From positions 141,077 through 205,076 of the forward strand of contig JAJBSV010000009.1 in assembly GCA_020861185.1 (NCBI GenBank): DNA of 64,000 bases, given 5' to 3'. The translations under genes and the position numbers were made by a program. A model generated the notes under the pieces. The model did no database searches, was not told the DNA's origin, and saw only the letters and a program-made list of their open reading frames with translations. Positions 1-64,000 of the stretch are shown here, in pieces (position 1 is the first letter of the stretch; each line of letters begins with the position of its first letter). This stretch comes from Ruminococcus sp. (GTDB taxonomy: Bacteria; Bacillota; Clostridia; Oscillospirales; Ruminococcaceae).

Positions 1-576
1 CTTTCTCATAGCTTGAGACATAAGGCGGGCAAGCTGTCCGACGTGGGTGTCGCCCATTTCGCCGTCTATTTCTGCCTTGGTGACCATAGCCGCTACCGAG
101 TCAAGGACGATTACGTCAATAGCTCCCGAGCGGACGAGAGCCTCGGCAATTTCAAGAGCCTGTTCGCCCGAATCCGGCTGGGACACGAGCATCGAATCTA
201 TATCCACTCCGAGAGCGGAAGCATAGGTCGGATCTAACGCATGCTCGACATCTATAAATGCAACCTCGCCGCCGAGTTTCTGAGCCTCGGCAACTATCGA
301 GAGCGCAACGGTCGTCTTGCCGGAGCTTTCCGGACCGAAAATCTCGACAATTCTTCCTCTCGGGACACCGCCGATTCCGAGGGCTAAATCGAGGGTCATT
401 GAACCCGTCGGTATAGCCTCAACGTTGAGAGTGGAGTTCTGCCCGAGGCGCATTACTGCACCCGCACCGTAGGTTTTCTCAATCTGCGCTATTGCGGTTT
501 CAAGAGCCTTCTTTTTCTCCTCCTGATTCTGCGGATCTGCAACGGTCTTCTTCTCAGCAGTCTTCTTCATTGCCAT
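1..576 (-). CDS. recA: Recombinase RecA (3' end outside window)
   Basis: RecA is the ATP-dependent strand-exchange protein of homologous recombination and the SOS co-protease. The window holds the first 192 residues; the gene runs off the left edge. Directly visible are the N-terminal helix region ([13 protein letters not shown]), the Walker A loop GPESSGKT, the [10 protein letters not shown] segment and the [10 protein letters not shown] Walker B strand. The ATG at 576 is preceded by GAGGAAAA at 8-nt spacing; a second ATG two codons in is an alternative. The lysine-rich start ([10 protein letters not shown]) is a common clostridial extension. No Firmicutes-type SOS box is seen in its promoter region. 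Confidence 0.97.
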
Positions 577-635
577 ATCGTTTTCCTCGTTTCTAATTTA
601 TATTTTGAATTTGGCACTTTTGTGCCGTTTTTTAT

Positions 636-664
636 ATTATACACTATCGAAGTCGTTTTGTAAA
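636..664 (-). promoter_or_regulatory. Promoter of recA
   Basis: On the minus strand TTTACA (659-664) and TATAAT (636-641) are separated by 17 bp. The bases just before the -10 (GATAGTG) recur in two other promoters of this window. A 14-bp palindrome GGCACTTTTGTGCC (613-626) lies in the leader between promoter and start; it has no T-run behind it, so it is not a terminator. Confidence 0.75.
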
Positions 665-690
665 GCTTTTTGTGTACGATAAAACGGACT

Positions 691-1539
691 TCACAAAATT
701 TTTGCGATAACCGTTCTGTCCTTCCCGCAAAAATCTTTGATGATTCTTATATCTTCATACCCCGAATCCTCTAAAATCGCTTTCACAGCTTCGCCTTGCG
801 TTGCGCCGATTTCAAAGGCAATATAGCCGTCTTCTCTGAGTGATTTCTTCCAAAGCGTTGGGATGGCTCTGTAGAAATCAAGACCGTCGTCGCCGCCGAA
901 AAGTGCGGTTTCGGGCTCGTGCCTGACTTCGGTCTGGAGTCCCTGCATGTCTTCGCTTGTTAAGTAAGGCGGGTTGCAGGTTATCAGGTTGAGATCTGAG
1001 AACAGCTCGGCTGATTCTTCGCTCAAAGCGTCTAACTTATGCGGGATTACCGGGCTATGGTGCTCGGCTATGTTCTTTTCGAGATACGAGTAAGCGTCAT
1101 CATAGAGCTCGACAGCGTGGACTTCGGCTCCTGGCAAGAGCTCAGATAAAGTTATCGCTATACAGCCTGTTCCCGAGCATAAATCCAGTATCTTCGGGGC
1201 TTTGATGTCTTTGACGAGCCCATATGCCGCCTCGACAAGGGTTTCCGTATCCTGACGCGGGATAAGCACTCCCTCGCCGACGGAAAATTCTCCCCGATAA
1301 AAATCCCACCTGCCGACTATATACTGGAGCGGTTCGCCCGAAAGGCGCCTACGAAGCATCTCGCGGAGTCTCGCCGCTTCTGCTTCGGTTTCCGCTCTTT
1401 CGAGCTGTCCTGTCATGAGTTTAAGCTTAAAATCTTTGCCGAAGACTTCTTCAAACATTACGTCTGATTCAAAAGCCGCATCTTCAACTCCGCCGGATTC
1501 GAGGGCGGATAAAATCTCGTTATAGAGCGAGCTTACCAT
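691..1539 (-). CDS. prmC: Release factor glutamine N5-methyltransferase PrmC (HemK)
   Basis: Methylates the glutamine of the GGQ motif of peptide release factors using S-adenosylmethionine. The 282-residue length is normal. The N-terminal helical domain (about 1-85) is followed by the Rossmann methyltransferase domain, with the SAM loop DLCSGTGCIA at 119-128 and the catalytic NPPY at 189-192. The start overlaps the upstream DUF1385 gene by 7 bp and its own ribosome site is weak, so translation is probably coupled. The DUF1385-prmC order is common in Clostridia. Confidence 0.93.
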   Translation of the reverse strand: MVSSLYNEILSALESGGVEDAAFESDVMFEEVFGKDFKLKLMTGQLERAETEAEAARLREMLRRRLSGEPLQYIVGRWDFYRGEFSVGEGVLIPRQDTETLVEAAYGLVKDIKAPKILDLCSGTGCIAITLSELLPGAEVHAVELYDDAYSYLEKNIAEHHSPVIPHKLDALSEESAELFSDLNLITCNPPYLTSEDMQGLQTEVRHEPETALFGGDDGLDFYRAIPTLWKKSLREDGYIAFEIGATQGEAVKAILEDSGYEDIRIIKDFCGKDRTVIAKIL

Positions 1540-2501
1540 CTGTCGCGTTCTCTGTCCTCAGGAATGCAGGGCTTGAATGCGGCGATTGCGACTTCAATCT
1601 GGGAGTCGTCCGGCTCCTTGGTCGTGAGTCTCTGAATCCAGAGACCGGGTGCGGAGATAATCTTCGTGAAGATATTGTCATACTTTCCGGCGAGCTTTAT
1701 AAGCTCATAAGCGATTGCCACTATTATCGGAAGAAGGATGATGTGGGCGCCGACTCTCAGGAGAAGCGAATCCCACGGGACTTGGAATATCGAGAATACG
1801 AATATCGAAATGAAGAGTACCAGAAAAGTGAACGAAGTGCCGCATCTCGGGTGGAAGCGCTTCTGCTTCCTGACGTTTTCAACGGTGAGGTCGAGCCCGT
1901 GCTCATAGCAGAAGATGGTCTTGTGCTCGGCACCGTGATACTGGTAGGTGCGCTTCATGTCCGAAAGAAGGCTTGTTGCCCAGAGATAGACGACAAAGAT
2001 GCCGATTTTGATTATTCCCTCGATGATGTTCTTGACGATTGTCAGGTCAGCAAGTACAGGTATAAGATAAGTGAGACCTTTGGTGGCGAGTGCAGGAAGA
2101 TACATAAAGAGCAAGAGTGCTAAGAGTACTCCAAGAACGGTCGCAACGACCATGATACCGTTCATAAGCTTGTCGCCGAACTTATCTGTCAGCCACTTCT
2201 CGAACTTCGAGGGCTCTTCCTCCTCGATTCCTTCCATCGACTTGTCTGCGGACTTCGAAAGGCATTTATAGCCATCGACAAAGCTTACAACCATGTTGAC
2301 ACATCCGCGGATGAACGGGACCTTGCGGTACCACTTCGCGGGCTTAAGCTCCCACGTTTCAAGGTCGATTTCGCCGTTCGGGAGCCTGACTGCCATAGCC
2401 TCGGTGTCGACACCACGCATCATTACTCCCTCTATGAGTGCCTGCCCGCCGATTTTCGACTTGAATGCAGGCTCGTTGTTTGTTTCTGTTTTTTTACTCA
2501 T
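1533..2501 (-). CDS. DUF1385 (YqhQ-like) membrane protein
   Basis: A conserved Firmicutes membrane protein of unknown biochemical role. Visible family hallmarks are the N-terminal GGQALIEGVMMRG segment, membrane helices around residues 110-135, 145-165 and 225-265, and the central YHGAEHKTIFCYE and RCGTSF stretches. The start at 2501 (MSKKTE) is chosen because it has AGGAGGAACCA just upstream; an in-frame start nine codons earlier lacks a ribosome site. It is cotranscribed with prmC, as in many Clostridia. Function is not established from the sequence. Confidence 0.88.
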   Translation of the reverse strand: MSKKTETNNEPAFKSKIGGQALIEGVMMRGVDTEAMAVRLPNGEIDLETWELKPAKWYRKVPFIRGCVNMVVSFVDGYKCLSKSADKSMEGIEEEEPSKFEKWLTDKFGDKLMNGIMVVATVLGVLLALLLFMYLPALATKGLTYLIPVLADLTIVKNIIEGIIKIGIFVVYLWATSLLSDMKRTYQYHGAEHKTIFCYEHGLDLTVENVRKQKRFHPRCGTSFTFLVLFISIFVFSIFQVPWDSLLLRVGAHIILLPIIVAIAYELIKLAGKYDNIFTKIISAPGLWIQRLTTKEPDDSQIEVAIAAFKPCIPEDRERDRW

Positions 2502-2549
2502 TGGTTCCTCCTGTTCGATAATTTGCACAACCTGTGTGCCATTTTATGT

Positions 2550-2568
2550 GGGCGGATAATATCCGCCC
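2550..2568. repeat. 19-bp palindrome, possible dispersed repeat
   Basis: A perfect inverted repeat with arms GGGCGGATA / TATCCGCCC around one A, followed by CCTAC. It lies between the histidine kinase and the DUF1385 gene. No T-run follows on either strand, which argues against a simple terminator. A longer relative with the same outer arms occurs at 42855-42900. Confidence 0.6.
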
Positions 2569-2578
2569 CTACAGTTTC

Positions 2579-3994
2579 CTAAAATTGCTCGGTAATTGGT
2601 AGGGTTATCCGCACCGTAGTGCCCTTGCCGAGTTCGCTGTTGATGGTTAAGCTTCCGCCGTGCATCTCGACTATTTCGTTGGCAACTGCCAGACCGATGC
2701 CCGAGCCGCGGCGTGTGTGATTAGCTTTATAGAATTTCGTCTTTACCTTCGGCAGATCCTGCGGGGAGATGCCAACGCCGGTGTCCGAAATCAGGACTAC
2801 TATTTCCTTATCCTGTTCAAATGCTTCGACAGATACCGTTCCGCCCTGATTTGTATACTTCACGGCGTTGTCGATTATGTTTATGAAAACCTGCCTGAGA
2901 CGTGCCCGGTCGCCATAGACGAACGGAAGCATCTCCGGCTCGTAATATTCAAGCTTGATGCCGAGCGACTTAGCCCGCTCGCCGTAGATTAGAACCGCTT
3001 CGCCTAATTCTGCCAAGATATCGCAGGTTTCGCGGTTGAGGGTGAATCTGCCATCCTCGATTCGGGAGAAGTCGAGGAGCTCCTCGACCATGTCGGAAAG
3101 ACGTTCCGTCTCGCCGGTGATTACCTTCATCGCCTTCTGAATCGTTTCCGGGTCGTCGGACATTTCAAGCGCCGTTTCGCTCCAGCCCTTGATAGCCGTC
3201 AGCGGCGTCCGCAGTTCATGCGACACGGAGGATATGAATTCGTTCTTAACTTTGTCGGAGTTTTCGAGCTCGGTTGCCATGTAGTTGATGGACTGGGCAA
3301 GCTCGCCGATTTCGTCGGAGGTCTTCGGCTCGATTCTTTCGCGGAAATCGCCCTCGGCGTATTTTTTCGAAATATCACACATCTGACGGACTGGGACGAC
3401 TATCGACCTGACAAAAGAAAGTCCCACAAAGAGCATAAGAAGTATTATTGCAAGTATGGATAATGTCAGCACGACGCCGATTTTGAAAATCTGGCTGTCG
3501 ATGAGGTCTATTGATGTCATCAGCATCAGCGCGCCGTATTCGCACGGCAGGGACGAAATAATCACGGTATAGCACATGACCTTTTTGCCACTCGAGAGGG
3601 TCAGCGTTTCGCAATATTCGCCGTCTTCCGAATCAAGAGCTTTTTCGTAACCGCTTAAATCAAGCCAATCGGAGGGCTCAAAGCCGGAGCTCGTCAGGAG
3701 AACCTCGCCCGAGGTGCTGAGCGCCACGAGCTCGTATTTTTCCTTCTCGTCAAATTCTTGGACGGAAGACTCAATCTCACTTTCGAGCCCGGAAACGGTC
3801 TGGTATCTCGAAAGAGGAGATATCACCGATTCTAACTTTGCGGTCAGGTTCTGCTCGGCGGCATTGGAATAGTAGTTACTGAAAATGACAAGCGCAAGCA
3901 CGTCAACCGCAAGGAGCACCAGAAGAACGATGCCCATCGAGTTCACAAGCCACCTGCCGGTTATACTCCCATGTATCCTTTTTTTCAGCATCAA
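2579..3994 (-). CDS. Membrane sensor histidine kinase
   Basis: The 471-residue kinase has an N-terminal membrane helix (about 17-38), an extracytoplasmic sensor region (about 40-165), a second helix (about 170-195), a HAMP linker, and a kinase core: phosphoacceptor SHELRTPLTAIKG with His259, the N box IDNAVKY, the G1 box DTGVGIS and the G2 box GSGIGLA. The architecture matches OmpR-partnered kinases. Its start (TTG 3994 or ATG 3991) lies 10-14 bp after the response regulator, so the two form an operon with the upstream lipoprotein, a plausible sensory accessory. The signal is unknown. Confidence 0.92.
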   Translation of the reverse strand: MMLKKRIHGSITGRWLVNSMGIVLLVLLAVDVLALVIFSNYYSNAAEQNLTAKLESVISPLSRYQTVSGLESEIESSVQEFDEKEKYELVALSTSGEVLLTSSGFEPSDWLDLSGYEKALDSEDGEYCETLTLSSGKKVMCYTVIISSLPCEYGALMLMTSIDLIDSQIFKIGVVLTLSILAIILLMLFVGLSFVRSIVVPVRQMCDISKKYAEGDFRERIEPKTSDEIGELAQSINYMATELENSDKVKNEFISSVSHELRTPLTAIKGWSETALEMSDDPETIQKAMKVITGETERLSDMVEELLDFSRIEDGRFTLNRETCDILAELGEAVLIYGERAKSLGIKLEYYEPEMLPFVYGDRARLRQVFINIIDNAVKYTNQGGTVSVEAFEQDKEIVVLISDTGVGISPQDLPKVKTKFYKANHTRRGSGIGLAVANEIVEMHGGSLTINSELGKGTTVRITLPITEQF

Positions 3995-4004
3995 CGCTCA
4001 ACTC

Positions 4005-4709
4005 TCATTCGCCGGAGCTCCATTTGTAGCCATAACCCCAAATCGTGATTATGTATTTGGGATTAGAGGGCTCGTCCTCTATCTTCATTCTGATTCTGCG
4101 TATATTTACGTCGACTATCTTCTCTTCACCGTAGTAGTTCTCGCCCCAGATTCTTCTTAAAATAGTCATTCTGTCAAGGGCGGTGTTCTGGTTCTTTAAG
4201 AAGAACTCCATTATCTGATACTCGACCTGTGTTAAGTCGACCGGCTTACCGTTCTTTAAGAGAACGCGGCTCTTGAGATTAATTACAAACGGTCCCGAAG
4301 TTATCTCGTCGCCCTTGTCGGTCTTCTGGGAATCCATAAGGCTGACACGGCGGCAAATTGCGTCAACACGAGCTACAAGCTCGGAAATCGAAAACGGCTT
4401 TGTCATATAGTCGTCGGCGCCCATCATGAGTGATGAAACCTTGTCCATCTCCTGAGACTTGGCGGAGAGCATGATGATTCCGATTTTAGCGCTTCTTTCG
4501 CGGAGGCTCCTGCAGACGGCGAAGCCGTCCATCCCAGGCATCATGATGTCGAGCAAAGCCACATCGAAATCATCGCCGGTGGCATCAAAGGCTTTCACGG
4601 CATCCTCGCCGCAATTAACGTCGACGACGTCATAGCCGCTTCTTTTGAGATTGAGAACGACGAATTCTCTTATCGAATCCTCGTCTTCGCAGACCAAAAC
4701 ACGCTTCAT
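4005..4709 (-). CDS. OmpR/PhoB-family response regulator
   Basis: A receiver domain (residues 1-120) carries the acidic pair in LVCEDED, phosphoacceptor Asp54 in LLDIMMPGMDG and the conserved lysine in MTKPFS. The C-terminal winged-helix DNA-binding domain includes LTQVEYQIMEFF and the recognition region VDVNIRRIRMKIE. The start at 4709 (MKRVLV) is preferred over the ATG two codons upstream because AGGAG lies 9 nt away from it. The cognate kinase follows directly. Confidence 0.93.
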   Translation of the reverse strand: MKRVLVCEDEDSIREFVVLNLKRSGYDVVDVNCGEDAVKAFDATGDDFDVALLDIMMPGMDGFAVCRSLRERSAKIGIIMLSAKSQEMDKVSSLMMGADDYMTKPFSISELVARVDAICRRVSLMDSQKTDKGDEITSGPFVINLKSRVLLKNGKPVDLTQVEYQIMEFFLKNQNTALDRMTILRRIWGENYYGEEKIVDVNIRRIRMKIEDEPSNPKYIITIWGYGYKWSSGE

Positions 4710-4729
4710 GCACATTTTCTCCTCACAAT

Positions 4730-6040
4730 TTATTGTGTTATATACAAATTATCCGAGATTTCATCGGGTGTAAGTAACAGCGGCTCGTCATCGCCGGCAA
4801 GTCCCTTATATAGATACGCCGTGCTGTCCGTTTCTGTAATCAGAGTGTAGCCGTCGTCAAGATAGGTCTCGGTGCTTCGGGAACTCACCGAAATGATACT
4901 TAAAAGCTTCTTCATATCCGCAAGGCTGTCGGCGGTTCTGTCATACTCGACGAACGTAATCTCGCCGGTGTCGCTGTCGCGGATTACAGAGATGAAGTTT
5001 GTCCATCTCGACGGGAGCTTGAAGATATAGCTGTCGGAAAGGTTGTAATAGGCGCTCGCCTCGGTGACGAATTCAAGCTCTTCCTCGCTGTAGCTGAGCC
5101 AGTTTATCATATATTCGGCACTGCTTCCCGCACTGTATCCCGAGAAGAGCCCGATTGTCGGAATTTCGATGATTCCGTCGTTATCATAATCCATGGAGAG
5201 ATAGCCGCTCGTCCGCTCGGTTATCCAAAGGAGCTCCGAATCCATAGCCGACAGGCAGGTCAGAGTGTCGCCGACAAGATAGACGACCTCCGTCAGGAGA
5301 TAGCCGTCCTCGTCGGTCACGTCTATGAAGAGCGCACCCGTCTCGCCATAGAGGATTCCGCAGACGTAGTTCGAAATTGCGGAAACGCTCGAGGTGAGCA
5401 TTCGCTCGGCTGTGACATAGCTCAGTCCATCGCTCGACTTGATGACCCCGACCGAGACCGCGGTTCCGGACTTTTTGAAGAGAACTATTTCATCGGTGCC
5501 GCAGAGGTCGATATCCGCACTTATCATCTCGGTGTACCAACCGTCATATGTGGAGCGTAGCACGCCGTTTTCGTATCTGTAGATGCTGACTGCCGACTCG
5601 TCGTGGACGGATGTGCCGTAGCCGATTACTATATCGGTAACGTCGCCGTAGTCGGTGACTATAACATTGTCGACCGAGGAGCCGCCGCCCGCAACTTCAT
5701 ACATCGCGTGCCAATCGCCGCCCGAATCCTTGTCAAAGACCGCCACACGGACATTTTCGCCCGTGCCGGAAGCGGTTGCACTCGAAGCTGTATAGAATAC
5801 GAGTGCTTCGTCATTTTCGTCGCCATCAAGGTCGGCAATCACGAACGCTGAGCGATAATCCCCCGACCGGGGATATGCCAGGGTCACGGTGTGACCGACG
5901 TTGTCATAAAGCGCCTGTTTGAGCGCCTCCTGGTCGTCCGAAATGCTCGGAGCCACAAGAAGCTCGTCCACAGAGAAGGTGAACGCTTCACAGCCCGTAA
6001 GAAGAAGGCAGCTTAGAATAACCGCAAGTATTCTTTTCAT
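4730..6040 (-). CDS. Lipoprotein with VCBS/FG-GAP-like repeats
   Basis: A 436-residue secreted lipoprotein: MKRILAVILSCLLLTGC is a signal peptide with lipobox LTGC. The mature part has propeller-like acidic loops, IADLDGDENDEALVFY early and MDYDNDGIIEIP later, typical of VCBS/FG-GAP-type calcium-binding repeats. The start at 6040 has AGGAGG upstream and leaves the signal peptide at the true N-terminus. It is the first gene of the operon with a response regulator and kinase, so it may be an extracellular accessory of that system. This is inference; no enzyme motif is visible. Confidence 0.8.
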   Translation of the reverse strand: MKRILAVILSCLLLTGCEAFTFSVDELLVAPSISDDQEALKQALYDNVGHTVTLAYPRSGDYRSAFVIADLDGDENDEALVFYTASSATASGTGENVRVAVFDKDSGGDWHAMYEVAGGGSSVDNVIVTDYGDVTDIVIGYGTSVHDESAVSIYRYENGVLRSTYDGWYTEMISADIDLCGTDEIVLFKKSGTAVSVGVIKSSDGLSYVTAERMLTSSVSAISNYVCGILYGETGALFIDVTDEDGYLLTEVVYLVGDTLTCLSAMDSELLWITERTSGYLSMDYDNDGIIEIPTIGLFSGYSAGSSAEYMINWLSYSEEELEFVTEASAYYNLSDSYIFKLPSRWTNFISVIRDSDTGEITFVEYDRTADSLADMKKLLSIISVSSRSTETYLDDGYTLITETDSTAYLYKGLAGDDEPLLLTPDEISDNLYITQ

Positions 6041-6091
6041 TGCGTCCGCCTCCTTCTGTTGCCAAACAGTGCACACAATCAGCCACAGTTT

Positions 6092-6120
6092 ATTATACTC
6101 CAAATAAATGCGGGTTGCAA
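6092..6120 (-). promoter_or_regulatory. Promoter of the lipoprotein-regulator-kinase operon
   Basis: TTGCAA (6115-6120) and TATAAT (6092-6097) on the minus strand with a 17-bp spacer, about 50 bp upstream of the lipoprotein start. Confidence 0.75.
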
Positions 6121-6199
6121 GTGGTTTGAGCGTAACTAAGAGTAAAAATTGTGAGATTGCGGGGCGGGAAATCAAAAAGAGCGGCTTTTGGGGTCGCTC

Positions 6200-6637
6200 T
6201 TAAGAATGCCGCTTTCGGCGTAATTTACTTTTTATCCCGAAAAGAAGCTTCCTCAGCGGATAAATCAGATTCCAGAGGCGGACGTAGAGCTTGTATGGGC
6301 GGCTGTCTACGGAAATTTCACGGGAGCTCTCGCTGTTGCCTCTCCAGAAGGACTTTGCGACGCCTTTTATGTCCGAAATCGGAACCCTTTCCAAAAAATA
6401 AGTGTTGTCGCCTCTTATCAGGGCAACATCACCGTCAAAAGAAATTATTCTGTGGAGAACCAGTGCACCGTCAACTCTGGTGTAAAGAACGACATCGCCC
6501 GGCTTAGGGCTTTCCGAAGGCTTTTCTATCATCACCTGCGAGGTGTAGCTTTGGAGAAGAGGACGCATGCTCGTGCCCTTAATCGTCGTAAGGATGAAGC
6601 CGGAGCGCTCGAGCTCGGCAAGATTCGTCGTAATCAT
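6200..6637 (-). CDS. S24/S26-family signal-peptidase-like protein
   Basis: A 145-residue protein with a peptidase S24/S26 fold: GTSMRP carries the candidate nucleophile Ser23, and GALVLHRII places His62 where bacterial type I signal peptidases have lysine, as in SipW/ER-type enzymes. GDVVLY and IRGDN are further family segments. There is no obvious N-terminal membrane anchor; a basic C-terminus (KLRRKRHS) ends the protein. It overlaps the PqqD-like gene by an ATGA junction. Substrate unknown; the pairing suggests processing or binding of a peptide, but no precursor gene is seen. Confidence 0.75.
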   Translation of the reverse strand: MITTNLAELERSGFILTTIKGTSMRPLLQSYTSQVMIEKPSESPKPGDVVLYTRVDGALVLHRIISFDGDVALIRGDNTYFLERVPISDIKGVAKSFWRGNSESSREISVDSRPYKLYVRLWNLIYPLRKLLFGIKSKLRRKRHS

Positions 6638-6918
6638 GACTCGGATATTAAAAAGCCCGCCTCTACCATCTCGTCTATCATCGACTGAACGTCGTCCGAG
6701 ATGACCTTGCGGTCTTCATCCGTCTTTGCGCCGTTGAGCAAAACCAGCTCTTCGGTGATTTCACTTTGATTTTTGCCTTCCGATATCCCCTGCCAGATGC
6801 GCCTTCCGGTGTCGTTGAGCTTAATCATTCCGTGAAAGCCCCGGCTCGCCTCACCCGTCGCAACGACGACATACTTGCCGGCAACCTTCCTCATGACAAA
6901 GCCGTCTTTGATTCTCAT
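6634..6918 (-). CDS. PqqD-family (RRE-like) small protein
   Basis: A 94-residue protein resembling PqqD, the winged-helix chaperone that binds RiPP leader peptides. Visible features are GFVMRKVAGKYVVVATGEA, the LNDTGRRIWQGI helix and a C-terminal acidic helix region ending MIDEMVEAGFLI, all typical of the family. The start has AGGAGG at 8-nt spacing. It is followed by the S24/S26 peptidase with 4-bp overlap. No radical SAM enzyme or precursor peptide is nearby, so the partner is unknown. Confidence 0.8.
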   Translation of the reverse strand: MRIKDGFVMRKVAGKYVVVATGEASRGFHGMIKLNDTGRRIWQGISEGKNQSEITEELVLLNGAKTDEDRKVISDDVQSMIDEMVEAGFLISES

Positions 6919-6950
6919 GATGAAAACCTCCTAAAAACTTTATTGAATTT

Positions 6951-6979
6951 ATTGTAGCATATCGGTTGAGTGGTGTCAA
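6951..6979 (-). promoter_or_regulatory. Promoter of the pqqD-like/peptidase pair
   Basis: TTGACA (6974-6979) and TACAAT (6951-6956) on the minus strand, 17-bp spacer, followed by the AGGAGG-bearing leader. Confidence 0.8.
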
Positions 6980-7144
6980 GGGGGTGAGGGGGATTTTTTG
7001 AAATTTTTTGAGGGCGGCGAATAACATCTCCGGTGAAGAGTCTCGTCACCCCCACATCGCCAACTGCAAGGGGGATCACGGCATGCGCTATGTTAGCAAC
7101 CCGTCCAAAATTCATAACGAACTTTCACAGTTTCCATTATCTGC

Positions 7145-7350
7145 TTATAAAATATATTTTCTCAAAGGCTTTATCAGTGACATCACCCACGAGGCGATAA
7201 ACGAACATACTACGAAAAACAGGCAGAATGCCAATGTCGCCAACGGATAAAGCGAAAAGTTCAGAGGGGTGATTTTAACTACCCTATACACAAATTGAAT
7301 AAATACAGGGTGAACCAAATACACTCCAAACTCTGCAAATCCGACATCTG
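7145..7350 (-). pseudogene. C-terminal remnant of an acyltransferase-3 family protein
   Basis: Reading the minus strand into the stop at 7145 gives about 65 residues containing VGFAEFGVYLVHPVFI, then a hydrophobic stretch (PLATLAFCLFFVVCSF) and a basic end. This is the typical last part of membrane O-acyltransferases (Acyl_transf_3, OafA-like), whose usual motif is a small residue plus FGxYLxHP. No start codon or N-terminal half is present. It joins out of frame to a sugar-transferase remnant near 7350, so both are leftovers of a deletion. Between 6980 and 7145 I see no supportable gene. Confidence 0.7.
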
Positions 7351-7512
7351 AAGCCTTTGACGTGCATAATCATCATACTGCTCGACTTCTTTCGGAAGAG
7401 GAGGGCGGGGACCGACGATGCTCATGTCGCCTCTGAGGATATTCACGAGCTGCGGGAGTTCTGTGGGACGGAACAAAAAGTAGCGTAAAATAAACTCATC
7501 TTTTCGAGTCAA
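7350..7512 (-). pseudogene. Internal remnant of a bacterial sugar transferase
   Basis: The segment encodes TELPQLVNILRGDMSIVGP followed by RPPLPKEVEQYDDYARQRLQ, the highly conserved core of polyisoprenyl-phosphate sugar transferases of exopolysaccharide clusters (WcaJ/EpsL-like). The N-terminal part with the membrane anchor and the C-terminal part after RQRL (normally a VKPG-type motif) are missing. After RQRLQ the DNA switches to acyltransferase coding in another frame. This is a gene scar, not a functional enzyme. Confidence 0.8.
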
Positions 7513-7525
7513 TCTGAAAAACAGG

Positions 7526-7555
7526 CAAAAAATAAGCCTTCCGAAGAAGGCTTAT
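7526..7555 (-). terminator. Rho-independent terminator
   Basis: A perfect 10-bp stem (7532-7541 with 7546-7555, tetraloop between) followed on the minus strand by a T-run. It lies just after the RNA-ligase-like fragment and would end the abiE-side transcript. Confidence 0.85.
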
Positions 7556-7588
7556 GCCGAAACAACTAATATTAATAATAAAACGCTC

Positions 7589-8029
7589 CTACTCTTTCGT
7601 ATCTCTGAACTTGGCACTACCCCACGGAAATCCGAAATCTTTCCTCTTTATTTTACATTTCGGCTCGCCGCCTTTCCAAAAGACGATTCCTTCAATATAG
7701 TTGTTCCTGAGATATTCACGGATACCCTCGAAAGTGCGCTCAACGTCAATGACATCCTTGCCGTGCAGCTTCAAAACATCCCGTTCCAAGCTATACGGAT
7801 TGGTCTGAAAATGCGGTCCCAACGCCTCATAGGTGCCATCGGTTTTTTCTTCCGAGTAATTATCATAAGCTGCCCAGAACCACCTGTCAGCGGGACTATC
7901 ACGGTCACACTTTACCCAACAAGGGAGGTGTCCCGTCACCGGGTCGGGAGCTTCTTCACACTGAATAGCACCTTCGGGTACTTTTTTGCCGCGCTTGGCA
8001 TCGTATTGGTCATAAAATAAGTATCCCAT
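7589..8029 (-). pseudogene. Truncated RNA-ligase-like protein (DUF5565-like), motif I missing
   Basis: The 146 residues match the C-terminal two thirds of DUF5565/RNA-ligase-like proteins: DAKRGKKVPEGAI, PDPVTGHLPCWVK, DGTYEALGP (motif III-like), IEGIVFWKGG (motif IV) and KIKRKDFGFPW (motif V). The part that should carry the nucleotidyl-lysine motif KxDG lies upstream of this point in relatives, but here only 45 bp separate the ORF from the AbiEii stop, with an in-frame stop and no ribosome site. I infer a 5'-truncated remnant; a functional split protein cannot be excluded. Confidence 0.65.
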
Positions 8030-8074
8030 TTCTGAGATGCTTTAACCGTTATGTGAATATTCCGCACCACATTC

Positions 8075-8974
8075 TTATTTTCCAAACAACCCGCTATCCA
8101 CGATTTTCTGAACTCCGGCGATTGCCTCATCATACGAAACCGACTCATACAACAGCTTTGCCGTAATTTCCTCATAGTCGTTTCTGTATGCTTCCGCGCA
8201 GATTATCTCAGTAAGAACATCCTGAACATTGACGCCGTCCTGAGCACTGAAGCAGTGGCTGTCAGACTTTCTTTCATGTGCAACTGAGATTGCAAGCTCT
8301 CGCAAGTTATCATCAATAGTGACAACCGGCAGAAGCTTGTAAATGTCATAAATATGCCTTGAATGCTCAGCAAGCGTTCTCGCCAGGTAGTCATAGAGCT
8401 TATCAACAAGAGTTCTCTCTGCAACCTGAACTTTCAGCATTGCCGGCTGAAGCTCGTAATGCTCGACGAAATCTCCGAAGCCATTCTGAGAAAGATAGTC
8501 GTAAATAAGAGATGTAGCTTCCATCAGCTTCGTCGGATATGACTTCTGGTAAACCGCAGTTTCGATAAGAATTCTGTCTTTCAGGTATGACGAATCGCTA
8601 ACGTTTGGAATATTCACTATATAACGATTGTAAGTGTGCCTGCTCTTTACGCTATCCGCATTGGCAAGCTCCAAACCAGTCTTCTCGATAGCTTTTAACA
8701 TTACTTCCTTTATCCGCTTACGACCGCTTTCTGTGATTCTTGCACCGGCTTCAATTCCGAGATCAATGTCTTCAGAGAATCTCTTTATAAGGTGATAGCA
8801 CTTCGACAGCGATGTCCCACCTTTAAAAACCATCTCCGGCATCAGTGAATATACCTCTTTCAAGAGCAGTGTCACATAGTAGTCCTTCTCGACTATTTCA
8901 GGGCGAATGTTCAGGCTCTCAGATGTTCTGAGGACAACCTGCGAGAACAGTTCTCTATCATCGTGCAACATCAT
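8075..8974 (-). CDS. abiEii: AbiEii-type nucleotidyltransferase toxin
   Basis: A type IV toxin-antitoxin/abortive-infection toxin of the DNA polymerase beta-like nucleotidyltransferase superfamily. Residues near 50-75 read FKGGTSLSKCYHLIKRFSEDIDLG, i.e. the GGTSL...RFSEDIDL active-site signature with the metal-binding DxD-type acidic pair. Length (about 299) fits the family. It overlaps the AbiEi gene by about 17 bp; starts at GTG 8983, ATG 8974 or ATG 8971 are possible. Known AbiEii enzymes modify tRNA or use GTP; the target here is unknown. Confidence 0.88.
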   Translation of the reverse strand: MMLHDDRELFSQVVLRTSESLNIRPEIVEKDYYVTLLLKEVYSLMPEMVFKGGTSLSKCYHLIKRFSEDIDLGIEAGARITESGRKRIKEVMLKAIEKTGLELANADSVKSRHTYNRYIVNIPNVSDSSYLKDRILIETAVYQKSYPTKLMEATSLIYDYLSQNGFGDFVEHYELQPAMLKVQVAERTLVDKLYDYLARTLAEHSRHIYDIYKLLPVVTIDDNLRELAISVAHERKSDSHCFSAQDGVNVQDVLTEIICAEAYRNDYEEITAKLLYESVSYDEAIAGVQKIVDSGLFGK

Positions 8975-9578
8975 AAATAACACCGCTTTCTACAAGATTT
9001 CTTAAAGCTTTATCCGGGAAAATCCGAGCATACTGGGATATACTTTTGCCGGTTATATTCTTTTCTTTCATCCACTTGGACATAGTTTCCCGTTTGTCAT
9101 TATCAAAGAACCCTGTCGGAGCTTGGTTCATGAGTTCAAGAAAGCTGAGAATATCCGCATTTTCGTTATTAATCTCCGTTCTGGAACGGCGGAGAATCAC
9201 ATCGACATTCCCAACCTTGACATTCCGAAGCTTGGTCGTTTCGTTATTCGTGCAAATCTCAGTGACGTTCGGAACTTGCATTGATAACCCGAAAAGATTC
9301 ATTGCCGTAAGACCCGAATAGAAACCGAATCTCTCACCATTTTCGGAGATATATTTCCGTTCGATGACCTTTTGAGGGCTGAGGATGCTTTTTCCGAATG
9401 GCGTTTCAGTCGGGACATAGTAGACTCCTCTGTCGAACCTCGCAAGCTGTCCCAACTCGCAGAGCTTTGCAAGCTCCTTCGCAATCCACGGCTTGGAATA
9501 GCTTTTAAAATGTATATCTGAGGTAAATATTGGCTCGTTTACGCCGAATTCTGACTTTAAATACTCGTAGAAATCCAT
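8958..9578 (-). CDS. abiEi: AbiEi-type antitoxin/regulator (DUF6088-like)
   Basis: A 206-residue protein with an N-terminal winged-helix region (WIAKELAKLCELGQLARFDR, then GVYYVPT) and a C-terminal antitoxin domain, as in AbiEi/DUF6088 proteins that repress the abiE operon and neutralise AbiEii. The start at 9578 (MDFYEYL) has AGGAGG upstream and a perfect promoter just before it; a longer reading frame upstream includes the promoter and is rejected. The 3' end overlaps the toxin gene. Confidence 0.85.
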   Translation of the reverse strand: MDFYEYLKSEFGVNEPIFTSDIHFKSYSKPWIAKELAKLCELGQLARFDRGVYYVPTETPFGKSILSPQKVIERKYISENGERFGFYSGLTAMNLFGLSMQVPNVTEICTNNETTKLRNVKVGNVDVILRRSRTEINNENADILSFLELMNQAPTGFFDNDKRETMSKWMKEKNITGKSISQYARIFPDKALRNLVESGVIYDVAR

Positions 9579-9600
9579 TTCAAATCCTCCTCTCAGAGAT

Positions 9601-9629
9601 ATTATATCATTTTCTACCATATAAGTCAA
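9601..9629 (-). promoter_or_regulatory. Promoter of abiE operon
   Basis: TTGACT (9624-9629) and TATAAT (9601-9606) on the minus strand with a 17-bp spacer, 22 bp before the antitoxin start. The site lies immediately downstream of the Rpn-like gene. Confidence 0.88.
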
Positions 9630-9639
9630 GAGAAATATA

Positions 9640-10269
9640 TCACGGGTTGCTACCCAAACACCGAACAAGCTCTTTCGCCGAATTCCCCATCCGAGCATAT
9701 ACCTCACTTGAAAGAAACTCTCGCATTTCCTCGCTATCATTACTAATCTTTACAAACTTCAACACTCCGCCCAAGTCTTCAGATAGCTCAGCTATCATAT
9801 CATCAGTAACTTTTGCAGGCTCTATCATGTAGAAACAATAATCAGCAGGATATTCACTTGCTATTCCATGCAGATTACACTGTTCCGGACTTAAGTACAA
9901 TACAATCGTTAGGCAAGGCGATAGACCACCGTTGTTCAAACAGCTCCACGTCTCTATTTGCGTGGCATACAATCCACTTTCAAACAAGCGCATTTTTATG
10001 GGCAACACCCTGCTTATTTCGGTTTCCACCAATAGTACACAATAGAACTTTTCCGTCTTCATTAAAAATAGATTTCTGTACATACTCTGAAATTTCTCAA
10101 ATGTCAGCTTACCACCATAGTCTCTGAGTTTATTGAAGATAGGCGTTATGTCTACTGCAGACAGATTCGATGGATTCAATTTCTCATTCAATACGAAACG
10201 ATTGAAAAGTTCTGCAATCACCTTCGGCTGTCCAAAATAGTCCTTGATAGCATCATCTAAACTGCTCAT
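9640..10269 (-). CDS. Rpn/PD-(D/E)XK-like protein, copy 1
   Basis: A 209-residue protein of uncertain family. The N-terminal pattern AIKDYFGQPKVIAELFNRF, then an LNPSNLSAVDITPIFNKLRD segment and FYCVLLVETEISRVLPIKM resembles clostridial Rpn/YhgA-like nuclease-transposase proteins (family pattern: ADLFN..., RD..., LGIENQ...MPVR). If so, the Glu in LLVETE would belong to the nuclease core. The ATG at 10269 has GGAGG at 9 nt and aligns with the start of the paralogue at 13194. It is divergent from an XRE regulator, with palindromic sites between. Confidence 0.55.
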   Translation of the reverse strand: MSSLDDAIKDYFGQPKVIAELFNRFVLNEKLNPSNLSAVDITPIFNKLRDYGGKLTFEKFQSMYRNLFLMKTEKFYCVLLVETEISRVLPIKMRLFESGLYATQIETWSCLNNGGLSPCLTIVLYLSPEQCNLHGIASEYPADYCFYMIEPAKVTDDMIAELSEDLGGVLKFVKISNDSEEMREFLSSEVYARMGNSAKELVRCLGSNP

Positions 10270-10331
10270 CACATTAATCCTCCATTTTCGTCAGATAGCT
10301 CTTTATTCTACTATTTTTCTGATGATTTGAC

Positions 10332-10374
10332 TGTGAAGTTTACTTCACATAAACCAAGAAAGGTGAAGTAAACC
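10332..10374. promoter_or_regulatory. Operator-like inverted repeats between the Rpn-like and XRE genes (copy 1)
   Basis: An 18-bp palindrome (arms TGTGAAGT/ACTTCACA, 10332-10349) is followed by a second half-palindromic site GTGAAGTAAAC (10363-10373). Both share the GTGAAGTAAAC word. A TATAAT follows at about 10411. The pattern suits autoregulation by the XRE protein. Confidence 0.65.
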
Positions 10375-10453
10375 TCGCAAAAGAGCCTCTAAGGTCGCTC
10401 TGCTTGCTATAATAGAATGCTTATGCAGATGAAAATAATAACAGGAGGCAATT

Positions 10454-10792
10454 ATGACAGATCATTTAGTACTTGGACAACGTATCGGGTATTTACGGAG
10501 GCAGAAGGGACTTTCGCAAGAGGAGCTTGCAGAAAGGGCGAATCTTTCGAGAGAATTTATCAGTACAATAGAAAATAACAAGACGGGTCTCGGAGTGAAT
10601 TCACTCGTGGATATTGCAAATTCACTTGGGGTTTCCGCTGATGACATTCTTGTAGATTGTTTAGAACATTCGGCATCAACGGCAGACAGTGAACTGCATC
10701 GATTGCTTTTGGACTGCACGGAGACGGAAGAGTATATACTCACACAGACAGTGAAAGCACTGAAGGCGATTCTTTCATCACGGGGAATCTAA
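10454..10792 (+). CDS. XRE-family transcriptional regulator, copy 1
   Basis: A 112-residue helix-turn-helix regulator. Residues 8-65 form the HTH_3 domain: GQRIGYLRRQKGLSQEELAE, then RANLSREFISTIENNKTG and LVDIANSLGVSADDIL. The tail of about 45 residues is unclassified and almost identical in the second copy at 13363. The start is supported by AGGAGG 8 nt upstream. It is transcribed away from the Rpn-like gene and likely binds the palindromes in the shared intergenic region. Confidence 0.9.
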   Translation: MTDHLVLGQRIGYLRRQKGLSQEELAERANLSREFISTIENNKTGLGVNSLVDIANSLGVSADDILVDCLEHSASTADSELHRLLLDCTETEEYILTQTVKALKAILSSRGI

Positions 10793-10829
10793 CCACAAAG
10801 TAACATAAAATAAAAACTGCATAAGACGC

Positions 10830-10862
10830 AACTGCACTTGGACTTGATGTCCGAGTGCAGTT
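10830..10862 (+). terminator. Stem-loop after XRE copy 1
   Basis: A 14-bp nearly perfect stem (10830-10843 with 10849-10862) 37 bp after the regulator stop; the tail is only moderately T-rich. The same hairpin follows the second XRE copy. Confidence 0.6.
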
Positions 10863-10873
10863 TGTGTTCATGC

Positions 10874-10930
10874 AGAAAAGAAGCCCGGTAGAATATTCCA
10901 TTTGCTGAAATGGAAAACACCCACCGGGCT
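10874..10930 (-). terminator. Terminator after the AlbA_2 protein gene
   Basis: Outer arms AGCCCGGT/ACCGGGCT (10882-10889, 10923-10930) enclose a second stem built from ATTCCATTT/AAATGGAA; a TTCTTTTCT tail follows on the minus strand. Confidence 0.7.
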
Positions 10931-10937
10931 GTTATCG

Positions 10938-12434
10938 CTACGCTTTCACATACTTCTGCTTAGGACTATTGGGCTTATCCGGCACAGTTCGCTTCAGTAC
11001 TCCTTGCTGAAGTAATGGCTTTAGAATATTTGCTCTAAAGTAGTAATCAGACCTGATGGCACAGAATTCCATCATTTCTGACTTAGTTCGTTCCTCTGTG
11101 CAGAACGCAATCAGCGCACTGGTTTTATCGGCATCAAGTTTGATTGTCAATGGTGATACTCCGCCACTAGCTCCGCCTGTAACTCCGCCACTAGCTCCGC
11201 CTGTAACTCCGCCACTAACTATTGAATTTTCCGGTCCAACAGTTGCTGTCGCCGCCTCGTTCAGAGGAATTATCATGCGAAAAACGTCGCCTTCGATAAA
11301 CTCCGGGACTCCACCTGAATACAACGCCGTGTACTTGTAGGTGTTCTTCATGCCAGAGCCAAGTTCATCTGCCAAGCCTATCTCACGGAAAACACTCGAT
11401 ATAACCGGATTCTTCGGATACGGGCTGAACGCCTTCACATTTAATGCGCCGAATCCATGAGAGCGGTTTGCGTTCTCGGTGTAAATGCGGTTTTTCTCTA
11501 TTATGAATTTCGCGACGTACGCATTTGAATAATCACGATGTGCGAGCAGGTTCGAGACTATTTCTCTGAGGATTTTGTCTCTGGCACTCATGCTTACTAT
11601 GCCATCCATAGCAAACAAATCATTCAAGTGTTTCCGTCCGAAAGCCATTAGTCTGTCGTAACTGTCTAACAGGTTAGTCACAATAACATCTCTATCGTCA
11701 TATCTGTCAGTGTTGAATACACGAAAAATGGCGTCAGTTTTATGGTGCGCAAGAACAGATACAATCAGGCTATCTGAACCAAAAAGCAAGATTGACGCAA
11801 GTGTCAAACCTTCCTTCCCTGTTTCGGGATCTGTAAGAACCAGCTTTGCACTTCGTAGCAATTCCTCATCAGTCATATCCATCCACGGATGATGTTCTGT
11901 TCTCGCCCTTGTCATCTGCCTTGCACGATCAATCAGGTCCTCCCTTAAATCAGTAACTGTAAGTGCCGGAAAGACCGTATTTACATAGTAAGTATTCTGC
12001 TTGCGGGCATAAAGTTGGTACACCAAGTGCTGGTTATCCGTAATATCAATATCCGAGTCGTTATTTCTGTCGAAAATACGTCCTCCGCACCTGATTACGC
12101 TTAAACTTTCCGGGACGTGGATATGAATAACCGTTTTCCCGTCTACCTCATATGTCACTGGAACCAAATATAACGGCGGATTGATTTTATTTCCGTTGTT
12201 TATCGTGTTGACAAAGTCCTTCTTCATGTTCTCCAACTTGTCAGATTGAACGCCAAGAATAGAACCGTCATCTTTTACTCCGAGAAAAATGTCGCCACCC
12301 AACCTGTTTGAAAATGAGCATACAGTCTCGTAAACATCCTTCGTGATGTCTGTTGTAGACTTTTTGAACTCAACATTTATCGACTCTCCAGATACTATCT
12401 TATCCATAAGTTCACTTGGAAGTTTGGGATTCAC
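10938..12434 (-). CDS. AlbA_2/Schlafen-like ATP-binding protein
   Basis: A 498-residue protein. The N-terminal AlbA_2 domain (about 10-130) shows ESINVEFKKS, TVCSFSNRLGGDIFLGVKDDG and an HIHVP segment; the C-terminal HATPase_c_4-like part shows REIVSNLLAHRDYSN and GLADELGSGMKNTYKY. A low-complexity linker rich in GGVTGGASGG (about 415-435) comes from DNA repeats, and a winged-helix-like tail follows. The GTG start has AGGAGG upstream. Such proteins are common in clostridial accessory regions, sometimes annotated as transcriptional regulators; the function is not known. It lies between the two Rpn/XRE copies. Confidence 0.8.
   Translation of the reverse strand: MNPKLPSELMDKIVSGESINVEFKKSTTDITKDVYETVCSFSNRLGGDIFLGVKDDGSILGVQSDKLENMKKDFVNTINNGNKINPPLYLVPVTYEVDGKTVIHIHVPESLSVIRCGGRIFDRNNDSDIDITDNQHLVYQLYARKQNTYYVNTVFPALTVTDLREDLIDRARQMTRARTEHHPWMDMTDEELLRSAKLVLTDPETGKEGLTLASILLFGSDSLIVSVLAHHKTDAIFRVFNTDRYDDRDVIVTNLLDSYDRLMAFGRKHLNDLFAMDGIVSMSARDKILREIVSNLLAHRDYSNAYVAKFIIEKNRIYTENANRSHGFGALNVKAFSPYPKNPVISSVFREIGLADELGSGMKNTYKYTALYSGGVPEFIEGDVFRMIIPLNEAATATVGPENSIVSGGVTGGASGGVTGGASGGVSPLTIKLDADKTSALIAFCTEERTKSEMMEFCAIRSDYYFRANILKPLLQQGVLKRTVPDKPNSPKQKYVKA
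11158..11217. repeat. 24-bp tandem repeat, 2.5 copies, inside the AlbA_2 gene
   Basis: Two exact 24-bp units plus a half unit, each made of two related 12-bp halves. They encode the Gly/Val/Thr/Ala/Ser-rich linker in frame, so changes in copy number would keep the frame and only alter linker length. Confidence 0.85.
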
Positions 12435-12555
12435 GACTATTCCTCCTGATGCGTATTTTATAACATACTATTAGATTACCACAAATTCGGGATATAATCA
12501 AGGGTGGCTTGGAGATTTTTGCATCGAACCATTTGAACTTTTCAAAAAGACAAAA

Positions 12556-13194
12556 TTATTGTGTGGTCATACTGCCCGAAAAGCACTTAATAAACCTTTT
12601 CGCCGAGTCTCCCATCCGAGCATACATTTCACTTGTAAGAAACTCCTGCTTCTTCTCAAAATCATTGCTAATCTTCACAAACTTCAGCACTCCACCTAGA
12701 TCTTCAGATAGCCCCGCTATCATGCCATCAGAGATGTTTACGGGCTCTATCATATAAAAACTATAATCATGTGGAGACTCATTTGCCGTCTCACGGAGAT
12801 GGCAATGTTCTGAGCTTAGATACAGTACAACAGTATAACATGGCAACAGCTCGCCATCATTCAAGCAATTCCACGTTTCTATCTCAGTAGCATACAGACC
12901 GTTTTCAAACAAACACACCTTAATAGGCAACGCATTACTCATTTCTGTCTCTACCAAAAGCGCACAATATAGCTTTTCTGTCTTCATCAAAAACAAATTT
13001 CTGTACATACTCTGGAACTTTTCAAGTGTCAGCTTACTTCCATAGTCTCTGAGTTTATTGAAGATAGGCATAACGTCCACCGGAGTCAATTCCGTCGGAT
13101 TCAAATTCTCGCTTAACACAAAACGATTGAAAAGTTCTGCAAACACTTCATTCTGCCCAAAAAAGTCCTTAATAGCATCGTCTAAACTGCTCAC
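12556..13194 (-). CDS. Rpn/PD-(D/E)XK-like protein, copy 2
   Basis: A paralogue of the gene at 9640-10269 along its whole length: IKDFFGQNEVFAELFNRF, LRDYGSKLTLEKFQSMYRNL and LLVETEMSNALPIKV align directly. The GTG at 13194 has GGAGG at 8 nt and matches the start of copy 1; the reading frame extends five codons further upstream. It is divergent from the second XRE gene with the same spacing. Family assignment to Rpn-like nucleases is tentative. Both copies retain full length, so both may be active. Confidence 0.55.
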   Translation of the reverse strand: MSSLDDAIKDFFGQNEVFAELFNRFVLSENLNPTELTPVDVMPIFNKLRDYGSKLTLEKFQSMYRNLFLMKTEKLYCALLVETEMSNALPIKVCLFENGLYATEIETWNCLNDGELLPCYTVVLYLSSEHCHLRETANESPHDYSFYMIEPVNISDGMIAGLSEDLGGVLKFVKISNDFEKKQEFLTSEMYARMGDSAKRFIKCFSGSMTTQ

Positions 13195-13242
13195 TGTACT
13201 CACCTCCATCCTAATTTACTGTTTTTTTCGACAAATTAGCTA

Positions 13243-13284
13243 TGAGATTTACTTCACATGAACCAAGAAATGTGTAGTAAACCT
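13243..13284. promoter_or_regulatory. Operator-like repeats between the Rpn-like and XRE genes (copy 2)
   Basis: The same layout as at 10332-10374 but degraded: the first palindrome reads TGAGATTTACTTCACA and the second site GTGTAGTAAAC. The TATAAT downstream and its flanks are conserved between copies. Confidence 0.55.
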
Positions 13285-13362
13285 CGCAAAAGAGCCTCTA
13301 TGGTCACTCTGCTTGCTATAATAGAATGCTTATGCAGGGCATGAATTAAAGGAGGCAAAATT

Positions 13363-13701
13363 ATGACGGCTTGTATGGCATTTGGACATCGTGTCGGGTA
13401 TTTACGAAGGCAAAATGGACTTTCGCAAGAAGAGTTAGCGGAAAGGGCAAATCTTTCGAGAGAGTTTATCAGTATGGTTGAAAATAGTAAAACAGGGCTG
13501 AGAGTGGATTCGCTCGTGAACATTGCGAACTCGCTCGGAGTTTCGGCTGATGACATTCTTGTAGATTGTTTAGAACATTCAGCATCAACGGCAGACAGTG
13601 AATTGCACCGGTTGCTTTTGGATTGCACGGAGACTGAGGAGTACATTCTTACACAAATGGCAAAAGCGTTGAAGGCGATTCTCTCATCATGGGGAATCTA
13701 A
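13363..13701 (+). CDS. XRE-family transcriptional regulator, copy 2
   Basis: A 112-residue paralogue of the regulator at 10454. The HTH domain (GLSQEELAERANLSREFI) is intact. About 17 of 112 residues differ, most of them in the first 55 residues including the start of the protein and the area near the recognition helix, whereas the segment from SADDILVDCLEHS to about residue 97 is identical. AAGGAGG precedes the ATG. The skewed divergence may reflect changed DNA specificity or gene conversion of the 3' half. Confidence 0.9.
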   Translation: MTACMAFGHRVGYLRRQNGLSQEELAERANLSREFISMVENSKTGLRVDSLVNIANSLGVSADDILVDCLEHSASTADSELHRLLLDCTETEEYILTQMAKALKAILSSWGI

Positions 13702-13740
13702 CCACAAAGTAACATAAAATAAAAAACTGCATAAGACACG

Positions 13741-13772
13741 ACTGCACTTGGGATTTGATGACCGAGTGCAGT
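13741..13772 (+). terminator. Stem-loop after XRE copy 2
   Basis: ACTGCACT pairs with AGTGCAGT across a short imperfect loop region; the counterpart of the hairpin after copy 1, also with a weak T-tail. Confidence 0.55.
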
Positions 13773-13803
13773 TTGTGTCTACACAGTTCAATAATCGGTT
13801 TTG

Positions 13804-15864
13804 CTAACTCACCCCGCCATCCCCCTGCACTTCCTTGTTCCCGCTCACCGGCACACAGAGATACTTCGCCGCGTCCGCACCGGCGAGGTAGATTACTATC
13901 GGCAGGCAGAACAGTGCAAGTGTGACGACCATTGCGGTTGTCGGGCTCTGGCATTTCGACGAAATCCAGAGGAGGAGAAGCGAGAACAGAATCAGCACAG
14001 CCGTTCTGTAAGCAAGGAGTATCACGAGATAGCCCCAGATGGGTAGTTCTCCGAGGGCAAACATATCGCTTATGCAGTTCACGCCTGACGTGATGCCGTC
14101 TGTGCCGTATGCCGAAAGAATCTGGGCAAAGTACGGGATATTCACGCCAAGGCTTACGGTAATAGCAAGCAAAATCGCAATAATACAGCTATGCCGGTAG
14201 TAGGTCTTCCTGCCGGCTTTTGTCGTGTAGAGGACATAGCCGATCCGACAGCGGTTGTCATAGGCGACAACCGGCGAGAGCATCAGGCAGAGTGCGGCGA
14301 TGGCAGTCAGTCCGAGAATGTAGTCCTGTCGGAGGGTATCAAGTCCGAGAATGAGGCGGTAGCCTGTCTGGTAGAACATGTCGTTGGTACCCTTGCCTTT
14401 AGAGACAAGATACTCATACTGATTCTTCGCCTTTTCAAAGCCTCTTTCGGCATAATCGGAATCAAAATTACTGGGTTCGGTAGCTATAAACTCTGTTGCT
14501 TCCTCGTCGGTCATTTCTGAAATCCGGGTGCAGTAATAGAGATAATAGTTGTCGTCGGGGTTATAGGGCTTTGAATAGTTGAACGCCGTGTAAAGCTGAA
14601 TCGCGAGGACTGCCGCTATTATCACTGCGCCTTTGTGCATGACGAGAGCTTTGTAGGCAGTATAGCTGAAAAGGCTTTTGGGAACACGCTTTGAGAAAGC
14701 CGAGGCGGAGCTTCTCTTAATCTCCGAAATGCTGATTGATGAATAAAGATGGCAAACTATAACTATTGCAACTACAAATCCAATCGCAATACAAGCAACA
14801 GTGCAGGCGAACAGGTTCGCGGGATAGCCTAAGAAGTTGATGTTTGTGTAGGTTTTGAAGAAGTTCCTCGGCTGAGTGAGTGCGACCAAGTTAATATATT
14901 TCAACGGAGAGAAAATCGAGTTGCCGGAAATGAGGGCATAGAGAGCCGTTTCGACTGCGGCAATAGCAATCATCACGAGGTATGCCACGATGTTTGAAAG
15001 CCTTATGAACAGAGCGGAGACTATCAGGGCGCAGAGGGTCAGTGCGAAAAGCTTGATTATAAAGCTGTAAACCAGCAAATCGCCGACGGTTATGGCGAGG
15101 TTACAGCCTAAGTAGCCTTCGAGGGACTGCACCGCACGGCTAAGATCTCCCAATCCGCAACGATATGCTCCTATAGCCAGATTGCTCAGGTACATGATTC
15201 CGAAAGTTGCGAAGCATACAGTGAAAACGACTGCCGACTTTGCGAGTGCATGCCTTGCTCTGCCGTATTTCAAGAGCTTTATGAGAGCGACGACGCCGGA
15301 TTCCCTGTCTTTATAGAAGACGGCTGTAACGCAGGCGAGGAGCGAGAACATCACGAGTATATCGGTGGCCACGTTGTCGGTCGCCAGAAGAACGCCGTCC
15401 GACGGAGCATAGGTCGGCGTTACATCCCGGACGGCTTCATATGCCGACGGAGTTTTTACTATATTCCGACAGGAAAAGCTGTCGGTGTCTGCGAAAATGG
15501 AAACCGAAGTCATCGTCTCAGCGGTAGTATTGATTTCAGCAAGGTAGTCCTGATAGCCTAAAATCTCTTCAAGTCGGGAGATTTCGCTACTCAGAATCGA
15601 CATATCCTGCCAGTAGTATTCGCAGTATAGCGGCTCGCCCGTCTGCCGGACGGTCTCATAGAGTTCTTCGTCATATCTGAAAGCTTCTTCGGCGGTCATT
15701 CCACTTACGTCTTCAAGATATGCTTTGTACTCACTATCCGAGAAGTTGCCGAAGCTCTTTGTTGAGGCGATATAGACATTCAGAAGAATCGCCGCCGCAG
15801 TCACCAGAAGAAAAGCCTTATTGTGAAAGATCTTGTAAAGTTCGTTTAAAAAGATTCTCATCAC
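13804..15864 (-). CDS. ABC-2-type permease with internal duplication
   Basis: A 686-residue membrane protein that forms the channel of an ABC transporter with the ATPase encoded just upstream. It starts with a membrane helix (about 17-33), then an extracytoplasmic domain (about 35-160) and a set of helices; around residue 400 a second helix, extracytoplasmic region and helix set follow. The two extracytoplasmic parts share a pattern (VSGMTAEEA versus ISEMTDEEA), suggesting an internal duplication. Start is GTG 15864 or ATG 15861, overlapping the ATPase stop. ABC-2 folds usually export or extract substrates; the substrate is unknown. Confidence 0.75.
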   Translation of the reverse strand: MMRIFLNELYKIFHNKAFLLVTAAAILLNVYIASTKSFGNFSDSEYKAYLEDVSGMTAEEAFRYDEELYETVRQTGEPLYCEYYWQDMSILSSEISRLEEILGYQDYLAEINTTAETMTSVSIFADTDSFSCRNIVKTPSAYEAVRDVTPTYAPSDGVLLATDNVATDILVMFSLLACVTAVFYKDRESGVVALIKLLKYGRARHALAKSAVVFTVCFATFGIMYLSNLAIGAYRCGLGDLSRAVQSLEGYLGCNLAITVGDLLVYSFIIKLFALTLCALIVSALFIRLSNIVAYLVMIAIAAVETALYALISGNSIFSPLKYINLVALTQPRNFFKTYTNINFLGYPANLFACTVACIAIGFVVAIVIVCHLYSSISISEIKRSSASAFSKRVPKSLFSYTAYKALVMHKGAVIIAAVLAIQLYTAFNYSKPYNPDDNYYLYYCTRISEMTDEEATEFIATEPSNFDSDYAERGFEKAKNQYEYLVSKGKGTNDMFYQTGYRLILGLDTLRQDYILGLTAIAALCLMLSPVVAYDNRCRIGYVLYTTKAGRKTYYRHSCIIAILLAITVSLGVNIPYFAQILSAYGTDGITSGVNCISDMFALGELPIWGYLVILLAYRTAVLILFSLLLLWISSKCQSPTTAMVVTLALFCLPIVIYLAGADAAKYLCVPVSGNKEVQGDGGVS

Positions 15865-16589
15865 ATATCACCGTACAACTGCATATACAGCCCTTCAAGG
15901 GTTTTCTCGCCGTCTTTGACCTGAGCCGTCAGCTCGTCCACCGTTCCACTGTCGATGAGTTCGCCCGACTTCAAGAGCAGAATGCAGTCGGCTATGGTCT
16001 CGATGTCCGAGACTATGTGGGTCGAAATGATGACAATCATGTCTTTCGAGAGCGAGGAGATAAGATTTCTCGTTAAGACCCTCTGCTTCGGGTCGAGACC
16101 GGCTGTCGGCTCATCCAAGATAAGAAGATGCGGGCTTCCGAGAAGCGGCTGGGCAATCAGCGCACGCTGTTTCATTCCGCCGGAAAAGCCGCCTATTTTC
16201 TTGTTTGCGACATCCGAAAGCTCGACAAGTCGAAGAACCCTTGCGATTTTGCCGTCAATCTCTGACTTTTCGATTCCCTTGAGTGCCGCTATGTAGCCCA
16301 TGAAGCGTTTCAGGGTGAACGATGGGTACAGCTCCTGCTGTTGCGGCATGAAGCCAATTTCGGAACGATATTTCGAGCCGAGGTCACGGATATTTTCGCC
16401 GTTCCAGAGAATTGTTGAACCTTTGTCGGGGTCAAGATTCTGGGTCAGGATGTTCATGAGTGTTGACTTCCCTGCCCCATTCGGTCCAAGAAGACCATAG
16501 ATGCCGTCGGAGAAGTCGAAGGAGAAGTCATTCAGCGCGTGCTTGGTGCCGTAGTGCTTGCCTAAGGTTGAGATTTTAAGGGTGTTCAT
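15861..16589 (-). CDS. ABC transporter ATP-binding protein
   Basis: A 242-residue ATPase with Walker A GLLGPNGAGKSTLMN, Q-loop region FMPQQQEL, signature FSGGMKQRALIAQPLLG, Walker B LLILDEPTAGLD and the H-loop in IISTHIV. It belongs to the NatA/BcrA-like class that pairs with ABC-2 permeases. The start at 16589 (MNTLKI) follows GGAAGGA and overlaps the upstream lipoprotein stop by ATGA, so it is translationally coupled to it. This links the lipoproteins to the transporter. Confidence 0.93.
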   Translation of the reverse strand: MNTLKISTLGKHYGTKHALNDFSFDFSDGIYGLLGPNGAGKSTLMNILTQNLDPDKGSTILWNGENIRDLGSKYRSEIGFMPQQQELYPSFTLKRFMGYIAALKGIEKSEIDGKIARVLRLVELSDVANKKIGGFSGGMKQRALIAQPLLGSPHLLILDEPTAGLDPKQRVLTRNLISSLSKDMIVIISTHIVSDIETIADCILLLKSGELIDSGTVDELTAQVKDGEKTLEGLYMQLYGDM

Positions 16590-19228
16590 TGCTGTGATTC
16601 CTTCCATTCTGCATATTGGCGGTTTGCTTCGGCGATTATGTCGTTTATGCCGGCTTCTTCAAGCGTTTCACGATATTCGGTCAGATATTCTTCAAAGGTA
16701 AGGTTGCTGTAATTAAACATATTCTTTCCGTAAACACATGTCACCGCTCGAACTTCTATACATTGCTGATAAACTTCTGAATCGTCAAAAACAAAATCGA
16801 AGTCTTCACTGACATAAGCGTTTTCGAGCGATTCAAGATAGGTCTCGCTGATATATGAGGATTCATCATATGTTGGAATACACAGAAGCAGGTTTGCAAA
16901 CTGCTCATAGGCAGTCTGGTAGTGTGTATCCGGCTCGATTTTGCCGTTATCGAGGATATAATCTTCATAATCTGCATAACACATTCGGTTGTTCAGTTCC
17001 TCGTCGGTGAGCATTGTCGCTATGAAATCAAACGCCATATCCTGATTTTTGCTTGTACTGCTTACACCAACAGCATTGCTGTTTCTTGTCAGTGAAACGC
17101 TGTCATCATAAACGACATAAACGGGAATATATACTCTGTTGCGATCCGAATCAGTGCCAAACGGAAGATCGAATATATCTCCATTGTCTGCGGGAAGATA
17201 CACGGTGTTCTCAAAAGCGAAGAAAGAGTTGAAAAACGAATACTCTCTCACATATCCTTCGAGATTCAGGCTGTACATCATTTCAAGATAGCTGACAAAT
17301 TTCTCATTATCCAGCCAGCTCTTTGCAGTCTTCTCTTCCTCATCCCAATATACTCCCGTTGTCAACACCTGAGAATCAACATAGTATGATGTCTGGTAAT
17401 TCGAGTAAGTCATGATAGGCGTTACGCTTGATTCTTCCGAAGCTATTTGCTCAAGTATATCCATCTGCTCAGTGAGCGGTTTTTCAAGGTCATAGCCGTA
17501 CTTATCTACCAGCTCAGCGTTCAAGTACAGGCATTTCTGATAGCTTAATGAGCCATTGCAGTTTATCCCGTATATCGTTCCGTTGTACCTGAGTGAAGTC
17601 CACAGATTTTCAGGCATCATAGAGTAAAGAGTCTGACCGACTTCAGTGTTTTCAAGATAATCATCGAGTGGCAAAAGCAAATCGTCACGAATACAGTAGT
17701 AGTATTTATCTGTACTGATAATATCAATCTGTTCCCCACTGTCAACCAGAGCTTTCAGACTGCTATAGTAATCGACAGAGCCGTAGTTACTCAGATAGTA
17801 ATCGCTGTAGATGACATTCAGGTCTATGGTTTCAATAAATATTACATAGTCCTTGCCGATACTATCTAGGTATTCGTTTACTGCGTTTTGAATATTAACG
17901 CTATAAGAGTTTCCTATCATCGCCACGACAAGTACTGTCTTTTCTGGGTACTCCGCCTGAAGTTCCTCTTTGGTCATGCCATAGGACTGAGGATAAAAGG
18001 ATATGTCTGTATGGCGGTTTCCGTCTTCGTCTGTATATGTTTCCTGAACCTCGATTTCTCCGTCCTCATTTATCCACGAAGTGATATAGTATTCGTCTTC
18101 ACTTTCGGGAGCGGTTGTGACAGCGGTAGTTGTAGCTGCTATCGCGGTCTCCTCCCCTGTGAGCTCATCCTCCGCAATCTTCACATAGCAATAATCACCG
18201 TCAAGATACTTCATCACAAAGCCATCGTCGGCATGGTAAACAACCGAATATGAGTAGTTGTCATCGAGATTAAGGCTGTACTGCTTCCCGGTAGAGATTT
18301 CAATTGCGATTTTAGACGATGTGTCGAAGATATAACCACCACAGACTTCATAGGAGCCGGAGCCGACTTCTATCTCTTCACCGTTCGGGGTGAGGATGAA
18401 TTTGCCGGTGTCACCGTTCAGAATAAGATAGCCGTTTGACCATTCGGAGATATTTACTATGTCGCTTTCACGGAACTCGCCGGTCTCGATGTTATACATA
18501 TAGTAGTCGTAGTTATACCAGTCGGTGTTCTTATAGTCGTCCTGCATGATGTCCTCTATTGTCGGCTCGTCGCCTTTCAGATAGCTATATTGAAGATAGA
18601 TTTTGCCGTTATATTCGCCATAAACCCAGTCTTTGCCACCATCATATGAGCCTATCTTCGCTATTTCGCTATACTCGCCGGAAGAAATGGAGTAACTGCT
18701 GAAATATATCGTCCTCTGATTGGTGCTTGTGCCGTAAGCATCATAAACGCTTTCTTCGGAACAGAAATAGATTGTGTCGCCGGTCAGGACGATTCTTTCA
18801 TAGACGTTTACTGTCCTGTCGGAGACTGTTCTGAGCTTCACGCGTGAAGTTCCGTCGGTCTCTGCGCTGTAAATCGAGAAGTAATTTTCATAGCCGTCAT
18901 CGCCCATTGAAACGCCGGTCACGAAATAGTAGAGTTTGCCCTCATATAAAAACGGGTGGTTGTACATTCCAAAAGATGGACAAGTGTCCGAATCGGTATG
19001 GGTGCAGTTAGGATAAGGGCAGACGATGACCGACACCATACTCTCAAAATCCAAAAAGTGAAGCCTTGACAAGGAGTCGACAAACAGCTCCCCGCCCTCG
19101 CCGACATCCGTATACTGGCTGATGACCCGTGAAGTAGATTCGGTTTCATCTGTGCCGCTATCTCCGCAAGAAGTGAACACAGATAAGCAAAGCGTGATTG
19201 CAAAAATTACTGATAACAGCTTTTTCAT
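16586..19228 (-). CDS. Fused lipoprotein: beta-propeller-like domain plus solute-binding-like domain
   Basis: An 880-residue lipoprotein (signal peptide with lipobox FTSC). Residues about 25-360 resemble DUF5050-like propellers, with repeated KLYYF/KIYL strands and the motif C-x2-PNC-x-H-x-D-x-D-x-C near 70-83. A Thr/Ala-rich linker (about 362-379) leads to an extracellular solute-binding-like domain (about 380-880). The front half is paralogous to the gene at 20853 and the back half to the one at 19225, so this is a fusion of what are separate genes next door. ATGA overlaps link it to both neighbours. Ligand unknown. Confidence 0.8.
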   Translation of the reverse strand: MKKLLSVIFAITLCLSVFTSCGDSGTDETESTSRVISQYTDVGEGGELFVDSLSRLHFLDFESMVSVIVCPYPNCTHTDSDTCPSFGMYNHPFLYEGKLYYFVTGVSMGDDGYENYFSIYSAETDGTSRVKLRTVSDRTVNVYERIVLTGDTIYFCSEESVYDAYGTSTNQRTIYFSSYSISSGEYSEIAKIGSYDGGKDWVYGEYNGKIYLQYSYLKGDEPTIEDIMQDDYKNTDWYNYDYYMYNIETGEFRESDIVNISEWSNGYLILNGDTGKFILTPNGEEIEVGSGSYEVCGGYIFDTSSKIAIEISTGKQYSLNLDDNYSYSVVYHADDGFVMKYLDGDYCYVKIAEDELTGEETAIAATTTAVTTAPESEDEYYITSWINEDGEIEVQETYTDEDGNRHTDISFYPQSYGMTKEELQAEYPEKTVLVVAMIGNSYSVNIQNAVNEYLDSIGKDYVIFIETIDLNVIYSDYYLSNYGSVDYYSSLKALVDSGEQIDIISTDKYYYCIRDDLLLPLDDYLENTEVGQTLYSMMPENLWTSLRYNGTIYGINCNGSLSYQKCLYLNAELVDKYGYDLEKPLTEQMDILEQIASEESSVTPIMTYSNYQTSYYVDSQVLTTGVYWDEEEKTAKSWLDNEKFVSYLEMMYSLNLEGYVREYSFFNSFFAFENTVYLPADNGDIFDLPFGTDSDRNRVYIPVYVVYDDSVSLTRNSNAVGVSSTSKNQDMAFDFIATMLTDEELNNRMCYADYEDYILDNGKIEPDTHYQTAYEQFANLLLCIPTYDESSYISETYLESLENAYVSEDFDFVFDDSEVYQQCIEVRAVTCVYGKNMFNYSNLTFEEYLTEYRETLEEAGINDIIAEANRQYAEWKESQQ

Positions 19229-20856
19229 GATTGGCTCTCCTTCCATTCGGCGTATTGCTTGTTTGCCTCGGCAATTATGTCTTCTATGCCGGCTTCTTCT
19301 AAAAGCGCACGGAAATCAGAAAGATACTCGTCAAAATCGGTATATTCCGTGAGGCGGTTGTATGTCATCTCGCCCATCACGCCGAGGACATCCAAACACT
19401 GCTGATATACTTCGCTGTCGTCAAACACAAAGTCGAAGTCTTCATTGACATATGCTTCTTCGAGGGATGTCTTGTATACTTCGGCGATATTGGATGCTTG
19501 TCGGGTTGCAGGAATGTTCAGCAAAAGATTTGCAAACTGTTCATATGAGAAGTAGTATGAGTAGCTGCTGATTCTCCCGTCGCTGTACATTTCCGATTCA
19601 TAATCGGCATAACACATACGCTTATTGAGTTCCCCGTCTGTGAGCATGGTTGCGATGAAATCAAATGCCATGTCCTGATTTTCACTGGTGTTGCTTACTC
19701 CAAGAGCATAGCAGAAGGTCATATTTCTTGTGAGGACCGGCTGTGAATCATCATACACAGCATATACCTGCTTATAAATGGGTTCTCCGGTTTCGATGTC
19801 GGTATCTGCCCAGTGGTTGAAAAGCTCGCCACTTTCCGGCGGATACTCTACTATACAATCAAGGGCAAAGTATGATTCGGTATATGCTGTTGTCAACAAG
19901 TCTTCATTATAGAGGGTAAACGCCGTCTTCAAAGTGGAGATAAAGTCTTCATCATCAAGCCGGCTTATTGCGGTTTTGTTTTCTGAGTCCCAATATACTC
20001 CCGAAGTCAGTTCGGTTTTGTCGTAACTGGTATCAACAAGCAGTGACGAAAATCCCGAATAAACGGCTGTGCTCACTCTTTCTCCCTGAATAGTCTCAAG
20101 CAAATCAAACTGTTCTGTGAATGATTTTGAAAAGTCATAGCCGTATTCATCCGCCAATGCGGCATCTATATAATATAGATGAGTGGACTTTATGGAGCCG
20201 TTGCAGTTGATTCCATAGATGGTGCCGTTATACCTGTATGCCTTCCAAAGGTTCTCTGGCATCATCGAATAGAGAGTCTGCCCGACCTCGGTATCTTCAA
20301 GATAATCATCAAGAGGCAGGAGCAAATCATCTCTTATGGCGTAATAATAATTTGCGGTGCTGATGATGTCAATCTGTGTCCCGCTGTCAACCTTCTCTTT
20401 CAAGCCGCTGTACCAATCGGCAAGCCCGACATTCGAGCAGTAATCGCTGTAGACTGCATTGGTTTCAGTGAACTCGAAGCATATGACATAATCCTTGCCG
20501 AGATCATTCAGATATTCGTTGACCGCTTCGGTTATATAGCAATATCTGTTACTTCCTATGCATGCAACGACAAGAACCGTCTTGTCCGGGTATGCCGCCT
20601 GAATCTCCTCATATGTCTGGATGTCCGGCGACTTTGAGTATTGCATGGTGCTTCCGTCTTCAAATTCTTCGTAGTACTGAATATACCCGTCATCATCCAT
20701 CCACGAGGTGATATAATACTCGTGAGTCGTGGCTTCGGTGGCGGTTGTGGCTGTAGTCGTAGCCGCCGTTGTGGTTTCGCTTTCCTGCAAGGTTTCGCTT
20801 CCGCAACCGCAAAGCATAATTACAAACACCAGAACCAATACAAATAATCTCTTCAT
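19225..20856 (-). CDS. Solute-binding-protein-like lipoprotein
   Basis: A 543-residue lipoprotein: signal peptide with lipobox MLCGC (Cys18), Thr/Ala-rich linker (about 25-45), then a family-1-type extracellular solute-binding fold. Segments such as LPLDDYLEDTEVGQTLYSMM, YNGTIYGINCNG and NQDMAFDFIATMLTD are nearly identical to the C-terminal half of the fused lipoprotein. It overlaps both neighbouring genes by ATGA. Classical importers with such binding proteins have MalFG-like permeases; none is present here. Confidence 0.82.
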   Translation of the reverse strand: MKRLFVLVLVFVIMLCGCGSETLQESETTTAATTTATTATEATTHEYYITSWMDDDGYIQYYEEFEDGSTMQYSKSPDIQTYEEIQAAYPDKTVLVVACIGSNRYCYITEAVNEYLNDLGKDYVICFEFTETNAVYSDYCSNVGLADWYSGLKEKVDSGTQIDIISTANYYYAIRDDLLLPLDDYLEDTEVGQTLYSMMPENLWKAYRYNGTIYGINCNGSIKSTHLYYIDAALADEYGYDFSKSFTEQFDLLETIQGERVSTAVYSGFSSLLVDTSYDKTELTSGVYWDSENKTAISRLDDEDFISTLKTAFTLYNEDLLTTAYTESYFALDCIVEYPPESGELFNHWADTDIETGEPIYKQVYAVYDDSQPVLTRNMTFCYALGVSNTSENQDMAFDFIATMLTDGELNKRMCYADYESEMYSDGRISSYSYYFSYEQFANLLLNIPATRQASNIAEVYKTSLEEAYVNEDFDFVFDDSEVYQQCLDVLGVMGEMTYNRLTEYTDFDEYLSDFRALLEEAGIEDIIAEANKQYAEWKESQS

Positions 20857-21974
20857 ACTATCTCGTCTCCTATAAGCTCATCCTCGGCAATCTTCATATA
20901 CCCATCATCTCGCCTGATGATATAGCTCCCGTCAAGATACCAGACAACCCAGCCGTCATAGTCGCTGACGCTGTACCTCTTGCCGGTTTTGAGGTTGATG
21001 CACTCACGGTCAGTGCCGCCGGAGAAAAGCATATCGTTCACCACGCTATAGGTTGACATTCCAAGCGGGGTGAAGTTTTCGTAAATGCTCTCGTTGCCTT
21101 TGGAGTCGAAAACGGTCACGGTGGTGCCGGAAATAGCGATGAAGTAGTCGCTGTCCACAACGAAGTTGTCATAGCTGTCGTCGGAGCCGGGCATATCCCA
21201 GTCTACAAAGCTCTCCGAGGCGATGTCATAGCAACAGTAGTGATTCTCATAAAGAGCCGTGAACTCATCCCAGTGCTCCGTCATATAGTCGAAGTCTTCC
21301 CATTTCTCATCCCAAGGCTCATCAAGGGCGTTCTCGGTCAGGTAGATCTTGCCGTTATATTCGCCGTAGATCGTCGCTCCGCCGTCATAGCCGGAGTCGA
21401 GCTCTCCCAAGCAATAAAAGCTCTCGGTGGAATAGTCAAACCGATAGAGATAAAAAGTCTCGTTGCCTGTGGCGATGAAGTTGACTGCGTCAAATTCCGA
21501 CTCCGTGCCGACAAAATAGAGGCTGGTCCCGACCAGAAGCGCCTTTTCCGAATGGTAAAGCTCGATATTCTCAGCAGTCGTTACTTTGCGGCGGTTGGAG
21601 CCGTCGATGGAAGCGGAATAGGCGACAAGATTATTCTGCGGCAAGCCGTCGCTGTTCGTAATGGTCTCCTGTACGAAATAATAGAGACCGCCGTCAACCG
21701 CCACAGGGTGGTTGACAATGCCGAAGGCTGTGCATTCGTCCGGGTCATTATGAAGACAGTTCGGCTTTGAGCAGATATAGGTGTAAGCCATGGTTGTGAA
21801 GTCGATATACATAAGTCTCTCGCCGTCCTCGTAAAACTCACCGTTGTTATACAGATTCGAGAAGACATAAACCGCCGACGACTCCTCATATCCGTCAAGA
21901 GTCTCCGTTGTAACCCTGCTCCCGCAGGACGTAAGCATCAGCACTGCCAATAATACCGCTAAAATTTTAATCAT
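20853..21974 (-). CDS. Beta-propeller-like lipoprotein (DUF5050-like)
   Basis: A 373-residue lipoprotein (lipobox LTSC, Cys17) made of repeated strands such as GGLYYFVQE and GKIYLTE. It carries the motif C-x2-PNC-x-H-x-D-x-D-x-C (Cys68, 73, 81), with the same spacing as in the fused protein. Its last residues (MKIAEDELIGDE) align to the end of the propeller part of the fusion, so the domain boundary is clear. It overlaps the solute-binding gene by ATGA and the preceding gene by 8 bp. Probably an extracellular binding or sensing module; no enzyme motif is seen. Confidence 0.8.
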   Translation of the reverse strand: MIKILAVLLAVLMLTSCGSRVTTETLDGYEESSAVYVFSNLYNNGEFYEDGERLMYIDFTTMAYTYICSKPNCLHNDPDECTAFGIVNHPVAVDGGLYYFVQETITNSDGLPQNNLVAYSASIDGSNRRKVTTAENIELYHSEKALLVGTSLYFVGTESEFDAVNFIATGNETFYLYRFDYSTESFYCLGELDSGYDGGATIYGEYNGKIYLTENALDEPWDEKWEDFDYMTEHWDEFTALYENHYCCYDIASESFVDWDMPGSDDSYDNFVVDSDYFIAISGTTVTVFDSKGNESIYENFTPLGMSTYSVVNDMLFSGGTDRECINLKTGKRYSVSDYDGWVVWYLDGSYIIRRDDGYMKIAEDELIGDEIV

Positions 21975-23637
21975 AGTTATTTGCCCTCCATTCCGAATAT
22001 TGCTTGTTTATCTCCTCTAAAAGCTCATCAATACCTGCTTCTTCAAGCTCGGATTTCAGAGAAGCGAGGTCTGCCTCGACTGATGAGTAGTACAGGTATG
22101 AGCGATTACTGGCGGCGCTTTCCACAGCCACATAAAGCTCTTCATTGCCCCTGATATCAAACGCAAAGCCTATTGCTTCGCTTTCATCGGCGGGTGAAGC
22201 TGTTTCAAGAATTTCCTTGCAAAGCTCGTTCATGTCCTGTGGCATATCCCCCGAGCTGTCGGAGTATGGCAGGCTTATAAGCGGGTTGTAGAACCTGAGC
22301 ATATCCAGCACCGGGCGAGCATCCGACACGACACCATCGACGATATTATAGTCATCGCCCTCTATGCCGTAGGTCAGAAGATTGTTCAGGTATGAATCCG
22401 TCTGGCTGAGAAGTATAAAGTCAAACGCTTGAGACTTGTATTCAGAACCCGAATAAATTCCGATTCCGCCCAGAGCCTGAGTATAGTGGTAATCGGACAT
22501 CGGCACAACCGTGTAATCCTCGGTGTTGTCTTTTGAATCAACTATCTTCTGAATGTTGGACCTTATTTCAAATCTTGCCGGGCTAATAAAAATGAAGCAG
22601 TCGTCAAGCCCAACGAAGTCGTAATTTTCGAGGACACCTGCGTTTTTCAACTCATACATCATCTCGAGATACGCTTCCAATTTCTCGCTGTATGCAAGGC
22701 TTACCGCAACGCCGTTCTCACTGTCGAAGGAAATGCCGTCCATATAAATAAAACGGTCGATACAGTATGCCGAAGAATAGCCGGCTGAAACTCCCGCACA
22801 GCCTTCAGACTTCATTACTTCTTTAACAATATCAAGCTGTTCGGTTATAGTCTTGTCAAAATCCCAACCGTATTTTTCGGCAAGTTCGGTGTTGATATAG
22901 TAATAGCAATCTGCTCTTACTCCGACTTCATACCCGCCGAAATTGTAAAGAACGCCGTTCACCCGGAATGAATCCCAATATTTTTCGGGCAGGGAGTTAT
23001 AATAAGCCATAGCTTCCTCTGAGCTTTCAAAATAGCTGTCGAGGGGTTCATAAATTCCATCGTAAATATTGCTAAAGTAAGCGTTGATAAGCCCGTTTCC
23101 CGAAGTGCATGTACAGCGTGCGAGTATATCAACCTGTTCACTCGACTCAAGCTGTTCTATATACGCATCTCTTGCATCGTCATAGTAGAGCGCGGCATTA
23201 TAGAAATCAACCGGCGAAAAGCAGATGACGTAGTCCTTGCCGAGAGAAACAAGATAATCGTTGATGGTGTCGATGGGTATGAGCCTTGTATCTTCTGCGG
23301 GATAATCATACCCGAGCCAGACCAGAACCGTCTTGTCGGGATACTTCGCCTGAATTTCGTCTGCCGATTCATAGTAATTGGGGTAGTATTTATGTCTGTA
23401 GATGTTTGTACTGTGTCCGTTTACATAGGTTTCCTCTACTATCAATACGCCGTTTTCCTCTGTCCACGAAGCGACGTAATATTCTTCTTCGCTTTCGGGA
23501 ACGGTCGTAACGGCAGTGGTCATAGCCGCCGTTGTGGTTTCGCTTTCCTGCGGGAGGTCTTCGGACTGCCTTCCGCAGGATGTGAAAATTGCCAGGCAGA
23601 GTGTGATTGTGAGAATTATGGATAGTAATCTTTTCAT
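21967..23637 (-). CDS. Solute-binding-protein-like lipoprotein, diverged paralogue
   Basis: The first gene of the operon, 556 residues from the start at 23637 (MKRLLSIILTITLCLAIF, lipobox FTSC). A Thr-rich linker is followed by a solute-binding domain related to those of the next genes (AKYPDKTVLVWLGYD, LGKDYVICFSPVD), but more diverged; the GTIYGINCNG-type segment is replaced by GVLYNFGGYE. An upstream in-frame extension of 93 codons has no ribosome site and is rejected. AAGGCGG precedes the chosen start. Confidence 0.82.
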   Translation of the reverse strand: MKRLLSIILTITLCLAIFTSCGRQSEDLPQESETTTAAMTTAVTTVPESEEEYYVASWTEENGVLIVEETYVNGHSTNIYRHKYYPNYYESADEIQAKYPDKTVLVWLGYDYPAEDTRLIPIDTINDYLVSLGKDYVICFSPVDFYNAALYYDDARDAYIEQLESSEQVDILARCTCTSGNGLINAYFSNIYDGIYEPLDSYFESSEEAMAYYNSLPEKYWDSFRVNGVLYNFGGYEVGVRADCYYYINTELAEKYGWDFDKTITEQLDIVKEVMKSEGCAGVSAGYSSAYCIDRFIYMDGISFDSENGVAVSLAYSEKLEAYLEMMYELKNAGVLENYDFVGLDDCFIFISPARFEIRSNIQKIVDSKDNTEDYTVVPMSDYHYTQALGGIGIYSGSEYKSQAFDFILLSQTDSYLNNLLTYGIEGDDYNIVDGVVSDARPVLDMLRFYNPLISLPYSDSSGDMPQDMNELCKEILETASPADESEAIGFAFDIRGNEELYVAVESAASNRSYLYYSSVEADLASLKSELEEAGIDELLEEINKQYSEWRANNYD

Positions 23638-23750
23638 GGTGAACCGCCTTTCATTTGTGCTTTCATAATAACAGACACCGATTTCGGGCGATTGGGTGCA
23701 AAATCGGTGGGGAGAAGCGAAAATTGTCTCCCCACCGACTTTAGCGGCTT

Positions 23751-23833
23751 TCACTCCGCCGATATCTCCATCAGCTCCTCCCCTTTCCACTCGATATCGA
23801 CCTGCCATTTGTTGTAGATAATTTTTGTGCCAT
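23751..23833 (-). other. Possible small frameshifted gene remnant
   Basis: GAGAGGAG sits correctly before an ATG at 23833, but that frame stops after 20 codons (23771). In the neighbouring frame the same DNA encodes a protein-like run, IIYNKWQVDIEWKGEELMEI, ending at 23751. This looks like a short decayed gene tail. The rest of the roughly 350-bp gap (23638-23987) holds only this and the terminator at 23932-23975. Confidence 0.3.
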
Positions 23834-23931
23834 TTTAATACTCCTCTCAGATAACAAGCTAATAATGTTCGCTTGCTTGATGCTTGGATTTTAGCATAGG
23901 TGAGAGAGGTTTGCAACTTTTGGTTTTGGGC

Positions 23932-23975
23932 GAAAAAAAGCCCGGCGGTGATTTGTAAAAAAACACCTGCCGGGG
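23932..23975 (-). terminator. Terminator of the DUF3791/DUF3990 operon
   Basis: On the minus strand CCCCGGCAGGTG pairs with CACCGCCGGG (one bulge), followed by CTTTTTTTCG, 13 bp after the last gene of the module. Confidence 0.85.
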
Positions 23976-23987
23976 ATATTTTATATA

Positions 23988-24197
23988 TTACTGTTTCTTG
24001 GATTTTTCCTGACAGAACAGTCCGAAGATAAACAACGCCGACTGTCCATATAAGCCCGTATCGGAATCGGACAAGGATTCCGCTGTTCTGGAAGTATAGA
24101 ACTCATCCATCGCTTCTTCTTCCGAAATGTTGTATTTCTCCGAAATCATCCGGACAACCTCCGGTATGAGTGTTGCCCTTATTGTCGCATGTGCCAT
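23988..24197 (-). CDS. Small protein of the DUF3791/DUF3990 module
   Basis: A 69-residue protein starting MAHATIRATLIPEVVRMISE, with ISEEEAMDEFYTS and a GLYGQSALFIFGLF end. Small proteins of this type accompany DUF3990 genes in clostridial genomes, to my knowledge without an assigned function. The start at 24197 has GGAGG upstream and lies 4 bp after the DUF3990 stop. Its helical, acidic composition suits a binding partner or antitoxin-like role; this is inference. Confidence 0.65.
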   Translation of the reverse strand: MAHATIRATLIPEVVRMISEKYNISEEEAMDEFYTSRTAESLSDSDTGLYGQSALFIFGLFCQEKSKKQ

Positions 24198-24201
24198 AGT
24201 T

Positions 24202-24696
24202 CTACACCTCCACAATGTAGCTTTCCACAAACGCTAATTCAGCCAGAGATGCCTCTGTGCAGAATGCTATTTGGTTGTTGATTTTTTCGAATTTCAGGCG
24301 CTCAACCGCATCCTCTTTTCGCATAATTCCCTGAACAACATAGGACACGGTCTCGCCGACATTATCATTTGCAATCTTTCCGATAACAATGTCGTATCCA
24401 TGCGTATAATTCACATTGCTCCTACATTGCACAACCATATCAAGCCAATCCAATGAAGCTTCTTTAAAAATCTTTTCTTTCAAAGTATTGCTTTCGCTCC
24501 ACTCGTATATATTTACGACAGCCTGTTCCCTTTCGCCACTGTTTCGTGACAGAATCTTTGCACGCCGAACCGCCCATCGTTCAGCTTGTTCCTTTATGTC
24601 AGTGGTGTAAAAAGCGAATCCAAAATCTCTGCCGATTTCACTCGTAACAATTTTCGGTTGCTGTATTTCCAAAGTTGTCCCGTGATACACTAACAT
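24202..24696 (-). CDS. DUF3990 protein, ADP-ribosyltransferase-like candidate toxin
   Basis: A 164-residue protein with the DUF3990 signature: LVYHGTTLEIQQPKI at the start, then GRDFGFAFYTTDIKEQAERW. The YHG-type first strand, the FYTT segment and later acidic residues resemble the ADP-ribosyltransferase fold, and this family has been proposed to belong to that clan. It overlaps the DUF3791 gene by 7 bp and precedes another small gene, so the three are one operon resembling a toxin-antitoxin unit. Activity is not demonstrated by sequence alone. Confidence 0.8.
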   Translation of the reverse strand: MLVYHGTTLEIQQPKIVTSEIGRDFGFAFYTTDIKEQAERWAVRRAKILSRNSGEREQAVVNIYEWSESNTLKEKIFKEASLDWLDMVVQCRSNVNYTHGYDIVIGKIANDNVGETVSYVVQGIMRKEDAVERLKFEKINNQIAFCTEASLAELAFVESYIVEV

Positions 24697-24893
24697 TTGC
24701 GGTCGCCTCCCAGATACTGATCGATAAGCTGCATCATATACTCCATGCTCATGCCATGAAGGTCGTCATAATCGTCGCGAAGCATGTCGAGAACCTTTTC
24801 TTTCTTGAATAACTCATACACTTTTTCACTCGGCTGATTTGTATGCTCTGCGTAATACTCAACACAGAATGATACAAACGACAATTTGCTCAT
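24690..24893 (-). CDS. DUF3791 protein
   Basis: A 67-residue helical protein, with VSFCVEYYAEHTNQPSEKVY and ELFKKEKVLDMLRDDYDDLH followed by a short acidic end, matching DUF3791, a family regularly encoded directly before DUF3990. It starts with AGGTGATCGG upstream and overlaps the next gene by 7 bp. A role as antitoxin or adaptor for the DUF3990 protein is a guess from the conserved pairing. Confidence 0.78.
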   Translation of the reverse strand: MSKLSFVSFCVEYYAEHTNQPSEKVYELFKKEKVLDMLRDDYDDLHGMSMEYMMQLIDQYLGGDRKC

Positions 24894-25012
24894 CCGATCA
24901 CCTCCAAGATAACATCATACTATTCTTATAGCTTACCACAAAACCACGCATAAATCAAGCTTTCTTTCGGCTTTCAGCTTTTTGGTTTGCAACTTTTCCG
25001 CCAAATTGTCCC

Positions 25013-25041
25013 TTGACGATTCGGGAAAATACTACTATAAT
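25013..25041 (+). promoter_or_regulatory. Promoter of the acyl-ACP thioesterase gene
   Basis: TTGACG (25013-25018), 17-bp spacer, TATAAT (25036-25041), 30 bp before the start codon. Confidence 0.88.
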
Positions 25042-25071
25042 AGAATAAACAACTATTTTGGAGGGGTTACT

Positions 25072-25776
25072 ATGTATCGGATGAAGGGCGAAATCCGTTT
25101 CAGCGAAACGGACGAGCAGGGGCGGCTCAAGCTCGGAAGCCTCATCAACTATATGCAGGACTGCGTTATGCTTCACTCGGAATCGTTGGGAGTCGGGCTT
25201 GACTATCTCATAAAAAATCACCGTGCATGGCTTCTTTCGAGCTGGCAGGTGATTCTTGAGAGATGCCCGAGGCTCTATGACGAGATAACAATCGAGACAA
25301 GACCTTATGAATTCGCGAACTGCTACGGACACAGAAACTTTATCATAACGAATCAGAGCGGCGAGTTGCTTGTGAAGGCAAATTCCATCTGGGTTTACGT
25401 CAACACCGAGTCGATGAGACCGGTGAGACCGTCGGAAGAAGAAAAAGCCGCCTACGGCTTGGACGAAAAGCTTGAGATGGATTATGCTCCGAGAAAGCTC
25501 TCCCTCCCCGATGGGATGACCGATTTGCCGCCGATTCCCGTCAGAGCTGACGACATCGACGTTTATCATCACGTCAACAACGCAAGATATATAGAGCTTG
25601 CTTTGGGTCAGCTCCCTGAAATCGGGAACATAAAAGAGCTCAGAGCAGAATATAAGCGTCAGGCGCACCTCGGTGACACTATTTATCCGAAGATTGCGAC
25701 TGTTGACGGCAGTTACTTTGTCGATTCGGCTGATGCGGACGGGAAAACGTATACTTCCGTGCAGGTTATTTCGTGA
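25072..25776 (+). CDS. Acyl-ACP thioesterase (FatA-type)
   Basis: Hydrolyses acyl-ACP to release free fatty acids. The 234-residue protein has two hot-dog halves: the first with RFSETDEQGRLKLGSLINYM, and the second with the family's DIDVYHHVNNARYIE motif, whose Asn/His are catalytic in homologues. GGAGGGG precedes the ATG at 25072; a longer frame upstream runs through the promoter and is rejected. It is a monocistronic gene bounded by a promoter and a terminator. Such enzymes are typical of gut Clostridia. Confidence 0.9.
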   Translation: MYRMKGEIRFSETDEQGRLKLGSLINYMQDCVMLHSESLGVGLDYLIKNHRAWLLSSWQVILERCPRLYDEITIETRPYEFANCYGHRNFIITNQSGELLVKANSIWVYVNTESMRPVRPSEEEKAAYGLDEKLEMDYAPRKLSLPDGMTDLPPIPVRADDIDVYHHVNNARYIELALGQLPEIGNIKELRAEYKRQAHLGDTIYPKIATVDGSYFVDSADADGKTYTSVQVIS

Positions 25777-25785
25777 TTTGTGTGC

Positions 25786-25822
25786 AAAAAAGAGCCCCCA
25801 CACGGCGTGGGAGCTCTTTTTT
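25786..25822. terminator. Bidirectional terminator
   Basis: A symmetric hairpin (GAGCCCCCAC with GTGGGAGCTC around ACGGC) flanked by A6 and T6, between the convergent thioesterase and ferredoxin genes. It can serve both. Confidence 0.9.
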
Positions 25823-25831
25823 AAGTACTGA

Positions 25832-26002
25832 TTATTCCTCTACGGGTGCGCCTACGGGGCATACTGCCTGGCAGTTGCCGCAGGAGATGCAGGTATCGGG
25901 ATCGATAACATAGGTCTCGTCGCCCTCGGTGATAGCCTCAACGGGGCACTCTGCTGCGCAAGCACCGCACTTAACACACTCTTCAGTGATTCTGTAAGCC
26001 AT
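25832..26002 (-). CDS. Ferredoxin, 2[4Fe-4S]
   Basis: A 56-residue clostridial ferredoxin, a low-potential electron carrier. Both cluster motifs are complete: CVKCGACAAECP and CISCGNCQAVCP. The start at 26002 (MAYRIT) has AAGGAGG at good spacing; in-frame upstream codons are not part of the protein. It shares its terminator with the thioesterase gene. A minus-strand -10-like TATTAT lies about 80 bp upstream. Confidence 0.95.
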   Translation of the reverse strand: MAYRITEECVKCGACAAECPVEAITEGDETYVIDPDTCISCGNCQAVCPVGAPVEE

Positions 26003-26141
26003 TGTAGTTTCCTCCTTGATAATTTTTTGGAAGTGACCGAGTGCCGACATCGACACTGCCCATCGACACCGCTCATACATATATAATAGCACATTTTCAG
26101 AAAAATACAAGATTAAATTTTGTCAGTTTGGCGATTTCGAG

Positions 26142-26170
26142 TTGAAAATATGAATTTTATATGCTACAAT
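26142..26170 (+). promoter_or_regulatory. Promoter of the rodA-like/galK/trmB operon
   Basis: TTGAAA (26142-26147), 17-bp spacer, TACAAT (26165-26170). Confidence 0.65.
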
Positions 26171-26202
26171 AAGCACAGCTAAGATTGAAAGAAGGAGGTT
26201 AT

Positions 26203-27366
26203 ATGCTCAAAAATGCTCTTTCCGCAGTGTTAAGATATCTGCGAAGGCTCGACAAGCTGTTACTTCTGTTGGTTCTTGCATGCTGTTCGCTCGGGATACT
26301 TCTTCTTTATTCGCTCATGGTGAACAGTGAGACACAGACAATCACCAATGCCACCATAAGCTCGTCGACCGTAAAAACTCAATTTTTCGCCGCATTGCTC
26401 GGCATAATCATATCGCTGTTTTTGGCGGCACTCGACTACAGAAAATTCTCAAAGCTCTGGTTTATATATCTGCCCATAACAATCGGGCTGACGCTTCTTA
26501 CGTTCACGAGCCTTGGCACATCGGGGCTCGAGGGCTCTGACGACCAGGCGTGGATAATGATTGGCTCGTTCAGCCTGCAACCGTCGGAATTCTTAAAAAT
26601 CGCATTCATCCTTTCGCTGTCCTATCATTGCTACAAGACAAAGGACTTCTTCAATAACCCCTTAAATATCCTTGCCCTCTGTGCTCATGCCGCAATCCCG
26701 ATTGCGCTCATCATGCTACAGGGCGACGACGGCACTGCCATCGTTTTCGTTGTGATATTTTTGGCGATTGTATTCGCCGCCGGAATTTCGTGGAAGTATA
26801 TCCTGGGGGCGTGTGTTGCCACGCCGATTGTGTTCTATTTACTCTGGAACTTCTATCTGCAATCGGTACATAAGAACCGAATACTTGCAATCATCAATCC
26901 GGCGGAATACGCGACCGAGGACTCGCTCTATCAGGTCAACAAGTCGCTCATCGCCATCGGCTCGGGGCAGTTGACGGGAAAGGGACTCTTCGGCGGGGAT
27001 TATTCCTATGTTCCCGTCTGCCACAGCGACTTTATCTTCTCCTATGCCGGACAGACGCTCGGCTATATCGGGTGCCTCACGATAGTGATTCTTCTTGGGC
27101 TCGTGTGCTTCAGAATTCTCGGGAACGGTCTCAGGGCTTCCGATACTCTCGGCAGGTGCATCTGCATGGGCGTCTTTGCCTATTTGTTCGTACACTGCGT
27201 TCTGAACATCGGCATGTGCGTCGGGGTTACGCCGGTTATCGGGATTCCCCTGCCATTCTTCTCTGCGGGAGGCTCGTCGATGCTCTCAATCACCGTCGCA
27301 ATGGGGCTCGTGATGAGCGTCCACTTCCACAGCTCTAAATATGATACTCTATTTAAAAAGAAATAA
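26203..27366 (+). CDS. rodA: FtsW/RodA/SpoVE-family peptidoglycan polymerase
   Basis: A SEDS-family integral membrane glycosyltransferase that polymerises lipid II into glycan strands. The 387-residue protein has about ten membrane helices and family signatures: GSFSLQPSEFLKIAF, the TGKGLFGGD loop, VPVCHSDFIFSYAGQTLGYI and PVIGIPLPFFSAGGSS. The sequence looks more RodA-like than FtsW-like, but the subtype is uncertain. AAGGAGG precedes the ATG at 26203. It is followed after 17 bp by galK, an unusual neighbour, so the shared transcription may be incidental. Confidence 0.85.
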   Translation: MLKNALSAVLRYLRRLDKLLLLLVLACCSLGILLLYSLMVNSETQTITNATISSSTVKTQFFAALLGIIISLFLAALDYRKFSKLWFIYLPITIGLTLLTFTSLGTSGLEGSDDQAWIMIGSFSLQPSEFLKIAFILSLSYHCYKTKDFFNNPLNILALCAHAAIPIALIMLQGDDGTAIVFVVIFLAIVFAAGISWKYILGACVATPIVFYLLWNFYLQSVHKNRILAIINPAEYATEDSLYQVNKSLIAIGSGQLTGKGLFGGDYSYVPVCHSDFIFSYAGQTLGYIGCLTIVILLGLVCFRILGNGLRASDTLGRCICMGVFAYLFVHCVLNIGMCVGVTPVIGIPLPFFSAGGSSMLSITVAMGLVMSVHFHSSKYDTLFKKK

Positions 27367-27383
27367 GAAACGAGGAAACAAAC

Positions 27384-28613
27384 ATGAGTAAAACTTCTTT
27401 TGAACAGCTCTACCCAACAGACGCAAAGTCACGCTTCGAACACGTCGAGAACGAATTCGAAGCACTCTTCAAGTATCCGGCGACCCGATTCTTCTCGGCT
27501 CCCGGGCGTACGGAGATTTGCGGAAACCACACCGACCACAATCGTGGGCGTGTCGTTGCGGCGGCGGTGAACCTTGACGTTATGGCGGCTGTCAAGCCTC
27601 AGACCGACGGGGTTATCACAATCAAGTCGGAGGGCTTCCCCATCGACACCGTTGACACCCGCAACCTTGACGTTCACGAAAGCGAGAAGAACACTTCGGC
27701 TTCGCTTATCCGCGGCGTCTGCATGGGTCTTAAGAACCGCGGCTACAAAATCGGCGGCTTCACTGCTTATACCCAGTCGAACGTTCTGAAGGGCTCTGGG
27801 CTTTCGTCGTCGGCGGCTTTCGAGGTGCTTATCGTAACTATTCTCAGTCACCTTTATAACGACGGCTCAGTTTCGGACATCGAGGCGGCACAGATTGCGC
27901 AGTATGCTGAGAACGTCTACTTCGGCAAACCCTCGGGGCTTATGGACCAGATGGCATCGTCGGTCGGCGGAGTTGTGGGAATCGACTTTGAGGATCTCGA
28001 GAATCCCGTTGTCAAGGCGCTTTCACTCGACCTTAGCAAGTACGGCTACAGCATCTGCATAGTTGACACCAAGGGCAACCATGCTCACATGACCCCCGAA
28101 TATGCCGCAGTTCCGGCTGAGATGAAGGCTGTTGCGGGAATGCTCGGCAAGGAAGTCTTAAGAGAGCTCACAAGAGACGACGTTATAAACAATCTCCCGA
28201 AGCTCAGAGAAATTCTGGGCGACAGAGCCGTGCTTCGTTCGCTCCACTTCTTCGACGAGAACGAGAGAGTGGATGAGCTCGTCAAGGCTCTTGAAGAGGG
28301 CGACTTCAACAAGTTCCTTGAGGTTATAAAGGCTTCCGGAAACAGCTCCTATAAGTACCTCCAGAATGTATACGCTTCCTCAGTTCCGACCGAGCAGGGC
28401 GTTTCCTTGGGGCTTTACATGAGCGAAAGGCTTCTTTCCGGCAACGGCGCCACCAGAGTCCACGGCGGAGGCTTTGCCGGAACGATTCAGGCGTTTGTGC
28501 CGGACGACATGCTCGAAAACTACAAAGCCGGCATGGAGAAGATTTTCGGCGAAGGAAGCTGTTATGCTCTTAAAATCCGTCCCGTCGGCGGAACCGAGGT
28601 ATTGTTTGGATGA
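27384..28613 (+). CDS. galK: Galactokinase
   Basis: Phosphorylates galactose to galactose-1-phosphate (Leloir pathway). The 409-residue GHMP kinase shows the galactokinase signature APGRTEICGNHTDHNRGRV, the ATP-binding loop KGSGLSSSAAFEVL, the catalytic-region GLMDQMASSVGG and the C-terminal RVHGGGFAGTIQAF. The AACGAGGAAA site precedes its ATG. No galT or galE lies in the window. With the GH53 galactanase and araD nearby it fits use of galactose from pectic galactan. Confidence 0.94.
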   Translation: MSKTSFEQLYPTDAKSRFEHVENEFEALFKYPATRFFSAPGRTEICGNHTDHNRGRVVAAAVNLDVMAAVKPQTDGVITIKSEGFPIDTVDTRNLDVHESEKNTSASLIRGVCMGLKNRGYKIGGFTAYTQSNVLKGSGLSSSAAFEVLIVTILSHLYNDGSVSDIEAAQIAQYAENVYFGKPSGLMDQMASSVGGVVGIDFEDLENPVVKALSLDLSKYGYSICIVDTKGNHAHMTPEYAAVPAEMKAVAGMLGKEVLRELTRDDVINNLPKLREILGDRAVLRSLHFFDENERVDELVKALEEGDFNKFLEVIKASGNSSYKYLQNVYASSVPTEQGVSLGLYMSERLLSGNGATRVHGGGFAGTIQAFVPDDMLENYKAGMEKIFGEGSCYALKIRPVGGTEVLFG

Positions 28614-29300
28614 GAATGAGAAAAAAGGCACATCTTGAGGAAAGGCTCGAGAAGTGCATCGAAACCGGCAAGCTCATCATCCTCAACTGTGAGGACAGGA
28701 ACTTTGTAACCTCTGTTGAGAAGAAAGAGTATCTCGACCTCCCCCGCCCTTTTCGGGAACGACAACCCTATCATCATGGAAATCGGTTGCGGCAAGGGGC
28801 AGTTCGCAAGGGAGTTCGCCAAGCGTGAGCCGGGACTCAATATCTTAGCGATAGAGAAGACCTCGAACGTCATCGTCGAAGCGGCTGAGAAGGCTATTGC
28901 GGAGGATATCCCGAACCTGATTCTCCTTCGGGCTGATGCGAACTATCTTGAGAAGTTCATCCCCGATAACAGCATTTCGGGGCTGTATCTCAATTTCAGC
29001 TGTCCGTATCCCAAGAAGAGCTATGCCGTTCATCGGCTTACGCACCGAAACTTCCTTAAGATTTACGACAAGCTTCTCAAATCCGATGCGGGAATCTTCC
29101 AGAAAACCGACAACAGAGAGTTTTTCGAGTTTTCGATTCAGGAGTTCTCGGAATACGGGTTCGTTCTTCGGAACGTGAGCCTCGATTTACACCACAGTGA
29201 CTTCGAGGGGAACATCGTAACCGAGTATGAGCAGAGATTCTCGGAGATGGGGCTTCCCATCTATCGGCTCGAGGCTTGGAAGCGTCAGGGACTTGTATAG
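28610..29300 (+). pseudogene. trmB: tRNA (guanine-N7)-methyltransferase TrmB, interrupted by a +1 frameshift
   Basis: TrmB makes m7G46 in tRNA. The reading frame opens at ATG 28610 (overlapping the galK stop) with MRMRKKAHLEERLEKC through EKKEYLDLP, then must shift at the CCCCC run 28741-28745 to continue with ALFGNDNPIIMEIGCGKGQF, the SAM-binding motif. Removing one C restores a continuous protein of about 229 residues. The rest is intact (LRADANYLEKF, HRLTHRNFL). It may be a true mutation, a sequencing indel or, less likely, recoding. Confidence 0.88.
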
Positions 29301-29319
29301 AAGTTTTGTCTGGATTTCC

Positions 29320-29348
29320 TTGACAAGTTCCCCGCGATAGTGTATATT
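29320..29348 (+). promoter_or_regulatory. Promoter of the tctCBA operon
   Basis: TTGACA (29320-29325), 17-bp spacer, TATATT (29343-29348). The whole 29-bp element is nearly identical to the promoter at 32720-32748 on the other strand. Confidence 0.85.
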
Positions 29349-29425
29349 TATATGTAGAAATATTGTCCATGATATGGGCATATTGTAATTTCAAAAACAA
29401 AAAAATCACCCATGGAGGAAAGACA

Positions 29426-30379
29426 ATGAAGAAATTTATCTCACTGCTCTTAGTGGCAGTAATGCTCCTTAGCCTTGTCGGCTGCGGAAGCACATCGACA
29501 GGCGAGTATCCCGACGGGGATATCGAAATCATCATCCCCTATAAGGTCGGCGGAACGACTGACCTCGCGGTAAGAGGCGTTCTTGACGCTATCCCCGAGG
29601 ATGTTCTGAGCGTTGACATCACCGTCACCAACACGGTCGGCGGCTCGGGTCTTATCGGTACTGAGGAGTTCATGCAGGCTGACGCTGACGGCTACACCCT
29701 GGGACTTCTCAACTGTGACCTCGTTCTCAACTACGTCACCGGCGCCACCGAAATCAACCCGATGGAGGACATGATTGCCCTCGGATGCGTTGAGCAGGAC
29801 CCCTATTTCCTCCTTGCCGCTCAGAATGACAAGTTCTCAACCTTTGCCGAGTTCATCTCATATGCAGAGGCTAATCCCGGCGAGCTCGTCGTAGGCGTTA
29901 CCGGTGTCGGAACCATTCCGAACCTTCTCGGCACAATTCTTACAACCGCAGGTCTTGACGTTCTCGTAGTTCCCTATGATTCTGCTCCCGACGCTATCGC
30001 CGCAGTATTGGCGGGCGAAGCCGACATCTGCATCTCGGCTATGGCATCAGCCGCAGGTAACCTCGAGTCTGGCGACCTCATCGCTATCGCCGCCACCTCT
30101 TCGGCACGCTCCGAGACCTTGCCTGACGTTCCCACAATGGCAGAGGTTGACAACAGATTCGCGGATGTAAACCTCCTGAGCTGGATTATGATTGCCGTTC
30201 CTGCGGGAACCGACGACGAAATCGTCGATTTCTGGAAGTCGGCTATTGCGGACGCTGTCGCTTCCGACGACTATGCGGAAACAAGAGAGAGCTTCTACTT
30301 CGAGTCTATCACTCTTACCGCCGATGACCTTGACGACTTTGTAAACGAACAGGCTGATTACTACAAGACATTAACCTGA
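29426..30379 (+). CDS. tctC: Tripartite tricarboxylate transporter substrate-binding lipoprotein (TctC/Bug)
   Basis: A 317-residue lipoprotein (signal peptide with lipobox LVGC) of the Bug family: IEIIIPYKVGGTTDLAVRG near the N-terminus, VVPYDSAPDAIAAVLAGEAD centrally and AVPAGTDDEIVDFWKSAI toward the end. It captures a carboxylate outside the cell and delivers it to the TctAB membrane unit encoded next. The start at 29426 has GGAGG upstream. Lipid anchoring fits a Gram-positive host. The actual substrate (citrate or another acid) cannot be read from the sequence. Confidence 0.9.
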   Translation: MKKFISLLLVAVMLLSLVGCGSTSTGEYPDGDIEIIIPYKVGGTTDLAVRGVLDAIPEDVLSVDITVTNTVGGSGLIGTEEFMQADADGYTLGLLNCDLVLNYVTGATEINPMEDMIALGCVEQDPYFLLAAQNDKFSTFAEFISYAEANPGELVVGVTGVGTIPNLLGTILTTAGLDVLVVPYDSAPDAIAAVLAGEADICISAMASAAGNLESGDLIAIAATSSARSETLPDVPTMAEVDNRFADVNLLSWIMIAVPAGTDDEIVDFWKSAIADAVASDDYAETRESFYFESITLTADDLDDFVNEQADYYKTLT

Positions 30380-30380
30380 T

Positions 30381-30896
30381 ATGAAAAAGTATGATATCGG
30401 TGTCTCGATAGTTCTGATTTTAATTTCGATATATATGATGGTGACCGCCTCGGGTTATAACGAGGCGGTCAGCGGCACAGCTATGGGTCCCGGAGTGTGG
30501 GTTATCATCCTGTGTGTCATCATGATAATTCTCTCGGCGATTCTTCTTTTGCGTGCCCTGTTCGGGGACAAGCTGAAAAGCATGATGCAAAAGAAGTCAG
30601 AAGCCGCCGAAGCTGAACTGGCTGAGGAAGCTCCCGCTGAAAAAATCTTCGACTTCAAATCCCCCGGCATGAAGAGGCTTTATGTGGCATTGGGAGTGCT
30701 GGCGGTATTTGTCCTGCTTCTTGAGCTCTTTGGGTTCTACATCGCTGTGGCGTTTTTACTGCCGGCGATAATGGCTATCTTCGGAGAGAGAAGATGGTGG
30801 ATGATGCTTGCAGTCACCGCAGGGTCTCTCCTGTTCATATATCTCGTATTCGTATTATTCCTTAGCATCCGCCTGCCGCAAGGCATCATCTTCTGA
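30381..30896 (+). CDS. tctB: TctB-family small membrane subunit
   Basis: A 171-residue protein with four predicted membrane helices (about 7-25, 40-62, 105-125 and 130-165) and a charged cytoplasmic loop rich in Glu/Ala (about 72-95). Length and topology match the TctB subunit of tripartite tricarboxylate transporters. It starts 2 bp after tctC and is followed by tctA. TctB sequences are poorly conserved, so the call rests on topology and position. Confidence 0.85.
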   Translation: MKKYDIGVSIVLILISIYMMVTASGYNEAVSGTAMGPGVWVIILCVIMIILSAILLLRALFGDKLKSMMQKKSEAAEAELAEEAPAEKIFDFKSPGMKRLYVALGVLAVFVLLLELFGFYIAVAFLLPAIMAIFGERRWWMMLAVTAGSLLFIYLVFVLFLSIRLPQGIIF

Positions 30897-30913
30897 ACGC
30901 GTGAGGTAACAAA

Positions 30914-32419
30914 ATGCTTTCATCTTTACTAACGGCAATTTCAACCGTCTTCACGCCGTTCAATCTCCTGCTCACGTTTGTCGGAGCGTTTTTCGGAGTG
31001 TTTATAGGTGCGATGCCCGGGCTCACCTCGATTATGGGCTTGAGCCTTCTCTTGCCGCTTACTCTCACTTTTGAGGGCAACAGCGGAATCCTGATGCTTT
31101 TGGGAGTCTTCTGCGGCTCCATCTACGGCGGTTCGATAACCGCCATTCTCATTAAAACTCCCGGAACGGCGAACTCAGCCGCAACCGTCCTCGACGGCTA
31201 TCCGCTCGCTCAGAAGGGCGAGGCGGCAAAAGCTCTCGGAGTTTCGACGTTCGCTTCAACCTTCGGTGGCATATTCAGTGCGATTATGCTCCTCTGGACG
31301 GCTCCGCTTCTCTCAAAGGTTGCGCTGTCGTTCACATCTCCCGAATACTTTGCACTCGCCGTCTTCGGAATCAGCATGGTCACCTCCCTTTCGTCGAAGA
31401 ACATTCTGAAAGGGCTCATAAGTGCGGTTATAGGACTGCTCTTGGCGACCGTCGGAATGGACAGCCTGACCGGTGCGAAGAGGTTTACATTCGACTCGAC
31501 ATATCTCCTCGGCGGAATTGCGATGGTTCCGGTCCTGATCGGGCTTTACGCATTCTCGCAGGGGCTTTCGAATATCGTTGAGGGAAACAAGGTGCCCGTC
31601 AAGTCTAAAGAGAAAATCAAGCACACATTCCCCACCCCGAAGATTATCAAGAAGATTATGCCGACGGTTCTTCGGTCAAGCATTATCGGAACCGTAATCG
31701 GCGCAATTCCTGGCACCGGCGGCGACATCGCCTGCTGGACAGCCTATAACGAAACGAAGCGTTGGGACAAGCACCCGGAGGAATTCGGCACCGGCAGAGT
31801 TGAGGGCGTTGCGGCTCCCGAAGCGGCGAACAACGCCATCTCAGGCGGCGCGCTGATTCCCCTTCTGACGCTCGGCATTCCCGGAGACGCCGGAACGGCG
31901 ATCATGCTCGGAGCTCTTATGATGCAGGGAATCGTCCCCGGACCGCTCCTATTCTCGTCCGAGCAGGTGAAGGTCTATATCATCATCGTCGGGCTCTTCG
32001 TCGCGAACATCTTCATGGGGCTTATCGGCTTCAGCGGAATCAGGCTCTTTGCGAAGATTTCCGCAGTCAGCACACGGTTCCTGACCCCGATTGTGTTCGT
32101 ATTCTGCATCGTCGGGACCTATGCCCTCAATTCAAACGTCAACGATATTTTCCTGATGTTTATCGTGGGAATACTCGCATACTTCCTGCAAAAGCTTGAT
32201 TTCCCGATGCCGCCGATTGTCCTTGGGCTCATCCTCGGCAGTACGCTTGAAAAAAATCTCCAGAGAACGCTTATCTTAAGCGACGGGAACTTCTCGATTT
32301 TCCTCCAGAGACCGATTGCGCTGTGCCTCCTTATCGCCGCCTTTGCGTCGATATTTGTCCCGCCGGTTATAAGCTTCGTCAAAAAGAAAAGGGCGAAGAA
32401 AGTGGCTGTGGCGGAATAA
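30914..32419 (+). CDS. tctA: TctA-family large membrane subunit
   Basis: A 501-residue integral membrane protein with about 11-12 helices. Typical TctA segments are GAMPGLTSIMGLSLLLPLT near residue 35, FCGSIYGGSITAILIKTPGT and IGAIPGTGGDIACWTAYNE, the last matching the conserved PGxGG loop, and GIPGDAGTAIMLGALMMQGI. It is the transport channel of the tripartite system and probably ion-driven. The operon ends in a terminator 29 bp downstream. TctABC systems are less frequent in Clostridia than in Proteobacteria. Confidence 0.92.
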   Translation: MLSSLLTAISTVFTPFNLLLTFVGAFFGVFIGAMPGLTSIMGLSLLLPLTLTFEGNSGILMLLGVFCGSIYGGSITAILIKTPGTANSAATVLDGYPLAQKGEAAKALGVSTFASTFGGIFSAIMLLWTAPLLSKVALSFTSPEYFALAVFGISMVTSLSSKNILKGLISAVIGLLLATVGMDSLTGAKRFTFDSTYLLGGIAMVPVLIGLYAFSQGLSNIVEGNKVPVKSKEKIKHTFPTPKIIKKIMPTVLRSSIIGTVIGAIPGTGGDIACWTAYNETKRWDKHPEEFGTGRVEGVAAPEAANNAISGGALIPLLTLGIPGDAGTAIMLGALMMQGIVPGPLLFSSEQVKVYIIIVGLFVANIFMGLIGFSGIRLFAKISAVSTRFLTPIVFVFCIVGTYALNSNVNDIFLMFIVGILAYFLQKLDFPMPPIVLGLILGSTLEKNLQRTLILSDGNFSIFLQRPIALCLLIAAFASIFVPPVISFVKKKRAKKVAVAE

Positions 32420-32447
32420 AACCGACTATGAATATATAAAGGAGAAC

Positions 32448-32480
32448 GCCGACCGGTTTTTAGGAACTGGTCGGCTTTTG
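32448..32480 (+). terminator. Terminator of tctCBA
   Basis: GCCGACCGG pairs with CTGGTCGGC across a 12-nt loop, followed by TTTTG. Confidence 0.85.
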
Positions 32481-32518
32481 TGAAATGTGTATAAAAGTGG
32501 AGTGGCAATCGTTATGGT

Positions 32519-32629
32519 TCAAGCCGTGCGGCTCTTCGCAATGGCTTCCCGGCAGAGCCGTTTTACAAGGCTTGTTGCGAGCAGAATTGCAGTTGAAATC
32601 ACTGCGGCGGACAGAATGGTTATAATCAT
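32519..32629 (-). CDS. 36-residue single-helix membrane peptide
   Basis: An ATG at 32629 with a perfect AAAGGAGAG site opens a 36-codon ORF. Residues 1-22 (MIITILSAAVISTAILLATS and onward) form one hydrophobic helix; the tail is basic (KRLCREAIAKSRTA). A strong promoter and a leader with two identical stem-loops lie upstream. Size and shape resemble type I toxin peptides or small membrane regulators, but I recognise no family. The surrounding gap (32420-32791) holds this gene, its leader and the tct terminator. Confidence 0.6.
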   Translation of the reverse strand: MIITILSAAVISTAILLATSLVKRLCREAIAKSRTA

Positions 32630-32646
32630 TTTCGGCTCTCCTTTCG

Positions 32647-32712
32647 GTTAGCGTGAGCTAACTTGATGTTTTTACAGAAGCAGAGGCTGAATTTGTGTTA
32701 GCCTCTGCTAAC
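32647..32712 (-). promoter_or_regulatory. Structured leader with two identical 6-bp stems
   Basis: GTTAGC-tetraloop-GCTAAC occurs twice: at 32697-32712 and 32647-32662, the latter just before the ribosome site of the small peptide gene. The first also lies inside a larger alternative stem (GCAGAGGCT with AGCCTCTGC, 32680-32708). The two foldings are mutually exclusive. Confidence 0.55.
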
Positions 32713-32719
32713 TGTCTAT

Positions 32720-32748
32720 AGTATACACTATTCCGGGGAACTTGTCAA
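32720..32748 (-). promoter_or_regulatory. Promoter of the small membrane peptide gene
   Basis: TTGACA (32743-32748), 17-bp spacer, TATACT (32720-32725) on the minus strand. It differs from the tctC promoter at only a few of 29 positions. Confidence 0.85.
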
Positions 32749-32791
32749 GGGGTATTTGCGGGATTCTGAAAAAATTTTTGAGGTGCTAGCC

Positions 32792-33193
32792 TTATTCAGC
32801 TTTTTCAAAATCCTTCGGCACGCAAATCAGGTATTCATAGACGGTGAAGCTCTTGTAGCCACTACCGTCGAGCTCCTCATCGTCACGGATGATATAGCTC
32901 TTCTCGACCATGCATGGACAGATGTCTCCATACACGTCTTTCACCATGACACCAGCGATTTTTCCGTCTTTGACGATAATCGACTTTACGTCCTCGCTGT
33001 CGTCAATGGTACAACTGAAGTCATACTCGCTTTTTCTGCGCTCGTTCACAGGATGATTGACGTAAATGCCGCAACCCATTCTGAAATAATCAAGCTGTTC
33101 AGAAACTGGCAGCCCTTCGATAAGGCTTTCAAAGCCGTCGGGATAGTTGACAGTGCCGAAGCTGTCCTGGTACGTTACTAATTCTTTCATCAT
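32792..33193 (-). CDS. Hypothetical protein downstream of the GNAT gene
   Basis: A 133-residue soluble protein I do not recognise. It has an N-terminal ELVTYQDSFGTVNYPDGFES segment, an IIVKDGKIAGVMVKDVYGD hairpin-like stretch and an acidic C-terminus. AAGGAG precedes two tandem ATGs (33193, 33190); a GTG further up is less likely. It begins 15 bp after the GNAT stop and so belongs to the toxN-GNAT transcript. No signal peptide or membrane helix. Confidence 0.7.
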   Translation of the reverse strand: MMKELVTYQDSFGTVNYPDGFESLIEGLPVSEQLDYFRMGCGIYVNHPVNERRKSEYDFSCTIDDSEDVKSIIVKDGKIAGVMVKDVYGDICPCMVEKSYIIRDDEELDGSGYKSFTVYEYLICVPKDFEKAE

Positions 33194-33208
33194 GTTCACT
33201 CCTTACGT

Positions 33209-33772
33209 TCAAAGCACCTTGACCATTGAAATCTCGTCAAGAAGCCTGCCGTCGGCAAGCTTGACGGCGTTTGGTTTGTGGGCGACTTCCTTGAAGCCCA
33301 TCTTTGTGTAGAGACCGAGAGCCCGGGTGTTGCCCTCGAGGTAGTCAAGCTCAATCTGCATGATTTCGCCGCGCTCATAGGCGTTCTGGATGAGCTCATT
33401 GAACATGGCAGTGCCGATTCCCAAGCCCCAATACTTTTTGATAAGACCGACGCCGACAGTGGCACGATGGGCGGTTTTGACACGGGTGTTGTAGCTTATG
33501 AAGCAGTTTCCTACAAGCTCGCCGTCGACGAAGCAACAAATCATCAGCTTGTCGGGATTAGAGATATTGTCCCCGATAATCTCCTGTTCTCTCTTCAAGC
33601 CCTCCTCGCCTTCCCATCTTTCGGATTCCCTCGGGTCAGACATGAGAAAATCGGTCTCAGTGGCGGTGGTGATAAGATAGTTGATCAAAGCCGGGCAGTC
33701 GGAGAGCTCAGGACTGCGGAAAATGGCCTTGCGACCGTCTTTAAGGGCTATTGTTTTTGGTGGGAATGTCAT
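33209..33772 (-). CDS. GNAT-family N-acetyltransferase
   Basis: A 187-residue acetyltransferase with the GNAT fold. The acetyl-CoA loop region reads VGVGLIKKYWGLGIGTAMFN (V/I-x-x-x-x-R/Q-x-x-G-x-G/A variant), followed by IELDYLEGNTRALGLYTKMG, the usual motif B with the NxxAxxLYxKxGF signature. Its ATG overlaps the toxN stop by ATGA, so it is translated together with the type III toxin. The sequence resembles ordinary RimJ/RimL-like or small-molecule acetyltransferases, not the TacT toxins. Substrate unknown. Confidence 0.9.
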   Translation of the reverse strand: MTFPPKTIALKDGRKAIFRSPELSDCPALINYLITTATETDFLMSDPRESERWEGEEGLKREQEIIGDNISNPDKLMICCFVDGELVGNCFISYNTRVKTAHRATVGVGLIKKYWGLGIGTAMFNELIQNAYERGEIMQIELDYLEGNTRALGLYTKMGFKEVAHKPNAVKLADGRLLDEISMVKVL

Positions 33773-34278
33773 GGGTTTGTCCTTTCTTTGTCTATGTATT
33801 CTTTATACGCCTGTTCAAGCAATTTGAAATCACAACTGTTATCGGTTAAGATTTGCTTGCGGTTTGTCACAACCATGTTGTAAATCTTCTCCGCCTTTTT
33901 CTGAATCCGTTCGGAATTGCTCTGACAGAAGCGGTACTCCTTATCCAGAAGTCTTCTGTACCTCTCATCCGAAATATCCTTGATTACAAGTCTTGTAAGA
34001 CATTCTTCGGGAACCGGAACCATATAGTTGAATCGGAGCGAACCCTTTGTCTCCTGAGAATCGCCGGGAACTTTAATCAGAATGTTGGCTTCCTGAGGTT
34101 TCGTGTATGACGACACAGAAACATAATACTTGATATCTCCGACCTCCAGAACAGCACCGAAAGCAAATTTATTTCTGTTCGCATATTTCACGTTTGGAAC
34201 TCTTGTGAAACCACGGTGTTCCCTCTCATATTGTTGCAAATAGTCGATATAATCCTCGTCAATCCGATAAAAGTCCAT
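33769..34278 (-). CDS. toxN: Type III toxin, ToxN/AbiQ family endoribonuclease
   Basis: A 169-residue ToxN/AbiQ-like endoribonuclease. Visible family features are the N-terminal MDFYRIDEDYIDYLQQYE, the FAFGAVLEVGDIKYYVSVSS strand pair (with the usual Y-x-P/S-x-S-S type motif), RFNYMVPVPEE and the C-terminal helix YRFCQSNSERIQKKAEKIYN. Such toxins cut cellular and antitoxin RNA and are inhibited by a repeat RNA. The start at 34278 (GGAGGAAAT upstream) follows 12 bp after a terminator, which in turn follows three 35-bp repeats. The gene overlaps the next (GNAT) by ATGA. Confidence 0.9.
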   Translation of the reverse strand: MDFYRIDEDYIDYLQQYEREHRGFTRVPNVKYANRNKFAFGAVLEVGDIKYYVSVSSYTKPQEANILIKVPGDSQETKGSLRFNYMVPVPEECLTRLVIKDISDERYRRLLDKEYRFCQSNSERIQKKAEKIYNMVVTNRKQILTDNSCDFKLLEQAYKEYIDKERTNP

Positions 34279-34290
34279 ATTTCCTCCGAT

Positions 34291-34324
34291 AAAACTATAG
34301 GGAGACAAGAAACTTGCCTCCCTA
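34291..34324 (-). terminator. Attenuating terminator between toxI and toxN
   Basis: A 12-bp stem (34313-34324 with 34298-34309, loop TTT) with one G-U type pair, followed by TAGTTTT on the minus strand. In type III loci such a leaky terminator sets the antitoxin to toxin ratio. Confidence 0.88.
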
Positions 34325-34331
34325 CAAATAA

Positions 34332-34436
34332 GGTTCGCATTCAAAGCAGCGAAGCACTTCAATTAACGGTCACATTCAGAGCAGTGAAGCGCTCAAATTA
34401 AGGGTCGCACTCAAAGTAGCAATGCTCTTAAATGAA
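34332..34436 (-). repeat. Three tandem 35-bp repeats (antitoxin units)
   Basis: Unit borders on the minus strand: 34436-34402, 34401-34367 and 34366-34332. They start TT(A/C)ATT and end with GTGCGACC-like or GCGAACC; the last two differ at about 8 of 35 positions. Three units of 35 nt are close to the antiQ arrangement (35 nt, just under three copies). Confidence 0.92.
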
Positions 34437-34465
34437 CTGAGGCGCATCGCCCCTTGTTCACTTAT

Positions 34466-34494
34466 ATTATACGCGATAATTCTCGAAAATGCAA
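34466..34494 (-). promoter_or_regulatory. Promoter of the toxI-toxN locus
   Basis: TTGCAT (34489-34494), 17-bp spacer, TATAAT (34466-34471) on the minus strand. Confidence 0.85.
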
Positions 34495-34541
34495 TAGCTT
34501 TCAAGAAAAAAATTTATCCTTTCTCGCAAACGTGTTCGCCA

Positions 34542-35237
34542 TCAGGCGAACTTCTGCCCATAGTAAGCATTCGCTCCGTGCTTTCTTAAATAATGCTTAT
34601 CAAGAAGCTCCTGTTGCATAGGTTGAAGTTCGGGATTGAGGGCGTAGGCACGGATTGCCATCTTGGCGCATTCTTCGAGAATTACGGCGTGGTGAACCGA
34701 GTCGACGGCGTTCTTGCCCCAGGTGAAGGGTCCGTGAGAGTGGACGAGGACAGCGGGGATAGCGTCGGGGTCCTTGTCCTTGAAGGTCTCGATTATGACA
34801 AGACCGGTGTTCTTTTCGTAGTCGGTTGCGATTTCCTCGGGAGTCATCTTCCTTGTGCAGGGAATTTCGCCGTAGAAATAGTCGCCGTGGGTCGTTCCCA
34901 ATGCCGGGACTCCCCTGCCCGCCTGCGCAAATGAGGTCGCATAGGACGAGTGGGTGTGGGTGACGCCGCCGATGTTCGGGAAAGCCTTGTAGAACTCGAC
35001 GTGGGTCGGTGTGTCGGACGACGGATTCAGGTCTCCCTCAACGACTTTGCCATTGAGATCTACAACGACCATGTCTTCCGGCTTCATCGTGTCGTACTCA
35101 ACGCCCGAGGGCTTGATGACGACGAGCCCGCTCTCACGGTCGATTCCCGAGACGTTGCCCCAGGTGAAGGTGACGAGTCCGTATTTCGGGAGAAGCATAT
35201 TTGCCTCCCAGACCTCTTTTTTCAGTTGTTCCAGCAT
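34542..35237 (-). CDS. araD: L-ribulose-5-phosphate 4-epimerase
   Basis: Converts L-ribulose-5-phosphate to D-xylulose-5-phosphate in arabinose use. The 231-residue class II aldolase-fold protein shows [17 protein letters not shown], the zinc-binding [15 protein letters not shown] and HSHGPFTWG. The start at 35237 is supported by AAAGGAAG upstream. No araA or araB lies in the window, so the gene stands apart from a pathway operon. A short hairpin (34535-34550) overlaps its stop codon. Confidence 0.93.
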
Positions 35238-35298
35238 AACTAATCTTCCTTTCAATGGTTTTTATAAGTCAACATTTTGCTTTGATTCTCATATACTG

Positions 35299-35784
35299 TC
35301 AATAGTCAACCGTTGCGACGAGTATGCCCTTTTCGTTCGGGAAGATGTCGATGGTGGCATAGGACGGCGGAAATCCATCCTTCGGGAGCGCAAGGCTTCC
35401 CGGATTGACATAGTAGATGCCGTTTATATAGTCGCAAGCCCGGCAATGGGTGTGACCATAGACGACGACATCGGCACGGTTCTGGTATGCAAGCTCCTGC
35501 AAGCTTTCGAGCCCGTATTTGACGTGGTGGAGATGCCCATGCGTCAGGATTATCTTCTTCCCTGCGGCTTCGATAACCTGAATCGGAACATCATAACAGG
35601 TATAGTCGCAGTTACCGGGAACGGTGACAAGCTTGATGTCCGGGAACATCTCGGGAATATTGCGGACATCTTTCAGGACATCTCCCGCAAAGAGATAGAT
35701 GTCGGTTGTGTCCTTGGTTCTATTTATCAGATCCTCGACCCGGGCATGAAGACCATGGGAGTCGGAGAAGGCAATTATTCGCAT
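35299..35784 (-). CDS. yfcE: YfcE/MJ0936-family phosphodiesterase
   Basis: A 161-residue metallophosphoesterase. The metal ligands appear in order: FSDSHG, FAGDV, VPGNCD, LTHGHLHHV and YGHTHC. The family hydrolyses phosphodiesters with Mn2+; the natural substrate is unclear. The start at 35784 follows GAGGTG. The gene lies between araD and a divergent unknown cluster. Confidence 0.9.
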   Translation of the reverse strand: MRIIAFSDSHGLHARVEDLINRTKDTTDIYLFAGDVLKDVRNIPEMFPDIKLVTVPGNCDYTCYDVPIQVIEAAGKKIILTHGHLHHVKYGLESLQELAYQNRADVVVYGHTHCRACDYINGIYYVNPGSLALPKDGFPPSYATIDIFPNEKGILVATVDY

Positions 35785-35875
35785 TACAACACCTCTCAAA
35801 TTATTCTCACATATTGATATAATAGCACAACATCAGGTTTTGTGCAACCTAAATTTTAGCACTTGGAGGTGCGAT

Positions 35876-36122
35876 ATGAATCTTAACGACAGGCAGATTG
35901 AATACTTGATTAAAAACGCTTCGGCGAAGCTTGGTGTGAGTGAGGAGCAGCTTCGGACCGAGCTCAAAAACGGGACTTTTGACAGGCTCTTGGGGTCTCT
36001 TCCAAAAAAACGAGGCGCAGAGGCTGACAACGGCGCTTTCGAACCCGGCGACGGCTCAGGTGGTGCTTTCCAGTCCACAAGCAAAAGAGCTTATGAAAAA
36101 GCTCTTCCCGGATAACAAATAG
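35876..36122 (+). pseudogene. Small conserved protein split by a frameshift at an A7 run
   Basis: From ATG 35876 (TTGGAGGTGCGAT upstream) the frame reads MNLNDRQIEYLIKNASAKLG up to LLGSLPK. At the A7 run (36004-36010) the protein-like sequence moves to the +1 frame as NEAQRLTTALSNPATAQVVL and ends SPQAKELMKKLFPDNK. Without one A the product is about 81 residues. The unshifted frame gives a low-complexity tail (GAFEPGDGSGGAFQ). Function unknown; it is the first of three linked genes. Confidence 0.75.
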
Positions 36123-36152
36123 CATTTGAATTAAGCCAGAGGAGGTGGCGGC

Positions 36153-36506
36153 GTGGACGAATTTGCGGAGAAAATAAGTCAGGTGCTTTCGGATGAAGAG
36201 AGCATGAAGCAGATTGGCGAGCTTGCCGCCATGCTCGGGCTGTCGCCGGCCGGGAATCCTCAGCCGGAAGCTCCGAAGGCTCCCGAAAATCTCGATATGA
36301 GCGCAATTTCGGGGCTGATGCAGAAGATGAAGGGCTTTCAGCCGGACGACGACAACACCCGATTTCTTCTGGCGCTCCGTCCCCTTCTGGGCGAGGAAAA
36401 GCAGAATAAAATCGACCGTGCGGTGAAGGTGCTGAGGCTCTTGAATCTCCTGCCGCTCATCAGCGAAAGCGGTCTATTGGGAGGCGATTTCTTTGCCGGA
36501 CTCTGA
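36153..36506 (+). CDS. Conserved hypothetical protein of a three-gene cluster
   Basis: A 117-residue soluble helical protein with a GTG start behind AGGAGGTGGCGGC. A proline-rich spacer (PAGNPQPEAPKAPEN) separates an N-terminal helix from a C-terminal helical part (FLLALRPLLGEEKQNKIDRA, then VKVLRLLNLLPLI). I do not recognise a named family, though similar triads occur in Clostridia. Its end overlaps the next gene by 14 bp. Confidence 0.75.
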   Translation: MDEFAEKISQVLSDEESMKQIGELAAMLGLSPAGNPQPEAPKAPENLDMSAISGLMQKMKGFQPDDDNTRFLLALRPLLGEEKQNKIDRAVKVLRLLNLLPLISESGLLGGDFFAGL

Positions 36507-36804
36507 GTTTTCGAGAATGCAACAGGAAGCCTTAGAGCGCATGCGGGAAATGCAACGCCGCTCACGAACAGTCGTGAATCCTCCGCCGGAACCGACTCCC
36601 GAGCCTCCACCGACCCCTCCATCCGCTCCTCCCCGACCGGCTTTTCAGCCAAACTTAAACGTCAACAACCTGTTTCAGAACATACTCGGCGACGGCTTGA
36701 AATTAGATTCCGAAAAGGCTTTGATACTTATGATGCTGTTTATGCTGTATAAAAATAAGGCGGATATAAAGTTGCTCATTGCACTTGGGTATTTGCTTCT
36801 CTAG
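36493..36804 (+). CDS. Conserved hypothetical protein with proline-rich linker
   Basis: A 103-residue protein starting at TTG 36493 with GGGAGG 7 nt upstream. An N-terminal amphipathic helix (MQQEALERMREMQRRS) is followed by a Pro-rich linker (about 30-50) and a C-terminal part ending in a short hydrophobic stretch, LMMLFMLYKNKADIKLLIAL. It overlaps the preceding gene and probably acts with it. Function unknown. Confidence 0.72.
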   Translation: MPDSEFSRMQQEALERMREMQRRSRTVVNPPPEPTPEPPPTPPSAPPRPAFQPNLNVNNLFQNILGDGLKLDSEKALILMMLFMLYKNKADIKLLIALGYLLL

Positions 36805-36806
36805 TG

Positions 36807-36835
36807 TTGACTTTTTTCTGATTTAAATGTACAAT
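36807..36835 (+). promoter_or_regulatory. Promoter of the FTR-like/thioredoxin pair
   Basis: TTGACT (36807-36812), 17-bp spacer, TACAAT (36830-36835), 46 bp before the start. Confidence 0.82.
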
Positions 36836-36881
36836 ATCCTTAAGGGCAAACTAATATCACGAGCCCAAAAGGATGACTAAA

Positions 36882-37079
36882 ATGAAGCTGTACTACAACA
36901 AGGACGAAAAAATTGTCGAGGCTATCAGGAAGGGGCTTCTCAAGAAAGAGGGTCATTGCCCCTGCAAGTTAGAGATGAGCGAGGACACCATGTGCATGTG
37001 CAAGGAGTTCCGCGAGCAGGTCGCCGACCCGGAGTTTGAGGGCTACTGCCACTGCAGGCTTTACTATAAGGAAAAGTGA
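36882..37079 (+). CDS. Ferredoxin-thioredoxin reductase catalytic-chain-like protein
   Basis: A 65-residue protein with the three Cys pairs of the FTR catalytic subunit: CPC (26/28), CMC (38/40) and CHC (56/58). In FTR, four of these hold a [4Fe-4S] cluster and two form the redox-active disulfide that passes electrons from ferredoxin to thioredoxin. It is shorter than plant-type FTR. The ATG at 36882 fits the AAAGGAT site; the ATG three codons earlier sits on top of it. The thioredoxin gene follows after 17 bp, supporting the role. Confidence 0.85.
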   Translation: MKLYYNKDEKIVEAIRKGLLKKEGHCPCKLEMSEDTMCMCKEFREQVADPEFEGYCHCRLYYKEK

Positions 37080-37096
37080 AAGAAAGGATGTTTTAA

Positions 37097-37405
37097 ATGC
37101 TAACTGTTCTGACAAATGAAAATTTTGAGGCTGAGGTTATGGGTTCCACCAAGCCGGTTATTATCGACTTCTGGGCTGAATGGTGCGGACCGTGCAGAAT
37201 GATGTCCCCCATCGTCGACGAAATCGCCGAGGAGCACGAGGAATACAAAGTCTGCAAGTGCAACGTCGACGAAGCCGGCGAGCTTGCGAACAGGTTCAAG
37301 GTCACTGTCATTCCGACCATCGTCATGATTAAAAACGGCGAACTTGCCGCAACCTCGGTTGGGTATATGGAAAAAGAGGAGCTTCTCCAACAGCTCACCA
37401 AGTAA
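37097..37405 (+). CDS. trxA: Thioredoxin
   Basis: A 102-residue thioredoxin with the active site WAEWCGPCRMM near residue 30, the cis-proline in VTVIPTIVMI and the KNGE(x)A turn. It reduces protein disulfides in the cytoplasm. GGATG precedes the start. It forms an operon with the FTR-like gene and ends in a bidirectional terminator, suggesting a ferredoxin-fed thioredoxin system. Confidence 0.95.
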   Translation: MLTVLTNENFEAEVMGSTKPVIIDFWAEWCGPCRMMSPIVDEIAEEHEEYKVCKCNVDEAGELANRFKVTVIPTIVMIKNGELAATSVGYMEKEELLQQLTK

Positions 37406-37414
37406 AACCGCATT

Positions 37415-37452
37415 AAAAAAGCCGTCCCGATTGATTTCGGAACGGCTTTTAT
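37415..37452. terminator. Bidirectional terminator between trxA and the EF-G paralogue
   Basis: GCCGTCCCGA pairs with TCGGAACGGC (one mismatch) between A6 and T4ATT; serves both convergent genes. Confidence 0.88.
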
Positions 37453-37464
37453 TATGCTTAAATA

Positions 37465-39534
37465 TTACTCTTCGTCCGTCTTGAACTCGGCGATTACAGA
37501 ATCTACGAGGTTCGAGGGAAGTTGGTCGTAGCGGAGCTTATCGAGGGTGAATTCGCCCATGCCTCTGGTCATCTGGCGGACAACCATGGCGAAGTCGTGG
37601 GTTTCAGACTCGGGAATCTCGGCGGTGATGGTTGTCAAGCCCTTCTTGCCGGCGGGGTTCATGCCGAGGACTCTGCCTCTACGCTTATTGAGCTCGCCCA
37701 TCATGTCGCCGGTGTTGGCATCGGGAACGGTGACCTCGAGGCTGTCAATCGGTTCGAGGAGTACGGGGTTCGCCTGCTTCATACCTTCCTTGAAGGCGAT
37801 GGAAGCCGCCATCTTGAAGGACATTTCGGAGGAGTCAACCGGGTGATAGGAGCCATCGACCAAGGTAGCCTTGACGCCGACAACCGGGAATCCTGCAAGG
37901 ACGCCCTTCTTCATGCAGTCCTGAAGACCCTTCTCGACTGCCGGGAAGAAGTTACGCGGAACTGCGCCGCCGAAGACGTTCTCTTCGAAGACGAGCTCGT
38001 CGCTGTCGCAGGGCTCAAACTCAATCCAGACGTCGCCGTACTGACCGTGACCGCCGGACTGCTTCTTGTGTCTGCCCTGAACCTTGCACTTCTTGCGGAT
38101 GGTTTCCTTATAGGAGACCTTCGGAACGGAGGTGATGACATCGACGCCGAAGCCGGTCTTGAGCTTCGAAAGGGTCGAATCTATATGCTGTTCTCCGAGA
38201 CCGGAGAGAATCTGCTCGAATGTGGTGTCGTCCTGCTTGTATGTGAGGCTGAGGTCTTCCTCAAGAAGTCTCTGCATAGAGCCGGAAATCTTCGACTCGT
38301 CACTCTGAGTCTTTGCCTTGACGCAGACGGAATAGCAGGGCTTCGGGAAGGAAATCTTCGGGAAGGAAACGACTCTTGAAGCGTCGCAGATGGTGTCGTT
38401 TGTGTTTATAGACATCTTCGTTGCGACGACGATATCGCCCGCTGTTGCGAACTGGACTTCAACCTGCTTCTTGCCGACGAGATTGAGGAGCTTGCCGACC
38501 TTTTCGGTTCCGCCGGTGGTGGCATTGACAATCTCCTTGCCGCTCTCAAGCTTGCCGCTGATTACCTTGATGAAGGACATCTTTCCGACGAACGGGTCGG
38601 CAACGGTCTTGAAGACGAATGCGGAAAGGGGTGCGTCATTGTCGTGGGCAATGCTTACTTCGTTGCCGTCGGCATCGGTGGCCTTGACTTTGCCCAGCTC
38701 GTGAGGAGACGGAAGAAGCTTTGCGATATAATCAATAAGAATATCCACACCCGCGAGGTCAAGAGACGAAACGCAGGTAACAGGGGTGATCATGCCGCTT
38801 GCAATGCCGTTGTGGATAGCGTCGACGAGCTCTTCGTGGGTGAACTTTTCGCCATCGAGGAACTTCATCATCAGCTCTTCGTCGGTCTCGGCGACTGCCT
38901 CGCTCATAGCCTCGATAAGACCGTCGATACGGTATGTAGGCTCGGGCTCGCCGGCGTCGATAAGCTCGCCCTTGGGACCGTACTTATAGTTCTTCATTGC
39001 GAGCAAATCATAGTAGGAAACAATCTTGTTGTCCTTGATGAGCGGAACGACAATCGGGCAAACGGTAGAACCGAATTCTGTCTTTAAGTTTGTAAGGACG
39101 TTCGAGAAGTTTGCGTTCTCGTCGTCAATCTTTGTTACAACGAACATGTGCGGAGTCTTATGAGCCGTAGCGTTGTCATAAGCCTTCTTTGTTCCGACAT
39201 GGATACCGGACTTGGCGGATACCGTTATGAGCATACAATCAGCGGCATATGCGCCCTCAACAACTCCTCCGGCATAGTCGAAAAGACCGGGAGTATCGAG
39301 GATATTTACCTTCACGCCGTCCTTCTCATAGTAGGAAAGCGAAGTATAGATTGAGCACTTCTTGGAAATCTCTATCGGAGTATAGTCGGAGACTGTATTT
39401 CCATCGGCGACCTTTCCGAGTCTGTCGGTTACGCCTGCTTTGTAGAGAATTGCCTCGCAAAGAGCGGTCTTGCCCGAGCCGGAATGTCCTGCCAAGGTGA
39501 TATTTTTGATATGTGCGCTGTCGTAGGTTTTCAA
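37465..39534 (-). CDS. Elongation factor G-like GTPase (EF-G paralogue)
   Basis: A 689-residue translational GTPase with EF-G domain order. G1 is AGHSGSGKT (15-23) and G3 DTPG (80-83). G4 reads TKID (134-137) instead of NKxD, and switch I shows ISKKCSIYTSL where canonical EF-G has RGITI. These are features of EF-G-like paralogues (EF-G2-type) with poorly known roles; the true fusA would be in the str operon. The TTG start has GGAGAG upstream. It stands alone between a promoter and a terminator. Confidence 0.85.
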   Translation of the reverse strand: MKTYDSAHIKNITLAGHSGSGKTALCEAILYKAGVTDRLGKVADGNTVSDYTPIEISKKCSIYTSLSYYEKDGVKVNILDTPGLFDYAGGVVEGAYAADCMLITVSAKSGIHVGTKKAYDNATAHKTPHMFVVTKIDDENANFSNVLTNLKTEFGSTVCPIVVPLIKDNKIVSYYDLLAMKNYKYGPKGELIDAGEPEPTYRIDGLIEAMSEAVAETDEELMMKFLDGEKFTHEELVDAIHNGIASGMITPVTCVSSLDLAGVDILIDYIAKLLPSPHELGKVKATDADGNEVSIAHDNDAPLSAFVFKTVADPFVGKMSFIKVISGKLESGKEIVNATTGGTEKVGKLLNLVGKKQVEVQFATAGDIVVATKMSINTNDTICDASRVVSFPKISFPKPCYSVCVKAKTQSDESKISGSMQRLLEEDLSLTYKQDDTTFEQILSGLGEQHIDSTLSKLKTGFGVDVITSVPKVSYKETIRKKCKVQGRHKKQSGGHGQYGDVWIEFEPCDSDELVFEENVFGGAVPRNFFPAVEKGLQDCMKKGVLAGFPVVGVKATLVDGSYHPVDSSEMSFKMAASIAFKEGMKQANPVLLEPIDSLEVTVPDANTGDMMGELNKRRGRVLGMNPAGKKGLTTITAEIPESETHDFAMVVRQMTRGMGEFTLDKLRYDQLPSNLVDSVIAEFKTDEE

Positions 39535-39622
39535 GTTAATCTCTCCATTCTGTTATACTGTCGGCTGCACAATGTTCGCATCGGTTAGTTCGATTTGAAC
39601 AATAAAAACACGCTTCCTAACT

Positions 39623-39651
39623 ATTATATAACATTTTCGCACAAATAGCAA
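39623..39651 (-). promoter_or_regulatory. Promoter of the EF-G paralogue
   Basis: TTGCTA (39646-39651), 17-bp spacer, TATAAT (39623-39628) on the minus strand; the leader is about 80 nt. Confidence 0.78.
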
Positions 39652-39698
39652 TACCAAATTTCAGCTTTGAAATTTGTGCAAATTGCACAACTTTGCAG

Positions 39699-40715
39699 TT
39701 ATTTTCTCTTGCCTGCAACGGCTGTTACAGCCGCCGCAAGGGTTATTGCCATCGGCAGGAGTGCGATGGCGACGCCGGTTGTCGGGTTTTCGGCGGTTGC
39801 GGCGGTCTCCGCTTCGGTTTCGGACTCTGCTTCGGACGGGGCGGCGACGGTTTCATAGGCGGACAGCATCGCCTCCGCAATGGTGGCGTGCCCGGTAGCG
39901 TTCGGGTGGAAGTCAAAGTTCATGGTGAGAAGATTGACATTCGTGGCGATTCCGGCGGAGTATACATCCACAACAACGACGTTGTCGCTCATGGAATCAA
40001 CCTGTGTGAGGAGCGCATTGAACGCGGTCACTGCGGTGTCAAACAGGGTGCTCATCGCCGCATAGTCCTCGAGGACGGCAAGGGACGCATAGGGGTTGTA
40101 CTGATTCGCAAGAAGAATAATCGCGTCGCTGTTCACCGAGAGAATGTGGGTGATGATCGACTGGATATCCGCGATAGCGGTCGTTCCCGCTCCCGACACT
40201 GAGGCTACTGCCTCGGCGATTCCCTCGTCGGATGTCAGAAGCGACAAAACCGTCGAAATTTCTTCCTGATAGGAGGTGCCGTCGGTGAACCATGTCTGAA
40301 CGTCGGTGACGGTCAGATCCGTTCCGAAGGTGGCGTTATAGAGGTCCAAAAGATACTGATAGAAAGTGTGCAACAGGTCGTTGCCACCGATGGTGATGGT
40401 CACGACATCGACCATCGAAAGATACGAGTCATACTCCCCGGTCTCAAGGGTTTCCGCAAGAGTCGCGGCAGTCAGACCGGAAACGCCGTAGTTGATGGTG
40501 GTCGCGCCGATTTCCTCACCGAAAAGCGAGACAAAGCTCTCGGTGTCCGGGTCGGAAAGCCCGAAGCCCGCCGTGATACTGTCGCCGAGGGCGAGATATG
40601 TGGTCGTGTTCCGCGAGCTGATGAGCATATTCGACGCAAAAACTGTATTCGTCAGCACGCACCCGGCAAAAGCCATCGCCAAGGCTATGCTGAATATTCT
40701 TCTGATTGTTTTCAT
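39699..40715 (-). CDS. Secreted SGNH/GDSL hydrolase with NPTTG-like wall-sorting tail
   Basis: A 338-residue secreted esterase-type hydrolase. A signal peptide (about 1-28) is followed by block I LALGDSITAGFG (nucleophile Ser), block III TIGGNDLL and block V NFDFHPNATGHA (catalytic His). The C-terminus has an acidic/Ala-rich spacer, NPTTG, a hydrophobic helix and a KRK tail, i.e. the layout of a sortase substrate with an NPxTG-type motif. AAGGAGG precedes the start. It lies 80 bp downstream of the GH53 gene and may act on acetylated cell-wall or plant polysaccharide. Substrate not established. Confidence 0.85.
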   Translation of the reverse strand: MKTIRRIFSIALAMAFAGCVLTNTVFASNMLISSRNTTTYLALGDSITAGFGLSDPDTESFVSLFGEEIGATTINYGVSGLTAATLAETLETGEYDSYLSMVDVVTITIGGNDLLHTFYQYLLDLYNATFGTDLTVTDVQTWFTDGTSYQEEISTVLSLLTSDEGIAEAVASVSGAGTTAIADIQSIITHILSVNSDAIILLANQYNPYASLAVLEDYAAMSTLFDTAVTAFNALLTQVDSMSDNVVVVDVYSAGIATNVNLLTMNFDFHPNATGHATIAEAMLSAYETVAAPSEAESETEAETAATAENPTTGVAIALLPMAITLAAAVTAVAGKRK

Positions 40716-40795
40716 TGAGGATACCTCCTTGTTTTACACGGGAGACAAAATTCAGAAAATCTCCCCACGTTTGTTTATCGGTCAGGACTCAGGCA

Positions 40796-42739
40796 CTACT
40801 CACCGTCTGTCCAGATCTGATTGAAGACTTCTTCGGTTATTGCTTTATAGGGGTTGCCATCTGCGTCAAACAGCGCTTCGTTGTAACAAGCGCTTCCCTG
40901 TGCTTCCGATACGGTTGAATTTGCAAGGTCATATTCTGCGGCAGGGGTGTTAATCCAGCCGGAGCCTTCGCTTGCCCATGTGTCGGACGACGTCAATATC
41001 CATGCCGGCTCCCAATAGAAGGTACCGATGCAGTAGTCAATCTGCGCCGCCGCTTCGTTCAGAATGGTTATCGCCTGAACCTGTCCGTCCTCGCTCGGCG
41101 TGCCGAACACATCCTCAACTTCATCACCATAGGCACCACTTGTACCATAGGAATACTCCGCAATCATTGTGAGCTTTCCGAAAGCCTGAGCCACACCGTT
41201 CAGAGATTCGGTCAGATTTTCAAGCGTTCCGTGCCAGAAAGGATAGTAGGAAGACGAGAAGATATCATAATCCGCACCTGCCGCCGCAAGCATATTTGCA
41301 TATCCGTAGTAGGTTGTCGGGTCAGGGCTTGTGAAGTGTACAGCGATTAAAATGCTGTCGTCAAACTCCCTTACAGCCTCACAGCCTGCCGCAATAAGCT
41401 GAGCAATATTTTCCATTCCGCTTTCACCGGCAAGGTAACTATTGGTCTCGTTTCCAACTGAAACGATGCCGATATCAACTCCGGTTGCGGCAATCTGCTC
41501 GAGTGCTTCGGTTGTGTATTCGGCTATAGCGGCTTGCTTTTCTTCAAGTGAATAATCAGCCCACGCCTTGGGAGCATAGGAGCGGCTCGGGTCGCTCCAG
41601 AAATCGGAATAGTGGAAATCAACATACAGAGTCAAGCCAAGCTCAGCACATCTTTCGGCAATCTCGCATGTGTATGCAAGGTCACACACTCCGCCGCCGT
41701 AGCTGTTTTCGGGAGTTTTCTCTTCGCTCTCGGCATATGGGTCGTTCCACACTCTCACACGGACATAATTTACTCCCGCATCTTTCAGAACGGCAAGTAA
41801 ATCTTCTTCCTCACCGTCTGCGTTATAGTAAACAACTCCGCTCTTTTCAAGAGAAATAAGTGACGAAACGTCGACACCCTTAATCCAGTCTCCGTCGTTT
41901 ATGACTGTTCCGTTGTATGTGATGCCGCTGAAGTCTATTGAGCCAGAACCCGTTGCGCCAACCTCCTGAATATCCCGGTTTGCTTCTTCAGGTGAAACAC
42001 CGTAATCTTCCGAAGCTCCACCCAACGGGTCACTGCCGGAAGAATCCGAAGCACTCGCTTCGCCGCTCACACCGGCATTATTTGCTTCAATCGAATCCTT
42101 TTCGCTAGCGGCTACGAATGCCACATTGTCAATGTCTCCCCAGTCATCTGCTCCGAGTTCACCGGAAATCCGAATAGTGACGACATCGCCCGCTTCAACA
42201 GCGATTTCATCGGTAATCGCCGTTGTCCAGACGTCCCAGTCAAGAGTCGGCGCGATATCCAGAGCGGCGGCTTCTTCGTCGTTGACGAGTACATAAAACG
42301 TCAGCGTTCCCTCAAAAGTGTTCGAGCCTTCGTAGTAAATTCCGCCTACATATGTACCCGCTTCTTCAACAAGTATATACTGTGACAGCGTAAACGAGCC
42401 GCCGGCATAAGAATACATCTTGACGAAATACGAAGTGTTTACGGTCGCCCAATCATCCGTCTGAACGTTCACAACGCCGCTCGACGATTCCTCGACCGTC
42501 CAACCTTCAAAATCCTGTGTTTCGAAGTCGCCGTTTATCAGTTCCGAATGGTATTCGATTGTTTCTGCAATCGCTTCCGCAGACGCATACGTATCAGTGT
42601 CCGCAACCGTTTCAACAGTAATTTCCTCTGTTGTAATCGCATCATCATTGCTTTGTGAGCCACAACCCGTCATTGTAAATACAAGCACGAGCGACAGCAT
42701 AAAAGCGATGATTCTATTAAGATTATATCGTTTTTTCAT
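40796..42739 (-). CDS. GH53 endo-beta-1,4-galactanase lipoprotein
   Basis: A 647-residue surface lipoprotein (lipobox MTGC). Residues about 65-212 form a beta-sandwich carbohydrate-binding-like module (NGDFETQDFEGWTVEESSSG to WGDIDNVAFVAA). After a Ser/Gly/Ala linker, residues about 284-645 are a GH53 barrel: VNYVRVRVWNDP, DFHYSDFWSDP, acid/base Glu431 in VSVGNETN and nucleophile Glu528 in MIAEYSYG. GH53 enzymes cut beta-1,4-galactan of pectin. The perfect promoter upstream makes it the first gene of the unit, with the SGNH hydrolase next. Confidence 0.92.
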   Translation of the reverse strand: MKKRYNLNRIIAFMLSLVLVFTMTGCGSQSNDDAITTEEITVETVADTDTYASAEAIAETIEYHSELINGDFETQDFEGWTVEESSSGVVNVQTDDWATVNTSYFVKMYSYAGGSFTLSQYILVEEAGTYVGGIYYEGSNTFEGTLTFYVLVNDEEAAALDIAPTLDWDVWTTAITDEIAVEAGDVVTIRISGELGADDWGDIDNVAFVAASEKDSIEANNAGVSGEASASDSSGSDPLGGASEDYGVSPEEANRDIQEVGATGSGSIDFSGITYNGTVINDGDWIKGVDVSSLISLEKSGVVYYNADGEEEDLLAVLKDAGVNYVRVRVWNDPYAESEEKTPENSYGGGVCDLAYTCEIAERCAELGLTLYVDFHYSDFWSDPSRSYAPKAWADYSLEEKQAAIAEYTTEALEQIAATGVDIGIVSVGNETNSYLAGESGMENIAQLIAAGCEAVREFDDSILIAVHFTSPDPTTYYGYANMLAAAGADYDIFSSSYYPFWHGTLENLTESLNGVAQAFGKLTMIAEYSYGTSGAYGDEVEDVFGTPSEDGQVQAITILNEAAAQIDYCIGTFYWEPAWILTSSDTWASEGSGWINTPAAEYDLANSTVSEAQGSACYNEALFDADGNPYKAITEEVFNQIWTDGE

Positions 42740-42774
42740 GTCAGTCTCCTCAACTTTATTTTTGAATAAGTTTT

Positions 42775-42803
42775 ATTATACCAAGAATTTGTAGAGAAGT
42801 CAA
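42775..42803 (-). promoter_or_regulatory. Promoter of the GH53 gene
   Basis: TTGACT (42798-42803), 17-bp spacer, TATAAT (42775-42780) on the minus strand. Confidence 0.88.
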
Positions 42804-42854
42804 CAATCTTTTATGCCGATTTTGTGGATTTATAGAAAATTTTGCACAAAAAAA

Positions 42855-42900
42855 GTAGGGGCAGGATATACAAGTTCGCTATGCGAACTTATCCGCCCGC
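42855..42900. repeat. Nested palindromic repeat
   Basis: Outer arms GGGGCAGGATA ... TATCCGCCC enclose a perfect inner palindrome AAGTTCGC-TAT-GCGAACTT (42872-42890). The outer part matches the 19-bp palindrome at 2550-2568, so the two are probably members of one dispersed family. Confidence 0.6.
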
Positions 42901-42933
42901 TATTCTTCGTCAGCTATTTTTCGGTCTGGATGT

Positions 42934-42958
42934 AGAAGTTTGGCAAAGCCAAACTTCT
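42934..42958. repeat. 25-bp palindrome after icd
   Basis: AGAAGTTTGGC-AAA-GCCAAACTTCT is perfect. It lies 11 bp beyond the icd stop but has no T-tail, so a terminator role is doubtful. The arms resemble those of the inner palindrome at 42872-42890. Confidence 0.6.
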
Positions 42959-42969
42959 CCCACTACAAT

Positions 42970-44184
42970 TTATGCCATAAGTTTGCTGAGATTCTCCGCA
43001 ATCGCCCCGATAAACTCCTCGGTGGAGACCGACTGCTTGTTCTCGAGGGTCGAGAGTGCCGCCATGTCGCCGGTCATGATGCCGCTTTCGATGGTCGAGA
43101 TGGTCGCTTTCTCAAGCTTGTCGGCATAGTCGCAGAGCTCGGGGATTTCGTCAAGCTCGCCGCGCTTGCGGAAGGCGCCGGACCATGCGAAGATGGTCGC
43201 AACGGGGTTGGTCGAGGTGCGCTCACCCTTGAGATACTTGTAGTAGTGCCTCTGAACGGTGCCGTGGGCGGCTTCGTACTCATAAACTCCGTCGGGAGAG
43301 ACGAGAACCGAGGTCATAAGCCCGAGACTTCCGTAGGCGGTGGCAACCATGTCGCTCATGACGTCGCCGTCGTAGTTCTTGCAAACCCAGATTACGCCGC
43401 CGTTTGAACGGACAATTCTGGCGACAACGTCGTCGATGAGGGTGTAGAAATACTCGATGCCGGCGGCTTCGAACTTCTCCTTATATTCGGACTCGTAAAT
43501 CTCCGCAAAGATGTCCTTGAAGTGGTGGTCGTAGGTCTTCGAGATAGTGTCCTTCGCCGCAAACCAGACGTCCTGATGGGCGTCAAGGGCATAGGAAAGG
43601 CAGGAACGGGCGAAGCTCACAATAGACTTGTCGAGGTTGTGCACGCCCTGAATGATGCCGGCGCTGTTTTTAAAGTCGTGGATAAGAGCTCTTGTCTCGT
43701 TGCCGTTCTCGTCGGTCACGACAAGCTCGGCTTTCGAGCCCTGCGGAACAGCGAGCTCGGTATTCTTGTAGATGTCGCCATAGGCGTGACGGGCGATGGT
43801 GATGGGCTTCGTCCATGTCGGGATGAAGGGAGTGATGCCCTTGACGATAATCGGGGTTCTGAAGACGGTGCCGTCGAGGATGGCACGGATGGTGCCGTTC
43901 GGGGACTTCCACATCTCCTTGAGGTTGTATTCCTCAACTCTCGCGGCATTCGGGGTGATGGTGGCGCACTTGACTGCGACGCCGTATTTCTTCGTAGCCT
44001 CGGCACTTTCTACCGTCACTCTATCATCAGTCTCGTTCCTATGAACTAATCCTAAATCGTAATATTCGGATTTCAGGTCGACGAACGGGGCGATGAGCTC
44101 GTCCTTGATCATCTGCCAGACAACCCTTGTCATCTCGTCGCCGTCCATTTCGACGAGCGGCGTTTTCATTTGAATTTTTGCCAT
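42970..44184 (-). CDS. icd: NADP-dependent isocitrate dehydrogenase
   Basis: Oxidises isocitrate to 2-oxoglutarate. The 404-residue protein is of the eukaryote-like (type II) class: [20 protein letters not shown] at the start, [53 protein letters not shown] and [26 protein letters not shown] precedes the ATG. It follows the aconitase gene by 26 bp in one operon, giving the two steps from citrate to 2-oxoglutarate that feed the glutamate synthase cluster nearby. Confidence 0.95.
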
Positions 44185-44210
44185 TTTCTTTGACCTCCCA
44201 ATGTTGTATA

Positions 44211-46142
44211 TCAGAGCTTCGATTTCGTGTAATCGAGAAGACCGCCTGCAAGAATAATCTCCCTGTCACGGGCGGAGAGCTCAATCTTGAGTGTGACCGA
44301 TTCGCCTGTGGTGAGATTCTTAAGTTCTACGGTGTCGCCGGTTGCGACGGCATCGCGAAGATTCGTGAGGCTGAGCTTGTCGCCCTGAGAAATCTTTTCA
44401 TAGTCGGATTCCGTCTCGAAAGTAAGGGGCAGGATTCCGGCGTTTATGAGATTAGCCTTGTGGATTCGGGCAAAGGACTGAACGACTACAGCCTTGATGC
44501 CGAGGTAGAGCGGAGCCAGAGCGGCGTGCTCTCTTGAGGAGCCCTGACCATAGTTCGAGCCGCCGACGATGATGCTTGTACCGAGGCTGAGAGCTCTCGC
44601 CGGGAACTCAATGTCGACAACCTCAAAGCAATGCTTCGAGATTTCGGGGATGTTGGACCTGAGCGGCAGAATTTTCGAGCCGGCAGGCATGATGTGATCT
44701 GTAGTGATATTGTCGCCGACTTTAAGCGAGCACTCAGCTTCGATTGAATCGGGAAGCGGCGAAGTCTTCGGGTAGCCCTTGATGTTCGGTCCCCTCTTGA
44801 TTTCGACTGCCGGAGCGTCTTCCTTGGAAGCCGGAAGCTCGACCATGTTGTCGTTGATGACGAACTCTTCGGGCATCTTGAATTCGGGCATATCGCCGAG
44901 GGTTCTCGGGTCGGTGAGAACGCCCGTGAGCGCCGAAGCGGCGGCGGTTTCGGGAGAAATGAGATAAACCTGTGCGTCCTTGGTGCCGCTACGACCTAAG
45001 AAGTTACGGTTGAATGTTCTGAGCGAAACGCCCGCAGAGTTGGGCGACTGACCCATGCCGATGCAGGGACCGCAGGCGGATTCGAGAATTCTCGCGCCGC
45101 AGTCAATCATATCCGAAAGATACTCGCCCTTCGAGAGCATGTTGAGAACCTGCTTCGAGCCGGGAGCGATGGACAAAGAAACGTCCGGGTGAACGGTCTT
45201 GCCCTTTAAGATATAGGCGACCTTCATCATATCGACAAACGAGGAGTTTGTGCAGGAGCCGATGCAGACCTGATTAATCTTCATCCCTGCAAGCTCGCTG
45301 ACGGGCTTGACGTTGTCGGGAGAGTGCGGGCAAGCCGCCAGAGGCTCGAGGGTGCTGAGGTCTATCACGAGCTCTTCGTCATAGACTGCGTCGGAGTCGG
45401 CTTTGAGCTCAACCCAATCGGCTTCCCTGCGCTGTGCCTTCATGAATTCATATGTCTTCTCATCCGACGGGAAGATGCTTGTTGTAGCGCCGAGCTCGGC
45501 CCCCATATTCGTAATAGTAGCGCGCTCGGGGACGCTGAGGGTCTTGACGCCCTCGCCGGTGTATTCGATAATCTTGCCGACGCCGCCCTTAACGGTGAGG
45601 CGTCTCAGTACTTCGAGAATTACGTCCTTAGCAGAAACCCAAGGGCTGAGCTTGCCGGTGAGCTCGACTTTTACCATCTTCGGATGGGTGATATAGAGCG
45701 GACCGCCGCCCATTGCGACTGCGACGTCGAGACCTCCCGCACCGATTGCGAGCATTCCCAAGCCACCACATGTGGGGGTATGTGAATCAGATCCGATGAG
45801 GGTCTTGCCGGGAATGCCGAAGCGTTCGAGGTGAACCTGATGGCAGATGCCGTTGCCCGGACGGGAGAACGAAATTCCACGCTTTTTGGCGACCGAACCG
45901 ATAAACAGGTGGTCGTCGGCGTTCTCGAAGCCGGACTGGAGAGTGTTGTGGTCGACATATGCGACGCTCTTCTCCGTTCTGACGGAGGGAATCTCCATTG
46001 CCTCAAGCTCGATATATGCCATCGTGCCGGTGGCATCCTGAGTCAAAGTCTGGTCAATCTTAATTCCGATTTCGGAACCCTTTTTGAACTCACCGTCAAC
46101 GAGGTGAGCCTTTAAAATTTTTTCAGCTACGGTATAACCCAT
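44211..46142 (-). CDS. acn: Aconitate hydratase
   Basis: Isomerises citrate to isocitrate with a [4Fe-4S] cluster. The 643-residue protein contains the cluster ligands in CIGSCTNSS and CGPCIGMG, the substrate loops [10 protein letters not shown] and NFLGRSGT, and the C-terminal swivel domain with [20 protein letters not shown]. The start at 46142 is chosen for AAAGGGGG and the promoter just upstream. Cotranscribed with icd. Confidence 0.95.
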
Positions 46143-46173
46143 GCTATCGCCCCCTTTATTTAGTGTTAGGTTT

Positions 46174-46202
46174 ATTTTAATACAGTAACGAGCCGATGTC
46201 AA
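46174..46202 (-). promoter_or_regulatory. Promoter of acn-icd
   Basis: TTGACA (46197-46202), 17-bp spacer, TAAAAT (46174-46179) on the minus strand. Confidence 0.82.
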
Positions 46203-46254
46203 TAGCACTCCCTCATCTTTGGATAATTTGCCGAATCGGACATCAAATATTTGC

Positions 46255-46280
46255 AAAAAAGGCGACATAAAGCCGCCTTT
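46255..46280 (-). terminator. Terminator of the 46.3-47.5 kb operon
   Basis: AAAGGCG and CGCCTTT (46258-46264, 46274-46280) pair around a short loop; a run of six T follows on the minus strand. Confidence 0.78.
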
Positions 46281-46315
46281 GATTTGAAAAATGAATTTTT
46301 CGGGGTGGGAATCCG

Positions 46316-46486
46316 TCAGAATTTGCTTGACTCCATAGCTTCTCTCGTCGCTTTTATCTCTGCTTCTATCTCTTCGTCAGACATAAATCCTGACTCCGTT
46401 GCTTGGACACGCATACTGTTAAAAGCAATCTCCGCCTTCGCACGCCTTACCGTCTCTTTTAGCTTCTGGCGACGATTGTTGTTCAT
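46316..46486 (-). CDS. Small charged protein, antitoxin-like
   Basis: A 56-residue protein that I do not assign to a family: MNNNRRQKLKETVRRAKAEI, then a Met/Gln/Ser-rich middle and MSDEEIEAEIKATREAMESS. AGGAGG precedes the ATG at 46486, which overlaps the preceding stop by ATGA. The EEIxAEIxAxR end is common in RelB/Phd-type antitoxins and small helical adaptors, but no toxin partner is recognised next to it. Confidence 0.7.
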   Translation of the reverse strand: MNNNRRQKLKETVRRAKAEIAFNSMRVQATESGFMSDEEIEAEIKATREAMESSKF

Positions 46487-47115
46487 TTTGAAACCTCCTG
46501 ATTATTCTGCTCCATTTGGAGCAATAGACATTTTGGATTGGTAATACCTGAATCACATAGCTCTTTGACCATGGCTTGAGAACTCTCGTCATAATAATAA
46601 ATAGTATGCTTACTATGAGTACCACAAGCTCCACGAGGACGATCAAGGAAAGCCACGAAAGCTTCATTGTGTTCTTTGATTGAATAGAGCTTTTCCCGAA
46701 CCAGAATATAATCTATCACATTTGCCTTGACTGCTATAAGTCCAGCCTGTGTGTAAACCTTGCCAGGCTCTGTCCCGAGTGTCTTACACTGCAAACCCGT
46801 TTCGACTTCAATCTTTTCTTCGTCTTTGGAATCAAAAAGCAATTCCGCAAGGCGGAAACTGAAACTTATGTAAACAGCCTCTGGGTCATGACGCTTCTCT
46901 TCTGGTATTATATCTGTATCGTAATATACCTGGCAGAGTCGCCAGAGATTATAGTCACTGAAACCATATTTCTTTTGAATACCTTTAAGAAACTCAAAAT
47001 CTCTTGCGGCTTCCGCTTCGGCATCAGCTTTTGTTTGTTTCCAGCCACTTACCACTATATAACTGACAAGAACCGCAAGACCAAATATACAAAGCGTTAT
47101 GACAACTCCTGTCAA
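46483..47115 (-). CDS. Hypothetical membrane-anchored protein
   Basis: A 210-residue protein with one N-terminal membrane helix (about 4-24) and a soluble remainder. It begins at TTG 47115 with GGGGAGG 8 nt upstream. The soluble part has an EAEAARDFEFLKGIQKKYGF helix, YYDTDIIPEEKRHDPEAVYI and an HTIYYYDESSQAMVKEL segment; I recognise no family. It lies 19 bp after the interrupted membrane gene and overlaps the next small gene. Confidence 0.75.
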   Translation of the reverse strand: MTGVVITLCIFGLAVLVSYIVVSGWKQTKADAEAEAARDFEFLKGIQKKYGFSDYNLWRLCQVYYDTDIIPEEKRHDPEAVYISFSFRLAELLFDSKDEEKIEVETGLQCKTLGTEPGKVYTQAGLIAVKANVIDYILVREKLYSIKEHNEAFVAFLDRPRGACGTHSKHTIYYYDESSQAMVKELCDSGITNPKCLLLQMEQNNQEVSK

Positions 47116-47134
47116 ATATAAAACCTCCCCTCGC

Positions 47135-47533
47135 TTATTTCTTAAGCCATGCCCATTTCTGCGGATTCTTTTCTTTACTTAACCAGTTGAAATCAATGTC
47201 ATTGTTAGGAATTGACTTATTGGACAAAACCCTCAGCCCCATCTCTCGATGATATTCGTATGGCTTATGATAACTCGAACAGCACATATATAAACACCAG
47301 ACGGTTGCACCAATGAAAACAGGGATAGTAAGTAAGAGTCAAATCATATATAATATGAACACATCATTAAGCTCAATAACATAATCAATCGCAAGCCACA
47401 AAGCGAGAACCGAAAACGCATCGAAAAATCCAAGAGCTACTGCTCTCTTGTCCTTGCCGAAAGATTTGATGCCTTCTCTGCAAAGGAATACTATTAGATA
47501 GATGATGAAAAATGTTCCTACGATTATTTCCAA
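47135..47533 (-). pseudogene. Membrane protein gene interrupted by an in-frame TGA
   Basis: From TTG 47533 (AGGAGG 8 nt upstream) the frame encodes 64 residues with a membrane helix at the start (IIVGTFFIIYLIVFL) and a second one ending FILYMI, then TGA at 47341-47339. The same frame continues for 67 codons as LLLTIPVFIGATVWCLYMCC and onward to WLSKEKNPQKWAWLKK before TAA at 47135. The stop falls inside a hydrophobic stretch, as if a codon such as TGG had mutated. A truncated but functional 64-residue product is possible. Confidence 0.65.
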
Positions 47534-47591
47534 ATTGAAAACCTCCTATAAAATCGTACTTTTATTATATAGCGAATGCGGATTAAACTAT

Positions 47592-48497
47592 TTACTCATC
47601 CACCGCTTCGGGGACTTTTCTTCTTGACTTGAAATATCCCACGGTGCTCGAGACGGTGGAGATGGTGGCGAAGGCGCCGGGGTACTTTTCGAGGATGTCC
47701 TTGAGGTTCACCATCTGGTCTTTATTTACGACGCAGATGAGGACGCTTCTGTTTTCGTGGGTATAGCCGCCCTTGCCTTCAACGATTGTCGCCGAATGTC
47801 CGAGCTTGGTGATTATCTCCTCGGAGATTTCCTTCGGGGAATTGGTGATAATCTCGAACTTCACCGCCTCGCGGTTGCCCTTGAGGATTCTGTCGCTCAG
47901 GGTGCTTGAGAAGTAGCTGTAGACGATGCAGAGGAGCACCGGCTCGATTTTGTAATCGTAGACGAAGTAGGAGGATATCGCAACAACGGTGTTCAATGCG
48001 AACATGACCCATGCAAGGTTATACGCCGGGTGCTTCTTGTGGATGATGACGGCGATGAGGTCGGTTCCTCCGGAACAGCAATTCGACATCATCGCATAGC
48101 CGAGGATTCCGCCGTTCAGGATTCCCGAAGCAACCGGTCCCAGAATGGTACTTGTGCCGGTGTCGGTCTGATAGATAAATCTTGAAAGGTCGACATATGA
48201 CGACTGCAGAACGATCAGCATTACCGAGAAAGTAGATATGTAGACGAGAGTCCGAACGGCGAACTGCTTGTCGACATAGAAGAATACTACTATTATAAGC
48301 GGGATGTTGATGAGGAGTGAAAGATATCCTACGTTGATTCCCAGAACGTACTGAATCATGGTTGCTATGCCGTTGACTCCCGACGGTGCGAAGCTGTTCG
48401 GGAAGATGAACAGGACATACACGAGGGCGCATGCGCTCGCCAGCAGGGCTATAAAGACGTAGCTCCAGATTTTTCTCAATACTGTGACGAATGACAT
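47592..48497 (-). CDS. YitT-family membrane protein (DUF2179 domain)
   Basis: A 301-residue protein with five or six membrane helices in the first 210 residues (YitT_membrane; SGVNGIATMIQYVLG and MMSNCCSGGTDLIAVIIHKK are typical) and a C-terminal cytoplasmic DUF2179 domain (ITKLGHSATIVEGKGGYTHE, then NRSVLICVV). The family is widespread in Firmicutes with unknown transport function. It lies 16 bp downstream of the acyltransferase gene and is probably cotranscribed. Confidence 0.88.
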   Translation of the reverse strand: MSFVTVLRKIWSYVFIALLASACALVYVLFIFPNSFAPSGVNGIATMIQYVLGINVGYLSLLINIPLIIVVFFYVDKQFAVRTLVYISTFSVMLIVLQSSYVDLSRFIYQTDTGTSTILGPVASGILNGGILGYAMMSNCCSGGTDLIAVIIHKKHPAYNLAWVMFALNTVVAISSYFVYDYKIEPVLLCIVYSYFSSTLSDRILKGNREAVKFEIITNSPKEISEEIITKLGHSATIVEGKGGYTHENRSVLICVVNKDQMVNLKDILEKYPGAFATISTVSSTVGYFKSRRKVPEAVDE

Positions 48498-48513
48498 TTT
48501 TTATCTGCCTTTC

Positions 48514-49686
48514 TTATTTGCTTGCCGCATCTATAATATTGACGTATTTCACGATTCTTCGCTTGTCCGGCGGGACGAGATAGAAGAGTCTCTTCTCGTA
48601 ATAAAGATTGAACCAGCCGTTCGGCGTGTAGGGTGCACCGCCGATGTCACGGGTCTTTTTGTGGAGCTCGACCGGCTCGCCGTAAACCGTGCCGACAAGG
48701 TCGAAGCTATCCATATCCACCCGCAAATGCGCTTCACCGGCTTCCATATCCATGTGCCCGTGCTTGGTCACGGCGCCGATTTTTATGTCGTCCTCCATGA
48801 CAGTGTCCAAAGGAAGGAGTCCCCTCTGGAGGTAGTACCAAGCATTCACGGAGCGGACATACTCGTTGTCGAAGCGATAGTCGTCCGAGAGTGTCGTTTT
48901 GAATCCGCAAGCCTCGCAACGGACTTCGTTGCCCTCGGCTTTGATTCGGAACTCTTCGCCGCACTTGGGACATTTATATAAAATGGAGTCGAGACCCTCG
49001 GCGGTTTTGCTTGTCTTGTAGTGGCAACCTTTCATCTCCCACTCATCATCGTGGAAGATGGCTTTGTCGATTTCTTCGGAAATCTCATCGACAGATAGCT
49101 TTGCAATCTCATTTGCTGAGAATAGCTGTGCGGTCTTAACTTTAATGTCACCCTTGCGGTACTTCTTGCCCCACTTCGGGAAGACGAGCGCCGAGCCGTT
49201 GCCGGCTATTGTGTAGACCGGGAGCCCCAGCTTCTTCACAAGCTCGGGAGTGCCCTTTGTCACCTTCTGAGAATGTGCCACGGCGTTGAGCCTTCCCTCA
49301 GGGAAGAGGACGATTATGTTGCCCTCGTTCTTGGCTCTTAAGATTCCCCGGATGGTGCCCGTGTCGGGGCAGAACATCTTCTTTGTGATGGCGTGCCCGA
49401 ATCTTCTTATGAACCAGCCTATCACAGGGCTATACATGAAGTGCTCGCTCAGGACAAAGGTCGGTCGGTACGGAAGAAGCGTCAGCCCGACTACTATGTG
49501 GTCCTTAAGGGAAATGTGCGGCGCTAAGATGAGCGACGGCTCCTTGATGCCATCTAATCCCGTGCGGTCGATGGTGAGGTGCACACCCTTGATTTTGAAG
49601 ATAAGAGCGGAAATCCAGAGGTAGATATGATAGATTCCCCACGTCGGCTTGCCGAGCTTCTTCGATTTATTTTTTTCTGATGCCAT
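48514..49686 (-). CDS. PlsC-like lysophospholipid acyltransferase with zinc ribbon
   Basis: The N-terminal 210 residues form a glycerolphosphate acyltransferase domain: APHISLKDHIVVG carries the HX4D active site, and VLFPEGRLNAVAHS is the acceptor-binding FPEG motif. Residues about 235-270 form a zinc ribbon (CPKCGEEF ... CEACGF), followed by an uncharacterised C-terminal domain of about 120 residues. The extra domains make it longer than ordinary PlsC (about 240 residues). Start at 49686 with GGTGGTGA upstream. Role in phospholipid synthesis or remodelling is likely. Confidence 0.85.
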   Translation of the reverse strand: MASEKNKSKKLGKPTWGIYHIYLWISALIFKIKGVHLTIDRTGLDGIKEPSLILAPHISLKDHIVVGLTLLPYRPTFVLSEHFMYSPVIGWFIRRFGHAITKKMFCPDTGTIRGILRAKNEGNIIVLFPEGRLNAVAHSQKVTKGTPELVKKLGLPVYTIAGNGSALVFPKWGKKYRKGDIKVKTAQLFSANEIAKLSVDEISEEIDKAIFHDDEWEMKGCHYKTSKTAEGLDSILYKCPKCGEEFRIKAEGNEVRCEACGFKTTLSDDYRFDNEYVRSVNAWYYLQRGLLPLDTVMEDDIKIGAVTKHGHMDMEAGEAHLRVDMDSFDLVGTVYGEPVELHKKTRDIGGAPYTPNGWFNLYYEKRLFYLVPPDKRRIVKYVNIIDAASK

Positions 49687-49758
49687 TTTATATTTTCACC
49701 ACCAACAGCTGTCTTTCAGCGGAGGACACTTATATATCAAATGTCCTTCCGGTAAACT

Positions 49759-49787
49759 ATTGTAGCATATAATAATCAAAATAGCAA
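49759..49787 (-). promoter_or_regulatory. Promoter of the acyltransferase-yitT unit
   Basis: TTGCTA (49782-49787), 17-bp spacer, TACAAT (49759-49764) on the minus strand. Its leader contains a small hairpin (GGACA/TGTCC). Confidence 0.7.
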
Positions 49788-49832
49788 CAGGATTTTGCGC
49801 GCATTTTGGTAAAATTTAAACTGCATCAAAAC

Positions 49833-49861
49833 TTGACACTTTGACTTTAACATGATATAAT
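49833..49861 (+). promoter_or_regulatory. Promoter of the glutamate synthase operon
   Basis: TTGACA (49833-49838), 17-bp spacer, TATAAT (49856-49861). Transcription should start around 49867-49870, almost directly at the regulatory hairpins. Confidence 0.9.
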
Positions 49862-49867
49862 TTTTTG

Positions 49868-49933
49868 TAATGAGCAAAGGCGTTCATATAGGGGATAGTC
49901 TACCCTTTTGAAGGAAACGTCTTTGCTTTTTTT
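49868..49933 (+). promoter_or_regulatory. Putative ANTAR-responsive attenuator (two hexaloop hairpins plus terminator)
   Basis: Two small stems can form: P1 GAGC/GTTC (49872-49875, 49882-49885) with hexaloop AAAGGC, and P2 GGGG/TACCC (one bulge; 49891-49894, 49901-49905) with hexaloop ATAGTC. Both loops have A at position 1 and G at position 4, the ANTAR-target consensus. Alternatively 49873-49884 pairs with 49916-49927 into a long stem followed by T7, a terminator that excludes P1. The operon encodes an ANTAR protein at 56234. Binding is inferred. Confidence 0.7.
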
Positions 49934-49956
49934 CTTAAACGAAAGGAAGAGAAGTC

Positions 49957-51048
49957 ATGAAGTTGGAAGGTCAGGTACGCATACCTTCGGGCTGTGCAAT
50001 ATCCGCCGTAATTTCAAAGGACGGCAGAAAGATGAGCGGAGACGCCATTATCAAGAGCATGGTACCTATGCACGACCGCTCAAACGGTCTGGGAGGCGGA
50101 TTCGCCGCATACGGTATTTATCCGGAATATAAGGAGTTCTTCGCCCTGCATATTTTCTACAACGACAATAACGTCAGGATGGAATGCGAGAATTTACTCA
50201 AGGATGGATTCGAGATTATCAAATCCGAGAGCATCCCGATAAGAAAGACTCCGAAAATCTCGGACGTTCCGCTTATCTGGAGATACTTCGTTGCTCCGAT
50301 GTCGTCGGTTCTGTCAAGATTGCATGTCGACGAGAAGGAATATGTTGCGGAAACGGTCATGAAGATTAACTCCCAGATTAACGGCGCATATGTCTTCTCA
50401 TCCGGAAAGAATATGGGCGTATTCAAGGCTGTCGGTTACCCTGAGGATGTCGGCTATTTCTACAGACTCGACGAATATGAGGGCTACTGCTGGACGGCTC
50501 ACGGAAGATATCCGACGAACACCCCCGGTTGGTGGGGCGGCGCTCACCCGTTTGCATTCCTTGATTACACAATCGTCCACAACGGCGAGATTTCTTCATA
50601 CGACGCTAACCGCCGCTATATAGAAATGTACGGCTACAAGTGCACACTTCAGACCGATACCGAGGTTATCACATATATTGCTGATTATCTTCTTCGCAAG
50701 CAGGGCTTGACCCTCGAGGAGACTGCCTCGGTTATTGCTGCTCCCTTCTGGTCGACTATCGAAAATAAACCGGAAGAAGAGCGTAAGAAGTTCAGTTACC
50801 TCCGAACCGTTTACTCGAGCTTACTGGTCACGGGACCTTTCTCGATAGTTCTCGGTTTTGAAGGTGGACTGATGGCTCTTAACGACAGATTGAAGCTTCG
50901 GTCGATGGTAACCGCAGAGAAGGACGATCTCGTGTTCGTAGCAAGCGAGGAATCGGCGATAAGGGTTATGTGCCCCGATGCGGAGAATGTTTATGCTCCG
51001 TCGGGCGGCGAGCCGATTATCGTCAGAGTTGAGGAGGGAAAATACTGA
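49957..51048 (+). CDS. Glutamate synthase, glutamine amidotransferase subunit (split GltB)
   Basis: A class II glutamine amidotransferase of 363 residues that supplies ammonia for glutamate synthesis. The nucleophile is expected in SGCAISAVIS (Cys13), after removal of a short propeptide. GRYPTNTPGWWGGAHPFA and DYTIVHNGEISSY are the substrate-binding motifs of the family. AAGGAAGAG precedes the ATG, 24 bp after the attenuator. The gene overlaps the next by ATGG. Together with 51048 and 54230 it makes up the three parts of a GltB chain. Confidence 0.88.
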   Translation: MKLEGQVRIPSGCAISAVISKDGRKMSGDAIIKSMVPMHDRSNGLGGGFAAYGIYPEYKEFFALHIFYNDNNVRMECENLLKDGFEIIKSESIPIRKTPKISDVPLIWRYFVAPMSSVLSRLHVDEKEYVAETVMKINSQINGAYVFSSGKNMGVFKAVGYPEDVGYFYRLDEYEGYCWTAHGRYPTNTPGWWGGAHPFAFLDYTIVHNGEISSYDANRRYIEMYGYKCTLQTDTEVITYIADYLLRKQGLTLEETASVIAAPFWSTIENKPEEERKKFSYLRTVYSSLLVTGPFSIVLGFEGGLMALNDRLKLRSMVTAEKDDLVFVASEESAIRVMCPDAENVYAPSGGEPIIVRVEEGKY

Positions 51049-52553
51049 TGGCTATAAATTTTGTAAACCCCGAATTTGAGGTAGTAAGGAATCCCAACCG
51101 CTGTATAGCGTGCAGGGTCTGCGAGCGTCAGTGCTCTAACGGCGTTCACAGCTTCGACCCCGAAACGGGTACAATGATGTCGGACGAGACAAAGTGCGTC
51201 GACTGCCAGAGATGCGTGGCGCTTTGCCCGACAAGAGCTTTAAAAATCGTCAAGAACGAGTGCCAGCTAAGAGAAAACGCCAACTGGCAACAGGACACCA
51301 TCTATGAAATCTACAAGCAGGCGGGAAGCGGAGGAGTTCTTCTTTCTTCGATGGGCAACCCGAAGCCGCTCCCCGTTTACTGGGACAAGATTCTTATAAA
51401 CGCTTCGCAGGTTACGAATCCTCCTATCGACCCGCTTCGTGAGCCGATGGAGACGAAGGTATTCCTCGGCAAGAAGCCGATAATGCCGGAAAGAAATCCC
51501 GACGGAAGCTTAAAGACCAATTTGGCTCCTCAGCTCGAGCTTTCGATGCCGGTCATGTTCTCGGCGATGAGCTACGGCTCAATCAGCTACAACGCACACG
51601 AGAGCCTTGCAAGAGCCGCAGAAAACCTCGGCATCTACTACAACACCGGTGAAGGTGGACTTCACGAGGACTTCTATAAATACGGTGCCAACACCATTGT
51701 CCAGGTTGCATCCGGTCGTTTCGGAGTTCACGAGGATTACCTCAGTGCGGGTGCCGCAATCGAGATTAAGATGGGTCAGGGCGCAAAGCCGGGCATCGGC
51801 GGACATCTGCCGGGTAAGAAGATTGTCGGCGACGTCTCGAGAACAAGAATGATTCCCGAGGGCTCGGACGCTATCTCCCCCGCCCCGCACCACGATATCT
51901 ACTCTATCGAAGATTTAAGACAGCTCGTATATTCTCTGAAAGAAGCGACACAGTATACAAAGCCGGTTATTGTAAAAGTAGCGGCTGTACATAACATCGC
52001 CGCAATCGCAAGCGGTATTGCACGAAGCGGCGCAGACATCATCGCAATCGACGGCTTCAGAGGCGGAACCGGTGCGGCTCCGACAAGAATCAGAGACAAC
52101 GTCGGCATCCCGATTGAGCTTGCACTGGCTTCTGTTGACCAGAGGCTCCGTGATGAGGGCATCAGAAACAACGTATCCCTCGTTGTCGGCGGAAGTATCC
52201 GCTCGGCTTCGGACGTTGTAAAGGCTGTAGCCCTCGGCGCAGACGCCTGCTATGTCGCGACCGCCGCACTTCTGGCTCTCGGATGCCACCTCTGCAGGAC
52301 ATGTCACACCGGCAACTGCAACTGGGGCATCGCAACCCAGAAGCCGGAGCTCGTCAAGAGACTTAACCCCGACATCGGCTCACAGAGGCTCATCAATCTT
52401 ATGACCGCATGGCAGCATGAGATCAAGGAGCTCATGGGCGGTATGGGTATAAACTCGATTGAGGCTCTGAGAGGAAACAGACTGATGCTCAGAGGCGTAA
52501 ACCTCAACGAGAAAGAACTCGAGATACTCGGTATCTCGCATGCGGGAGAGTGA
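51048..52553 (+). CDS. Glutamate synthase FMN subunit with N-terminal ferredoxin domain
   Basis: A 501-residue protein. Residues 15-70 hold two [4Fe-4S] motifs (CIACRVCERQC, CVDCQRCVALCP). The rest is the FMN-binding glutamate synthase barrel: MSYGSISYNAHESLARAAEN, TGEGGLHEDF, MGQGAKPGIGGHLPG, IDGFRGGTGAAP and the Cys cluster LGCHLCRTCHTGNCNWG for the 3Fe-4S centre. It joins 2-oxoglutarate and ammonia using electrons delivered by the ferredoxin domain. This archaeal-type split form lacks the GATase and GXGXG parts, which are separate genes here. Confidence 0.92.
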   Translation: MAINFVNPEFEVVRNPNRCIACRVCERQCSNGVHSFDPETGTMMSDETKCVDCQRCVALCPTRALKIVKNECQLRENANWQQDTIYEIYKQAGSGGVLLSSMGNPKPLPVYWDKILINASQVTNPPIDPLREPMETKVFLGKKPIMPERNPDGSLKTNLAPQLELSMPVMFSAMSYGSISYNAHESLARAAENLGIYYNTGEGGLHEDFYKYGANTIVQVASGRFGVHEDYLSAGAAIEIKMGQGAKPGIGGHLPGKKIVGDVSRTRMIPEGSDAISPAPHHDIYSIEDLRQLVYSLKEATQYTKPVIVKVAAVHNIAAIASGIARSGADIIAIDGFRGGTGAAPTRIRDNVGIPIELALASVDQRLRDEGIRNNVSLVVGGSIRSASDVVKAVALGADACYVATAALLALGCHLCRTCHTGNCNWGIATQKPELVKRLNPDIGSQRLINLMTAWQHEIKELMGGMGINSIEALRGNRLMLRGVNLNEKELEILGISHAGE

Positions 52554-52558
52554 CGGAT

Positions 52559-52987
52559 ATGAAAAGAGTTTATGTAAACGAAAAATGGTGCCTTGGGTGT
52601 CATCTCTGCGAGTATAACTGCGCTTTTGCAAACTCGGGGCTAAAGGATATGGCAAAGCTCAAGGGCAAGGAAATCTACCCGAGAATCAGGGTTGAGGGCG
52701 ACGACAAGATTACTTTTGCAATCTCCTGCCGCCACTGTGAGGACCCCATCTGCATCAAGAGCTGTATTTCGGGAGCACTCTCGAAGACCCCTGACGGTAT
52801 GGTCGAAATCGACAAATCAAGATGCGTCGGATGCCTCACATGCGTCCTCGTTTGCCCCTATGGCGCCGTTATTCAGGACGGCGACGGAGCGGTTCAGAAG
52901 TGCGAGCTCTGCCTCAAGAACTCATCGGGTGCCCCAGCATGCGTTGCCGGTTGCCCGAACAACGCGATTGTTTACGAAGAGAGGTGA
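52559..52987 (+). CDS. Polyferredoxin, HycB/HydN-like electron-transfer protein
   Basis: A 142-residue iron-sulfur protein with four Cys sets: CLGCHLCEYNC, CRHCEDPICIKSC, CVGCLTCVLVCP and CELC ... CVAGCP, suggesting up to four [4Fe-4S] clusters. Such proteins pass electrons between an oxidoreductase and a partner. The start at 52559 follows GGGAG; it sits between the FMN subunit and the FAD oxidoreductase, so it probably links the two. Confidence 0.9.
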   Translation: MKRVYVNEKWCLGCHLCEYNCAFANSGLKDMAKLKGKEIYPRIRVEGDDKITFAISCRHCEDPICIKSCISGALSKTPDGMVEIDKSRCVGCLTCVLVCPYGAVIQDGDGAVQKCELCLKNSSGAPACVAGCPNNAIVYEER

Positions 52988-52992
52988 GCGAA

Positions 52993-54228
52993 ATGGCAAA
53001 GAAGTATGTTATCATCGGCAACGGAACCGCCGCTGTCGGCTGTATAGAGGGCATCAGAGCAAACGACAAAGACGGCTCCATCACCGTTATCTCGGCTGAG
53101 AAGCACCCCGCTTATTGCCGTCCGCTTATCTCCTATTACCTTGAGGGCAAGGCTGTTCCCGAAAGAATGAGCTATCGCCCGGACGATTTCTATGGCAAGA
53201 ACGGCGTCAAGGTCATCTATGGCGAGAGTGCCGAGAAGATTGATGCTGACAAGAAACAGGTAGTTCTCGAAAGCGGAGAAAAAATCCCCTACGACAGCGT
53301 TTGCGTTGCCGCGGGCTCGAGACCGCTCGTTCCGCCTTTTGAAGGGCTCGACACGGTTCCCGTGAAGTTCCCCTTCATGACGCTTGACGACGCACAAAAC
53401 CTTGAAGGCGCAATCTCCGAAGACAGTGACGTCTTCATCGTTGGCACCGGACTTATCGGGCTTAAGTGTGCCGAGGGTCTTTACGGAAGAGTAAAGTCAA
53501 TCACCGTCTGCGACCTTGCGGACAGGGTTATGCCGAGTATCCTCGATACCGAGACAGCAGAAATGATGAAAAAGCGCCTCGAAGACAACGGCTTGAAGCT
53601 GATGCTTTCCGACACCGCCACCAAATTCGACGGCAATGTCGCCTATATGAAGAGCGGAGCAGAGGTCAAGTTTGACGTTCTCGTTCTTGCTGTAGGCGTA
53701 AGAGCCAACATCTCGCTCGTAAAAGATGCAGGCGGCGACTGCGGAAGAGGAATCACTGTCGATAACCACATGGCGACATCACTCCCCGACATCTATGCCG
53801 CAGGAGACTGCACGGAATCTATGGACTATTCTTCCGGCAACGTCAAGGTTATGGCTATCATGCCGAACGCCTATATGCAAGGGCACTGCGCCGGCGAGAA
53901 CATGGCGGGCAAGGACGTAACATTCGACAACGGCATTCCGATGAATGCAATCGGCTTCTTCGGATTCCATGTCATGAGTGCCGGCACTCCCGACGGCGAG
54001 CTCTATGAGGAAAAGTCGGATTCACATATCAAGAAGCTGTTCACCAAGGACGACAGACTTGTTGGGTTCATTCTGGCGGGCGACACGACCCGTGCCGGAA
54101 TTTATACAAATTTGATAAGAAACGGTATTTCTCTTAGCTCTATTGACTTTGATACCATAAAAACAGCTCCAAATATCTTTTCTTTTGGTCAAGAATACTG
54201 TAGAAATTCTCTCGGAGGTGTGGTATAA
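52993..54228 (+). CDS. NAD(P)/FAD-dependent oxidoreductase of glutamate synthase
   Basis: A 411-residue pyridine-nucleotide-disulfide-type oxidoreductase: FAD-binding YVIIGNGTAAVGCIEGI at the N-terminus, NAD(P)-binding VFIVGTGLIGLKCAEGL near the middle and the second FAD motif PDIYAAGDCTES. It resembles NADH-rubredoxin and nitrite-reductase-like FAD proteins. In this operon it probably takes electrons from NAD(P)H for the polyferredoxin and FMN subunit, replacing a standard GltD. The ATG at 52993 has GAGGTGAG upstream; a longer frame overlapping the previous gene is rejected. Confidence 0.88.
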   Translation: MAKKYVIIGNGTAAVGCIEGIRANDKDGSITVISAEKHPAYCRPLISYYLEGKAVPERMSYRPDDFYGKNGVKVIYGESAEKIDADKKQVVLESGEKIPYDSVCVAAGSRPLVPPFEGLDTVPVKFPFMTLDDAQNLEGAISEDSDVFIVGTGLIGLKCAEGLYGRVKSITVCDLADRVMPSILDTETAEMMKKRLEDNGLKLMLSDTATKFDGNVAYMKSGAEVKFDVLVLAVGVRANISLVKDAGGDCGRGITVDNHMATSLPDIYAAGDCTESMDYSSGNVKVMAIMPNAYMQGHCAGENMAGKDVTFDNGIPMNAIGFFGFHVMSAGTPDGELYEEKSDSHIKKLFTKDDRLVGFILAGDTTRAGIYTNLIRNGISLSSIDFDTIKTAPNIFSFGQEYCRNSLGGVV

Positions 54229-54229
54229 T

Positions 54230-54946
54230 ATGTTGATAGATGTTTCAGGCTTGGGATTCAGCGAAATAAATTCCCTGATTCGCGCTCAGGGCGAGAGCTG
54301 TCACCTCACCGGTTGCCTCAGCCAGAGGTTCATCGGTGCCGGTATGTCCTACCGTGAAATCACGATTGACGGCACTCCCGGTAACGCACTCGGGGCTTAC
54401 CTCAACGGCGGCGAAATCACCGTCAACGGCAACGCTCAGGATGCAGTCGGCGACACAATGAACGATGGCAAGATTATAATCAACGGTCACGTCGGCGACG
54501 CCGTAGGCTATGCGATGCGTGGCGGCGAGATTTACGTCAGGGACAGCGCGGGCTACCGTGCGGGAATCCACATGAAGCAATACAAGGAAAAGAGACCGGT
54601 TATGGTCATCGGCGGAAGAACCGGAAGCTTCCTCGGCGAATATCAGGCAGGCGGCTTGATAATCGTTCTGGGGCTTCACAAGGACGGCAAGCCCATCGTC
54701 GGCAATTTCCCGGGCACGGGAATGCACGGCGGCAAGCTGTTTCTTAGAAATGCCGAAGGTCTTTCGTTCCCGGCGCAGGTCAATGTGAACGAAGCAACAG
54801 ACGAGGACATGGCGGAAATTACGCCGTATGTCGAGAACTACTGCAAGTACTTCGGTGCGGACATCTCGGAGATAATGAATTCTTCGTTTACAGTGGTTAC
54901 TCCGAACTCGAAAAACCCGTACAAGCAGCTTTACGTTAATAACTGA
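54230..54946 (+). CDS. Glutamate synthase GXGXG (GltB C-terminal) subunit
   Basis: A 238-residue beta-helix protein matching the GXGXG domain of glutamate synthase. The repeated turns are visible: GNALGAYLNGGEITVNGNAQ, GDTMNDGKIIINGHVGDAVG and GYAMRGGEIYVRDSAGYRAG. This domain links the amidotransferase and synthase sites in one-chain enzymes; here it is its own gene. GGAGG precedes the ATG by 11 nt. It follows the FAD oxidoreductase directly. Confidence 0.9.
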   Translation: MLIDVSGLGFSEINSLIRAQGESCHLTGCLSQRFIGAGMSYREITIDGTPGNALGAYLNGGEITVNGNAQDAVGDTMNDGKIIINGHVGDAVGYAMRGGEIYVRDSAGYRAGIHMKQYKEKRPVMVIGGRTGSFLGEYQAGGLIIVLGLHKDGKPIVGNFPGTGMHGGKLFLRNAEGLSFPAQVNVNEATDEDMAEITPYVENYCKYFGADISEIMNSSFTVVTPNSKNPYKQLYVNN

Positions 54947-54972
54947 TTGGCATAGATAAAGGACGGTGCAAA

Positions 54973-56181
54973 ATGAGCTATACTCCCGACGAAATTCTCC
55001 AGTATATCGAGGAAGAGGATGTTAAGTTCATCCGCTTGGCGTTCTGCGATGTTTTCGGAACACCGAAAAACATTTCCATCATGCCGAACGAGATGAGGCG
55101 TGCCTTCGAGCAGGGTATCTCGATAGATTCCTCAGCAATCGCCGGCTTCGGCGACGAAAGCCGCTCGGACATGCTCCTTATCCCCGACCCTTCGGAGATA
55201 TCCATTCTCCCCTGGAGACCGGAGCACGGAAGAGTCGTAAGAATGTTTTGCACCGTTTGCAATCCGGACAAAACGGTCTTTGAAGCGGACACAAGAAGCT
55301 TGCTCAAGAAAACCGCAGAAGAGCTTAAAACAGAAGGATTCGAATTCAATTTCGGTCCCGAGACGGAGTTTTATCTCTTCAAGCGTGACGAAAACGGCGA
55401 GCCCACAAAGATTCCCTATGACCATGCGGGCTATATGGACATAGCGCCCGAGGACAAGGGCGAAAACGTCCGCCGTGAAATCTGCTTAACACTTGAGCAG
55501 ATGGGCATCGTGCCGGAATCCTCCCACCACGAGGAGGGTCCGAGCCAGAATAAAATCAGCTTCAGATATTCCGACGCCCTCAAAGCCGCGGACCATGCGA
55601 TTACATTCCGCTCGGTAGTAAAGACCATTGCCGCAAGGAACGGACTTGTCGCGGACTTCTCACCGAAGCCGCTCGACGGTCTTCCCGGCAACGGCATGCA
55701 CATAAATATCTCCGCTGTATATAACGGCGAGGATGTCCTTCCTTACGCAACAGCGGGAATACTCAAACATATTTCCGAAATAACGCTGTTTTTAAATTCC
55801 CATCCCGATTCATACAAAAGGTTCGGTGCAAACAAGGCACCCCTCTATATATCATGGTCGGAGCAGAACCGCTCCCAGCTCATAAGAATTCCCGCAACCA
55901 AGCGTGAATACAAGAGAGCGGAGCTGAGGTCTCCCGACCCGATGTGCAACCCTTATCTCGCACTTTTACTTCTCATGAAGGCTATGGCAGACGGAATCAG
56001 GAACAACCTTCCCCTCTGCCCTCCGACCGACATAAATCTCTTCAAGGCATCGCCCAAGGAGCTTTCGGGCTTTGAAATGCTTCCGAGAAGCCTCGGCGAA
56101 GCCGTTACTGCGGCTCAGGACTCCGATTTCGTCAGAGCCTCGGTTCCGCAGTCGATAATCGACAACTACTCTTCAAGATAA
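54973..56181 (+). CDS. glnA: Glutamine synthetase (short type I)
   Basis: Makes glutamine from glutamate and ammonia with ATP. The 402-residue enzyme is shorter than the usual 440-470. Active-site segments are present: FGPETEFYLF, SSHHEEGPSQNKISFRY, GNGMHINIS, and ELRSPDPMCNPYLAL for ATP/metal binding. No adenylylation-type Tyr loop is apparent in the C-terminal part, in line with Gram-positive enzymes. AGGACGG precedes the start. It is in the same operon as glutamate synthase and the ANTAR regulator. Confidence 0.93.
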   Translation: MSYTPDEILQYIEEEDVKFIRLAFCDVFGTPKNISIMPNEMRRAFEQGISIDSSAIAGFGDESRSDMLLIPDPSEISILPWRPEHGRVVRMFCTVCNPDKTVFEADTRSLLKKTAEELKTEGFEFNFGPETEFYLFKRDENGEPTKIPYDHAGYMDIAPEDKGENVRREICLTLEQMGIVPESSHHEEGPSQNKISFRYSDALKAADHAITFRSVVKTIAARNGLVADFSPKPLDGLPGNGMHINISAVYNGEDVLPYATAGILKHISEITLFLNSHPDSYKRFGANKAPLYISWSEQNRSQLIRIPATKREYKRAELRSPDPMCNPYLALLLLMKAMADGIRNNLPLCPPTDINLFKASPKELSGFEMLPRSLGEAVTAAQDSDFVRASVPQSIIDNYSSR

Positions 56182-56233
56182 GTAAGCCATATAATATAAT
56201 TTGTAACGCCATATTAAACCGGGGGTCGTGAAA

Positions 56234-56839
56234 ATGGAACTCAAAGAGAAGGTATACAGCGTCTTGGTTGTATCGTCCTCCGAAAAATTTTCCGGCGTTA
56301 TAAAAAGGCTTCTTCCGGGCAACATGTACTCCCCCGTTTCGACTGCGACGGACGTCAGCTCCGCAAAAAGGCAGGTTCTTGAGCGGAACTATGACATCGT
56401 GATGATAAATTCGCCGCTTACGGACGAATTCGGAAAGCGATTCGCAATCGACCTCAGTAGTAGCTCCGGCTCGGGAGTGATACTCTTTGCAGGCTCGGAG
56501 CACTTTCCGGAAATCAGCGAAATGCTGATGCCATACGGAGTGCTTACGATTCCGAAGCCGGTGAGCGTCCCGCTTATACAGCAGTCGCTTCTGATACTTC
56601 GGGGCACTCGGGAAAGACTCAGGCGAATGGAGAAGAAGAGTCCGACATTTGAAGAGAAGATGGCGGAAATCAGGCTTGTCAATCAGGCAAAGCTCCTACT
56701 TATTACAAAGTGCGAAATGAGCGAAGCACAAGCTCACAGATATATCGAAAAGCGTGCGATGGACACTTGTGTCCCGAAGAAAGTCGCCGCAGGGGATATA
56801 ATAAAGGAATATGAACAAAACGGCAAGGAGGATATGTAA
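56234..56839 (+). CDS. ANTAR-domain RNA-binding antiterminator with degenerate receiver
   Basis: A 201-residue regulator. Residues about 5-120 have the shape of a receiver, but the acidic pair is replaced by SSS ([10 protein letters not shown]) and the phosphoacceptor position reads MINSPLTD, while the PKP lysine remains; so it is probably not phosphorylated. Residues about 140-195 form an ANTAR domain ([20 protein letters not shown], then [17 protein letters not shown]). ANTAR proteins bind paired hexaloop RNA hairpins to block terminators. The likely target is the leader at 49868. pyrG overlaps its stop. Confidence 0.88.
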
Positions 56840-58452
56840 TGGCTGTTGGAACTACCAAGTACATTTTCGTAACCGGAGGTGTTGTTTCGGGACTCGGCAA
56901 GGGTATTACCGCCGCTTCTCTCGGACGACTTCTCAAGGCAAGGGGACTCAAGGTGGCGGCTCAGAAGCTTGACCCGTACATCAACGTTGACCCCGGGACG
57001 ATGAGTCCCTATCAGCACGGCGAGGTTTACGTCACGGAGGACGGCGCAGAGACCGACCTTGACCTCGGACATTATGAAAGATTTATAGACGAGGATCTGA
57101 ACAAGTATTCAAATCTCACTACGGGAAAGGTATACTGGAACGTACTCAACAAAGAGCGTCGGGGCGAGTATCTCGGTTCGACCGTTCAAGTCATCCCCCA
57201 CATTACAAATGAAATCAAGGACTTCGTCTACCGTGTCAGCAAGAAGACACAGGCGGACATTGTCATCACCGAAATCGGCGGCACCATCGGCGACATCGAA
57301 TCACAGCCTTTTATCGAAGCTGCAAGACAGATCTCCCTCGAAGTAGGACGGGAGAACAGCCTTTTCATTCATGTCACACTGGTGCCGTTTTTGCGCGGCT
57401 CCGACGAGCATAAATCAAAGCCCACTCAGCACTCCGTTAAGGAGCTTCAGGGAATGGGCATCAACCCGAACATCATCGTTCTTCGTTGCGACGAGCCGCT
57501 TGAGGACTCGATATTCAAGAAGATTTCGATGTTCTGTAACGTCAAGCCGGACTGCGTTATAGAAAACATCACTTTACCTAGCATCTATGAGGCTCCGACA
57601 ATGCTCGAGAAGGCAAACTTCTCCTCTGTCGTATTAAGAGAGCTCCACATCGACGCTCCCGAGCCGGATTTAAGCGACTGGCTCGCGATGCTCGACATGA
57701 TCAAAAATCGTTCGGGAGAGGTCAACATCGGTCTCGTCGGCAAGTACATACAGCTCCACGATGCTTATCTTTCGGTCGCAGAGGCTTTAAGACATGCCGG
57801 CTTCGCTCTCGGAAGCTATGTAAACATTAGCTGGATAGATTCGGAGACGCTGACCGAAGCGACATATGAAGAGACCCTAAGTCACGTCGACGGAATCATC
57901 GTCCCCGGTGGATTTGGAAACAGAGGAATCGAGGGCATGGTTCTCGCCGCCAAGTACGCAAGAGAGAACAACGTCCCCTACTTCGGAATCTGCCTCGGAA
58001 TGCAGATTGCCGTTATGGAGTATGCAAGAAACGTTGCCGGAATCACGGACGCCAACTCGGGCGAATTCGATGAGCTTTGCAAGAACAAAGTCATCGACTT
58101 CATGCCCGGACAGAGCGTCGACATCGACAAGGGCGGAACACTTCGTCTCGGAAGCTATCCCTGCGTCATCCAGAAGGGCACTACGATGGAGAGGTGCTAC
58201 GGCGAGGAGCTCATCCACGAGAGACACCGCCACCGCTACGAATTCAATAACGACTACAGAGAGGTTCTCACTTCCCACGGTCTCACACTTTCGGGACTTT
58301 CGCCCGACGGAAGACTTGTCGAGACGGTCGAGCTGACTGAACGTCCCTTCTTCGTCGGAGTTCAGTATCACCCGGAATTCAAGTCGAGACCGAACAAAGC
58401 ACATCCCCTCTTCAAGGGCTTTATCGAAGCCGCAATGAAGCATAAGGGGTAA
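56839..58452 (+). CDS. pyrG: CTP synthase
   Basis: Aminates UTP to CTP using glutamine. The 537-residue enzyme has the synthetase half ([48 protein letters not shown]) and the GATase half ([11 protein letters not shown], nucleophile Cys in FGICLGMQ, and VGVQYHPEF with the catalytic His and Glu). AGGAGG lies in the end of the ANTAR gene, and start and stop overlap (TAATG). Confidence 0.97.
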
Positions 58453-58453
58453 A

Positions 58454-58500
58454 CCCCTCCACCGGCTACGCCGGTCCCCCTCCCCTTTCAGGGGAGGCTA
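58454..58500. repeat. Double-hairpin GC-rich repeat between pyrG and purF
   Basis: Two perfect stems in tandem: ACCGGC-TAC-GCCGGT (58461-58475) and CCTCCCCT-TTC-AGGGGAGG (58479-58497). Such C-rich double palindromes are known to recur in gut clostridial intergenic regions; only one copy lies in this window, so repetition cannot be shown here. Confidence 0.55.
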
Positions 58501-58546
58501 TAAGTAGCTTAGGCAACTTTGTACGTTATCAAAGGGAATGATAAGA

Positions 58547-60007
58547 ATGAATGAAATTCACGAGGAGTGCGGGATTTTCGGGGTTTATGCTCCCGATACA
58601 AGACGACTCTCGGATATGGTTTACTATGGGTTGTATGCTCTTCAGCACCGTGGGCAGGAAAGCTGTGGAATGGTCGTTTGCGACGACGGACTTTTCTATT
58701 CCCATAAGGATTTGGGACTTGTGGGCGAAGTGTTTACTAAAGAGGCTATTGCTTCGCTTCCCTCGGGACAGATGGCTGTCGGACACGTCCGCTATGGCAC
58801 CACCGGCGGCACAAGCAGAGCTAATTGCCAGCCCATCGAAGTAAACCACTGCAAGGGCAGACTTGCTCTTGCTCACAACGGAAATTTGACGAACGCCTAT
58901 GAGCTTCGGGCTCGTCTCGAGCTCTCGGGCGCCATATTCCACACAACCAGCGACACCGAAACCATAGCTTATATTGTCACGCAGGAGCGATTGACTGCAC
59001 CCTCGATTGAGGAAGCGGTGAACCGCGCCGCTTGGCGTTTGGAGGGTGCATATTCCCTCGTATTCATGTCGGCAACTAAGATGATTGCCATGAGAGATGC
59101 GCACGGCTTCCGCCCTCTTTGCTACGGCAAAACGCCCGACGGATGCTATGCCGTCACGTCGGAAAGCTGTGCCCTGGCGGCTGTGGGAGCTGAATTTATA
59201 AGAGACATTCTCCCCGGCGAAATCGTCGTCTTCGACGAGAACGGGGTTTATTCAATCACCGACCACTGCAATAAGAAGCCGGAAAGGCTCTGCGTTTTCG
59301 AATATATCTACTTCGCACGCTCCGATTCCGTGATAAACGGCGTTTCGGTTCATGCGGCAAGAAGAAAAGCGGGAGAACTGCTCGCCAAGAGCCACCCGGT
59401 CGAGGCGGACGTTGTCATCGGCGTGCCTGATTCGGGGCTCGATGCGGCACTCGGCTATTCGATGGCTTCGGGGATTCCGTATGAGCTTGGGTTCATAAAG
59501 AATAAATACGTCGGCAGGACGTTTATTTCCCCTACCCAGAGTGACAGATTAGATCAAGTCCGAATCAAGCTGAGCCCGATAAGCGAAGCGGTCACGGGAA
59601 AGCGCGTTATAATGATTGACGACTCAATCGTCAGAGGCACGACGAGTGCGCAGATAGTAAAGCTTCTCCGCAATGCCGGCGCCACCGAGGTTCACGTCAG
59701 AATTTCGTCGCCGCCGTTCCTTAATCCCTGCTACTACGGCACGGACATTGATTCCGAAAACGGGCTCATCGCCTGCAGTCACACGGTCGAGGAAATCGCC
59801 GAAATCATCGGTGCGGACAGTCTCGGGTATCTCCCGACGGAGGACTTGAAAGTTCTTGCCGAGAGCGAAAACATCTGCACATCCTGCTTCACGGGAGATT
59901 ATCCGACGGGTATTCCCGTCCACACGGACAAGGGTCGCTTCGAGGGAAAGCTCTCCGAAGCGAAGCCGCAAAAATCTCGTTTATACAAGTCGCCAAAGGC
60001 AACTTGA
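58547..60007 (+). CDS. purF: Amidophosphoribosyltransferase
   Basis: First enzyme of purine synthesis (PRPP plus glutamine to phosphoribosylamine). The 486-residue class II amidotransferase shows the processed Cys in HEECGIFGVY, GHVRYGTTGG and LAHNGNLTNAYELR; the PRPP-binding loop is VIMIDDSIVRGTTSAQ. NPCYYGTD, IACSH and NICTSCFTG supply the Cys residues of the Bacillus-type [4Fe-4S] cluster. The start at 58547 fits AAAGGGA at 9 nt; an ATG three codons earlier overlaps that site. Confidence 0.96.
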   Translation: MNEIHEECGIFGVYAPDTRRLSDMVYYGLYALQHRGQESCGMVVCDDGLFYSHKDLGLVGEVFTKEAIASLPSGQMAVGHVRYGTTGGTSRANCQPIEVNHCKGRLALAHNGNLTNAYELRARLELSGAIFHTTSDTETIAYIVTQERLTAPSIEEAVNRAAWRLEGAYSLVFMSATKMIAMRDAHGFRPLCYGKTPDGCYAVTSESCALAAVGAEFIRDILPGEIVVFDENGVYSITDHCNKKPERLCVFEYIYFARSDSVINGVSVHAARRKAGELLAKSHPVEADVVIGVPDSGLDAALGYSMASGIPYELGFIKNKYVGRTFISPTQSDRLDQVRIKLSPISEAVTGKRVIMIDDSIVRGTTSAQIVKLLRNAGATEVHVRISSPPFLNPCYYGTDIDSENGLIACSHTVEEIAEIIGADSLGYLPTEDLKVLAESENICTSCFTGDYPTGIPVHTDKGRFEGKLSEAKPQKSRLYKSPKAT

Positions 60008-60019
60008 TAAAGAATGTCT

Positions 60020-60042
60020 AAAATAGCCCTAATGGCTATTTT
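60020..60042 (+). terminator. Stem-loop between purF and purC
   Basis: AAAATAGCC pairs with GGCTATTTT over a 5-nt loop, followed by an ACGG tail. It can act as a weak terminator or processing site inside the pur run. Confidence 0.55.
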
Positions 60043-60113
60043 ACGGCTTCGCCGCCGCCATTCTTCAAATCCAAAAAATAATATATTTCAAACACTTTTA
60101 GGAGGACATTATC

Positions 60114-60815
60114 ATGAACAAGCTTTATGAAGGAAAGTCGAAAATCGTTTACGAGGGCACAGACCCCGGCACTTGCGTAATCAAGTACAAGGACACCGCA
60201 ACCGCTGGAAACGGCGTTAAGAAGGAAGACCTTCCCGGCAAGGGAATCCTCAACGCCAAGATTTCGAACCTCATTTTCGAATATCTTGCAAAGAACGGCG
60301 TCAAGACCCATCTTATCGAAGTGCTCAGCGAGACTGAGGTTTTGGTCAAGAAAGCCGACATCGTTATGGTCGAGGTCATCGTCAGAAACGTTGCCGCAGG
60401 AAGCTTCTCGAAGAAGTACGGCGTTCCGGAGGGCACCAAGCTCCTTAACACCGTCACAGAATTCAGCCTCAAGAGCGACGAACTCGGCGACCCGATGATT
60501 AACGACTGCCAGATTACCGCTCTCAGCGTTGCGACTCAGGCTGAACTTGACGAGCTCAAGGCAGTATCCCTGAAGGTTGACGAGCTCATGACCGAGCTGT
60601 TCCTTAAGTGCGGCATCAAGCTTATCGACTTCAAGCTCGAATTCGGCAGAGTTGACGGCGAGCTCCTCCTCTGCGACGAAATCTCCCCCGACTCCTGCAG
60701 ACTCTGGGATGCCGAAACCGACGAAAAGCTCGACAAAGACAGATTCCGCAGAGACCTCGGTAACGTCCTCGACGGCTACAGAGACGTTCTTGCAAGACTT
60801 GAAAACGCAATCTAA
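60114..60815 (+). CDS. purC: Phosphoribosylaminoimidazole-succinocarboxamide synthase (SAICAR synthetase)
   Basis: A 233-residue purine enzyme joining CAIR and aspartate with ATP. Visible motifs are LYEGKSKIVYEG at the N-terminus, VEVIVRNVAAGSFSKKYGVP, and LIDFKLEFG followed by DEISPDSCRLWD. TAGGAGG precedes the ATG. It is followed by purB after 23 bp. Confidence 0.96.
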   Translation: MNKLYEGKSKIVYEGTDPGTCVIKYKDTATAGNGVKKEDLPGKGILNAKISNLIFEYLAKNGVKTHLIEVLSETEVLVKKADIVMVEVIVRNVAAGSFSKKYGVPEGTKLLNTVTEFSLKSDELGDPMINDCQITALSVATQAELDELKAVSLKVDELMTELFLKCGIKLIDFKLEFGRVDGELLLCDEISPDSCRLWDAETDEKLDKDRFRRDLGNVLDGYRDVLARLENAI

Positions 60816-60838
60816 AATAATCGGAGGTTTAAACCCCT

Positions 60839-62263
60839 ATGACAGATAAATATGAGAATCCGCTTTGCAAACGATATGCGGGCGAGAAGATGCAGAAAAT
60901 CTTCTCCGACGACACGAAGTTCTCGACATGGCGTAGACTCTGGATTGCTCTCGCTGAGAGCGAGAAAGAGCTCGGGCTCGACATCACCGACGAGCAGATT
61001 GCCGAGATGAAAGAGCACATCTACGACATCGACTATGAGGCGGCGGCGGCTCGTGAAAAAGTCGTCCGTCACGACGTCATGGCACATATCTATACCTATG
61101 GCTTGGTCTGCCCGAAGGCGAAGCCGATTATCCACCTCGGTGCAACAAGCTGTTATGTCGGAGACAACACCGATATTATTTTGCAGAGAGATGCGCTTCT
61201 TCGTATCAGAAGCCTGCTCGTGACCGCTATTTCGGCGCTTTGCGACTTTGCGGAGAAGTATAAGGATCTCCCCTGCCTCGCCTACACCCACTTCCAGGCG
61301 GCACAGCCGACAACTCTCGGCAAGCGCGCAACGCTCTGGCTTCAGGACTTAGTTATGGATCTTGAGAGGCTCGACTTTACCCTTTCGAATCTCAAGCTCC
61401 TCGGTTGCAGAGGCACCACCGGAACCGGTGCAAGCTTCCTTGAGCTCTTTGGTGGGGACAAGGAAAAGGTTCGTAAGCTTGAGAAGCTTATCGCAGAAAA
61501 GATGGGCTTTGAGGCGGCTTATTCCGTAAGCGGACAAACTTATACCAGAAAAGTGGACTATTACTCGCTGTCGGTTCTTTCGGGAATCGCTCAGAGTGCT
61601 CACAAGTTCTCGAACGACATAAGACTCCTCTCGCACCTGAAGGAAGTCGACGAGCCCTTCGAAGCGGGACAGGTCGGTTCCTCGGCGATGGCTTATAAGC
61701 GTAACCCGATGAGATCGGAAAGGATCGCATCTCTGGCAAGATACGTCACGGTCGATGCTTTGAATCCGGCACTCACTGCGAGCGAGCAGTGGTTCGAGAG
61801 AACCCTTGACGACTCGGCTAACCGCAGAATCAGCATTCCCGAAGCTTTCCTGGCTACCGACGGAATCCTGAGCCTCTATATAAACATCATCAGCGGCTTG
61901 AAGGTCTATCCGAAGATAATTGCGAGACACTTGCAGAGTGAGCTTCCCTTCATGGCGACCGAGAACATCCTTATGTACTGCGTCAAGAAGGGCGGCGACC
62001 GCCAGACTCTCCACGAGGCTATCAGAACCCATTCTGTTGCCGCGGCGACCGACATCAAGGAAGGCGGAGACGGAAATCTTATCTCGAGAATCGCAAGCGA
62101 TCCGATTTTTGGGTTGACAGAAGACGAAATCCAGAGTATTATAGATGAAGGCGGCTTCACAGGTCTCGCTTCTGACCAGGCGGCGGAGTATGTCAACTAT
62201 GTCAGAACAGAGATACTACCCAACGAGGGTGAAAAAGCCGACGACGTCACTATAAACGTTTAA
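60839..62263 (+). CDS. purB: Adenylosuccinate lyase
   Basis: A fumarase-superfamily enzyme acting twice in purine synthesis (SAICAR and adenylosuccinate cleavage). At 474 residues it belongs to the longer, eukaryote-like class. Motifs include IHLGATSCYVGDNTDI, TNF-type AYTHFQAAQPTTLGKR with the catalytic His, and the flexible loop signature GSSAMAYKRNPMRSE. CGGAGG precedes the start. It lies between purC and purA. Confidence 0.95.
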   Translation: MTDKYENPLCKRYAGEKMQKIFSDDTKFSTWRRLWIALAESEKELGLDITDEQIAEMKEHIYDIDYEAAAAREKVVRHDVMAHIYTYGLVCPKAKPIIHLGATSCYVGDNTDIILQRDALLRIRSLLVTAISALCDFAEKYKDLPCLAYTHFQAAQPTTLGKRATLWLQDLVMDLERLDFTLSNLKLLGCRGTTGTGASFLELFGGDKEKVRKLEKLIAEKMGFEAAYSVSGQTYTRKVDYYSLSVLSGIAQSAHKFSNDIRLLSHLKEVDEPFEAGQVGSSAMAYKRNPMRSERIASLARYVTVDALNPALTASEQWFERTLDDSANRRISIPEAFLATDGILSLYINIISGLKVYPKIIARHLQSELPFMATENILMYCVKKGGDRQTLHEAIRTHSVAAATDIKEGGDGNLISRIASDPIFGLTEDEIQSIIDEGGFTGLASDQAAEYVNYVRTEILPNEGEKADDVTINV

Positions 62264-62306
62264 AAGCGTTTTCAGCAAAAGCTTTAAAATAGAAAGGAAA
62301 AGGCAT

Positions 62307-63575
62307 ATGCTTACAGCAATAGTTGGAATCAACTGGGGCGACGAGGGAAAAGGCAGAATGGTTGACCTTCTGTCGAAGGACTTCGACATCATCTGCCGCT
62401 ACCAAGGCGGCAACAACGCAGGACACACCGTTATCAACGAGAGAGGAAGCTTCGTTCTGAATCTTCTGCCATCTGGCATCTTCCACGAGACGGCTGTCAA
62501 CGTCATGGGCGGAGGAATGGTCGTTGACCTTGAGCACCTTTGCCACGAAATGGCTTCCCTGCGTGAAAAAGGGATTGAGATAAGCCCCGATAACCTCAAA
62601 ATCAGCGACAAAGCTACCATATGCCTGCCCTATCACAAGGAGCTCGACATCATGGAGGAGGATCGCCTTAAGGACAAGAAATTCGGCTCGACACGCAGAG
62701 GCATTGCTCCCGTTTATGCGGACAAGTACATGAAGAAGAGCTTAAGAATGAGCGATCTCCAGAACCCCGACACACTCGCAGAGAAGGTAAAAGATATCGT
62801 CGAGTGGAAGAACTTAACCTTCAAGGGCTATGGTCACGAGCTCATCAATGCCGATGAAATTTTGGCATGGCTCAAGAAGTACGGCGACGAGATTCTCCCA
62901 TATGTCACTGACGTTTCCTCGTACCTCGAGAAGGCGGCTGACGACGGAAAGAACATCATGTTCGAGGCTCAGCTTGGAGCCCTCCGTGACATCGACTACG
63001 GAATTTACCCCTATACCTCTTCTTCTCAGACTCTTGCCCACTATGCGCCCATCGGCGCCGGAATCCCCGGAAGAAAGCTTGACTGCTCTATCGGCATCAT
63101 GAAGGCATATTCGACCTGCGTCGGCGAGGGACCGTTCACAGCTGAAATGTTCGGCGAAGAGGCTGAGGCACTCAGAGCCGCAGGCGGAGAATACGGCGCC
63201 GCCACCGGAAGACCGAGACGTGTCGGACCCTTCGACGTTCCCGCTTCGAAGTACGGCGTAAGAGTTCAGGGCGCAGATTATCTCGTTCTTACCAAGTTAG
63301 ACGTTCTTTCCTATATGCCGAAGATTCCCGTTTGCGTTCACTATGACGTTGACGGCGAAATCACCGACACCTTCCCGACAGGCGACAGACTCGAGCGTGC
63401 AAAGCCGGTCGTTGAATACGTCAAGGGCTTCGGCGACGTTTCAAAGTGCCGCAAGAAAGAGGATCTCCCCGAGGACGCCCTCAACTATATCCGCCTTATC
63501 GAGCACGCAGTCGGCTGCCCGATAAAGTACGTCTCGGTCGGTGCAGAAAGAGACGAATACATTACAATGTTCTGA
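62307..63575 (+). CDS. purA: Adenylosuccinate synthetase
   Basis: GTP-dependent first step from IMP to AMP. The 422-residue protein has the P-loop-like GINWGDEGKGRMVDLL with catalytic Asp, NNAGHTV (catalytic His), GSTRRGIAPVYADKY, and GAATGRPRRVGPFD. AAAGGAAAAGG precedes the start. With purC and purB it forms a pur set pointing toward AMP. Confidence 0.96.
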   Translation: MLTAIVGINWGDEGKGRMVDLLSKDFDIICRYQGGNNAGHTVINERGSFVLNLLPSGIFHETAVNVMGGGMVVDLEHLCHEMASLREKGIEISPDNLKISDKATICLPYHKELDIMEEDRLKDKKFGSTRRGIAPVYADKYMKKSLRMSDLQNPDTLAEKVKDIVEWKNLTFKGYGHELINADEILAWLKKYGDEILPYVTDVSSYLEKAADDGKNIMFEAQLGALRDIDYGIYPYTSSSQTLAHYAPIGAGIPGRKLDCSIGIMKAYSTCVGEGPFTAEMFGEEAEALRAAGGEYGAATGRPRRVGPFDVPASKYGVRVQGADYLVLTKLDVLSYMPKIPVCVHYDVDGEITDTFPTGDRLERAKPVVEYVKGFGDVSKCRKKEDLPEDALNYIRLIEHAVGCPIKYVSVGAERDEYITMF

Positions 63576-63588
63576 TAAACTACAGCAA

Positions 63589-63618
63589 GCGTTTATCGGC
63601 TTTATTGCCGGTAAACGC
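63589..63618 (+). terminator. Stem-loop between purA and carA
   Basis: A 12-bp stem GCGTTTATCGGC/GCCGGTAAACGC with loop TTTATT (one G-T pair). No T-run follows, so it may be a weak terminator, processing site or leader element of carA. Confidence 0.5.
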
Positions 63619-63650
63619 CTAACTGAAACATAAGGAGGCAAACTCTAGAT

Positions 63651-64000
63651 ATGAGAGAGTATGACCGCAAGTTAATTACGGAGGACGGAAGCGAATACTT
63701 AGGCTACGGTTTCGGAAGCTCGGACGAACGAGTGCTGGAGCTTGTATTCAACACTTCCATGGTCGGCTATCAGGAGATAGTTTCCGATCCGTCCTATACC
63801 GATCAGATGGTCGTTATGACCTATCCGATTATCGGAAGCTACGGAATTAACGACGACGACTTCGAGACGAAGTACCCTTCAATCGGGGCTTTGGTCGTTA
63901 GAGATTACAACGATATGCCGTCGAATTTCCGTTATATAAAGACACTTTCGGAGCTTCTGGAAGAGAACAATATCCCCGGTATCAGCGGAGTTGACACCCG
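63651..64000 (+). CDS. carA: Carbamoyl-phosphate synthase small subunit (3' end outside window)
   Basis: The first 116 residues of the glutamine-hydrolysing subunit for pyrimidine and arginine synthesis. LITEDGSEYLGYGFG, VFNTSMVGYQEIVSDPSYT, MTYPIIGSYGIN and the ISGVDTR end are characteristic of the N-terminal CPSase domain; the GATase domain lies beyond the window. AAGGAGG is 11 nt before the ATG. Confidence 0.95.
   Translation, partial: MREYDRKLITEDGSEYLGYGFGSSDERVLELVFNTSMVGYQEIVSDPSYTDQMVVMTYPIIGSYGINDDDFETKYPSIGALVVRDYNDMPSNFRYIKTLSELLEENNIPGISGVDT

Follow-up and report, generated by a model that had tools for sequence, protein, structure and literature searches.

A putative single-hexaloop ANTAR attenuator in the leader of a clostridial glutamate synthase/glutamine synthetase operon

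Sequence comparison points to attenuation in the leader of a glutamate synthase/glutamine synthetase operon in Ruminococcus sp., where the ANTAR protein that the operon itself encodes would act on a single hexaloop hairpin located at the 5' terminus of the transcript, a reading to which we assign a probability of about 0.7. The DNA analyzed, referred to here as the window, is a stretch of 64,000 nt from assembly GCA_020861185.1 (contig JAJBSV010000009.1, 141,077-205,076). Coordinates below are window positions, and all features lie on the + strand.

The hairpin, P1 (49870-49887), has a 6-bp stem, formed by ATGAGC and GTTCAT, around the hexaloop AAAGGC (49876-49881). Folded alone it reaches -5.3 kcal/mol (z -3.74), and 1 of 200 shuffles is equally good. 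In an alignment restricted to distinct 26-mers (A3, 107 distinct sequences), A1 is found in 106/107 and both A2 and G4 in all 107, position 3 is free to vary, and the closing pair is C-G in 106/107. The first-pass annotation had read P1 as a hexaloop hairpin with A1 and G4, which the fold and this conservation bear out, and had proposed a covariance search of related genomes. Such covariation is found, with changes on both sides in five of seven pairs. In the P1 alignment 94.9% of cells are paired and none of 500 shuffles equals it on any of five measures; 25 cells are changed on both sides, a count to be read beside a slid-partner control in which certain slides reach 27, 36 and 24.

An intrinsic terminator spans 49872-49933, with its 5' arm at 49872-49885, its 3' arm at 49914 and 49916-49928, and a T7 tract at 49927-49933. 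The 5' arm contains the P1 loop and the P1 3' arm, and the earlier proposal that P1 and the long stem are mutually exclusive is upheld by these shared bases and by a terminator fold of -22.8 kcal/mol. Over 49869-49935 the z score is -4.1 (0/200 shuffles equally good), and over the wider region 49865-49940 it is -3.2 (1/200). Once leaders with at least two mismatches and near-duplicates (at most 8 differences across 58 nt) had been dropped, 92 distinct leaders remained. A lenient search, allowing 2 mismatches and asking for 5 of 8 T, detects a terminator over P1 in 91 of the 92, its 5' arm starting in relatives inside the loop or in the first two bases beyond (offsets 0-7). A1A2 is retained in all 22 leaders whose terminator starts at loop position 4 or later, and is therefore kept for some role besides the terminator.

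The strong promoter noted just ahead of the leader is confirmed as a sigma-70 promoter at 49833-49861, with TTGACA and TATAAT separated by 17 nt, TG ahead of the -10 and 12/12 consensus matches; 49 of the 89 leaders that have a called promoter also match at 12/12. The probable transcription start, placed from the position of the -10 about 7 nt downstream of it, is 49868-49870. The hexaloop lies 11-20 nt past the -10 in 71/89 leaders, so that in these the hairpin begins at about the predicted transcription start, which would leave no space for a recruitment hairpin.

Downstream lies the operon, in which glutamate synthase is split, with genes for a glutamine amidotransferase class-II domain protein (glutamate synthase domain 1; 49957-51048, PF00310), a glutamate synthase synthase-domain protein with a ferredoxin domain (51048-52553, PF01645, E 8e-141), a 4Fe-4S dicluster protein (Fer4; 52559-52987, PF13247), a pyridine nucleotide-disulphide oxidoreductase (52993-54228, PF07992), a GXGXG-motif protein (glutamate synthase domain 3; 54230-54946, PF01493) and the glutamine synthetase glnA (54973-56181, PF00120 and PF03951). 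The ANTAR gene follows as the last of the operon at 56234-56839 (PF03861, E 7e-12), which places it inside the operon as first annotated and supports the suggested layout of a closed regulatory loop, with the regulator encoded in the operon whose leader carries P1. An ANTAR gene is preceded by a glnA ending within 500 nt upstream in 53/60 cases. The same-strand genes pyrG, purF, purC, purB, purA and carA (56839-63998, NCBIfam; carA is cut by the window end) come next, and the transcript might possibly continue into them. Conserved ANTAR-pyrG linkage was rejected, as it is seen at just 6/44 loci.

Published ANTAR attenuators, as described in Ramesh 2012 (PMC3369931), carry two tandem hexaloops, one of which overlaps the terminator, and both are required in the EutV system (Ramesh 2012; Walshe 2022, PMC8934654). 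The present leader resembles the eut leaders of Enterococcus faecalis with EutV, nasF with NasR and amiE with AmiR (PMC3369931) in its A1/G4 hexaloop, its C-G closing pair, a hairpin that excludes an intrinsic terminator, an ANTAR protein and nitrogen genes. It differs from them in having one hexaloop, at the inferred 5' end, with no upstream recruitment hairpin. A link between ANTAR and glutamate synthase/glutamine synthetase leaders was already published in Ramesh 2012. The Desulfotomaculum leaders there share the kind of target gene and of regulator, although they were found with a dual-hairpin covariance model. Clusters like this one, with an ANTAR gene beside GS-GOGAT genes, include Clostridium acetobutylicum nitR and Clostridium thermocellum Clo1313_2030-2036 (PMC4676874). 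An antiterminator role for the ANTAR gene of such clusters was suggested in 2015 (PMC4676874), and we report here a leader RNA element, whereas the passages of that paper on these two clusters describe none. The EutV structure paper (Walshe 2022, PMC8934654) proposes one hexaloop as the minimal ANTAR site, asks whether single sites function, and suggests them where a moving polymerase sets no time limit. Our single hairpin, in contrast, overlaps the terminator and would therefore have to act during transcription.

Searches for a second hexaloop argue that P1 alone is conserved. The stretch first annotated as a P2 hexaloop, ATAGTC, is the apical stem of the terminator (49890-49907) and has an 8-nt loop without a conserved ANTAR hexaloop; it folds at -4.9 kcal/mol with z +0.51, and 130 of 200 shuffles are equally good. 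Among the folded leaders neither the length nor the letters of the apical loop are conserved, and most loops are 3-5 nt (69/97). No conserved A1/G4 second loop was found among the 92 distinct leaders. Just 2/92 have, between P1 and the start codon, an A1/G4 hexaloop that is closed by C-G and carried on at least 4 bp of stem, and upstream of P1 a C-G-closed hexaloop on such a stem occurs in just two (L026 and L188), both rejected because they overlap the -10 (called in L026, seen in L188). A hidden upstream hexaloop is likewise not enriched, either with 3-bp stems (8/92 versus a shuffle mean of 10.0) or with 4-bp stems (3 versus 3.8). Downstream of P1, A1/G4 hairpins with 3-bp stems are in mild excess (18/92 versus a shuffle mean of 9.9, 2/200 as high); with 4-bp stems there is no excess (5 versus 4.2), and with 5-bp stems 4 are found versus 1.6 (17/200 as high). 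The window leader class thus lacks the tandem hairpins, with stems of at least 3 bp, by which dual-hexaloop leaders were defined in Ramesh 2012, and the dual motif of the first-pass annotation does not hold. Its further point, that P1 rather than P2 overlaps the terminator, stands as to the overlap. The variant layout it drew from this is better put as a sole hairpin that appears to occupy the place of the canonical P2 (antitermination), with the canonical P1 (recruitment) absent.

Tandem hexaloops are detected by a comparable scan at four other loci (L264, L269, L274 and L280) and at an eut-like locus (L283). Tandem-like matches at L276, L278, L281 and L282, from a scan that let the upstream loop start with either A or G, lack a terminator and were taken as chance. 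At L267, counted as single, a 7-nt-loop hairpin was spotted by eye upstream of the hexaloop.

These comparisons bear on an improbable alternative, in which the ANTAR protein binds P1 while the terminator's apical stem provides either another contact, of relaxed sequence, or a pause hairpin, so that the leader would functionally have two hairpins. Folded leaders do have an apical stem, and the distance from loop to T tract is longer in single leaders (median 44 nt, n=91) than in tandem ones (22-53 nt, n=7; Mann-Whitney p 0.004). However, the apical loop is free in both length and letters, the tandem sample of seven sites represents five genomes, and tandem leaders show no clear difference from single leaders of other families (n=9, p 0.29).

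The genomic distribution addresses whether the ANTAR protein is the regulator at all. Among 341 genomes of the class, a 16-mer of the leader is present in 51, and ANTAR is detected in 45 of these versus 127/290 genomes without the 16-mer (Fisher p 1.5e-9, counting genomes as independent despite their relatedness). With covariance model R1, the comparison used just the 46 genomes matched at E 0.001 or better, of which 40 have ANTAR, versus 132/295 others; at E 0.05, R1 matches 111/341 genomes, many of them weakly. A same-strand ANTAR gene follows within 12 kb at 28 of the 66 sites in the class. A looser 14-mer, GARCAANGGCGTTC, is found among 60 relatives in 41/45 genomes with ANTAR and 2/15 without. 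The 16-mer was preferred because part of the 14-mer matches fall inside genes (L108, L119). Many of the Clostridia concerned come from rumen and gut samples.

About ten genomes show the leader pattern with no ANTAR gene detected. Six of the 51 16-mer genomes have no ANTAR match, namely G289, G345 and G362 (96-99% complete, with a real-looking leader), G121 (where the leader extends into the contig end), G149 (where no promoter-like sequence was found at the site) and G363. The leader also lies ahead of purB in G040, where no ANTAR was found, and is present without a detected ANTAR in G064, G068, G070 and G073 (L154, L167, L172 and L193). A sensitivity check with the A4 profile, run on 11 leader-bearing exceptions and one positive genome, gave for the exceptions either no match or matches that stop before or shortly into the ANTAR part, and we rejected poor sensitivity as the explanation. 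Conversely, such a hairpin is missing at L199 and L200, where the first gene is present and an ANTAR gene lies elsewhere. Both kinds of exception favor a reading we consider unlikely, slightly more so than the apical-stem one, in which something else (a riboswitch, another protein or NusA/NusG) controls the leader, be it as an attenuator or as a constitutive partial terminator, and the ANTAR gene is a passenger. Against it stand the conserved A1/G4 and C-G closing pair, the strong co-occurrence and linkage of leader and ANTAR, and the coincidence, at 1 of 54 loci, of the sole G1 leader with the sole ANTAR that has Gln at both loop-facing positions (Q164 and Q172). No Rfam family matches the leader either: neither a gathering-threshold search of the full window nor a search of 49700-50000 by E value gave anything above threshold (sub-threshold matches to ncr982, psbA 3'UTR and U12 were taken as chance), and the loci of six relatives gave just 5S rRNA and pemK. 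Within the window's genome, searches for a second regulon member gave one exact site and one 3-mismatch site lacking G4 (18-mer, 3 mismatches allowed), and one R1 match at E 0.05.

The least probable reading is a canonical dual-hexaloop leader with P1 AAAGGC and P2 ATAGTC both bound, for although A and G stand at the named places in both window loops and there is the mild downstream excess of A1/G4 hairpins with 3-bp stems, the 8-nt P2 loop, the mostly shorter apical loops of relatives and the scarcity of closed hexaloops before the start codon all speak against it.

The ANTAR protein is the only ANTAR match in the window's genome. Compared with a REC-ANTAR response regulator of the EutV type, it has the ANTAR domain and lacks the phosphorylated Asp and the acidic pair of the receiver. 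The Asp site is Asn here and in 33/35 A4 proteins overall (the window protein included, the EutV-like one excluded). The acidic pair is Ser-Ser, and the residues displayed for the other A4 proteins at the two sites (32 and 33 of 34) include no Asp or Glu. Of the RNA contacts of EutV (numbering from Walshe 2022, PMC8934654), K149 (35/35), E160 (35/35) and M172 (34/35) are kept in A4, Y164 is replaced by His in 34/35, and R142, R168, N173 and R175 are mostly altered. These changed contacts count against the single-hexaloop reading, as does the requirement for both hexaloops in the EutV system. A phmmer search with the protein retrieves AmiR (1qo0) and the antiterminator 1s8n, and the receiver-like domain without a phosphorylated Asp may be a likeness to AmiR. 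The activity of AmiR is set by AmiC. By analogy, and since the domain lacks the phosphorylated Asp, a partner protein or a ligand, and not a kinase, probably controls the activity of the present protein. Glutamine synthetase, its constant neighbor, is a speculative first candidate for that partner.

We propose that transcription would start at or just before the hairpin. Without protein, the P1 loop and 3' arm would pair with the downstream segment to form the terminator, and transcription would stop before the first gene. Upon glutamine or nitrogen shortage, the presumed trigger, the ANTAR protein would grip the hexaloop via A1 and G4 and keep the hairpin closed, and polymerase would continue into the genes for glutamate synthase and glutamine synthetase and into that for the ANTAR protein. 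The scheme has no separate recruitment hairpin; the early emergence of P1 and the long apical insert of the terminator may buy time for protein binding. That a hairpin of ANTAR type and a terminator are mutually exclusive ahead of this nitrogen operon, as first suggested, is supported by the P1 covariation and the shared bases.

A broader and more tentative proposal, which we think doubtful as a whole, is that in Clostridia one 5'-terminal hexaloop suffices, with the start at the hairpin and a longer insert replacing the recruitment hairpin, and that the Asp-less regulator reads glutamine synthetase. If this is true, the glnA-ANTAR pair would be a self-contained glutamine sensor over glutamate synthase, asnB, amt, purine and CTP genes. 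In the accepted ANTAR model one of two hexaloops recruits the protein and the other blocks the terminator. Clostridia seem to have a family of attenuators in nature that use a single hexaloop and would act while polymerase is moving, and comparable tandem leaders exist elsewhere in the class, in other families. Whether a recruitment hairpin is needed thus becomes directly testable. The signature TGARCAANGGCGTTCA straight after the -10 also provides a precise handle for mapping nitrogen regulons in Clostridia.

A promoter ending at 49861 (TTGACA, a 17-nt spacer and TATAAT, with TG before the −10) matches the consensus at 12 of 12 positions, so the strong promoter that the first-pass annotation had placed ahead of the leader is indeed there. 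Eight bases past its end starts the P1 hairpin (49870–49887), in which the arms ATGAGC and GTTCAT close the hexaloop AAAGGC. Folded in isolation, P1 reaches −5.3 kcal/mol (z −3.74; one shuffle in 200 does as well), but the preferred fold of the whole leader is the terminator, at −22.8 kcal/mol. In this fold, the loop and 3′ arm of P1 pair with 49914–49928, and T7 comes next. Its z-score is −4.1 over 49869–49935, which none of 200 shuffles equals, and −3.2 over 49865–49940, which 1 of 200 does. The two folds have bases in common, and P1 and the terminator are mutually exclusive, as had been claimed for P1 and a long stem followed by T7. The same annotation described two hairpins whose hexaloops both have A1 and G4, the known ANTAR recognition features. 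P1 is such a hairpin, whereas P2 (loop ATAGTC) takes up an 8-nt loop when folded and is no more stable than its shuffles; the P2 stretch is simply the tip of the terminator.

Relatives were fetched with the first gene of the operon as query, giving 60 genomes and 80 named loci. The titles of these loci, which include Ruminococcus albus, Massiliimalia timonensis and Lachnospiraceae bacterium 28-4, are nearly all Clostridia, Ruminococcus, Oscillospiraceae or Lachnospiraceae, and they point to Clostridia as the class of the compared genomes. A 14-nt core of the hairpin, with at most one mismatch and at most 400 nt upstream of the first gene, is present in 71 of the 80 loci. In four more the hairpin has diverged: L181 and L208 have two mismatches, and that of L139 and L205 was located by eye. 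In L162 the hairpin lies ∼460 nt upstream. No hairpin was found upstream of the first gene in L153, which has 262 nt of sequence there, L199 or L200, and L206 is an entry without upstream sequence.

We aligned all distinct 26-mers, 107 in total; five of them come from elsewhere than this operon. A1 is found in 106 sequences and A2 and G4 in all 107, although this loop conservation is partly built in, as the selection pattern tolerates two mismatches; the pattern placed no constraint on position 3, and variation is seen at positions 5 and 6. In the stem, 94.9% of cells are paired, and 5 of 7 pairs show two-sided changes (25 such cells). None of 500 shuffles reaches any of five measures, in a control that leaves kinship uncorrected. 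Sliding the partners lowers the paired cells to 33–45%, and the covariation score, 0.209 in the true register, is then 0.121 at most. Slides of +1 and +2, however, give 27 and 36 cells with two-sided changes, above the 25 observed. All 22 leaders with a terminator that starts only from loop position 4 onward retain the dinucleotide A1A2, which argues that A1A2 is kept for something besides the terminator. One locus, L040, has the variant loop AAAGGT, with the terminator arm changed to match.

Covariation in relatives thus favors P1, but the search for a partner gave no such support to P2: downstream of P1, an A1/G4 hexaloop on a stem of at least 4 bp occurs in 5 of 92 distinct leaders, against a shuffle mean of 4.2. 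The 45 nt upstream of P1 hold one in 3 of 92 leaders (shuffle mean 3.8). Second hexaloops closed by C-G on at least 4 bp were found in 2 of 92 leaders within 60 nt upstream of P1, and in 2 of 92 between P1 and the start codon. Downstream hexaloops on 3-bp stems are in mild excess (18 of 92 versus 9.9, with 2 of 200 shuffles equally high), and in several of these 18 leaders the hexaloop lies inside the terminator 3′ arm; for 5-bp stems the count is 4 of 92 versus 1.6 (17 of 200 equally high). The apical loops of the terminators measure 3–5 nt in 69 of 97 and have no common letters.

A scan of this kind over 20 regions surrounding ANTAR genes in class genomes served as the positive control; 19 of the regions come from genomes that lack the 16-mer pattern of the hairpin, the exception being locus L278 of G187. 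Tandem hexaloops appeared ahead of glnA-like genes (L264, L269 and L274), ahead of an ANTAR gene in L280 and at three places in L283; L264 and L269 fell under the terminator threshold of the scan and were entered for their hexaloop pair. Judged by its translations (response regulator, kinase, alcohol dehydrogenase), L283 looks like a eut locus, which makes it a useful dual-hexaloop comparison inside the class. Single hexaloops were seen in L267, L268, L270, L272, L276, L277 and L279; in L267, a hairpin with a 7-nt loop lies upstream (by eye), and the single hairpin of L277 is of the same type as P1 and precedes amt. Four terminator-less tandem-like matches were taken as chance.

The position of the hairpin also bears on a second hexaloop. 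A promoter was called in 89 of 92 leaders (10 to 12 of 12 matches), with 11–20 nt from the −10 to the loop start in 71 of these, 21–60 nt in 16 and more than 60 in 2 (median 15). R. albus (L161, L166) is within the 18 leaders of longer spacing. Assuming a transcription start ∼7 nt past the −10, the hairpin would be the first RNA element in the 71 leaders, and there would be no place for the published recruitment hairpin.

The 16-mer, TGARCAANGGCGTTCA, is present in 51 of 341 class genomes, and its reversed control pattern in 0 of 341. ANTAR domains occur in 45 of these 51 genomes versus 127 of the 290 others (Fisher p 1.5e-9, relatedness uncorrected), and the covariance model R1 of the hairpin, at E ≤0.001, gives 40 of 46 genomes with a match versus 132 of 295 without. 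At least 28 of 66 class sites are followed, 1.7–8.3 kb further on, by a same-strand ANTAR gene, and an ANTAR gene is downstream in 46 of the 54 named loci whose downstream sequence extends to 7.5 kb or more. In G007 and G023, glnA and the ANTAR gene stand apart from the glutamate synthase operon, and the hairpin precedes both. Six class genomes have the 16-mer but no ANTAR match (G121, G149, G289, G345, G362 and G363), and in the relatives set G040, with the hairpin ahead of purB (L118), has no ANTAR domain found in its genome. Among 20 genomes searched because their locus had no ANTAR gene or an odd leader, 16 gave a match; G064, G068, G070 and G073, all with the leader hairpin, gave none. 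A profile search of these 11 genomes gave either no match or matches that mostly cover the receiver part and stop short of position 158 in a model of 195. As most of the exceptions are draft assemblies of metagenomes, absence of the ANTAR gene is indistinguishable from absence of a contig.

We placed the linked ANTAR proteins in one alignment with the EutV-like L283 protein, taking the contacts (EutV numbering) as listed by Walshe 2022 (PMC8934654). K149 and E160 are invariant among the 35 proteins, M172 is conserved in 34, and Y164 is replaced by His in 34. Among 54 loci with a leader and its own ANTAR, only L181 has G1 (leader 6061–6086, loop GATGAT), and its ANTAR (10789–11370) is alone in carrying Gln at 164 as well as 172, the two positions that face the loop. 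This is a single event with a chance of about 1 in 54, yet it is as a direct contact would predict. In the receiver-like domain, the phosphorylation site is Asn in 33 of 35 proteins and the acidic pair is lost, which makes phosphorylation by a kinase unlikely. A phmmer search with the ANTAR protein matches AmiR 1qo0 and 1s8n. AmiR, whose activity is controlled by AmiC, is the obvious precedent for a regulator without receiver phosphorylation. Here, gene order suggests glutamine synthetase as a candidate partner; in 53 of 60 cases, the end of glnA is no more than 500 nt ahead of the ANTAR gene.

In other genomes, the hairpin precedes purA, purC, pyrG, asnB, a GlnP-like permease and glnA, as well as purB (L118) and, at L115, dapF (diaminopimelate epimerase), which would not be expected in a nitrogen regulon. 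Among the 30 class loci examined for a target gene, L237 (contig end), L238 and L261 gave no next gene, and for L258 the next gene has no NCBIfam match.

By Pfam, the operon in the window encodes a class II glutamine amidotransferase, a glutamate synthase domain with ferredoxin, a 4Fe-4S protein, an FAD/NAD oxidoreductase, a GXGXG domain, glutamine synthetase and ANTAR, with gaps from slight overlap up to ∼50 nt. Its last gene does encode the ANTAR protein, as annotated, and is the sole ANTAR match obtained from the genome, which measures 1.97 Mb, has a stated completeness of 100% and contains one hairpin site by 18-mer search and by R1. Downstream on the same strand follow pyrG, purF, purC, purB, purA and carA (56839–63998). 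In other class genomes the hairpin stands separately ahead of pyrG, purC, purA or purB, and the cluster in the window gives the impression of a dispersed regulon brought together under one leader. A few kb from the operon, on the − strand (42970–46268), are NADP-dependent isocitrate dehydrogenase and aconitase, suppliers of 2-oxoglutarate; a 24-nt tandem repeat lies at 11158–11220 (2.5 copies, 100% matches).

ANTAR control of a nitrogen operon is in itself known: Ramesh 2012 (PMC3369931), which defined the dual-hexaloop motif, already counted leaders of glutamate synthase and glutamine synthetase among the ANTAR targets, and reported that deletion of the first hairpin ablates eutP induction. 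An actinobacterial survey (PMC8164766) required dual stem-loops. Walshe 2022 found one hexaloop bound by an EutV dimer, proposed that the first hexaloop recruits and the second antiterminates, and stated that the role of single-hexaloop motifs needs more work. In the openly readable main texts searched, we found no description of a single-hexaloop ANTAR attenuator, and of the papers found there, Walshe 2022 alone raises single hexaloops. In contrast to those dual-hexaloop leaders, the leaders described here have one conserved hexaloop, mostly at the predicted 5′ end, and no conserved recruitment hairpin. What is new is a conserved family of putative attenuators that combines this hexaloop with an Asp-less regulator. 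The family would run against the two-hexaloop rule, and is testable with simple constructs.
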